In this document: in pieces, positions 1-33,928 of the stretch
Layout: the number at the start of each line of letters is the position of its first letter
How positions within the stretch are numbered: position 1 is the first letter of the stretch
NCBI GenBank assembly: GCA_938035125.1
Contig: CALHNS010000071.1
Location: forward strand, 1 to 33,928
From: an uncultured Granulosicoccaceae bacterium
GTDB lineage: Bacteria > Pseudomonadota > Gammaproteobacteria > Granulosicoccales > Granulosicoccaceae
Length of the DNA stretch: 33,928 nt
Direction: 5' to 3'
Position numbers and translations under genes: made by a program
Notes under the pieces: model-generated
The model's database searches: none
What the model was told of the DNA's origin: nothing
Seen by the model: the letters and a program-made list of their open reading frames with translations, nothing else

Positions 1-714
1 TTGCGACGTAGCGTTCGCTGCAACACTCAATGATTCAGCAGGTGTCATCGCTGTGCTGGTTCCGTGTCCCATCGATTCCATGTGAGTGGCCCACGTGGCA
101 AGCGCTTTGAAAGGGGCTAAAAATTCATTGCTCTGTTCGTATCGTCCGCGCACAAACCAAAAACAATACCAAGCAAGAAAATCTGCATGGCCAGCTTTTT
201 CGCCCAATAAAAATGGCCCTCCCGCAGCTAATCGATCATCCAACCATCCTAGATGTGCACGCAGTTGAGATAAGGTGTGAGGAAGGTCTTGGCGCTCTTT
301 TGCCATATCGCCATCGGGCCCAAAATACAATCGGGTTCGATCCATTACCAGCTCTTTTGGCAATTGTTCAGCTTGCGGTGCAAAAGCTACTCTAACGCAC
401 AGTTCAAATACTTCAGTATCGATCCAGCGTGATAGCCCGAAACCGATGCCTTGGTGTTCAGCGGGGAAGAAGCTTGGCTCTTCCGTTCTTGTTTCCAATT
501 CTCTGAAAATAAGCTGCGTATCGCAGTAGATATCTGCGCCGACTTGGAGAACCGGTATTCTGCGATAGCCGCCGGTCATGGCCATCAGTTCTGGTCTTTC
601 GGGTAGTCTATTTTGCTCCACGGAATGCCACGATAATTGTTTAAACCCAAGAGCCGTTCGGATTTTTTCAGAAACCGGTGAGGGTGGGTAGTGGTGCAAA
701 ATCAATTCAGACAC
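1..714 (-). CDS. Glutathione S-transferase family protein, C-terminus cut by window edge
   Basis: The minus-strand frame is open from a GTG at 714-712 to the window edge (238 codons, no stop), so the gene is partial at its 3' end. The N-terminus (SELILHHYPPSPVSEKIRTA) is the thioredoxin-fold start of a glutathione S-transferase. It is followed by a typical substrate-loop region (YRRIPVLQVGADIYCDTQLI, with the cis-Pro in IPVL) and an all-helical second domain containing FLLGEKAGHADFLAWY. Members bind glutathione in the cytoplasm and conjugate, reduce or isomerise electrophiles; the substrate is unknown. No in-frame ATG lies near the start. The ATG 10 bases upstream (724-722) is out of frame and stops after four codons. 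An AAGGA about 11 bases upstream supports GTG. It is divergent from the YHS/bufferin operon across about 260 bases. Confidence 0.85.
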   Translation of the reverse strand, partial: MSELILHHYPPSPVSEKIRTALGFKQLSWHSVEQNRLPERPELMAMTGGYRRIPVLQVGADIYCDTQLIFRELETRTEEPSFFPAEHQGIGFGLSRWIDTEVFELCVRVAFAPQAEQLPKELVMDRTRLYFGPDGDMAKERQDLPHTLSQLRAHLGWLDDRLAAGGPFLLGEKAGHADFLAWYCFWFVRGRYEQSNEFLAPFKALATWATHMESMGHGTSTAMTPAESLSVAANATSQ

Positions 715-925
715 GAAACATTAAATCCTTAGCGTAAGAGCTTTGGTGTCACGCAAGACTGACACTTTAAGCGTTGCGATGTAAAAGATAGCTTGAATTC
801 ATGGTCTTTTGTGGATTGCGTCCTTAAAAATTTGGTAATCGAGCGCATTTATGATGGAACCCTTAGAGCGCACTTGCGTCTATGTAATCAGCGGCTTGGG
901 GTCGCACCTAAAATCACATAAATAC

Positions 926-950
926 TTCAGCTAAATGCTGAACTTTTTAA
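926..950 (+). promoter_or_regulatory. Leader hairpin with T-run before the YHS/bufferin operon
   Basis: TTCAGC (926-931) pairs with GCTGAA (937-942) over a 5-base loop and is followed by CTTTTT. It looks like a small intrinsic terminator, but no plus-strand gene lies upstream that would need one. It sits 23 bases before the first start codon of the operon, so an attenuator or leader stem is possible. The stem is short, so chance is a real alternative. Confidence 0.35.
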
Positions 951-972
951 CATTACTCTTAGGATGATTTAA

Positions 973-1506
973 ATGAAAAAATTTGCGCTTGCTGCCGCAC
1001 TCACTCTGGCTGCGAACATTGCTACTGCCGGTGATCAATACATCGATGGTTCTGGTTTTGCGTTAGGCGGGTACGATCCTGTGGCTTATTGGAGCCTTGA
1101 TCAGTCACCTGTGGGTGAAAAGCAGCCAGAAGCTGTGCCAGGTAAAGCCTCAATCACTACTGAATACAACGGTGCAACTTGGGCCTTCGCTTCTGAAGAA
1201 AATCGCGATCTGTTTACTGCTGATCCTGCCAAATGGGCTCCTCAATACGATGGTCATTGCGCATATGGGGTGGGCCAAGGCGGCAAAGTTCCTGCAAACC
1301 CTAATCTATGGCGAATCATCGAAGACAAGCTGTACGTAAATATCAACCCAGCGGTCGTAGGTTTCTTTGAAGAAGACCTAGGTGGAAATCTGGAAGCGGC
1401 TGAGAAAAATTGGGGCGAGTTAGAAGCAGTTGAAGCATCAGATAGAAAGTGGAAAGAGATGACTGCTAACGATGGCACTTACTCGGTAACTGCGCCAATC
1501 CAGTAA
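973..1506 (+). CDS. Exported YHS-domain protein, first gene of bufferin operon
   Basis: This is a 177-residue protein with a signal peptide (KKFALAAALTLAANIATAG, cleavage near residue 19-20). The body carries the YHS-family signature GGYDPVAYW (32-40), then YNGATWAFASEENRDLF (about 65-81) and YDGHCAYGV (92-100) with the conserved Cys96. YHS domains are small folds often linked to metal handling, and this exported full-length type is common in proteobacteria. AGGATG lies 7 bases before the ATG. It is 69 bases upstream of the bufferin precursor on the same strand, so the two are probably co-transcribed. A periplasmic copper or heavy-metal role is inferred from that context. The biochemical function of this exported YHS type is not established. 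Confidence 0.85.
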   Translation: MKKFALAAALTLAANIATAGDQYIDGSGFALGGYDPVAYWSLDQSPVGEKQPEAVPGKASITTEYNGATWAFASEENRDLFTADPAKWAPQYDGHCAYGVGQGGKVPANPNLWRIIEDKLYVNINPAVVGFFEEDLGGNLEAAEKNWGELEAVEASDRKWKEMTANDGTYSVTAPIQ

Positions 1507-1575
1507 AAGGATTGCTAGTTTTATCTCTCTATTGGTTTACTATTTCGTTCATAAATTTTTACGAGGAACTTTTTA

Positions 1576-1902
1576 ATGGCTAATTCAACGACGAACGCTG
1601 CGTTAATTGCTGGATCAATTGCTTTGGCAATTTCGGGTGCAAGCACGCTGCAAACGGCTGAAGCCGCGGCAAAAGAAAAGTGCTATGGCATTTCACTAGC
1701 GGGTCAAAACGACTGCGCAGCGGGTCCTGGCACCACTTGCGCCGGAACTTCAACGGTTGACTACCAAGGTAACGCATGGACTCTTGTACCTGCAGGCGAC
1801 TGTTTGAAATACGGTGCAGAAGACCAAGTGGCTGAATTTGAATTACCCGAAGATCGTGTGGGTTCTTTAGAACAGCTTGATCGTGATTTACCTACATCAT
1901 AA
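1576..1902 (+). CDS. bufA: DUF2282 bufferin-type precursor peptide
   Basis: This 108-residue protein has an N-terminal export signal (hydrophobic residues 8-22, Ala-rich cleavage zone near 28-32). The core holds four cysteines at 36, 47, 55 and 76 in the DUF2282 pattern ([26 protein letters not shown]). In characterised bufferins the MNIO enzyme BufB with BufC converts core cysteines to thiooxazole-type heterocycles, and the peptide then binds copper in the periplasm. The acidic tail after Cys76 ([15 protein letters not shown]) is probably outside the core. GAGGA (1563-1567) is a good ribosome site 8 bases before the ATG. BufB and BufC genes follow directly. The family call is secure; the modification here is inferred from family and context. 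Confidence 0.9.
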
Positions 1903-1932
1903 AAAGGAAGCACTTTTGCTTCGCAGTTAACC

Positions 1933-2838
1933 ATGCTGTCTCAACAGAATGGCGATAAAAGCAGCCAAGATCGTTCTCGGTCTTGGCTGCCTGTTCGAGG
2001 GGGGCTGTGTCTTAAGCCGCAGCACTATCACGACATATTAGAAACCTTGCCCGATGTGGGCTGGTTTGAAGTGCACGCCGAAAATTATTTGGGTGATGGC
2101 GGTGCACCTTTGCATTATTTAGAAAAAATCCGCGAACACTACCCATTGTCTGTTCACGGGGTGGGTTTATCCATAGGCTCTTCTCAAGGGCTAGATGAGC
2201 ATCACCTATCTCGCGTTGCCAATATGGTTCAGCGATTCGAACCCGAATCGTTCAGTGAACATCTTGCGTGGTCAACCCACGATAATCAATTTTATAGCGA
2301 TCTCTTGCCTGTTCCGTACAATCGGGAGGTTGAAGATCTCGTCTGTCAGCATATCGATCAGTTGCAAGAACGCATTGGTCGTCAAATGTTGCTGGAAAAT
2401 CCTTCCAACTATTTGATGATGGACAACAGTACGCAAGAAGAGGCGCAAATGCTTTCTAATATCGTACAGCGCACTGGGTGTGGCCTGTTGTTAGATGTAA
2501 ACAACGTGCACATCTCTGCGCATAACTGCGATTACGATGCGCTTGACTATATCTCTTCCTTGCCTTTGCACGCGGTAGGTGAAATTCACTTGGCGGGTCA
2601 TGCAACCGATACGGCCGTTGCCAGCGAACCCTTATTAATTGACACACACGATCGTCAGGTGGCCGATAGTGTTTGGGCTTTATATGAAGCAACACTGACG
2701 AAAGCTGGTGCGAAGCCCACATTAATTGAGTGGGATGCAAGCGTACCTAAATGGTCTGTTTTTTTAAGCGAGCTACAACAAGCCGACACCATTCTTCAAT
2801 CAAAACAAGTGCTTGAAAATCGTGTTGACGCTGGATAG
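1933..2838 (+). CDS. bufB: MNIO family (DUF692) peptide-modifying enzyme BufB
   Basis: This 301-residue protein matches the multinuclear non-heme iron oxidative enzymes, a TIM-barrel family. Visible blocks carrying likely metal ligands are HAENY (48-52), HGVGLS (75-80), SEHLAW (108-113), LLENPSNY (153-160), LLLDVNNVH (185-193), EIHLAGH (217-223), DTHD (237-240) and LIEWD (264-268). The enzyme should act in the cytoplasm on the precursor encoded 30 bases upstream, before export. The residues before VRGGLCLKP (about 20) look like a poorly conserved extension and no strong ribosome site is visible, so the start is less certain than the body. Its 3' end overlaps the next gene, suggesting translational coupling with BufC. 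Confidence 0.92.
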   Translation: MLSQQNGDKSSQDRSRSWLPVRGGLCLKPQHYHDILETLPDVGWFEVHAENYLGDGGAPLHYLEKIREHYPLSVHGVGLSIGSSQGLDEHHLSRVANMVQRFEPESFSEHLAWSTHDNQFYSDLLPVPYNREVEDLVCQHIDQLQERIGRQMLLENPSNYLMMDNSTQEEAQMLSNIVQRTGCGLLLDVNNVHISAHNCDYDALDYISSLPLHAVGEIHLAGHATDTAVASEPLLIDTHDRQVADSVWALYEATLTKAGAKPTLIEWDASVPKWSVFLSELQQADTILQSKQVLENRVDAG

Positions 2839-3583
2839 TTTTCAGCACGATGCCGCACTTGCGCTAAACGATCCGACACGGCAAAGCCCGCAAAATATTG
2901 CTGGGCGCACGATTGAGGGCAGTTCGCGACGTTTTAATATCTACAGAAACAATCGTGCAGGTAGCTTGCTAGAGTCATTGCAAGGAACCTATCCGGTGCT
3001 GCACAAGCTATTAGGCGATGATTTTTTTCGTACAGCCGCTCGCCAGTATATCGATGAATCACCACCTTCAGGGCCGGTGTTAAGTGAATACGGCGAACGT
3101 TTTGGGGATTTTATTCAACGTTTACCCGGTGTTTCAAAGTATCCCTATTTGAATGATGTGGCGAAACTGGAATGGCAACGCTTGCAGTCTTATCACGCGG
3201 CCGATGATGCCGTGCTTTTTCCGGCTGTGCTGCAAACCATCGAGCCTTCTACACTGCTGGCGTCAAGGTTCACACCACACAGCGCGGCGCATTTAATTGA
3301 ATCGCGTTGGGCCATAGGCAGCCTGTGGTCCAGTACTCAAGAGCCTGATGGCTCGCAGGTAAACCTTTCGCAAGCAGAAAATGTGTTGATTACGCGGCCG
3401 CAATTCGATTTGCAGCTACAATTGGTTAGCTCTGATGGAGCTATGTTCATGCGGCAATTGTGCAACGGCGTAACCATTGAACAAGCGGCAACACACTGTT
3501 TGAGCGTTAACGCAAATTTCGACACCGGGACCCATTTGCAAGGTTTAATGGGGATGGGTGCTTTTTCTCAAATTATTCACTAA
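2822..3583 (+). CDS. bufC: DUF2063 partner protein BufC
   Basis: The N-terminal half carries the DUF2063 (HvfC/BufC) pattern: LDSFQHDAALALND, then RFNIYRNN, then LLESLQGTYPVLHKLLGDDF and YPYLNDVAKLEWQRL. In studied systems this protein binds the precursor leader and presents it to the MNIO enzyme. The reading frame overlaps the end of bufB. GTG at 2822 gives the family-like start MLTLDSFQ and is chosen here. A TTG at 2813 is an alternative adding three residues. Neither has a clear ribosome site, which fits coupling to bufB translation. The C-terminal half (about residues 130-253) is less conserved and was recognised mainly by position. Confidence 0.88.
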   Translation: MLTLDSFQHDAALALNDPTRQSPQNIAGRTIEGSSRRFNIYRNNRAGSLLESLQGTYPVLHKLLGDDFFRTAARQYIDESPPSGPVLSEYGERFGDFIQRLPGVSKYPYLNDVAKLEWQRLQSYHAADDAVLFPAVLQTIEPSTLLASRFTPHSAAHLIESRWAIGSLWSSTQEPDGSQVNLSQAENVLITRPQFDLQLQLVSSDGAMFMRQLCNGVTIEQAATHCLSVNANFDTGTHLQGLMGMGAFSQIIH

Positions 3584-3613
3584 CTTTTTTTTAAAGATTA
3601 CGCAGGTTTCGAT

Positions 3614-4195
3614 ATGTTTAGTTTCTTTCGTCGCTTTCACGACGGCCTATTTTTCATTTTACGAAAAACCGAAGGGTGGATACCCGGTCTAGCGGCGCGT
3701 TTTGTTTTTGCCGGCGTGTTGTTTATGTACTTTTTCAATTCTGCAAAAACCAAAGTTGAAGACTTACCGGATGGGTTTTTTCAAGTTAAAGACAATGCTT
3801 TTTTCCAAATCATTCCTTCCGTTGTTGAGCGCTTTGACTACGATGCCTCGCAAGTGCCCTTAATTCCCTACAAGTTAATTGTGTACGTTGGAACCTACGC
3901 TGAATTCATTTTGCCGGTGTTGATCATATTAGGTTTGTTCACGCGGATATCCGCTGTTGGAATGATTATCTTTGTGCTAGTGCAATCGTATGTTGACATC
4001 AATGTGCATGCGGTGGGAGAAGAGGCTACAGGGGCACTGTTTGATCGATTCAGTAATTCAACGATCTTGGATCAAAGAGCGCTATGGGTGTTTTTACTAC
4101 TTTATTTAGCCGTCTATGGTGCGGGTAAGTTATCAGTAGATTACCTATTTAGTCGCAAAAGACCCATTCGAATCTCTTCTCGACCTTATAACTAA
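3614..4195 (+). CDS. DoxX-like inner-membrane protein
   Basis: This 193-residue protein has four likely membrane segments (about 26-42, 88-107, 110-127 and 155-172) and the DoxX look: a Gly/Ala-rich first helix (GLAARFVFAGVLFMYFF) and LPVLIILGLFTRISAVGM in the middle. DoxX proteins are small membrane proteins linked to redox and sulfur metabolism, and they recur as last genes of bufferin/MNIO operons. It starts 30 bases after bufC with an AGG ahead of the ATG and appears to end the operon. Whether it transports something or acts in electron transfer is not known. Confidence 0.85.
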   Translation: MFSFFRRFHDGLFFILRKTEGWIPGLAARFVFAGVLFMYFFNSAKTKVEDLPDGFFQVKDNAFFQIIPSVVERFDYDASQVPLIPYKLIVYVGTYAEFILPVLIILGLFTRISAVGMIIFVLVQSYVDINVHAVGEEATGALFDRFSNSTILDQRALWVFLLLYLAVYGAGKLSVDYLFSRKRPIRISSRPYN

Positions 4196-4412
4196 TTGAA
4201 CTTAATCACTATCTGCTTATGACGTTAGTTTGCGGCTTGTTTCTAATTGGCTGGGTTTTGTCTACAGGGCCATTCGGTGGGAAACAAAATTGCCCCAAAA
4301 TTGGAACTAAATTATTAATGAAATGTCATTAAGTCAGCAGCGGCTAATCAGTGCTGTTCAGGTGAACAAGCGTGTCGCCTCACACATCAATTTATTAGGA
4401 GTTTATTCACAG

Positions 4413-5006
4413 ATGGTCATTAAGAATTTTCGCATCGGCAGCTTGCTGGTGGCAGGTTTTACCCTAGCTTGCTCAACGGTTGCGTTAGCCGATACTACTT
4501 TTGTATCAGACCAAGGCCACACAGAAGTCTTCTTTGGTTGGAGTCATGCAGGTGTAACCCGGCAGAATGCTGAATTCACAGCGGCTGTAGCTACAGTGAA
4601 TATGGCTGATGATTTAGCCGATTCAACGGTTGAAGTTGAAATTGATGCGACCAGCCTATCCAGTGGTGTAGTAGCCCTTGACGACCACTTAAAAACGGCC
4701 GATTTCTTGGAAGTAGAAACCTACCCAACCATGACATTCAAAAGTACTTCAATTGAAGTAACTGGTGAAAACACCATGAACGTTGTGGGCGATCTCACCA
4801 TGCACGGTGTTACCAAGCCTGTCACATTGGCCACCAAAATGACCTTAAACGGTGAACACCCATTGGGTAAAAACATTGACTATTACAAAGGTCAGTGGGT
4901 TGCGTTTGAAGCCACCACAGAAATCGACCACCAAGCGTTCGACGTGGGCGGATTCAGCACCGGGCCTATCGCAATTACCATCAACACTGAAATGAAAGCT
5001 AAGTAA
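4413..5006 (+). CDS. YceI family periplasmic lipid-binding-like protein
   Basis: The start at 4413 is chosen over the longer frame from 4323. AGGAG (4397-4401) sits 11 bases ahead, and this start puts a clean signal peptide at the N-terminus (IGSLLVAGFTLACSTVALAD). The mature part is the YceI lipocalin-like barrel: DQGHTEVFFGWSHAGV, then DDHLKTADFLEVETYPTMTF, GDLTMHGVTKPVTL and the C-terminal IDHQAFDVGG. Family members bind polyisoprenoid or other amphiphilic ligands in the periplasm. Length is 197 residues, normal for the family. A terminator follows directly, so the gene is probably monocistronic and separate from the bufferin operon 217 bases upstream. Confidence 0.93.
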   Translation: MVIKNFRIGSLLVAGFTLACSTVALADTTFVSDQGHTEVFFGWSHAGVTRQNAEFTAAVATVNMADDLADSTVEVEIDATSLSSGVVALDDHLKTADFLEVETYPTMTFKSTSIEVTGENTMNVVGDLTMHGVTKPVTLATKMTLNGEHPLGKNIDYYKGQWVAFEATTEIDHQAFDVGGFSTGPIAITINTEMKAK

Positions 5007-5031
5007 CGCTTAGTAAATCATGAGTGAACGG

Positions 5032-5068
5032 AAGCCCAGCGGTTTAGTAAATCGACTGGGCTTTTTTA
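5032..5068 (+). terminator. Intrinsic terminator after the YceI gene
   Basis: AAGCCCAG (5032-5039) pairs perfectly with CTGGGCTT (5056-5063) across a 16-base loop and runs into TTTTTT (5062-5067). It starts 26 bases after the YceI stop codon. Confidence 0.85.
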
Positions 5069-5127
5069 TTTCCACTAACCCTTCTCTAACTATCCGGTCT
5101 TAATGACTTCCACAGAGTGAATCTCTT

Positions 5128-5718
5128 ATGAACAGACGACGATTTTTAAATCAATCTAGTGCTGCTGGAAGCGCGCTGTTTTTGAGTAGTTCGATGGCCA
5201 GTGGAATTGCCACAGCTCAAGAAACTAGGCCCACTCGAGGCATTGAAACTGAGATTGCGCCTGAATTAGAAGTTGATTATTGGATAGACCCTAACGGTGA
5301 GCCTGGATCGTTTTCAATGAAAGCGTCGCGCGGTAAGTGGGTGTTTTTAAAATTTTTCCAAAATTGGTGCCCTGGGTGTCATAGCAGTGGGTTTCCAACG
5401 TTAAAGGCTTTCACTGATAAATATGGCGATCACCCCGATGTGGCCATTGCGGCGGTGCAAACCGTTTTTGAAGGTTACAGCAGCAACACAGTGGATGCGG
5501 TACGTAAGCTGCAGCTTCGTTATGAACTGCCAATCATGATGGGTCACGATCAAGGCACGCCAGAGCCCAGAGAATTGCCATCTACCATGAAAAATTATCG
5601 TAGTGGTGGTACGCCTTGGTTAGTGCTAATCGCGCCCGATGGCCGAGTGCGTTATAACGATTTTCACGTGAATCGCGATTCACTAATTGAATATATGGAT
5701 GCGCAATTGGCGTCGTAA
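5128..5718 (+). CDS. Tat-exported TlpA/thioredoxin-like protein
   Basis: This 196-residue protein starts with a twin-arginine signal (MNRRRFLNQSSAAGSALFL) ending near ATA-QE at residue 30. The fold is TlpA/redoxin-like with the active site NWCPGC (79-84; Cys81 and Cys84) after a beta strand WVFLKFF, and the cis-Pro strand GGTPWLVLIAPDGRV near residue 170. It should act as a periplasmic thiol reductant or oxidant. Tat export of a thioredoxin fold suggests it folds, or takes a cofactor, before export. It lies about 100 bases upstream of a second CxxC protein on the same strand, so the two may work together. The redox partner is unknown. Confidence 0.88.
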   Translation: MNRRRFLNQSSAAGSALFLSSSMASGIATAQETRPTRGIETEIAPELEVDYWIDPNGEPGSFSMKASRGKWVFLKFFQNWCPGCHSSGFPTLKAFTDKYGDHPDVAIAAVQTVFEGYSSNTVDAVRKLQLRYELPIMMGHDQGTPEPRELPSTMKNYRSGGTPWLVLIAPDGRVRYNDFHVNRDSLIEYMDAQLAS

Positions 5719-5815
5719 ACAATGATGTGAAGTCTTTGTAACAGCGCATTGATTTTCTTCTGCCTCAGCGTTCATGGTGTGTGCTAAAGGCGCGCGGTAT
5801 TGATAGGTTTTGGAT

Positions 5816-8275
5816 ATGACTAATACACAGTTACTCGCAATTAAGACCATTCAACGAAACTATTTTCAAATAAATTCGTTACTGAACGCTGTGCGCGCGC
5901 TCACTTTATTGCTATTTTGCGCACCACCTTTAATGGCTGCAGAAACTACTGATAAGCAACTGGTATCAGACTTAGCCGAACCCATAGTGTCGCTTGATAA
6001 CAATAATCAGCCCATCCAAGCATTGATGGATGCGTTTGAAAATATGGGTGAAAACTACAAGCCAAGAACAGAACACTTTATTACTGATGGGCGGCCTAAG
6101 TACATAAACCGTTTAATACTCGAACGCTCGCCTTACTTATTGCAACATGCGCACAATCCAGTTAACTGGTATCCGTTCGGCTCCGATGCTTTCGATTTAG
6201 CTGTTGCGCAAAACAAACCTGTTTTTTTATCGATCGGTTATGCCACATGCCATTGGTGTCATGTGATGGAACGAGAGAGTTTTGAAAACGAAGACATTGC
6301 TGAATTATTAAATAAAAATTTCATTGCCATTAAAGTGGACAGAGAGCAGCTACCTGACGTGGATTCTCTTTACATGAGTGCGGTGTTAATGATTAATGGC
6401 CAGGGAGGCTGGCCAATGTCCAACTTCTTAGACTCCACTGGGCGACCCTTTCATGGCGCTACCTACATACCACCCGATGCCTTCATCAATATATTGAAGC
6501 AGATAGAAACCTTGTGGCGTGATGACAAACAGGTTCTTCTTGATGCTGCAGGCGATGTATCAGAAGCGTTAGATCGTGCCAATCGTTTAAGTCACGCAGC
6601 AAGAGATGTCGGTGAAAACGAAGTGGCGCGTGCCAGAGCCATGGCATTAGCCCGTCACGATGACAACAAAGGTGGTTTTTCTCAAGCACCTAAGTTTCCA
6701 CAAGAAGCGTTGTTAACATTTTTACTCAATGAGGCACGTTTAAAAAAACACACCCCGTCATTTAATGCGGTGAACTTTACCTTAGAGAAAATGGCCGCCG
6801 GTGGTATTCATGATCAAATTGGTGGAGGGTTTCATCGCTATGCGGTAGACAACGAATGGTTGGTCCCGCATTTTGAAAAGATGCTGTACAACCAAGGCTT
6901 ATTGTCACGGGTGTATTCGCAAGCCTACAGCATGAGCGGTGACAGCCAACACGAGTATACCGCTAAGGGAATATTCGATTACGTGGCACGTGAGATGAGA
7001 TCCCCAGAAGGGCTGTTTTATTCAGCAACTGATGCCGATTCAGAAGGTGCTGAAGGCACTTTCTTTCTCTGGTCACCCGAGACAATAAAATCGGTGGTTG
7101 GTGAGGAAGATGCTGCCATTGCAGAAGCGCTTTGGGGTGTGACACCTGAAGGGAATTTTGAACATCAATCGATACTGTATTTACCTAAAGAGCTGGACAG
7201 CGTTGCTCAAAGCGTAGGACTCAGCGTGGATGCATTGCTAGCCAAACGAGCAGAGATTGGCCAAAAACTGTTGACTGAGCGCGACACGCGCATCCGCCCG
7301 TTACGCGATGATAAAATAATCACCGCTTGGAATGCTCTGATGATTACAGCATTTGCTGAAGGCGGCCAAGCGTTAAACGAGCCTCGATACACCGAAATCG
7401 CTTTAAATGCTGGAACCTCACTTTGGCAAAAAATGCGAGTGGGGGAAGGGATGCTATGGCGTACGTTGTATGAAGAACAAGCATCGGTTCCTGCCAAACA
7501 AACCGACTATGCCTATCTAGCAGAGAGCTTAATAGCGCTATACGATATCAGCGGTGACATCCTTTGGTTGAATCGCGCAAGAGACATCGTAGAGGAAATG
7601 AATGAGCGATTTTGGGATACGGATGAAGGCGGATACTTTTTAGGTGAGGCTTCAGTGTCTGGCACAGCGTTAACCGTTCGCCCTAAGGACCTCCACGATT
7701 CCTCCATGCCTTCTGGAAATTCAGTTGCCTTACGCACAATCGCAAAACTTTATAAACGAACGGGCGAAGAACGCTACGCCGACCGAGCAAATGAGCTAAT
7801 CGCTACTTTCTCATCCTTTCTGGCGGAGCAGCCCGGTGGTTTCTATTACATGCTAACAGGTGTTAGTGAGCATTTATCGGGAGAAGCTGGCCCCTTAGAT
7901 TATGCAGCTCGCGGAGTCGTAAAAGTATCCGCAGAACGCCGTGATTCGACTACCGTCGATATTCACATAGCGATGAAAGTGGGCTGGCATTTAAATTCGA
8001 ACACCCCCATTCAAGATTATCTTGTCCCCATAACGGTGAGTAGCGAACAGCCTAGTAGTTTGAGTGATATTCAATTCCCAGAGCCAGTGTTACGAAAACT
8101 AGGTTTTGAGCGATCTGAACTATCTTTGTTTGAAGGACAGGTATCAATTTCCGCCACGGTAAATGAAGATGATATTGCCGAATCGGTATTGCCCCTGTAC
8201 GTTCGGCTGCAGGCATGCGATGACGAAGTCTGTCTAGCGCCTGAAACCGTGTCTATCGATGTGTCCTGGAATTAA
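5816..8275 (+). CDS. Exported DUF255 thioredoxin-like protein with DsbD-N-like C-terminal domain
   Basis: This is 819 residues from the ATG at 5816; a TTG six bases earlier is in frame but less likely. A hydrophobic stretch ([20 protein letters not shown], about 24-43) looks like a signal peptide with a long N-region. Next is the DUF255 thioredoxin-like domain: [18 protein letters not shown], then the active site [11 protein letters not shown] with Cys145 and Cys148, then [10 protein letters not shown]. The middle is the alpha-helical barrel of YyaL/SPATA20-type proteins ([35 protein letters not shown]). The last about 125 residues resemble the N-terminal domain of DsbD, ending in [12 protein letters not shown] with Cys801 and Cys806. 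A periplasmic thiol-disulfide relay within one chain is inferred. Most DUF255 proteins I know lack this tail. Confidence 0.87.
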
Positions 8276-8307
8276 TGACACCGGTTTTCGGCTTGTAAAT
8301 TCTTGTT

Positions 8308-8329
8308 ACAGCCTGTTAACAGGTGCTGT
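8308..8329. repeat. Small inverted repeat downstream of the DUF255 gene
   Basis: ACAGC (8308-8312) and GCTGT (8325-8329) flank the perfect palindrome CTGTTAACAG (8313-8322). It has no T-run, so it is not a standard terminator. It could be a protein-binding site for the gene starting at 8438 or a weak transcript-end hairpin. Confidence 0.35.
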
Positions 8330-8437
8330 GAATTCAACGATTTGCCACAGTTCGGTAAGGTAAGCACAACGCAGTGTCTACCTTAGATCGTCTATAATCA
8401 CGCTCTGCTATTCCCTCACCTGATTTAGAATTCCTAG

Positions 8438-10177
8438 ATGTCGAAAACTATGCCCGAGCCCATCAAAATAGGTCTGCTGGTTGACGGCGATTCTGTCCCC
8501 ATGTGGGCAGCTGAAATCATTAAAAGGATCAATGAGGGTGACTATGCCCAAATCACTTTGGTGGTTAAGAACACGCTGCCAGGTGAGCTTGACGCCATTC
8601 GTGATGAGGCTAGTGCCAATGGCAATACGTTGCGCACGCTGTGGTTAAAATTTCGACGTAACCTTACCCGACTGTTTTTTATAGCGTTTTGGTATTTTGA
8701 TCGAAATATCAGTCGCTGGAAAAACCATTTCGAATCACCCTTTGAGCTTAGTGAGTTAGTTCCGGGGGTAAAAACGATAGAGGTCACGCCGCGCAAAACT
8801 AAATTTTCCGATGTAATCGATTCCGACGATATTGAGAAAATTGCTGAAGCCGATGTAGACATTCTATTTCGTCTAGGTTTTAGGATCTTACGTGGCCGTA
8901 TTTTGGATGTCGCCCGGTACGGTATCTGGTCGTTCCATCACGGTGATAACCGGTATATGCGTGGTGGTCCATCAGGTTATTGGGAATTAACCCATCAAGC
9001 ACCCACTGTGGGTGTAATTCTGCAAATATTAAATGAAGATTTGGATGGCGGCGCCGTGTTGGAAAGGTCATGGCATTTACCAGACATTTTGCTACTGAAC
9101 CGACAAAGGCAAAATGTGTTCATGCAATCGCTTTCCCATTTTCCGCGCCATGTGGAGCGCTTGCATCGCATGGGGCCAGATGCGTATTTTGCCGAAATAA
9201 AGCGAAAGAATCGGCATCCTGAATTTTATTCAAACCCGATGCGGGTAGCACCAAGAAATTCAGGGGCTTTTCGATCATTGGGTCAGCATTACCTTAGGTA
9301 TCTTTGGAAAAAATTGATCCAGTTGTTTTTCTTCCGCCAATGGATGCTTTTAGGCTCTGCACACCATGGCCGTCCCATGAGCACCTCCATGTGGCGATTT
9401 AAAGACATTCTTCCACCCCGTGATCGAATGTGGGCTGATCCGTTCATTATTGAAAAAGATGGCACGTTTTATCTGTATATCGAAGAAATGATCTATGCGA
9501 AAGGTCATGGCCACATATCGATGATGACCATGGATCGTGACGGCAATTGGACAAACCCAGTTCCCATTATTGAAATGCCTTATCACATGTCATACCCCTT
9601 CGTTTTCGAATACGAAAACCAGTGGTATATGATTCCAGAAACGGCTGAAAATAGAACGGTCGATCTGTACAAGTGCACACAATTTCCCGATAAATGGGAG
9701 AAAACCAGTACGTTAATGAGCGATATATTCGCTGTTGATTCAACGCTGTTGGAGCACGAAGGGAAGTGGTGGATGTTCACCACCGTAAAGGAAAGTGAAC
9801 ACACCAACTGTTTAGATGAACTGCATATTTATTATGCCGACAGTCCTTTGTCCACAGAGTGGACTCCTCACCCTCGGAATCCCGTATCTACCGATGTTAG
9901 AAATGCAAGGCCTGCTGGAGCTATTTTTGAATCAGGTGGCAGCCTTTATCGACCTGCGCAAAACGGCTCTAATCACTACGGTTATGGCATGAACATCAAT
10001 TTGATTGAAGTGTTAGACACTGAGAATTACAAAGAACGCACGGTTAGCTCCATTGAGCCAAAGTGGGATTGGAGCATCAACGCAACGCATACGCTTAACC
10101 ATACAGATGGTTTAACGATGAGCGATGGTAGCAAACTGCGATTTCGATATTTTCGTAACCACGATTCCAAAGAATAA
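8438..10177 (+). CDS. Formyltransferase-like domain fused to a GINT1-like beta-propeller domain
   Basis: This is 579 residues with no signal peptide. The N-terminal half (about 8-260) has the formyltransferase Rossmann layout (IKIGLLVDGDSVPMWAAEII; FRLGFRILRGRIL; then IWSFHHGDNRYMRGGPSGYW and LQILNEDLDGGAVL). In methionyl-tRNA formyltransferase the catalytic set is N-x-H plus an Asp. Here the N-x-H site reads S165-F-H167, while an Asp is kept in the NEDLDGG block. The C-terminal half (about 315-579) has PRDRMWADPFIIEKDGTFYL and YPFVFEYENQWYMIPE, the GH43-like propeller seen in the N-terminal part of plant glucosamine inositolphosphorylceramide transferase. A sugar- or amine-directed acyl transfer role is inferred. 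It lies 29 bases before the phosphopantetheinyl transferase gene, probably in one operon. No ribosome site is clear at 8438. Confidence 0.75.
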   Translation: MSKTMPEPIKIGLLVDGDSVPMWAAEIIKRINEGDYAQITLVVKNTLPGELDAIRDEASANGNTLRTLWLKFRRNLTRLFFIAFWYFDRNISRWKNHFESPFELSELVPGVKTIEVTPRKTKFSDVIDSDDIEKIAEADVDILFRLGFRILRGRILDVARYGIWSFHHGDNRYMRGGPSGYWELTHQAPTVGVILQILNEDLDGGAVLERSWHLPDILLLNRQRQNVFMQSLSHFPRHVERLHRMGPDAYFAEIKRKNRHPEFYSNPMRVAPRNSGAFRSLGQHYLRYLWKKLIQLFFFRQWMLLGSAHHGRPMSTSMWRFKDILPPRDRMWADPFIIEKDGTFYLYIEEMIYAKGHGHISMMTMDRDGNWTNPVPIIEMPYHMSYPFVFEYENQWYMIPETAENRTVDLYKCTQFPDKWEKTSTLMSDIFAVDSTLLEHEGKWWMFTTVKESEHTNCLDELHIYYADSPLSTEWTPHPRNPVSTDVRNARPAGAIFESGGSLYRPAQNGSNHYGYGMNINLIEVLDTENYKERTVSSIEPKWDWSINATHTLNHTDGLTMSDGSKLRFRYFRNHDSKE

Positions 10178-10206
10178 TCAAATCGGCTACGCGTTGAAAC
10201 GAGTCC

Positions 10207-10944
10207 ATGAAAAGCTCTGATGATGCGCAACAATTTATCCGTAAGATTACTTCCAGTGATTTTGGTATCACAGGCTTACATGCCGTTCTATGTGAATTTG
10301 ATGAAAATCAGCTTGACGATTCTGATTTTGAGAGACTCTCGGTATATCAACCGGACAATATAAAGCGCGCTGTACGTAAAAGACGTGCAGACTATTTGGC
10401 CGGGCGGTGCTGTGCTGCATCAGCGTTACAAGCTTTCGGACGTTCAGACTCCTATGATGTTCTCTCGGGGCCATCTCGTGAGCCGCTTTGGCCTGATGGT
10501 GTTGCTGGTTCTATCACACACAGCGGCCAGCTGGCAGCGGCGATAGTGGGTTCAAACACAAAATTTTCGGGCTTGGGCATAGATATAGAGCGCGTGGTAA
10601 AGCACAGTGTGGCAAAGCAATTAAGCCAACGCGTGCTCACACCCACCGAGGCCGAATGGGTTAATCAATCCCATACAGAAAGTGAACTGTTATTTACCTC
10701 CATATTCGGTATTAAAGAGGCATTCTTCAAAGCCGCATTTCCGTGTGTTGGTCGATACTTTGGGTTCAGCGCAATTTCTGTAGATTCGTTCACCTTAGAA
10801 CAATGTGGAAGGGGAGAGCAGGCGCGGTTTCGAGTTAATCAGGATTTAGCGACTGGTTTGAAAAAAGGGCAAATGCTCGATGCGCAGGTAGAACGGCTGC
10901 CCAACGATCAAATCCGAGCCTTAGTAGTTATTCAAAATGGGTGA
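10207..10944 (+). CDS. 4'-phosphopantetheinyl transferase, EntD/Sfp type
   Basis: This 245-residue protein has the family blocks in order: RRADYLAGRCCAASAL (about 60-74), PLWPDGVAGSITHSG (93-107), the magnesium-binding GLGIDIERV (122-130, Asp125 and Glu127 region) and FGIKEAFFKAAFP (167-179). It transfers the phosphopantetheine arm from CoA to a conserved serine on carrier proteins. Two carriers in this window are obvious clients: the T domain of the NRPS (Ser1034) and the stand-alone ACP (Ser41). It is probably co-transcribed with the preceding formyltransferase-like gene. The EntD-like sequence points to secondary metabolism rather than fatty-acid AcpS. Confidence 0.93.
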   Translation: MKSSDDAQQFIRKITSSDFGITGLHAVLCEFDENQLDDSDFERLSVYQPDNIKRAVRKRRADYLAGRCCAASALQAFGRSDSYDVLSGPSREPLWPDGVAGSITHSGQLAAAIVGSNTKFSGLGIDIERVVKHSVAKQLSQRVLTPTEAEWVNQSHTESELLFTSIFGIKEAFFKAAFPCVGRYFGFSAISVDSFTLEQCGRGEQARFRVNQDLATGLKKGQMLDAQVERLPNDQIRALVVIQNG

Positions 10945-11177
10945 ATGTTATCGCCATTGTTAAACCAATTAGCGCCGATTGGTGGCTGGTTGCAGTGTGT
11001 TTGTACGTGGTTAAGATCTGGAAATGTTTTTTAAATTCGTGATGTTTTGCCTGCCTTTTTGCGAAACTATTGGGAGATATTACGCTCAAAATTGCAGTTG
11101 CCCTAGGGCGGCGCGCATGATAGCGTCGGACAATCTAGGACGTTTAACTCGATAAAGAGTATCTCGAAAGGACAATC

Positions 11178-12434
11178 ATGACTCAAGCCTTGGCCAACCA
11201 TCCGGCAGGTGTAACGCTACTCACTCCAGAGTCAAGTTCTAAAGAGATCATCGATCACTGCAAAGCTCTTGCGCAACGATTCAAAGAACGAGCCGCACAT
11301 CACGATCGAACACGTGAGTTCCCAGTTCAGAATTTTACTGAAATTCGCCAAAGCGGATTATTGTCTTTGATGGTGCCCAGAGAATTTGGCGGTTTGGGTG
11401 CGGATTTTCAAACCTATACCAAAGCTATTGAACAAATAGCTATGGGGGATGCATCCACAGCGTTAGCTTTTAATATGCATAACATCGCAGCAGGCACACT
11501 AGCTGAAGCGCGTACCGATACGCTAACGGGAAAAAGAGCGGAAGTTCTGGAGAATTTTAAATTATGGGCATTTAATGAAATCGTTGTGAATCAGAAAATA
11601 TTTGCATCAGCGAATTCCGAACCTGGGGTTGGAGCGCATTTCAGTAAGCTTAAAACGACCTATAAAAAAGTGAATGGGGGTTTTGAAATTACGGGCTTAA
11701 AGTCTTGGGTGTCAATGGCGGGTCACGCCGACTACTACGTTACTACCGCTCGTAAAGAAGGGGTAGATTCAAAATTTCCTGATTTGTCATTTTTTGTTAT
11801 AGAGGCGAGCAACCCCGCCATACGTATAGAAGAGGTATGGGATACGTTGGGCATGCGTTCCACGTGCACGAACATGATGCACTTAGAAAAGGTTTTAGTG
11901 CCCGACGAACATTTGTTTTTAGGTACTCAAGGGTTGGGTATATTGAAAGTGGTACGAGAACCCCATTGGACGATCGCTGGGTACGTTGGTGTGTACTTGG
12001 GGCTTTGCGCGGCTAGTTTTGAATTTATGTGCGATTATTTAAAGAGTAGAAATAAGCCAGGTACCGATGAACCGGTTGCACACAGTGACTGGATTCAGCA
12101 CCGGGTGGGTGAACTTGCCATGTCTATGGAAGCTTGTCGCACGGTGGTGTACGATGCAGCCCGCCAAGTGGATGAAAACCCTGGTGCCCCAGAAACTAAT
12201 GAAGCTGTGCACCGCAGTAAATACATGGCAGGTGAACTTGGGCCACATATGGCGTCGCAGGCAATGCGACTTTGTGGCGGAAGCACCATTGCCAAGCGTT
12301 TGCCTCTAGAACGTTTTTATCGTGATAGCCGCTGCGGTGGTTTAATGCCCGCCACCAGTGATGAGTGCTTGTTGTTTTTAGGAAAGTCGGCTCTGGGTTT
12401 TGATATGACCCGTGTTGATGAATCATACTGGTAA
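11178..12434 (+). CDS. Acyl-CoA dehydrogenase-like flavoprotein
   Basis: This 418-residue protein has the three-domain acyl-CoA dehydrogenase layout: helical start (LLSLMVPREFGGLGADFQTY, about 72-91), mid beta domain (GFEITGLKSWVSMAGHADYY) and C-terminal helical domain (MRLCGGSTIAKRLPLERFYRD). It binds FAD and should oxidise the alpha-beta bond of an acyl thioester or act as a flavin oxygenase. The usual catalytic Glu in the EGT block is not there: the aligned stretch reads LMPATSDE (Pro391), as in DszC-like members. AAAGGA precedes the ATG. It lies 30 bases upstream of the NRPS gene, so a carrier-bound aminoacyl substrate is plausible. A substrate cannot be named. Confidence 0.88.
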   Translation: MTQALANHPAGVTLLTPESSSKEIIDHCKALAQRFKERAAHHDRTREFPVQNFTEIRQSGLLSLMVPREFGGLGADFQTYTKAIEQIAMGDASTALAFNMHNIAAGTLAEARTDTLTGKRAEVLENFKLWAFNEIVVNQKIFASANSEPGVGAHFSKLKTTYKKVNGGFEITGLKSWVSMAGHADYYVTTARKEGVDSKFPDLSFFVIEASNPAIRIEEVWDTLGMRSTCTNMMHLEKVLVPDEHLFLGTQGLGILKVVREPHWTIAGYVGVYLGLCAASFEFMCDYLKSRNKPGTDEPVAHSDWIQHRVGELAMSMEACRTVVYDAARQVDENPGAPETNEAVHRSKYMAGELGPHMASQAMRLCGGSTIAKRLPLERFYRDSRCGGLMPATSDECLLFLGKSALGFDMTRVDESYW

Positions 12435-12464
12435 TTGGCACGCGTAATTCAATAATCGATACTG

Positions 12465-15400
12465 ATGCGTAGCTCCAACGCCCAGCAAGTCCTCAATTCG
12501 GTGAGTGCGCATGTAGCCACTGAAGCACAGCATGGTTTGTATTATCTATGCCGGTTAAATCCTGACAGCCCTGCCTACAACGTCAGCTGCTGCTATCAAT
12601 TGACAGGGAAAATTGATCTTGTAGCGCTTAATAAAAGTTTGGCATCAATCGTTAAGCGCCATGATGCATTACGTACTCACTTCTGCGTTAGCTCTGAAGG
12701 TCTTCTTGCGCTCACGTGCGATTCCAATAGCGAAACTACAACTAATGCTAATGCAGCAGCTGCGTCCAATGCGAAATATGATTATCTAAGAATTGAATCG
12801 TTACCCGATGATATTGACACATCTGTTGAAAGTGAATTACTCAACCGGATAATAAACGAGCCGTTTAATCTAGATAATGGTTCTGCTTTATATCGATGTG
12901 TTTTATTGTCTAGCGCCGATGGTGAGAATCATCGTTTAGTGTTTGTTGTACATCATTTGGTGTTTGATCATTTTTCAAAATCCGTTTTTCAATTTGAACT
13001 CACTCGTTTTTATGCAGCCCATACAGGCTTTGCATCGCAGGATGAATATCCAGCGCCCAACGTAGAGTACCAGTTGAATCAATACGCAAATTATAAACAC
13101 CAGCAATGTGAGGCTAAAAACTACAAAAGGCAATTGGCATACTGGGAGAAAAAGCTTTTAAATCATTCCCAAGCGTATATTCCGATCGATTACACTCGCC
13201 CGACAAATGCCTGTGCACAAGGAATTCGTATTCGCAGACGAATCAGCGCATCGCAGATTGAAAGTATGCGTACGCTTGCATCAGCGAATCAAACCACTTT
13301 GTTCATGGGGATGCTTACCATTGGGCAGTTGTTGATATCGCGTTGGAGTGGTGAGCCTTGCGTAAGTGTTGGAACCCATATGCAAGATCGCAGAGAACTA
13401 GGTTCTGAACATGCAATTGGGTTTTTCCTCAATACACTCGTGCTAGTTTCGAATTTCGACGATTGCGATGATTTTATCGATGCGTTAAAAGTTGTGAGAA
13501 AAACATGTTTTGACGCTTTTCGATTCAGTCAGGTATCGTTTGAACGGTTGGTTCAATCTTTACCATCGATTCGTGAGAGTTCCAGAACCCCGTTTTTCGA
13601 TATACGTTTTTCACATCTTAGCCCGCATGAGCACGATTTGGATTTGAATGGGGTTCAAGTTCAGGCCATTGAACCTAATATTTGCCGTGCGCGCTACGAT
13701 CTTACATTCACTTTCCATGAAAACACGGATCAGTGTTTCATCGAGGCAGAATATAAAACGTCGCTGTTTAATGAAAATACCATCAATTGGTTATTGGATA
13801 ATTATTTAGAGATACTCCAAGGCGTTAGCCAAAATTCAAATTATTCAATTTCAGATATGGGTTTGATTCGCGGTGAAAAACAGGAGCAGTTGCTAAAAAT
13901 TTGTAAGCCTGAGCCAGTCGAATTCCCAGAATACCTCACCATAGCAGAACTGGTATCTCGTCAAGTGATTGAATCGCCGGATAAGCCTGCGGTGTATGAC
14001 GATGCTCACCATCTCACCTACCGTACACTAGATTCTGACTCTACCAAGCTTGCCAAGCAATTATTACATTCGGGAGTGTCATCAGGAAGCATTGTCGGTG
14101 TGTGCATGGAACGTTCAACCCAAATGATGGTTGCGCTATTAGCGGTGCTAAAAGTGGGGGCCGCGTATCTGCCGTTGGATAAAAATTTCCCGAAAGAACG
14201 ACTGCTTTACATGTTGTCAGATTCTGGGTGTCGCACCTTATTAGTTGATGAATCTACTTCGGGTACGATTACTTTAAATGAAGTAACTGAACTTCATGTT
14301 CATAGTTTAGTAAACTCTCCGCTCAATGATGCAGAGGCTAATGCCATTGAAAAACCGGTTATAGCTGACGTTAAGCCGTCAGATATTGCTTATCTCATCT
14401 ACACATCGGGTTCTACGGGTAACCCTAAAGCCGTTCAAGTAACCCATCAAAATGTGGTTAATTTTCTTGCCAGCATGGGTAAAACCCCAGGGCTTAATCA
14501 AAACGATGTCATTGTGGCTGTCACCACCTTATCATTTGACATAGCAGTTCTTGAGCTGTGGTTGCCGCTAGTGGTGGGGGCCAGTGTGGTAATTGCCTCA
14601 AAAGAGACGTCCACCAACGGAAAACGCTTAGCGAGCTTACTTCGTGAATCCAACGCAACCATGATGCAGGCCACACCCGTTACATGGCGATTATTACTTA
14701 GCGCCGGTTGGAAAGGCTGTAAAAAATTCACGGCCTTATGTGGTGGGGAAGCATTACCACCCGATCTAGGAAAAACGCTGTCACAACAATGTAAGGCGCT
14801 GTGGAACATGTACGGCCCCACAGAAACCACCGTGTGGTCTTGCCTTTGGAAAGTGGATTCTGATGCTCCGCAAATGCTGATTGGCAAGCCTATCGATAAT
14901 ACCTCTGTTTACGTGTTAGATCGATTTGGACAGCTGTCGTATCCTGGCACCGTTGGGCACTTACATATTGGTGGAGCAGGCGTAAGTGCTGGCTATCTTG
15001 GTAACAAAGAATTAACTCAACAGAAATTCTTTGCAAACCCTCTGGATGCTAACGAAACGCTATACGCCACGGGAGATTCAGTAAAACAGTTATCAGATGG
15101 GAATTTAACGTACATCGGCCGAATCGATAATCAAATCAAATTACGTGGTCACAGAATTGAATTAGGTGAAATAGAGGCTAAATTAACCGCTCATCCTAAG
15201 GTTCAGGAAGCGGCAGCAACCATCGTTGAGTACGACAATGGAGATGTTCAACTACATGCTTATGTAACAGGATTTACAGATGATTCTAACTACGCAAATG
15301 AATTGCGTACTCATTTGAAAAGCCTTCTGCCCAGGTATATGGTGCCCCAGCATTTTTTATTAATGGATTTTTTACCCCAAACACCAAATGGGAAAATTGA

Positions 15401-16526
15401 TCGTAAAGCCTTACCTACTGATTTGCCCAAACCAATAGCTTCGCTTTGCTCAAGTGCTGAACCGAAAACCCGATTAGAGAAACAACTGGCTGGTATATGG
15501 GCTGATGTACTTCAGATCGATAATGTGCCTGTAAGCGAGACATTTTTTGATTTAGGTGGGCACTCGCTACTAGCGATGTTGGTGCTTGCAAAAGCCAAAA
15601 GCGAGATGGCATTAGAGATTGATCCTGTAGCAATGATTGACAGCCCGATTAAAACAATCCTTGCTGGTAAGGATCCAGAAGTAAATCACCACCAAAAGCA
15701 CCAGCATCAGGGTGTGGCAAACGCACAAAAGCCCACCGTAAAAACCGGGTTCTTCGACTCCAACCGTTTATATGCTCGTTTGCATGTGCCTCATCATTCG
15801 ATCCATGTGCAAGGATCAGTGCTTTTGTGCAATCCCTTATTCGCTGAAGCTAATCATGTGCATTGGGCTTATCGACAACTAGCCAACCGCTTAGCTGCGG
15901 ATGGTTATATGGTGCTTCGATTTGATTATTTTGGTTGCGGAAATTCGTTAGGAGATGATGAAGAAGGTTCTGTTGATGAATGGCTACGCAATATAAAATC
16001 TGCTAGCGCTTATTTATGTGAAGCATCGGGTCATACGCTGATTAGCATGGTTGGTTATCGATTTGGAGCAGCGCTTGCAAGCATGACTGAGAGCTTTGAT
16101 GTAGATCAATTGATATTGTGGGAACCAGTCTTTCATGGTGCTGATCAGGTGAGACATTTAGACAGTAAGTACAGTGCGGCTGTGAAAGGGCTGAACGGAT
16201 TCAGACCCAACCCAACAACAAAGCAATCATCAGAAATCACAGGTTTTACATTTACTAGAACATTGCGTGATGAATTAACACAGTTTCAGTTTGCCTATAC
16301 TGGGTCAGCGGCGAATAGTCGACAAATAAAAGTGGTGTCGCAACATCAAGCCGTTCAAAATGATTCCTCAATACACCTTTTAGAAAGTGAGCATAACGAT
16401 GTGGCGTTTATTCACGTCGACGATTCAGCCCCTAGCATCGATGCGTTAGATGAACAAGCCGCCTGGTTACCGGGGAAAAGCTTAACCCAAGTTGTCTCTC
16501 TGATATCAGGAAAACGTGATGCGTGA
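12465..16526 (+). CDS. Single-module NRPS (C-A-T) with C-terminal nucleophile-less alpha/beta hydrolase
   Basis: This is 1353 residues with four domains. The condensation domain (about 15-460) has RHDALRTHF, the active-site motif HHLVFDH (163-169, where the last position is usually Gly) and the C5-like block GTHMQDRRELG. The adenylation domain (about 485-985) has YTSGSTGNPK (646-655), MYGPTETT (782-789) and NGKIDRK (975-981). My by-eye pocket residues are D692, I, L, Q, L, G, M782, V, W, close to codes reported for glycine. The carrier domain has DLGGHSLL with Ser1034. After a His-rich linker (HHQKHQHQ, about 1075-1082) comes an alpha/beta hydrolase fold (LRFDYFGCGNSLGD) whose elbow reads GYRFG (1197-1201), with Arg in place of Ser. 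It therefore does not look like a normal thioesterase. The fold resembles exosortase A-associated hydrolase 2. The start ATG has only a weak ribosome site. Confidence 0.9.
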   Translation: MRSSNAQQVLNSVSAHVATEAQHGLYYLCRLNPDSPAYNVSCCYQLTGKIDLVALNKSLASIVKRHDALRTHFCVSSEGLLALTCDSNSETTTNANAAAASNAKYDYLRIESLPDDIDTSVESELLNRIINEPFNLDNGSALYRCVLLSSADGENHRLVFVVHHLVFDHFSKSVFQFELTRFYAAHTGFASQDEYPAPNVEYQLNQYANYKHQQCEAKNYKRQLAYWEKKLLNHSQAYIPIDYTRPTNACAQGIRIRRRISASQIESMRTLASANQTTLFMGMLTIGQLLISRWSGEPCVSVGTHMQDRRELGSEHAIGFFLNTLVLVSNFDDCDDFIDALKVVRKTCFDAFRFSQVSFERLVQSLPSIRESSRTPFFDIRFSHLSPHEHDLDLNGVQVQAIEPNICRARYDLTFTFHENTDQCFIEAEYKTSLFNENTINWLLDNYLEILQGVSQNSNYSISDMGLIRGEKQEQLLKICKPEPVEFPEYLTIAELVSRQVIESPDKPAVYDDAHHLTYRTLDSDSTKLAKQLLHSGVSSGSIVGVCMERSTQMMVALLAVLKVGAAYLPLDKNFPKERLLYMLSDSGCRTLLVDESTSGTITLNEVTELHVHSLVNSPLNDAEANAIEKPVIADVKPSDIAYLIYTSGSTGNPKAVQVTHQNVVNFLASMGKTPGLNQNDVIVAVTTLSFDIAVLELWLPLVVGASVVIASKETSTNGKRLASLLRESNATMMQATPVTWRLLLSAGWKGCKKFTALCGGEALPPDLGKTLSQQCKALWNMYGPTETTVWSCLWKVDSDAPQMLIGKPIDNTSVYVLDRFGQLSYPGTVGHLHIGGAGVSAGYLGNKELTQQKFFANPLDANETLYATGDSVKQLSDGNLTYIGRIDNQIKLRGHRIELGEIEAKLTAHPKVQEAAATIVEYDNGDVQLHAYVTGFTDDSNYANELRTHLKSLLPRYMVPQHFLLMDFLPQTPNGKIDRKALPTDLPKPIASLCSSAEPKTRLEKQLAGIWADVLQIDNVPVSETFFDLGGHSLLAMLVLAKAKSEMALEIDPVAMIDSPIKTILAGKDPEVNHHQKHQHQGVANAQKPTVKTGFFDSNRLYARLHVPHHSIHVQGSVLLCNPLFAEANHVHWAYRQLANRLAADGYMVLRFDYFGCGNSLGDDEEGSVDEWLRNIKSASAYLCEASGHTLISMVGYRFGAALASMTESFDVDQLILWEPVFHGADQVRHLDSKYSAAVKGLNGFRPNPTTKQSSEITGFTFTRTLRDELTQFQFAYTGSAANSRQIKVVSQHQAVQNDSSIHLLESEHNDVAFIHVDDSAPSIDALDEQAAWLPGKSLTQVVSLISGKRDA

Positions 16527-17406
16527 ATTAAGTATTCATTGCGGCAACGATCCTGAGCTGATTGGTATTTACACAGATTGCGAGAATGCTAATTCTGACG
16601 GTGCAGGTGCAGGTGCAAAAATGCAGGGTCAGTCCTCAACAATTAATAGGCCCGTTGTTTTATTGTTAAATTCAGGCTTATTGCCGAATGTGGGCCCTTA
16701 TCGGCTTTACGTAAGATTGGCAAGGCATTTTGCAACGTTGGGGTTCAACACATATCGGTTTGATATTTCTGGTATTGGCGATAGCGCTCGAAGCAGCAAT
16801 CCGCTGGATAGATCGGAGCAACAAATTCGTGATGTAGAAATTGTGATGAATCATCTTGAAGAGAAATTAAAGTGTGATTCTTTTATTGTGATGGGTATAT
16901 GCACAGGTGCCGATAATGCTCACCGAGCGATGATGGCTGATAGGCGTATCGTGGGTGTGGTGGCGATAGACGGGTATTACTATAAAACCCCTCGTTATCA
17001 TGCTAATCGATTATTTAAAGAACTCCTGCCTAAAGCCTTACAGCTTCGCACTTTGTTAAATAGATTAATTGGCGTTCGTCAAAATATTTTCAACTCTATT
17101 GAGCCCAATCTAGATGCTGAACAAAACCCTGTAACGGTTCCGTATCGGTGGGAGCTGCCAGAGAAGATGAAAACAGAATCTGATTTTAAAGAAATCATCG
17201 ATCGGGATGCCAATATGTTATGCGTTTTTACAGCGAATTGGCCGTACAACTATACCGAGCAATTAGCCGACGCTTTCCCATCATTGGAGTTTGGCGAGAA
17301 TATACGTGTTCAATATCTGAAAAACGCGGCACATTTATTTCCGATTGCTGAAGATAGAGCATATCTAACTGATGCAATATCAGATTGGTTGTTAGATCGA
17401 TTCTAA
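16519..17406 (+). CDS. Alpha/beta hydrolase with cysteine nucleophile elbow, exosortase-A hydrolase-1-like
   Basis: This is 295 residues from ATG 16519, which has AGGAAA just ahead; a GTG at 16516 is also in frame. It overlaps the NRPS stop by 8 bases, so translation is probably coupled. The fold shows LLNSGLLPNVGPYRLYVRLA, then YRFDISGIGDS, then the elbow GICTG (126-130) with Cys128 where serine hydrolases have Ser, and AHLFPIAED near the end holding a possible catalytic His. GxCxG elbows occur in the hydrolases annotated next to exosortase A. It may take the product from the carrier domain or act as an acyltransferase. A low-complexity stretch DGAGAGAK lies near residues 29-36. Confidence 0.85.
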   Translation: MRELSIHCGNDPELIGIYTDCENANSDGAGAGAKMQGQSSTINRPVVLLLNSGLLPNVGPYRLYVRLARHFATLGFNTYRFDISGIGDSARSSNPLDRSEQQIRDVEIVMNHLEEKLKCDSFIVMGICTGADNAHRAMMADRRIVGVVAIDGYYYKTPRYHANRLFKELLPKALQLRTLLNRLIGVRQNIFNSIEPNLDAEQNPVTVPYRWELPEKMKTESDFKEIIDRDANMLCVFTANWPYNYTEQLADAFPSLEFGENIRVQYLKNAAHLFPIAEDRAYLTDAISDWLLDRF

Positions 17407-17412
17407 TCTGCA

Positions 17413-17439
17413 CCAATTAATTGTGTTCCATTTAATTGG
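17413..17439. terminator. Inverted repeat between convergent genes, possible weak two-way terminator
   Basis: CCAATTAA (17413-17420) pairs with TTAATTGG (17432-17439) over an 11-base loop. It lies 7 bases after the hydrolase stop and about 40 bases from the end of the ACP gene. It is AT-rich and has no long T-run on either strand, so termination is only suggested. Confidence 0.4.
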
Positions 17440-17480
17440 CGATCAATAAGCTGAATCTAAACTCACTGTGTTGTAACGGC

Positions 17481-17747
17481 TTAGGTCGTTTGCCGTTGTA
17501 TCACCTCATTAATAAAATTAGACAAAGTTCCAACGGTTGCAAAGTGCTCAAAACCCATATCTTCATCATCTAATTCAATAGAGAATTCACCTTCCAGTTG
17601 AGTCAATAATTCAACGATATTTATTGAGTTTAGTTTCAAGTCATCGAACAGAGAAGAATCGTTAGACAATTCAGATTCCTGTAATTCAGGTGCAATGTCA
17701 TTGCAAATTAGGTAGGTAATTCGATTGGAGGTTGTGCTGGATGTCAT
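17481..17747 (-). CDS. Stand-alone acyl/peptidyl carrier protein
   Basis: This 88-residue acidic protein has the carrier-protein four-helix pattern. The phosphopantetheine attachment block reads DDLKLNSINIVELL with Ser41; the usual Asp before the serine is Asn here. Helix 3 has DDEDMGFEHFATVGTLSNFI, close to the usual pattern. AGGCAAAA precedes the ATG. It lies 18 bases after the adenylating ligase gene on the same strand, and such ligase/carrier pairs load one amino or aryl acid onto the carrier. The window's phosphopantetheinyl transferase should activate it. It is the likely donor or acceptor partner of the NRPS condensation domain. Confidence 0.9.
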   Translation of the reverse strand: MTSSTTSNRITYLICNDIAPELQESELSNDSSLFDDLKLNSINIVELLTQLEGEFSIELDDEDMGFEHFATVGTLSNFINEVIQRQTT

Positions 17748-17765
17748 GTTTTTTGCCTATTGTAT

Positions 17766-19361
17766 TTAATCGTTATCAGCAGCAATTTTTGCAAGCTGCG
17801 ATCGATCTATTTTTCCTGAATTATTCAGTGGTAAGTTAGATAAAGAAATTATTGTTTTAGGTACCATATATTGCGGTAAATGCTGTTTACAATGAAGCAG
17901 TATGTCAGCAATGAAATGTTTTTCACCTAGCGCTAAATTTTCTAGTTTATTTGAATTGTTATTTGAAGTAGAGCTGATTGTTGGAACCACATAACCGATG
18001 AGTTCATCGCCAACATTTTCTGTATGGGTTCTTTTAACTACGGCAGCTTGTTCTACGGATTTATGTGTTAACAAACAAGTCTCAATTTCACCCAGCTCTA
18101 CCCGGTACCCCCAAATTTTAACCATATTGTCAATTCGCCCGTGATAATGCCAAAGCCCGTCGGTTGACAAACTGGTTAGGTCACCGGTGGCATAGGCTTG
18201 AACATTTTGATCGACTGTGTCTTGTACCCAAATGTCAGAATTTGAGTCTGTTTGGGAGAGATAACCACTCATTACTGAGGGGCCGGATACACATAATTCT
18301 CCCTCTAACGCATTAGTTGAATCGCTGTTAGGTGATTCATTTTGGCGCAAAAATAAGTGCATTCCAGGTAATGCATGCCCTAACGGAATGTGAGGCTGAT
18401 CGAAGGATGCAGGTACATGGAAATAGGTACACACATTCGTTTCCGTCGGGCCGTAGAGATTGCTGTATTGAATATGAGCTGGAAGACGATCAGCCAGCTG
18501 TTGAAATTGTGGCACTGGGAATTCTTCACCGGCGAAAATAACAGATCGTAAATGGGAGAAATCTCGATCGGCTAATTTTCCTCTTTGCGACAACAGTATG
18601 AGAGTTGAGGGCACCGCGTAAATTCGCGTTATGGCATGTTTCACCAAAAATTTAGACAATCGAGCGGGAAAGATTTTCATATTTTCAGGAACAAGGTATA
18701 ACGTTGCACCAGAACCTAGGGTTGCGAATAGATCGAATGTGGTTAAATCAAACGTCAGGGGGGAAACTGAGGCTATTCGATCACTTTGAGTTAATTCGTA
18801 TTCTTGGATTGCCCACAAGGGGAAATGGGCGGCTGCTTGGTGCGACACACACACACCTTTTGGCACACCAGTAGAACCCGACGTATATAAAATGTATGCC
18901 AGTTGATCAGGTAGCGTAGGTAACGGAGCGGTTATTAATTCAGTAGGTATACTCAGTGCTTCATTCCATTCATCACCATGACAAGCTAAATGTTGAGTAA
19001 ATTCCTTGTGCTCGAATGCGGCGTATTCCTCTTGGGTAAGATGCGTTATGCACAAAGAGAATGTATTGCTTGAAAATATTTTTTGAAGCCTAGATTGAGT
19101 CCAATTTTCGCCCAATGGGGCATAGGTGTTTCCAGATTTTAATATTCCGAAAATCGCAATGACCGCTTCAATGGATTTGGGCATTAACAACGCGATGTGT
19201 TGACTATTGCCTGGAACATTTTGGTTTATCCAAAGCGCTAACGAGGTCGATTTTTGCTCTAATTCTGAATACGTCAGGGTTCCTTCAGCGCTCCATACAG
19301 CACATTGATCTGGCAGCGCTGACGCGGCTTTGGACATCGCATCTTGGATTGTGAGAACCAT
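17766..19361 (-). CDS. Stand-alone amino-acid adenylating ligase
   Basis: This 531-residue ANL-superfamily enzyme has YTSGSTGVPKG (159-169), SPLTFDLTTFDLF (200-212), LYGPTETNVC (302-311), ATGDL, GRIDNMVKIWGYRVELGEIE and the catalytic-Lys block NNSGKIDRS near the end. By eye the pocket residues are D205, L206, F209, A249, I275, A277, L302, V310, C311. The NLYGPTETNVC form is typical of free-standing ligases that load amino acids onto separate carriers (PltF/PigI type). The pocket only partly matches their proline code, so the substrate is open. It should form an aminoacyl-AMP and pass it to the ACP encoded 18 bases downstream. GAAG precedes the ATG. Confidence 0.9.
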   Translation of the reverse strand: MVLTIQDAMSKAASALPDQCAVWSAEGTLTYSELEQKSTSLALWINQNVPGNSQHIALLMPKSIEAVIAIFGILKSGNTYAPLGENWTQSRLQKIFSSNTFSLCITHLTQEEYAAFEHKEFTQHLACHGDEWNEALSIPTELITAPLPTLPDQLAYILYTSGSTGVPKGVCVSHQAAAHFPLWAIQEYELTQSDRIASVSPLTFDLTTFDLFATLGSGATLYLVPENMKIFPARLSKFLVKHAITRIYAVPSTLILLSQRGKLADRDFSHLRSVIFAGEEFPVPQFQQLADRLPAHIQYSNLYGPTETNVCTYFHVPASFDQPHIPLGHALPGMHLFLRQNESPNSDSTNALEGELCVSGPSVMSGYLSQTDSNSDIWVQDTVDQNVQAYATGDLTSLSTDGLWHYHGRIDNMVKIWGYRVELGEIETCLLTHKSVEQAAVVKRTHTENVGDELIGYVVPTISSTSNNNSNKLENLALGEKHFIADILLHCKQHLPQYMVPKTIISLSNLPLNNSGKIDRSQLAKIAADND

Positions 19362-19418
19362 TCGATTTTTCTTCAGGCAGGGGTAAAACCTATAACTTCA
19401 TTTAGTGCTTTGTGTAGG

Positions 19419-19445
19419 CATTTCGTTCACTTAGATAACGAAATG
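19419..19445. promoter_or_regulatory. Perfect 9-bp inverted repeat upstream of the ligase gene
   Basis: CATTTCGTT (19419-19427) and AACGAAATG (19437-19445) form a perfect repeat around 9 bases. It lies 58-84 bases before the ligase start and after the end of the kinase gene. No T-run follows on the minus strand, so an operator fits better than a terminator. No regulator is identified. Confidence 0.4.
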
Positions 19446-19514
19446 GATACCCTAAATACCAGCAATTAATATAACCAAACACGTGTGGGAGAGAGCGATA
19501 ATATGGTGTATCAA

Positions 19515-20624
19515 TCAACGTTCAAATTCTTGAGCGATTCTGTCTATGGTTTCTTTGGCAAGATAACAGCCTACACGTTCTTCTACATGTTGAATAAGCT
19601 CAATGTCTGAATTTTCTGCCGACCAGTCTTCGGTGTTTTCAGTAATTAGCTTATTTGTTTTTGAGCTTTTTTTACTTTGTACCGTCCACTTGGCACACCA
19701 TGTCAGAGACCAAAGCCACATCAAACGTCGCATGGGTAACAAATGCGGAGCTAGTGCCGTTGCTAAATTGGCTGGCATTGCATCAGCCCATGTTCGATAG
19801 AACGAATCTATGTCTGGTTGTGTTAATGCGCAATAACTGTCTCTATCCCAGGTTGTGGATGTGTACAAAGTAGCGTGAGCCAAATCGAAACCTGCGCCGC
19901 CGTATCGCGCCTTTTCTAAGTCAACCAGATGCGCTTTACCCTTGGCATCAATAAGAAAATTACCTGGGTGAGCATCAAACGAAATCAGTGACACAGGAGA
20001 ATCTTCTGATTGGTTTATCTCTTTTTCAGATAGCTTTAGCTGTTGTTTGATGGCCTGTTTGCTTGCGGGGCTGCAATTCGACGATTCTAAATATTCACTT
20101 TGAGACTGCACTTCGGCCAAAGTGGCTCGCAGTGGTTGGGATTGATTGATTAGTGGTTGTCGTTTGGCTTCGGAAGGTAGCGCTAGGCTATGAATCGATG
20201 CCAATGCTTGCGCTACCTGGGAAATTTCATTGGATGGTGATAGAGGGCGGCCATCGATAAACTCTACCACTAAGCAACCCATTGGCAGAAATTCAGTTGG
20301 CGTCACCATTCCATAGTAAGCAGGCGTATGACCGCTGCTGTGCAGGCGTTGGAAACAGTGCGCTTGATAGTTAAGGTTGTCGATCGCGTTTAGGCGCATT
20401 TGGCTTTGCTTAGGAATTCTTAATAAATAATTTGATTTCCCAATACGAATATGATCATGTGCCAAACCGCTGGATTTTAGATGGTTTAAATCATCAATAT
20501 CCATTTCAGAAAAAACGTATTGCAATTCTTCTGTCGTAGCAACCGGGCACGTCTTTTCCCTTTGAAAACTGGTCTTCAATGTGCTGAGTAGGTTTTGTTT
20601 TACCTGTGGGTCATCGTATTTCAT
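19515..20624 (-). CDS. APH/choline-kinase-like phosphotransferase
   Basis: This 369-residue protein has a protein-kinase-like fold of the aminoglycoside phosphotransferase group. Visible parts are LVVEFIDGRPLSP (118-130, hinge), a catalytic loop SFDAHPGNFL (215-224) and LVDLEKARYGGAGFDLAH, the equivalent of the DFG region (Asp235). The usual HGD of the loop reads SFD, but the catalytic Asp217 and metal-binding Asn222 are kept, so activity is likely. It should phosphorylate a small sugar, amino-alcohol or nucleoside hydroxyl. Its start overlaps the stop of the DUF2064 gene in an ATGA arrangement, so the two are translationally coupled. The partner suggests a sugar or sugar-nucleotide substrate. 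Confidence 0.82.
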   Translation of the reverse strand: MKYDDPQVKQNLLSTLKTSFQREKTCPVATTEELQYVFSEMDIDDLNHLKSSGLAHDHIRIGKSNYLLRIPKQSQMRLNAIDNLNYQAHCFQRLHSSGHTPAYYGMVTPTEFLPMGCLVVEFIDGRPLSPSNEISQVAQALASIHSLALPSEAKRQPLINQSQPLRATLAEVQSQSEYLESSNCSPASKQAIKQQLKLSEKEINQSEDSPVSLISFDAHPGNFLIDAKGKAHLVDLEKARYGGAGFDLAHATLYTSTTWDRDSYCALTQPDIDSFYRTWADAMPANLATALAPHLLPMRRLMWLWSLTWCAKWTVQSKKSSKTNKLITENTEDWSAENSDIELIQHVEERVGCYLAKETIDRIAQEFER

Positions 20625-21205
20625 TGTTGTTGATAATAACTGACTGCGTCATCAACGTCTGTTAGCGTATCTATTTGTGCTACTGTTAAATGTTCTGGAA
20701 TACTTAGTAATGTATCGGTTAATGCGTATTGACTTGACCATCGAACATTGCGCATAAATTCTTCTGGCAGGGTTAAGTTCTTGCGACAACCTACAGACCA
20801 AAAGCCACCATCGGTTGCAGGACCAAACACTAAATCATAACTTTCTAACGCGTTGAATGCTCGTTCCAGATGATCAGGATTTAATTCTGGGATATCGCTG
20901 CCAATTATGAGCGTGTGTTGTTGGTTATTCTGGGATAACACATGGAGCATGCGTTGCCCGATGTCGCCTTGTGTTTGTGTAATGACCTGATGTGCATCAA
21001 AAAGTGAATGATCGCAATCGTTTGCTGAAGCCACGGCCACAACAAGTTCCCAAGGTCCATTAGAGCAATTGAGAAGGAGTTGGCTCAGACAGGTTTGATA
21101 AAAGTTGTGCGCGGCGGCGGCGCCAATTTCGCGGGCAAGCCGAGTTTTGCCATAACCTAGGCGCGGGGCTCTAGCAAAAACAACTAATTGTCGATTTTTA
21201 TGCAT
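20621..21205 (-). CDS. DUF2064 / TIGR04282-type nucleotidyl- or glycosyltransferase-like protein
   Basis: This is 194 residues. The start VVFARAPRLGYGKTRLAREI is the signature of the DUF2064 family, a GT-A fold. Later blocks are GDIGQRM, LIIGSDIPELNPDHLERA and YDLVFGPATDGGFWSVGC, holding the metal and nucleotide-sugar positions. Homologues occur in arsenosugar and related pathways as glycosyl or nucleotidyl transferases. The gene overlaps the kinase gene by four bases, suggesting phosphorylation followed by nucleotidyl or glycosyl transfer on one substrate. No strong ribosome site precedes the ATG at 21205. Confidence 0.87.
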   Translation of the reverse strand: MHKNRQLVVFARAPRLGYGKTRLAREIGAAAAHNFYQTCLSQLLLNCSNGPWELVVAVASANDCDHSLFDAHQVITQTQGDIGQRMLHVLSQNNQQHTLIIGSDIPELNPDHLERAFNALESYDLVFGPATDGGFWSVGCRKNLTLPEEFMRNVRWSSQYALTDTLLSIPEHLTVAQIDTLTDVDDAVSYYQQQ

Positions 21206-21361
21206 GTGTCAGTGAAGTATGCATCAGGTGCCTGCCTCGGCGTTCAGTGGGTTCAAGCGCTACAGATGTTATCTGAAGCACAAAAACAGGGGAACCCCAT
21301 GAAAATGGAGCGGTCACAGTGCTTAGAACAAACAATTAATTCCTTGTATAGCTTATGACTG

Positions 21362-21376
21362 CGGCTGGTTCAGCCG
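21362..21376 (+). promoter_or_regulatory. Small hairpin in the 5' leader of the secreted-protein gene
   Basis: CGGCTG (21362-21367) pairs with CAGCCG (21371-21376) around GTT, about 40 bases before the start at 21415. It lies in the 209-base divergent region shared with the DUF2064 gene. Function is unknown, and chance is possible. Confidence 0.25.
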
Positions 21377-21414
21377 AAAGCTAATGTAAAGGCCACATTG
21401 ATCTGGATATCATT

Positions 21415-21804
21415 ATGAGAAATACCATACTTGCCGTTGCCGTAACCTCACTGATCACTTTCAGCGGAACCAGCCTTGCCTCAGGCGGAGGCGGTTTTGA
21501 TACCAGTGGATTCTCTTCGCAACGGATAGATCAGCAGTACGAGTTAGGCAAAACCTACTTTCGTGCACGACAGTCTGATGGGACTCAGCTAGAATATTGC
21601 GTGAAAAATGGCTCTGAGTTGAAAAAACTATCTCGTCGCTCCGTACGAAGCTTCAAACGCGGGCCGGCCTCAGCATTCGTTGATAGCTTATATAATTGCG
21701 CCAACCCGGACGCGAAAATTGCAGATTTAGTCGCAGACGATCAAGGTGATGCGATTCTTTACTATTTGAATAAGCGTTTCAAACTGCGTTTAAGTAACGG
21801 TTAA
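21415..21804 (+). CDS. Small secreted protein of unknown function
   Basis: This 129-residue protein has a clear signal peptide (NTILAVAVTSLITFSGTSLAS, cleavage near 22-23). The mature part starts GGGGFDTSGFSSQ and is basic. It carries YELGKTYFRARQSDG, two cysteines (Cys62, Cys95) that could form a disulfide, and ILYYLNKRFKLRL at the end. The general look recalls small periplasmic proteins related to c-type cytochromes, but no CxxCH is present and I cannot name a family. It is flanked by divergent DUF2064 and convergent GT-C genes, so it is probably transcribed alone. A run of short tandem repeats follows its stop. Confidence 0.75.
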   Translation: MRNTILAVAVTSLITFSGTSLASGGGGFDTSGFSSQRIDQQYELGKTYFRARQSDGTQLEYCVKNGSELKKLSRRSVRSFKRGPASAFVDSLYNCANPDAKIADLVADDQGDAILYYLNKRFKLRLSNG

Positions 21805-21812
21805 ATCACCCC

Positions 21813-21889
21813 AGTGAGATGATCATAGTGAGATGATCATAGTGATATGTACTTACGAGTGAGATGAACTTAGAGTGCGATAAACTTAG
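21813..21889. repeat. Degenerate 14-17 base tandem repeats between convergent genes
   Basis: Five units each start with AGTG. Two are identical AGTGAGATGATCAT (21813-21826 and 21827-21840). Then come a 17-base variant (21841-21857), AGTGAGATGAACTTAG (21858-21873) and AGTGCGATAAACTTAG (21874-21889). The last unit overlaps the stop codon of the minus-strand gene at 21886-21888. Units are adjacent with no spacers, so this is not a CRISPR. Confidence 0.75.
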
Positions 21890-23259
21890 GTTGAGTGGTG
21901 AAGCGTTGGTTTTTTGCAAGCCAACGCTTTCCACAAACTCTGCCCAGCGATTGACACAATCAGAATAATCATCACTTCCACGAGAACTACCGATTCAGCA
22001 CTTTGAAAGAAGTCGGAAGTGTTAACCGGGGCTTTTAACGATTGCCAATACGAAAGCAGTACCGCGAAACTGCTTGACCAAGCCCACCAACTGGGGAAGA
22101 GCACAGCAAATGGCATCACCCAAAGCACATACCAAGGGTTCAGAACGGGCAAACAAAGTAAGAAAACCCCGAAAAGCCAGTCACCTCGGAAAATCTGACT
22201 AGCGTCCTTTGCAACCCATGTTCGATAGCCGATGCTGGCCAGTATCGATAAGGTGAATAACCCTAATAACACAAGCTTTATTTGGGTAAAGCCAATGACT
22301 TTCAACAATAATAAATAGAGCGGCGCATTGAACAGCCAACTATCGGCCATGGCCGTTAACCCTTCGGGTACCCAGATAGTTAGCGTACCGAACGAGGCGG
22401 TGATGGACGCAAGGCCAGCCACAAACCCCAAACCGACGATAAACCATGGTTTGATGGGCAATAGTTTGGCAAGAAGATAAGGTAATGCAAGAACGGCAAA
22501 CACCTTCGTGCCCACAGCGACTGCCATCATCACCCCTGCAATAAAGCGTTTACCGGCAATAGCTGCCCATATTGCGAGCATAACCCCCAAAATAGCGAAC
22601 ACATCGGGGTGAGCGGTGAGGGAGGTCTCTTTCAGTATCAAAGGTGACCAAGCATAAAGCAGTAACGCATTACTGGCACCGAGCTTGATAAGAATAAGCA
22701 TAATTAGCACGTCCGCAATGCTTGACATAAGCTGCAACGGCCACACTTCAGCCGGTGCTATCAGGTAGCCAATGGCAAACAGCCATTCGTTTACTGGGCC
22801 GTACACCGTGGCAATTTCGGGGTAATTGATTAACGATAGGATGGGTTCGAAAATTTCTGGCACATCGCGATCAAAAAATTCTGCCGGTGCTAAAGAATAA
22901 GGATCACCGGTTTCAACGGTTTGATAGCCATCCCACAGATAGCGGTAGTAATCGTCTTCGAACAATGGCGTCCCACCAAGTGACACTAGCCGAAGTAGGC
23001 AGGCGGATAACACAATCCATAACAGCGGCATACGCAGCTGTTTGTAATGAAAGAACCAAAGGCAGGCTGCTGTGGCTAACACCATGACTAGAGACAAGGC
23101 GAAAAATTGCACTAAAGCGTGGCTAGTAGGGGTGTTAGAAATTGCACAAATGGCAACCCAAGCGGCGGCCACCACAAAGAAAGCGCTAAGGAATCCTATG
23201 GTGGATGCTTTTAGTGAAGTGTTAACGATTTTTTCTATCTCAACCTGAACCAACGTCAT
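21886..23259 (-). CDS. GT-C polytopic glycosyltransferase (GT87/mannosyltransferase-like)
   Basis: This 457-residue protein has about eleven hydrophobic membrane segments. After the second or third segment comes the acidic loop FEDDYYRYLWDGYQ (100-113) and then YPEIATVYGPVNEWLF. This is the pattern of GT-C enzymes of the GT87/MptB-like kind, which use polyprenyl-phosphate sugars on the outer side of the inner membrane. The first Asp pair is the likely catalytic or metal site. The gene is divergent from a GT2 of the polyprenyl-phosphate-sugar synthase type with almost no gap, so the GT2 may make its donor. No ribosome site is clear at the ATG. The acceptor is unknown. Confidence 0.8.
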   Translation of the reverse strand: MTLVQVEIEKIVNTSLKASTIGFLSAFFVVAAAWVAICAISNTPTSHALVQFFALSLVMVLATAACLWFFHYKQLRMPLLWIVLSACLLRLVSLGGTPLFEDDYYRYLWDGYQTVETGDPYSLAPAEFFDRDVPEIFEPILSLINYPEIATVYGPVNEWLFAIGYLIAPAEVWPLQLMSSIADVLIMLILIKLGASNALLLYAWSPLILKETSLTAHPDVFAILGVMLAIWAAIAGKRFIAGVMMAVAVGTKVFAVLALPYLLAKLLPIKPWFIVGLGFVAGLASITASFGTLTIWVPEGLTAMADSWLFNAPLYLLLLKVIGFTQIKLVLLGLFTLSILASIGYRTWVAKDASQIFRGDWLFGVFLLCLPVLNPWYVLWVMPFAVLFPSWWAWSSSFAVLLSYWQSLKAPVNTSDFFQSAESVVLVEVMIILIVSIAGQSLWKALACKKPTLHHST

Positions 23260-23278
23260 AATATTGGATCACAAGTTC

Positions 23279-24055
23279 ATGTATTGCAATCGTCATGTTA
23301 GCGTCATCATACCTGCCCTAAATGAGGAGCAGGCTATCGGTCATGTGGTCTCAGAACTGAAGGCTCTGCGTCTGAGTAACGCCAGTGACACTGCATTAAT
23401 TGATACCGTCATAGTGTGTGACAACGGTTCTACCGACAGAACAGCTCAGGCTGCACGCGATTCAGGGGCGCACGTTGTCAAGGAATTAACACCTGGCTAT
23501 GGGGCGGCTTGCTACAAAGCGTTGTGTACCCCAATTGAGAAAGATTTAATTGTGTTCGTTGATGGTGATTATTCGGTAGTCACAGATGAGGTGCCTAGTC
23601 TTCTTCAACCCCTGATTGATGGTGAAGATTTGGTCATCGGATCACGCACGTTAGGTCACTGTGAACGCGGTGCGTTGACGTACCCACAGCGATTCGGTAA
23701 TCGCTTGGCAGCGCTCCTTATATTCATTTTATGGCGCAAACCGGTGAGCGATCTAGGGCCGTTTCGGGCTATCACGAACGCGGCATTAACCGACATTGAT
23801 ATGCAAGATCGAGCGTTTGGCTGGACAGTGGAAATGCAAGTAAGAGCCATTCAATTAGGGCAGCGTGTGGTTGAAGTGCCCGTTACCACTAAACAACGTA
23901 TTGGTCAGTCAAAAATCTCAGGCACTTTGCGAGGTGTCATTGGCGCAGGCAAAGGCATCTTAGGAATGATTGGTAAATTGTATCTTCAGCAAATAATCTT
24001 TGATCGTTCCAGATTTAAACGCAGTAATCGCGTTCCCAATCGTCCGTCAGCGTAA
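23279..24055 (+). CDS. GT2 glycosyltransferase, polyprenyl-phosphate sugar synthase type
   Basis: This is 258 residues from ATG 23279, which has GGAT about nine bases ahead; a TTG at 23264 would add five residues. The GT-A fold shows VSVIIPALNEE (7-17), VIVCDNGSTDRT, TPGYGAACYKAL, the metal site FVDGDYS (DGD at 95-97) and the late block GWTVEMQVRAIQLG with RIGQSKISGT. This pattern matches dolichol-phosphate-mannose-synthase-like enzymes that transfer a sugar to a lipid phosphate at the inner membrane. No C-terminal membrane segments are present. It lies beside a GT-C enzyme that could use the product. Confidence 0.88.
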   Translation: MYCNRHVSVIIPALNEEQAIGHVVSELKALRLSNASDTALIDTVIVCDNGSTDRTAQAARDSGAHVVKELTPGYGAACYKALCTPIEKDLIVFVDGDYSVVTDEVPSLLQPLIDGEDLVIGSRTLGHCERGALTYPQRFGNRLAALLIFILWRKPVSDLGPFRAITNAALTDIDMQDRAFGWTVEMQVRAIQLGQRVVEVPVTTKQRIGQSKISGTLRGVIGAGKGILGMIGKLYLQQIIFDRSRFKRSNRVPNRPSA

Positions 24056-24108
24056 ACCGAAAACTAGCATTACAAAGCGTGCATGTCGAAAGCTATTAAC
24101 CTGAAATT

Positions 24109-24978
24109 ATGAATAAAAAAGGCATTCTAGGAAGTATTCTCATCGTCTTAGTGGTAGTGGCCGCTGCTGCTGCGTATTTCTGGCAAGCCAGCCGCAACCA
24201 AGCTGAACTTATTGATGCTCAATGGGCTATTGCCGATGAAGAGAGCACGGTGGTAGTTGATCATGAGCCGTGGCAGCTTTTACTTGACGATTATTTAGTA
24301 ACCGATGAAGAGCCAGGCGTTCATCTGTTTGACTATGGCGGTTTAATTGACGATGGACGTGAACCGTTAGATGACTATGTAAATTCTTTATTAGCAATTG
24401 ACCCTACGGGTCTAAACTCATCTGAGCAAAAAGCGTATTGGTTGAATCTTTATAACGCGGTTACTGTGCGATTGATTGTGGACAATTATCCAGTGGCGTC
24501 AATAACCACGTTAGGTTCAGGTGGTGTCACAACATTTGGGCCGTGGGATGACAAACTTATCACTGTTAATGAAACCTCGTTAAGTCTCAACGATGTTGAG
24601 CACGGCATTATTCGGCCCCTATATAACGATTATCGAATCCATTTTGCGGTGAATTGCGCCAGCATAGGCTGCCCTGATTTGATCGATACAGCGTTTCAGG
24701 GCGAGGGGTTGGATCAGCAACTCGATGATGCCACTGCAGCGTTCTTGAGTCATCCTCGGGCGGTGCGATTCGATGGCGATCAGTTGCATCTATCGACGTT
24801 ATTTGACTGGTACGCCGTCGATTTTGGCAATGATTTGAAATCTGTGCTGAGTACGCTTGGCAAACACTCCAATAAAGAACAGCAAACCTTATTAGAAAAC
24901 TACCATGGCAAGCCTAAATATGACTACGACTGGTCCTTGAATGGATACTGCAGTGTCGACAATGCCTGCGGCGGTTGA
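24109..24978 (+). CDS. DUF547 domain protein with N-terminal membrane anchor
   Basis: This is 289 residues. Residues 5-24 are a hydrophobic anchor or uncleaved signal. The DUF547 domain follows: LNSSEQKAYWLNLYNAVTVR (102-121), TFGPWDDKLI, LNDVEHGIIRP and HFAVNCASIGCPDL (178-191) with Cys183 and Cys188. The function of DUF547 is not established; a papain-like or transglutaminase-like fold has been suggested. It follows the GT2 gene by 53 bases on the same strand, so they may be co-transcribed. The protein ends with a short Cys-containing tail (NGYCSVDNACGG). Confidence 0.88.
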   Translation: MNKKGILGSILIVLVVVAAAAAYFWQASRNQAELIDAQWAIADEESTVVVDHEPWQLLLDDYLVTDEEPGVHLFDYGGLIDDGREPLDDYVNSLLAIDPTGLNSSEQKAYWLNLYNAVTVRLIVDNYPVASITTLGSGGVTTFGPWDDKLITVNETSLSLNDVEHGIIRPLYNDYRIHFAVNCASIGCPDLIDTAFQGEGLDQQLDDATAAFLSHPRAVRFDGDQLHLSTLFDWYAVDFGNDLKSVLSTLGKHSNKEQQTLLENYHGKPKYDYDWSLNGYCSVDNACGG

Positions 24979-25023
24979 ACCCGCTTAAACACACAGGATC
25001 GGTGAATCGGTTCTGTAAAACTT

Positions 25024-25866
25024 ATGAAGCAAAATGTTATGAAAAAATTGATTGTTGCCGTTGGATTACTAAGCGCACCTGCAGCTGTGATGGCGGATGG
25101 GTCTCCTTGGTTGCAACCGCACGGAACTACCAGCATAAGTGCAAGTATAGTGAGTGGTTCAACGGATACGTTTTTTATCAATGAAGAGAGCACCGTACTA
25201 CCGGGTGATATTTCAGGCACATTTCTGTGGTTGAACGCAAGCTACGGCTACGATGATATCTGGGCGTTTGATTTTCGCACCGGTTACGCAGAAACGGAAT
25301 TTGAGACCAACCCAGAATCACAAGCAGATGTTTCTGACACAACGTTTGGCATCAGCTACCAGTTCATTAACGAATTTGAGCTAGATAACGGATTGCCCAC
25401 AATTACTGGCCGATTGGCGTACACGGTTGGTGGGAATTATGAAACCGCTTTAATCGAAGCGATTGGCGATGGTGCGAACGGATTTGATGCAAGTCTCTTG
25501 GTGGGAAAATCCATAACGGGATCTGTATCACTGTTTGGAGATATTACCTATCGGCAACGGAACGAAAACGTCGCCGATGGGTTTAAGTATTTGTTGGGCG
25601 CTTTCTACAACACACCCCTGCAAGGCCTTGGGGTGCAGTTATCTGTTGGTGGGGTCCGAACGGATAGTGACATAAACATCGGTGGTCCAGGCTTTGGTGT
25701 GGATCAATTTTCACAAACTGATAGAGATACAGATTTTTTAATTGTTGGCGCGAACTACGGGTTCTCGAACGGAATCAGCCTAGGGACCACCTACACAAAC
25801 ATCATCGATGGAAAGAATATTCCTGACACCGACGTTATAAGTTTTACGGCTGGATATTCATTCTAA
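25024..25866 (+). CDS. Outer-membrane beta-barrel protein of unknown substrate
   Basis: This is 280 residues from ATG 25024. An ATG at 25039 would give a more usual signal (MKKLIVAVGLLSAPAAVMAD), and neither has a strong ribosome site. The mature part shows alternating beta strands with aromatic belts (LWLNASYGYDDIWAFDFRTG; GLGVQLSVGGVRTD; FLIVGANYGFSNGISLG) and ends in a strand with a terminal Phe (VISFTAGYSF), the signal for outer-membrane insertion. It resembles small barrels of the phenol meta-pathway transporter type. It starts 45 bases after the DUF547 gene, so co-expression is possible. No specific substrate can be named. Confidence 0.8.
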   Translation: MKQNVMKKLIVAVGLLSAPAAVMADGSPWLQPHGTTSISASIVSGSTDTFFINEESTVLPGDISGTFLWLNASYGYDDIWAFDFRTGYAETEFETNPESQADVSDTTFGISYQFINEFELDNGLPTITGRLAYTVGGNYETALIEAIGDGANGFDASLLVGKSITGSVSLFGDITYRQRNENVADGFKYLLGAFYNTPLQGLGVQLSVGGVRTDSDINIGGPGFGVDQFSQTDRDTDFLIVGANYGFSNGISLGTTYTNIIDGKNIPDTDVISFTAGYSF

Positions 25867-25968
25867 ATAAACAGAGCCACAGGGTCAGCATAAATGGTTT
25901 TTCGATATTCTGACACCAAGGCCAATACTTACTCAGCCTAACAGGTTGTTTTAAAAGAAAGGTAACAC

Positions 25969-27015
25969 ATGAAATCAATGAAACAAGGCTATGCAAGCCT
26001 ATCAATAGTCTCTCTGCTGGTGTTAAGTGCGTGTGGTGGTGGCTCAACCACTATTGGAGATACTCAAGCTACCGGCAGTGCAGCTATTGAAACTGCCGCA
26101 CCATCATCTGCAGCGCCAACAACAGGGGCCGCATCGGTGCAGTCCTCGCTCTCTTTGCAAACCGGCCGGTTTGTTGATTCGGCAGTATCGGGATTAACCT
26201 ATATCACGGCCACTCAATCGGGTGAGACAGGTGCTGATGGTTCTTTTCAATACGCACCGGGTGAAGTGGTGCTGTTCTCTATTGGCGATGTGACGCTACC
26301 TGCCGTCGCTGGAAGCGATCTAATCACCCCGTTAACGGTATTCAACACTGATAATATTGCTGATACCAGAGTGATCAACCTTGCCCGGCTATTACAAACC
26401 TTAGATGTTGATGGTGATGCTGAAAATGGAATCACGATTTCAGATCAGGCCATTGCCAGTGGTACAGGATTAACACTCGATTTTGCTTCACCAAATTTTG
26501 ATACACAAGCTGCGAATCTTGTGGCTAATAGTGGTTCTAGCCAAACCAGCTTAATTGATGGTGAACCTGCGTTAGATCATTTTCAAGAAACCCTTTTCAA
26601 TGAGGGTGTTCAACAACGACCTGTTGCGCCGTCTCAAATTGCTACTGATTCCACTGATGCACCACCTGCAACAGACGCCAGTGCAAGCCATCCGTTGGTG
26701 GGTACAGTGCATGAACTTATTACCCGTGCTCATCAAGTGAAGGGCACAATAACCATCTTGGATGATCGAACCATTGAAGTCAGTAACTTCACTTACGATG
26801 GCGGTGGCCCCAGTGTCTTTTTCTACACCGGTAATAACGGCAACTACAGTTCGGCTGGTGGAGGGCGAATCATTGGTCCTCAACTTAATGGTCGTCGCTA
26901 CAATAACGAGACGCTTATTCTCAATTTGCCTGATGGTGTCACACTTGATGATTTTGATGGCTTAAGTGTTTGGTGTGATATTTTCTTTGCAAGTTTTGGT
27001 GATGTGGCATTCTAA
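25969..27015 (+). CDS. Lipoprotein with adhesin-like repeat unit and C-terminal DM13 domain
   Basis: This is 348 residues. The lipobox VLSAC puts the lipid-bearing Cys at 22, followed by a Ser/Thr/Ala-rich linker. Residues about 64-165 hold a common gammaproteobacterial extracellular unit (TGRFVDSAVSGLTYITATQS; SFQYAPGEVVLFSIGDVTLP; NLARLLQTLDVDGDAENGI). The last about 105 residues are a DM13 domain: HPLVGTVHEL, DRTIEVSNFTYDGGGPSVFF and LSVWCDIFFASFGDVAF with Cys336. DM13 is proposed to be redox-active through that Cys and is found in secreted and electron-transfer proteins. AAAGGT precedes the ATG. It is 102 bases after the barrel gene. Confidence 0.85.
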   Translation: MKSMKQGYASLSIVSLLVLSACGGGSTTIGDTQATGSAAIETAAPSSAAPTTGAASVQSSLSLQTGRFVDSAVSGLTYITATQSGETGADGSFQYAPGEVVLFSIGDVTLPAVAGSDLITPLTVFNTDNIADTRVINLARLLQTLDVDGDAENGITISDQAIASGTGLTLDFASPNFDTQAANLVANSGSSQTSLIDGEPALDHFQETLFNEGVQQRPVAPSQIATDSTDAPPATDASASHPLVGTVHELITRAHQVKGTITILDDRTIEVSNFTYDGGGPSVFFYTGNNGNYSSAGGGRIIGPQLNGRRYNNETLILNLPDGVTLDDFDGLSVWCDIFFASFGDVAF

Positions 27016-27332
27016 AGTCAGCATCGAATTAAAGAATATTAAATAAATTACCTCCGGTTAACACAACCGGAGGTGTATTGACCCCACCTTGTACCGGCGC
27101 ATCGACAGGTTTCAAACATACATAGCGCTGTCATTCTCTCGCTCGTAAACAGCTGAAAATCCAAACAATCTCTTACTGTTCACACTAATACTGTGTACTG
27201 CGTCATACCAAATGTGGCACACGGTTACAACCTTGTGTCCTATTGAAAAAGACCCCTTTTCTCGACGGCAAGGCTTGAAGACGGCTATCGCAGGAACCGA
27301 AACAGGCTTTACGATTCGCTGCAAATGACTTG
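27016..27332. other. Intergenic stretch between DM13 and DUF4377 lipoprotein genes
   Basis: This stretch of about 317 bases has one clear element, the 10-bp stem at 27050-27074. The rest shows no convincing gene, riboswitch consensus or paired promoter boxes. Two short minus-strand open frames cross it but have no ribosome site or family features. Confidence 0.5.
27050..27074 (+). terminator. 10-bp stem-loop after the DM13 lipoprotein gene
   Basis: ACCTCCGGTT (27050-27059) pairs perfectly with AACCGGAGGT (27065-27074) over a five-base loop, 34 bases after the stop. The stem is strong, but only GTATTG follows, not a T-run. It may end transcription or protect the 3' end. Confidence 0.55.
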
Positions 27333-28016
27333 ATGATGATCAACTTTAACTTACAAACCAGCTTAGTTTTGTTGGCAGCAATAACTCTATCAGCTTGTTC
27401 ATCCAATTCAGGCTCTGAGGTAGTAAATCATCAAGCAAACGTGTTCGTAGAGCCTCAGGCGGCATCGGTTGCACCACAGTCGGATGATTCACTGCACAAC
27501 ACGGGTGGAATCGAATATCTCCGCATCAGGCACCACATGGTGGAGTGTGAAGGCTATCAGGTGCAACACTGCTTACTTACTCAGAAAGAGGGCAGTGATG
27601 AATGGACCTACTTCTACGATCACATTGAAGGCTTTGATTACCAATGGGGCGTTGACTACGAAATTTTGGTTCAGGTTCAAGAGGTCGATTTGGGGCTAGC
27701 TGATTTTTCTAATCAGCAATATACGTTGCTGGAGGTGATTACAGAGACGCAGCATGTGTCAAGTGATGCGTTCAACTACACCACCTATAAGCCCCATGAG
27801 CGCATTACTGAGAATGCAGACGGGCAATTTAGCCTGTTGGGCAACAAGGCGTTCACGTGTACTGATCAAAGCTGCGGCGCTCTAAGTTCGGCCATCGCAC
27901 AAAAACAAGCAGCGCTGCTTTCGTTTCAACACAACACCGATCCAGCGGCCCCTTTGGTGCTCGACGCTGTGTTGTGCAGTGATGCAACAAATTCATTCGC
28001 ATCATCTTGTTTGTAA
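27333..28016 (+). CDS. DUF4377 domain lipoprotein
   Basis: This is 227 residues from ATG 27333; TTG 27330 and ATG 27336 are also in frame and no ribosome site decides. The lipobox TLSAC gives Cys22. The body matches DUF4377: VECEGYQVQHCLLTQKEGSD, then EWTYFYDHIEGFDYQWGVDY and LVQVQEVDLGLADFSNQQYT. The family has no known function; some members are fused to HslJ/META-type domains. A C-terminal part of about 75 residues with paired cysteines (TCTDQSCG) follows. It stands alone between two long intergenic stretches. Confidence 0.82.
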   Translation: MMINFNLQTSLVLLAAITLSACSSNSGSEVVNHQANVFVEPQAASVAPQSDDSLHNTGGIEYLRIRHHMVECEGYQVQHCLLTQKEGSDEWTYFYDHIEGFDYQWGVDYEILVQVQEVDLGLADFSNQQYTLLEVITETQHVSSDAFNYTTYKPHERITENADGQFSLLGNKAFTCTDQSCGALSSAIAQKQAALLSFQHNTDPAAPLVLDAVLCSDATNSFASSCL

Positions 28017-28645
28017 ATCGATAACGTAACTATTTACAACGCCGGGAGCCGATGGGCTGAAAGAGGCGGCTCAGAAGCATCGGTTGAATCGTTTAGCCCC
28101 ACTCAGCTGGGGTAGATTCAAATCTATAAGATGTAATAGGTTTTTAACCGGTGATAAAAATAATATCAATCTGAATCGTAATTACGATAGCGGTAAAAAA
28201 CTTACCTAAAGTTAAACAACTAGCAGTTACCGCAGGTGTATTTGTGCCTGTTATTATTTTTTTAGTGCTGTATCGCACCGATAGATGACTGTTGTGAAAG
28301 ATTACAAAGACAAGCAGACGTCGAAATTGCGGGTAATTCTTCAATGATTGTTTTTATTACTCAACAAGTACACGAAGTACACGCGAAAAAACCAGAGTAG
28401 AAACTTCTTAAGTTATTGACAAGTGAAGAAATAATATTGAAGTAACAAGTGGGTTGTTTCTTTATTAAATAGAAAGATAAAGTTCTAATACGTTTTCGTA
28501 TAGTGGTGATACCAGTAACTAAGAACGAATTACGTTTCCTAAAGGTCAGCTGTATCAGTGTTATTTGAATTTCAAGTCGTTAAGTATTACGAGAAATAAA
28601 AATAGCCAATACAACAAACTTGATCACCTTTATGGAAGAAATATT
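28017..28645. other. Long intergenic stretch with structured segment and AT-rich leader
   Basis: This gap of about 630 bases is the largest in the window. The first part (28046-28126) can form strong, competing hairpins. From 28151 to 28288 one plus frame is open except for a TGA at 28172 and would encode a hydrophobic segment (VTAGVFVPVIIFLVLY), but it has no good start. A perfect TTGACA lies at 28416-28421 with no good -10 box at usual spacing. The palindrome ATACG-TTTT-CGTAT lies at 28488-28501. The rest is AT-rich leader to the propeller gene. Confidence 0.5.
28046..28126 (+). ncRNA. Structured segment with mutually exclusive stems, possible RNA element
   Basis: Two stems share bases at the 5' side: GAGCCG (28046-28051) with CGGCTC (28067-28072), or CCGAT (28049-28053) with ATCGG (28079-28083). 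On the 3' side TTGAATC (28084-28090) can pair with GATTCAA (28115-28121), enclosing CCCCA (28097-28101) with TGGGG (28108-28112). Alternatively TAGAT (28113-28117) pairs with ATCTA (28122-28126). Overlapping stems like these are seen in regulatory RNAs but also in plain 3' ends. I recognise no known riboswitch class. Confidence 0.35.
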
Positions 28646-30091
28646 ATGAACGTTCTAACTCTGCAAAATATCACTCCTAAAAAAACCATGCTCGCTGCCA
28701 GCGTTTCATCGGTTTTATTCTTAACAGCCTGTGGTTCAGAAAACCCGACATTGTCAGCGATTGAGACTGGTTTAAATAACGGCGAAGATGTTGGTGTGTC
28801 TATTTCAACTGATGATAACGGTAACATCGTTATCGGTGCATCGCCTTTGGGAGCTGGGTCGCAGCCCGCTGGTGGTGTATTCGCGATGAGCAACATCTTG
28901 GATGAGAACACCGTGGTTGCGTACGCGCGTAGCGATGACGGAACGCTATCGCTGGTTGGAGAATTTCCTACTGGTGGTCAAGGAGGGGATTTCGATGGGG
29001 CTGAAGGCCTCGATCCGTTAATTTCAGCTTACGCAATGATTAATACACCTGATAATGAATACTTGATGGCGGTTAATGCGGGCAGTAACACCATCACTGT
29101 TATGGCAATTAACGACGATATGAGTCTTGAAGTGGTTGATGTTGAAGATTCTGGTGGTGTCGGTCCTAATAGCCTTGCATACCATAACGGGGTTGTTTAC
29201 GTCACGAACATCGATGCCGATGGCGAATTCCAGGGCGAACCCGATCAAGAAGGTTCAATTTATGGTTTCTCCTTCGATAATGGTGATTTAACACCTATCC
29301 CGGGTTCTTTAAGAGAGCTAGATAACCGACCAGCGGCTGTGCGTTTTACACCAGATGGTGAATACATCGCCATCACCAGTATCAACGCAGGATCGGCTGC
29401 ATTGGCAAGCGGTAACGACGATTCAATCGTTGTCTTTGGCATTGATGAGAACGGTGCTCCAACAGCAGAAGCTACTGATGGTGCAACGTCAACTCCTCGT
29501 GGGAATGCTGAAGGTCGTAATCTTCCATCAGCAATTGGTTTTGAAATTGTTGATCGATCTAATGGTACGTTCGCCATTGTGACTGAAGCTCGTGAGTTCC
29601 GATCAGAAGGCGAGCCTCCTATATTCCCAGGATTACAAACCGGTTCTGTGTCTGTTTACCAGATAGGTGAAGGTGGCTCTTTAGCTGCTTCACAATTAGA
29701 TTTACTGGCTGGCCAAACCGCCACAGTAGGTCAACGCACCGCTTGTTGGATTGTTATGTCACCTGATGGCGAATATTTCTGGGTGTCGAACGCATTAGAT
29801 GCCTCTATTTCCTCCTATCGCTTCACCGATGACAGTGGCAATGTTGAGCTGGTACAAGAATTGGCCGCCATTGGTAACCAGCCAACCAGCGCAGATCCTG
29901 CTGTCGCTTTTGCTACCACCGATGGTTGGATTGATCTAGATATTTCCGATGATGGTGCTTACTTGTATCAGCTATTCGGCTTAGCTGGAGAAGTAGGTGT
30001 TTACGCAGTTGATGGTGGCAACTTAACGTTGGTGCAAACCGTCAGCGGCGATTTACCTGCACAAAACACTCAAGGCATTGTGTCCTTCTAA
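28646..30091 (+). CDS. Lactonase-like beta-propeller lipoprotein, copy 1
   Basis: This is 481 residues. The start at 28646 is chosen because GGAAG lies about nine bases upstream and because it places the lipobox FLTAC with Cys29 after a proper signal; the longer frame from 28565 does not. The body is a lactonase/YVTN-type seven-bladed propeller: GGVFAMSN, VAYARSDDGTLSLVGEFPTG, LMAVNAGSNTITVMAINDD, PAAVRFTPDGEYIAITS, CWIVMSPDGEYFWVSNALDA. It should sit on an outer- or inner-membrane face. Propellers of this type include 6-phosphogluconolactonases and surface binding proteins, and activity here is not assignable. A paralogue follows 51 bases downstream with no terminator between. Confidence 0.87.
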   Translation: MNVLTLQNITPKKTMLAASVSSVLFLTACGSENPTLSAIETGLNNGEDVGVSISTDDNGNIVIGASPLGAGSQPAGGVFAMSNILDENTVVAYARSDDGTLSLVGEFPTGGQGGDFDGAEGLDPLISAYAMINTPDNEYLMAVNAGSNTITVMAINDDMSLEVVDVEDSGGVGPNSLAYHNGVVYVTNIDADGEFQGEPDQEGSIYGFSFDNGDLTPIPGSLRELDNRPAAVRFTPDGEYIAITSINAGSAALASGNDDSIVVFGIDENGAPTAEATDGATSTPRGNAEGRNLPSAIGFEIVDRSNGTFAIVTEAREFRSEGEPPIFPGLQTGSVSVYQIGEGGSLAASQLDLLAGQTATVGQRTACWIVMSPDGEYFWVSNALDASISSYRFTDDSGNVELVQELAAIGNQPTSADPAVAFATTDGWIDLDISDDGAYLYQLFGLAGEVGVYAVDGGNLTLVQTVSGDLPAQNTQGIVSF

Positions 30092-30142
30092 TTTGGTCTT
30101 TAGCAATACAGATCACTAATTAACAAATCAATGGATACGAAA

Positions 30143-31606
30143 ATGAAATTTAAAAGAAACCTTTTAAGCTTATCGATAACACTGTCTGTGTTGGGGCTGG
30201 CCGCTTGCGGCCAGGGCACCACAATTGAAAGCCTTACGGCTGATTTTGAAAATGGTGATGGGATAAATGTGCTTTTATCCTCTGACGATGACGGTAACAT
30301 TGTTATTGGTTTTCCTGACAATGCGCCAATAAATGATGATGGTGATGCGGCGAGTGCAGGTTCAGGCGCAATCTATGCGCTGACTAACCAGCATGACCCT
30401 TCGCAGCAAATCTCAGCAGCTGAAGGTGCTGCTAGCGAACCTGAACGAGCGAATCAAGTGGCTGCATATTCTCGTGGCGAAGATGGGTCATTATCTCTGC
30501 TCGGTGTTTATGACACCGGCGGTGTAGGGGAAAATATTCGCAACAGTGGTGCGAATCCTTTAGCCTCACAAGATCCGCTGATCGTTTCAAAAGACCGTCG
30601 TTTTGTCTTTGCTGTGAACGCAGGTAGCGAGTCAATCAGTTCTTTTACTATAAATGATGACTACTCGTTATCGCCTGCAGACCTTAACGTCCCCACAGGC
30701 GGTGCTAGCAATGCGCAAAACCCGGTGTCGTTAACTCAATATGAAGATATTCTTTATGTTGTCAATACCGGTAATTTTGTCGATGAAAGTGGAAATGAAT
30801 TAGCCGCGTTGCCATCAGACCGTAATCGAGTCAATGCCAGCATTATTGGTTTTCGCATTGGCGATGATGGATCGTTAACAGTAATCGAAGGCTCTGAATT
30901 AACCGGATACGGTGCCAATGCAGGGTCGATAGAATTTTCAGATACTGGCCGTGATCTCTATATTACTGAGCGACGCACTAACGACATTGTGCACATCCGT
31001 TTAGAAGATGGAGTTCCATTACGTTACGATTCCGGTGAGGTTAGAAGCACACGCATTCCAAGCATAACGGCGCAGCCATTTGGTACGGATTTATACCCCG
31101 TTGAAGGTGGATCTATCCTATTGGTGTCAGAGGGTAATAACGGTGCCGAAGGTTTAAGCGCCTTATCAACCTACCGCATTGAAGACAGCGGCGCGTTAAC
31201 AGGTATCTCACTGAGTTCTGGTGTTGAAGGTGATCCTCTAGCTACAGGTCATACCTTCGGCTGTTGGGTAGAATTTGTAGAAACGCCAAACGGTGATTTT
31301 GCTTATGTCAGTAACACGCCAGATGGTGTTATCACCAGTTTTGCCGTAGGTGATGAGGGCGGTTTAACCCGCTTAGAAGCCTCCGCGGGTACCACGGACA
31401 TTGCTGGGGACGACACTCAAAATGGGGTTGGGGTGTTGGATGCTGAAGTGGCCTATCCGTATCTCTATCAAGTGGTGAACAATGACGGCCGAATCGCTCA
31501 ATTTGAGATTCAAGCTGACGGTTCGTTAGAGCGCATGCAAGAAGCTGAGATTGTAGATAACGATCTATTCTTACCGCGCATGTTTGTTGGTATCGCAGGC
31601 TTCTAG
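30143..31606 (+). CDS. Lactonase-like beta-propeller lipoprotein, copy 2
   Basis: This is 487 residues from ATG 30143, which has GGA seven bases ahead; ATG 30131 is in frame and adds four residues. The lipobox GLAAC gives Cys22. It shares with the upstream gene the post-lipobox block (ENGDGINVLLSSDDDGNIVI versus NNGEDVGVSISTDDNGNIVI) and the propeller repeats (VAAYSRGEDGSLSLLGVYDT; FAVNAGSESISSFTINDD; GCWVEFVETPNGDFAYVSNT), so the pair arose by tandem duplication. The paralogues have diverged in the middle blades. Function is unknown. It is likely co-transcribed with copy 1. Confidence 0.86.
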   Translation: MKFKRNLLSLSITLSVLGLAACGQGTTIESLTADFENGDGINVLLSSDDDGNIVIGFPDNAPINDDGDAASAGSGAIYALTNQHDPSQQISAAEGAASEPERANQVAAYSRGEDGSLSLLGVYDTGGVGENIRNSGANPLASQDPLIVSKDRRFVFAVNAGSESISSFTINDDYSLSPADLNVPTGGASNAQNPVSLTQYEDILYVVNTGNFVDESGNELAALPSDRNRVNASIIGFRIGDDGSLTVIEGSELTGYGANAGSIEFSDTGRDLYITERRTNDIVHIRLEDGVPLRYDSGEVRSTRIPSITAQPFGTDLYPVEGGSILLVSEGNNGAEGLSALSTYRIEDSGALTGISLSSGVEGDPLATGHTFGCWVEFVETPNGDFAYVSNTPDGVITSFAVGDEGGLTRLEASAGTTDIAGDDTQNGVGVLDAEVAYPYLYQVVNNDGRIAQFEIQADGSLERMQEAEIVDNDLFLPRMFVGIAGF

Positions 31607-31646
31607 GTTAGAAAAGGTGGCTTTCTTCACAAGTAAGCTCTTGAAA

Positions 31647-31683
31647 ACTCTTCCGCAACAGTGGTTCACTGGGGCGGAAGAGT
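31647..31683 (+). promoter_or_regulatory. Strong hairpin covering the ribosome site of the next gene
   Basis: ACTCTTCCGC (31647-31656) pairs perfectly with GCGGAAGAGT (31674-31683). Inside, CAGTG (31659-31663) pairs with CACTG (31667-31671) around GTT, with a 2x2 internal loop AA/GG. The 3' arm contains GGAAG, the likely ribosome site of the TTG start at 31686. It could be a terminator for the propeller gene (tail GTTTGTT is only partly T-rich), a translational lock, or both. Confidence 0.7.
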
Positions 31684-31685
31684 GT

Positions 31686-32249
31686 TTGTTAAAACGCATC
31701 CTTTTACCCCTTTTTAGTTTGTTGTTGATTTCATGTGGACCTACGCTGGGTACTAGATCGATGACCGAAGTGTTACCGGTCATTACGGTGCCAGGCGCAC
31801 CACTGCCATCGGCATTAAATCTTGCTTTGGGTGTGGCGGTGACACAACCTAGAATTGATTTAGGGTCTGGAGAATCTTTTGTCACCTCTGTTCGTGTCAG
31901 GAACATAACGTTAAATATTTTAGATGCATCAGACAATGATGCCATCGATGACGGTGCAATCGATAGCTTTGATTTCTTAACGGGGTTAACCGTATCGCTA
32001 CGGGCCGAATTCAATGGAAGAACACAGGAGGTGTTGGTTGCTACCTTGCCAGATGGGGACGCACAATTTGGCAGCGCAGCACGAACCTTGGCTCTGACGG
32101 TGTTAAATTCTCAAAACGATGTATTGGATTTCATCTTGGCACCTGGTGGTTATGACGTGGTGCTTGGACTGGAAGGGCAATTTCCCGCTGACAACGTGTT
32201 GATATCGGGCAGTATTCGTTATCGTGTGGGGGTTGGGTTCGCAAATTAA
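31686..32249 (+). CDS. Small lipoprotein of unknown function
   Basis: This is 187 residues from TTG 31686. The frame is open back to 31584, but an upstream start would put about 34 residues before the signal and overlap the propeller gene. The TTG has GGAAG five bases ahead and gives a standard lipoprotein signal (LKRILLPLFSLLLISCGPT, Cys17). The mature part has no family I recognise. It looks beta-rich with acidic turns (DASDNDAIDDGAIDSFDFLT), as in small domains that pack under a barrel or propeller. It is 79 bases after propeller copy 2. A strong hairpin covers its start. Confidence 0.7.
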   Translation: MLKRILLPLFSLLLISCGPTLGTRSMTEVLPVITVPGAPLPSALNLALGVAVTQPRIDLGSGESFVTSVRVRNITLNILDASDNDAIDDGAIDSFDFLTGLTVSLRAEFNGRTQEVLVATLPDGDAQFGSAARTLALTVLNSQNDVLDFILAPGGYDVVLGLEGQFPADNVLISGSIRYRVGVGFAN

Positions 32250-32253
32250 CGCT

Positions 32254-32287
32254 AAAAAAAAGACGGCCTAAAGGGGCCGTCTTTTTT
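32254..32287. terminator. Bidirectional terminator between lipoprotein and isocitrate lyase genes
   Basis: GACGGCC (32262-32268) pairs with GGCCGTC (32275-32281), flanked by an A-run on the left (32254-32261) and TTTTTT on the right (32282-32287), so it works on both strands. It sits between convergent genes. Confidence 0.92.
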
Positions 32288-32310
32288 ATTATCGGTGTTA
32301 AAAAAACGAA

Positions 32311-33909
32311 TTAACCAAATTGGTTCATCGTGTTGTCTTCACCTGAAGCTTTTAACGCCTGAGCGCCAGAGAAATACTCTTTGTGATCATCACCGATGTT
32401 AGAACCTGCCATGTCTTGGTGCTTAACACAGGCTAAACCGTTACGGATCTCACGGCGCTGTACTTCTCGAACGTAGGCCAACATACCCATATCACCGAAG
32501 TAATCTTGAGCCAAGGTGTCGGTAGACAAGGCCGCTGTATGGTAAGTCGGTAATGTAATTAAGTGATGGAATATGCCTGCGTGTTGCGAGGCATCACGTT
32601 GGAATGTTCTGATACGTTCATCGGCTTCAGCAGAAAGCTCGGTGTTATCGTACTGGATATCCATCAATTCTTCACGGTTGTAAGCAGAAACATCTTTACC
32701 CGCATCAGTCCAAGCGTCGAACACTTGTTGGCGGAAGTTTAATGTCCAGTTAAAAGATGGGCTGTTGTTGTAAACCAATTTAGCGTTCGGAATCACTTCA
32801 CGAATGCGGTTAACCATGCCGCCAATCTGCTCAACGTGTGGCTTCTCAGTTTCGATCCATAATAAATCAGCGCCATTTTGCAATGACGTGATGCAATCTA
32901 AAACACAACGATCTTCCCCAGTGCCAGGTTTGAAGGCAAACAGACCGTTAGGTAAACGCTTGGCGCGAAACATCTTGTTATCACGAGGGATGATAACATC
33001 GCCTGAATTTAAACCAGAAGCGTCACTGACTTCTTCACCGTCGATAAAGTTTGTGTATAGATCGGCTAAATCGCCTTCTGATGCTGATACAGGGATCTTT
33101 TGTGTAAGACCTGCACCCAGTGAATCGGTTCGGGCAACAATAACACCATCTTCAACACCCATTTCTAGGAACGCATAACGTAGGGCGTTGATCTTGGCGA
33201 TAAAATCTTCATGCGGTACAGTAACTTTGCCGTCTTGGTGGCCGCACTGTTTAACATCGGATACTTGATTCTCAATCTGTAAGCAGCAAGCGCCTGCTTC
33301 GATCATTTTCTTAGCCAGTAAATAAGTGGCTTCTTCGTTACCAAAACCGGCATCGATGTCAGCAATGATTGGCACAACGTGGGTTTGAAAATTATCGATC
33401 TTGTCGATCGTGGCTTTTTCAGCTACTTCATTGCCGCTTGCCCGTGCCGTATCTAAATCGGTGTACAAATGGCGCAGCTCACGCGCATCAGCCTGTTTTA
33501 AGAAGGTGTATAACTCTTCAATTAATGCAGGAACACTGGTCTTTTCATGGATAGACTGATCGGGCAGTGGACCGAATTCTGAACGTAGCGCTGCAACCAT
33601 CCAGCCAGATAAATACAAGTAACGCCCTTTAGTCGACTCAAAATGCTTCTTAATACTGATCATTTTTTGTTGACCAATAAACCCATGCCAGCAGCCCAAT
33701 GACTGTGTGTACTTTGATGGATCGTTGTCGTACTCAGCCATATCTTCACGCATGATTTTTGCGTTGTATTTGGCAATATCAAGCCCCGTTTTAAAACGGT
33801 TTTGAAGACGCATGCGCGCAACCGATTCAGGATCAATGGCTGACCACTGGTTACCGTTTGCTGAAATGATGTTGGTTGCGTCTGTAAGCGCTTGTTTATA
33901 AGTTGTCAT
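32311..33909 (-). CDS. aceA: Isocitrate lyase, long Pseudomonas/Colwellia type
   Basis: This 532-residue protein splits isocitrate to glyoxylate and succinate, the first step of the glyoxylate bypass during growth on acetate or fatty acids, in the cytoplasm. Visible blocks are KYTQSLGCWHGFIGQQKM (67-84), IADIDAGFGN (182-191, metal-binding Asp), KQCGH (220-224, catalytic Cys222; the common form is KKCGH, and the long class has Gln) and VPHEDF (231-236). The length of about 530 residues marks the long subclass rather than the E. coli form (about 434). The ATG at 33909 has AAAGGA about 12 bases upstream at the window edge. The gene is convergent with the lipoproteins. Its promoter lies outside the window. 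Confidence 0.97.
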   Translation of the reverse strand: MTTYKQALTDATNIISANGNQWSAIDPESVARMRLQNRFKTGLDIAKYNAKIMREDMAEYDNDPSKYTQSLGCWHGFIGQQKMISIKKHFESTKGRYLYLSGWMVAALRSEFGPLPDQSIHEKTSVPALIEELYTFLKQADARELRHLYTDLDTARASGNEVAEKATIDKIDNFQTHVVPIIADIDAGFGNEEATYLLAKKMIEAGACCLQIENQVSDVKQCGHQDGKVTVPHEDFIAKINALRYAFLEMGVEDGVIVARTDSLGAGLTQKIPVSASEGDLADLYTNFIDGEEVSDASGLNSGDVIIPRDNKMFRAKRLPNGLFAFKPGTGEDRCVLDCITSLQNGADLLWIETEKPHVEQIGGMVNRIREVIPNAKLVYNNSPSFNWTLNFRQQVFDAWTDAGKDVSAYNREELMDIQYDNTELSAEADERIRTFQRDASQHAGIFHHLITLPTYHTAALSTDTLAQDYFGDMGMLAYVREVQRREIRNGLACVKHQDMAGSNIGDDHKEYFSGAQALKASGEDNTMNQFG

Positions 33910-33928
33910 GTACGGTTATGTCCTTTTT

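What the first reader, a model, noticed from the sequence alone, without database searches (positions are those of the whole stretch)
8438..21205. Candidate undescribed aminoacyl/acyl conjugation locus with two carrier proteins and sugar-acting enzymes
Seen: within 13 kb lie a formyltransferase-like/GINT1-like fusion, PPTase, ACAD-like flavoprotein, one-module NRPS with a fused degenerate hydrolase, a Cys-elbow hydrolase, a free ACP, a free adenylating ligase, an APH-like kinase and a DUF2064 transferase. Known: ligase/ACP pairs load one acid, and a C-A-T module can join it to a second amino acid. Inference: the locus builds a two-part acyl-amino-acid on carriers, perhaps oxidised by the flavoprotein, and places it on a sugar or lipid made with the kinase, DUF2064 and formyltransferase-like proteins. 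I know of no described pathway with this gene set.
Basis: partly seen in the sequence, partly recalled or inferred. Interest (0 to 1): 0.85.

Follow-up and report, generated by a model that had tools for sequence, protein, structure and literature searches.

The report
Pro-Gly carrier cassette with paired hydrolases
Five of the nine reported genes form a small, transplantable bacterial cassette that seems to join proline to glycine on carrier proteins and hand the product on through a dead-plus-live pair of hydrolases, a pair that recurs beside carrier proteins in other bacteria and hints at what a set of unexplained polysaccharide-associated enzymes does.

Summary
All nine genes are present, but they are not one system. 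A five-gene convergent cassette (11178-19361) recurs, in the same order and with different flanks, in 6 of 48 genomes of the order: ACAD-like flavoprotein, NRPS (C-A-T fused to a pseudo-hydrolase), Cys-hydrolase, carrier protein and ligase. The GINT1-like, PPTase, APH-like and DUF2064 genes are not part of it. The ligase carries a proline-type code, the NRPS a glycine code. The flavoprotein lacks both catalytic glutamates and falls outside the prolyl-carrier dehydrogenases, so simple pyrrole formation is unlikely. The most informative part is the hydrolase pair. Its nearest models are exosortase-A 'hydrolase 2' and 'hydrolase 1', both below cut-off, and no exosortase was found in the genome. 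In 54 examined loci the second partner always has Cys and His (54 of 54), while the first has Arg (50) or Gly (4) at the nucleophile position. In 36 loci chosen by the first partner alone, the second follows in 36 and a carrier lies within 500 bp upstream in 23 (random mean 4.7). Two copies are fused to polysaccharide flippase domains. Best reading: a carrier-to-acceptor aminoacyl transfer module, acceptor probably a sugar. No activity was tested.

The parts
11178..12434 (+). ACAD-fold flavoprotein, first gene of the cassette; Glu absent at both canonical catalytic positions (T265, P391)
   Evidence: Pfam Acyl-CoA_dh domains; orthologues 73-76% identical in 4 genomes; alignment; tree
12465..16526 (+). 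One-module NRPS: C (aa 18-477), A (499-977, Gly code DILQLGMVWK), T (1007-1060, Ser1034), C-terminal pseudo-hydrolase with Arg1199 at the nucleophile position
15732..16523 (+). Fused pseudo-hydrolase domain (hydr2-like, GYRFG elbow, no His at the aligned catalytic position)
   Evidence: best NCBIfam match TIGR03101 81 bits, cut-off 203
16516..17406 (+). Cys alpha/beta-hydrolase (hydr1-like, GICTG, Cys129, His273); start overlaps the NRPS end by 11 bases
   Evidence: best NCBIfam match TIGR03100 49 bits, cut-off 168
17481..17747 (-). Free carrier protein (Ser41 in LNSI)
   Evidence: PF00550; orthologue alignment
17766..19361 (-). Free adenylating ligase, proline-type code DLFYIALVCK
10207..10944 (+). 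Sfp-type phosphopantetheinyl transferase; could activate both carriers, but is not part of the recurring cassette
   Evidence: no homologue in the fetched flanks of the other five cassettes
8438..10177 (+). GINT1_N-domain protein; neighbour, not a cassette member
   Evidence: 27 of 48 genomes carry a match, cassette in 6 of 48; on the cassette contig also in G026, about 6 kb away
19515..21205 (-). APH-like kinase and DUF2064/TIGR04282 gene, overlapping by 4 bases; neighbours, not cassette members

Best explanation
The real unit is a five-gene aminoacyl-conjugation cassette. The ligase loads proline on the free carrier and the NRPS A domain loads glycine on its T domain. The C domain joins them to a prolyl-glycyl (or oxidised prolyl-glycyl) thioester on the T domain. 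The ACAD-fold flavoprotein oxidises a carrier-bound residue, more likely as an atypical oxidase or monooxygenase than as a desaturase. The fused Arg-pseudo-hydrolase and the separate Cys-hydrolase work as one offloading unit: the pseudo-hydrolase docks or positions the carrier, and the Cys enzyme takes the acyl group as a thioester and passes it to an acceptor, most likely an amine or hydroxyl of an envelope or exopolysaccharide sugar. Shown by sequence: the cassette, the specificity codes, the Arg/Cys split and the linkage to carriers. Inferred: the order of steps, the flavoprotein reaction, the covalent Cys intermediate and the sugar acceptor.
For: Cassette order kept in 6 genomes with different flanks. 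Ligase code DLFY[I/L]ALVCK in 6 of 6; the ligase of a Pseudoalteromonas prodigiosin cluster has DLFYIAWVCK, and the S. clavuligerus and Microvirga homologues have DLFYLALVCK. NRPS code DILQLGM[V/I]WK in 6 of 6. HHxxxD and carrier Ser motifs intact in 6 of 6. In 54 loci: hydr1 Cys 54 of 54 and His 54 of 54; hydr2 Arg 50 and Gly 4 of 54, His at the aligned position in 1 of 54; hydr2 precedes hydr1 on the same strand with a gap of at most 154 bases in 54 of 54, in one ORF in 13. Carrier fused to hydr2 in 16 of 54 and within 500 bp in 23 more. In the 36 loci chosen by the hydr2 profile: carrier fused or within 500 bp in 23, all upstream on the same strand; random placement mean 4.7, max 13 in 5000 runs. 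Paired distances correlate, r 0.82, 0 of 2000 permutations. Full A-T-hydr2-hydr1 fusions in L127 (Pfam) and L128. Sugar link: hydr2-hydr1 fused to a Polysacc_synt_3 flippase domain in L201 and L202; Variovorax pair inside a polysaccharide cluster; a flippase gene next to the pair in L190 and L200, and a glycosyltransferase gene next to it in L190 and 1.4 kb away in L199.
Against: No polysaccharide gene is conserved with this cassette. 8 of 54 loci show no carrier in the stretch fetched, and 2 only beyond 5 kb. The pair scores below the exosortase cut-offs, so function cannot be transferred by name. My hydr1 and hydr2 queries all carry Cys and Arg, which may favour such relatives; two weakly matching own-genome hydrolases that I added as controls passed no threshold, so there is no Ser-type control. 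The two AlphaFold models (one sequence; two sequences) were useless, pLDDT 36, so the Cys-His geometry is unmodelled. Codes predict substrates but do not prove them.
Confidence: 0.45

Rival explanations
1. An ordinary small-molecule cluster: a Pro-Gly-derived dipeptide is made and set free by hydrolysis or cyclisation, with the Cys-hydrolase as its thioesterase. No sugar is involved.
For: Self-contained five-gene cassette with variable flanks; no conserved glycan gene; several related pairs follow long NRPS or PKS proteins (L131, L192, L195, L208).
Against: The same pair sits in polysaccharide and exosortase loci and is fused to flippase domains, an odd place for a plain thioesterase. The conserved Arg pseudo-partner is not needed for simple hydrolysis.
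Confidence: 0.25
2. The Cys-hydrolase is an acyl shuttle of the CmaE kind: it moves the (oxidised) prolyl group from the free carrier to the NRPS, and release happens otherwise.
For: Two separate carriers on two operons; carrier-to-carrier aminoacyl transfer by CmaE, with homologues in the syringomycin and zorbamycin pathways, is described in PMC8748450 (passages seen).
Against: The pair also occurs where only one carrier was found in the fetched stretch, 18 of 18 loci of the exosortase-like subgroup, and in A-T-hydr2-hydr1 fusions with one carrier (L127, L128), where a shuttle between two carriers has no obvious partner. A condensation domain can take the acyl group from the free carrier directly.
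Confidence: 0.13
3. A standard pyrrole-2-carboxyl route (as in prodigiosin or coumermycin): ligase, carrier and ACAD make pyrrolyl-S-carrier, which is joined to glycine.
For: Proline-type ligase and small carrier; ACAD gene in the same cassette; a weak PigA/RedW match, 93-94 bits.
Against: Scores far below the PigA and RedW cut-offs of 500 and 650. The ACAD lacks the helix-G Glu (Thr265) and the C-terminal Glu (Pro391). It groups with a Streptomyces ACAD beside a flavin reductase and with ACADs of DUF1839 loci, not with the ACADs that sit beside proline-type ligases.
Confidence: 0.1
4. One reading: all nine genes in 8438-21205 are one glycoconjugate pathway.
For: Short gaps and shared strands could allow co-transcription; a GINT1-like gene lies about 6 kb from the cassette also in G026.
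Against: The four outer genes do not travel with the cassette.
Confidence: 0.05

Closest known systems
Exosortase A-associated hydrolase 1 and hydrolase 2 (TIGR03100, TIGR03101) with their carrier protein and ligase
   Same: Adjacent hydrolase pair, Cys elbow plus Arg elbow; in the exosortase-like subgroup a carrier within 500 bp of hydr2 in 16 of 18 loci
   Different: Here hydr2 is fused to an NRPS, scores are below the family cut-offs, and no exosortase is found in the genome
aaRS-like amino acid:[carrier protein] ligase / DUF1839 loci (PMC2922099, note in proof read)
   Same: Seen whole or in part in L146, L201, L202 and L204: carrier, ACAD-like redox protein, and a fused hydr2-hydr1 protein; the authors of PMC2922099 proposed amino acid transfer to a cell-surface sugar
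   Different: Activation there is by an aaRS-like ligase, here by NRPS A domains; no DUF1839 or GH2 family was hit in the 28 window ORFs scanned; in L201, L202 and L204 the hydr2 elbow has Gly, not Arg
Prolyl-carrier ligase modules (PigI, PltF type)
   Same: Ligase code and discrete carrier
   Different: The flavoprotein belongs to another subfamily and lacks the catalytic Glu
CmaE aminoacyl shuttle and CouN7 acyltransferase
   Same: Enzymes that move aminoacyl or pyrrole-acyl groups between or from carriers (PMC8748450, passages seen)
   Different: No pseudo-hydrolase partner is known to me there (recalled); direct sequence comparison was not made

Membership tests
Exosortase A-associated hydrolase 1 (TIGR03100) | Score over the curated cut-off of 168.45 bits | tested here: not met
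   48.8 bits
Exosortase A-associated hydrolase 2 (TIGR03101) | Score over the curated cut-off of 202.75 bits | tested here: not met
   81.1 bits for the fused domain
Exosortase A system | Exosortase gene (PF09721) in the genome | tested here: not met
   0 of 6 cassette genomes; 15 of the 19 genomes outside the order searched in the same call have one. The own genome is 92.5% complete, G041 63%
Paired Arg/Cys hydrolases beside a carrier (the wider group described here) | Adjacent hydr2 without a Ser/Cys/Asp nucleophile and hydr1 with Cys and His | tested here: met
   Window: Arg1199, Cys129, His273; group 54 of 54
Prolyl-carrier ligase (PigI/PltF type) | Proline-type ten-residue code | tested here: met
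   DLFYIALVCK, compared with the ligase of a prodigiosin cluster and others; enzyme activity not tested
Prolyl-carrier dehydrogenase (PigA NF053553 / RedW NF045652) | Score over cut-off (500 / 650 bits) and helix-G catalytic Glu | tested here: not met
   94.3 and 93.1 bits; Thr265 at the Glu position
NRPS module | C, A and T domains with intact motifs | tested here: met
   Pfam; HHxxxD and GGHS in 6 of 6
aaRS-like aa:[carrier] ligase / DUF1839 system | aaRS-like ligase and DUF1839 protein | tested here: not met
   Neither family hit in the 28 window ORFs scanned with Pfam
CmaE/CouN7 acyltransferases | Transfer of an acyl group from a carrier through the enzyme nucleophile | not testable with these tools
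   Needs biochemistry; only the Cys-His motif is seen here

The most novel reading that the evidence does not exclude
The Arg-pseudo-hydrolase plus Cys-hydrolase pair is a general carrier-protein-to-glycan aminoacyl transferase, used with NRPS, PKS, aaRS-like and acyl-ligase loading systems. This would explain the unexplained carrier, ligase and two hydrolases of exosortase A loci, and the window cassette would be its Pro-Gly, oxidised variant.
Probability: 0.3. Interest if true: 0.85.

Novelty: new variant of a known kind. Interest (0 to 1): 0.6.

Why it matters
The function of exosortase A hydrolases 1 and 2 looks open: their NCBIfam models are only 'hypothetical equivalogs', and of the papers listed by four literature searches none has a title or abstract start that explains them (one search returned nothing). 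Fusion of one partner to an NRPS T domain makes it likely that the pair acts on carrier-bound acyl groups. It also gives a small cassette with predictable substrates (Pro, Gly) in which to test this. A conserved pseudoenzyme-enzyme pair tied to carriers in several activation systems would be a new general tool of natural-product and polysaccharide chemistry.

Tried and rejected
Rejected: one nine-gene pathway (neighbourhood comparison). Rejected as first guess: canonical pyrrole formation by the ACAD. I first read Glu261 as the catalytic base by eye; the alignment put Thr265 at the place of the Glu of ACADs found beside proline-type ligases. Rejected: membership in the exosortase A system. Not resolved: the codes of the exosortase-locus ligases (DYSATSMRSK and similar). 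Their A5 motif did not match, so I draw nothing from them.

Led nowhere: AlphaFold models of the Cys-hydrolase (one sequence) and the ACAD (two sequences), pLDDT 36.0 and 36.3; no fold search was run. Literature: exosortase with hydrolase, carrier and ligase terms returned 0, 17 (15 listed), 1 and 1,759 papers (10 listed, a loose two-term search); carrier protein ligase with SerRS 24 (12 listed); Bll0957/Atu2573 0; PDB codes 5GJ7/5Z8T 0; pyrrole-2-carboxyl with glycine 1. A search on NRPS and polysaccharide conjugation failed for a term and was not repeated, so that question was not searched. The first A-domain alignment shifted the Gly code by a gap and had one row read out of frame (L130_A2, dropped); a second with other gap settings gave the codes quoted. 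Pfam gave no family for two ORFs beside hydrolase pairs (L199:7319-8788, L206:4852-6252).

Limits of the counts. The 54 loci are: 16 from the window's order found by similarity to the Cys-hydrolase (6 cassettes, 10 others; one search found 24 genomes with a match, of which I took 16); 2 plasmid records of the 5 matched; and 36 regions from hydr2-profile searches. In the class search (28 of 274 genomes matched) I took 10 of 16 matches above and 10 of 14 below the cut-off, two of the other four being already held. In the phylum search (23 of 398 genomes matched) I took the 16 matches below the cut-off other than the window's and none of the 7 above. Two genomes give two regions each. The loci are not independent of phylogeny.
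Full report
Observation. Domain searches confirm a GINT1_N domain, PPTase, ACAD, C-A-T NRPS with an S33-type C-terminal domain, a second S33-type hydrolase, an ACP, an AMP ligase, an APH kinase and a DUF2064/TIGR04282 protein. The 'formyltransferase-like' half of the first gene found no Pfam family, and only one PDB sequence at E 0.057.

Host. The two closest named relatives of the GINT1-like protein come from Granulosicoccaceae, and the window's order held 48 genomes.

What travels together. In 6 of 48 genomes (window, G004, G024, G025, G026, G041) the same five genes lie in the same convergent order: ACAD, NRPS and Cys-hydrolase facing carrier and ligase. In G041 the contig ends inside the NRPS, so its ACAD is not seen. 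Flanking genes differ; the flank families shared between any two of the six are a GINT1-like gene (window and G026), one pair between G024 and G025, and one between G024 and G026. Flanks are short in G004 (0.9 and 1.4 kb) and G041 (1.3 and 0 kb). GINT1-like matches occur in 27 of 48 genomes. The closest GINT1-like proteins (63% and 57% identical) have none of the cassette within the 10 kb fetched, less where the contig ends. In a draw of 321 genomes of the class, the cassette ACAD was found at E <= 1e-110 in the window's genome only; two of the other 320 are listed as of its own family.

Substrates. The ligase code is DLFY[I/L]ALVCK in 6 of 6. The ligase inside an annotated Pseudoalteromonas prodigiosin cluster reads DLFYIAWVCK, the S. 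clavuligerus and Microvirga homologues DLFYLALVCK and a Brasilonema one DLLYLALVCK. The closest stand-alone ligase with a solved structure is an L-proline--carrier ligase. That this is the proline-type code for carrier ligases is recalled, supported by these contexts. The NRPS A domain reads DILQLGM[V/I]WK in 6 of 6, the glycine code (recalled). HHxxxD and carrier serines are intact.

The flavoprotein. It scores 93-94 bits against the PigA and RedW prolyl-carrier dehydrogenase models, whose cut-offs are 500 and 650. I aligned it with ACADs of Brasilonema and S. clavuligerus that sit beside ligases with the proline-type code, and with a Streptomyces ACAD of the same kind. It has Thr265 where these three have the helix-G Glu, and Pro391 at the other known Glu position (the roles of these positions are recalled). 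Its nearest relative found is a second Streptomyces ACAD next to a flavin reductase, 37% identical. In a 13-row tree it groups with that protein (98/98) and then with ACADs of DUF1839 loci (99/98), apart from the other three; three rows have long branches, so the tree is a rough guide. The Streptomyces ligase beside those two ACADs does not have the proline code (DLFIAGLACK). I therefore favour an unusual oxidation, perhaps monooxygenation, over pyrrole formation. The window's genome has a separate ACAD on contig C95, 45% identical to the S. clavuligerus one, in another NRPS cluster; 3 of the 6 cassette genomes have a match of 42% or more over most of its length.

The hydrolase pair. The fused domain's best model is TIGR03101, exosortase A hydrolase 2 (81 bits, cut-off 203). 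The free enzyme's best model is TIGR03100, hydrolase 1 (49 bits, cut-off 168). Neither is a member, and no exosortase was found in any of the six cassette genomes, against 15 of 19 genomes outside the order in the same call. Yet the architecture is shared. I collected 54 loci: the 6 cassettes, 10 further loci of the order, an Azospirillum and a Variovorax plasmid, and 36 regions found with the hydr2 profile in the class and phylum. In one alignment hydr1 has Cys in 54 of 54 and His in 54 of 54; hydr2 has Arg in 50 and Gly in 4 of 54, and a His at the aligned position in 1 of 54. Hydr2 precedes hydr1 on the same strand, at most 154 bases away, in 54 of 54; in 13 both lie in one ORF. In the 36 regions chosen by hydr2 the partner was thus present in 36 of 36. 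Distances within the two partners correlate (r 0.82; 0 of 2000 permutations), a figure that also reflects shared ancestry of the hosts. Because my queries carry Cys and Arg, a search for Ser-type relatives of either partner remains to be done.

Link to carriers. A carrier domain is fused to hydr2 in 16 of 54 loci, within 500 bp in 23, within 5 kb in 5, further off in 2, and absent from the fetched stretch in 8. In the 36 regions chosen by hydr2 it is fused or within 500 bp in 23, always upstream on the same strand. Random placement of the same 39 carriers gives a mean of 4.7 and a maximum of 13 in 5000 runs. A-T-hydr2-hydr1 fusions exist in two genomes (L127, confirmed by Pfam, and L128). In L131 the pair follows a PKS ending in a carrier domain. 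Of 22 A domains lying within 350 bp upstream of hydr2, 13 carry a glycine code (6 of them the cassettes), 4 DIEHVTAV[T/S]K (one split over two ORFs), 2 a beta-alanine-like code and 3 others (assignments of codes recalled).

Link to sugars. In L201 and L202 hydr2-hydr1 is fused to a Polysacc_synt_3 domain, in loci that also hold an aaRS-like aa:[carrier] ligase, DUF1839 and GH2 genes; L201 and L204 also show the ACAD. For that ligase system a note in proof in PMC2922099 (section read) proposed ligation of an amino acid to a cell-surface sugar, with a redox enzyme acting on the aminoacyl group, probably by monooxygenation. It credits an uncharacterised ORF, Atu2574 (probably the DUF1839 protein, my inference), and not a hydrolase, as the ligase. 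The Variovorax pair follows an NRPS and a PPTase and precedes polysaccharide export genes. A flippase gene is next to the pair in L190 and L200, and a glycosyltransferase gene is next to it in L190 and 1.4 kb away in L199. In the window itself no sugar gene is conserved with the cassette, so the acceptor here is an inference.

Mechanism. I propose that Pro and Gly are loaded on two carriers and condensed, that one residue is oxidised by the flavoprotein, and that the T-bound product is docked by the Arg pseudo-hydrolase and moved through Cys129 to an acceptor, probably a sugar. PMC8748450 (passages seen) reports aminoacyl transfer between carriers by CmaE and transfer of a pyrrole acid unit by CouN7, so carrier-to-acceptor transfer of this sort has precedent. 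Whether those enzymes use Cys was not checked.

Novelty. The parts are known families; the exosortase hydrolases are named but, as far as I could see, unexplained. I found no paper describing the Arg/Cys pair with carriers (listings, plus passages of PMC7293339). Most subscription papers are not held; the 2011 paper on N-acyl amino acid synthases and exosortase loci, cited in PMC7293339, could not be read. I rate it a new variant of a known kind, with a bolder general reading kept as the novel case.

Noticed in passing
window 1576-4195: DUF2282, MNIO (MbnB_TglH_ChrH), DUF2063 and DoxX genes in a row: looks like a bufferin-type copper RiPP operon (name recalled).
   Followed up: no
G000 contig C95:1-20000 (locus L136): A second NRPS cluster of the same genome with ligase (code DMLYIAVQCK), a small ORF with a carrier match, NRPS and an ACAD 45% identical to one beside a proline-type ligase.
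   Followed up: partly
L201:6364-9696 and L202:6960-10313: Polysaccharide flippase domain fused to the hydr2-hydr1 pair; hydr2 elbow has Gly instead of Arg.
   Followed up: partly
L130 and L133: NRPS with beta-alanine-like code plus the hydrolase pair; in L130 UbiD-like, acyl ligase, small carrier and MR_MLE-like genes lie nearby.
   Followed up: no
L124, L125, L126, L127, L128, L132: An A-domain code DIEHVTAV[T/S]K of unknown substrate recurs in the NRPS that precede the hydrolase pair; DegT-like aminotransferase genes lie nearby in L124 and L128.
   Followed up: no
L141:8063-13577 (Streptomyces NZ_CP109577.1): Hydrolase, ligase, ACP, two different ACADs and a flavin reductase in a row; the second ACAD is the nearest relative of the cassette flavoprotein found.
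   Followed up: partly
window 28565-31606: Two neighbouring lactonase-type beta-propeller genes in tandem.
   Followed up: no
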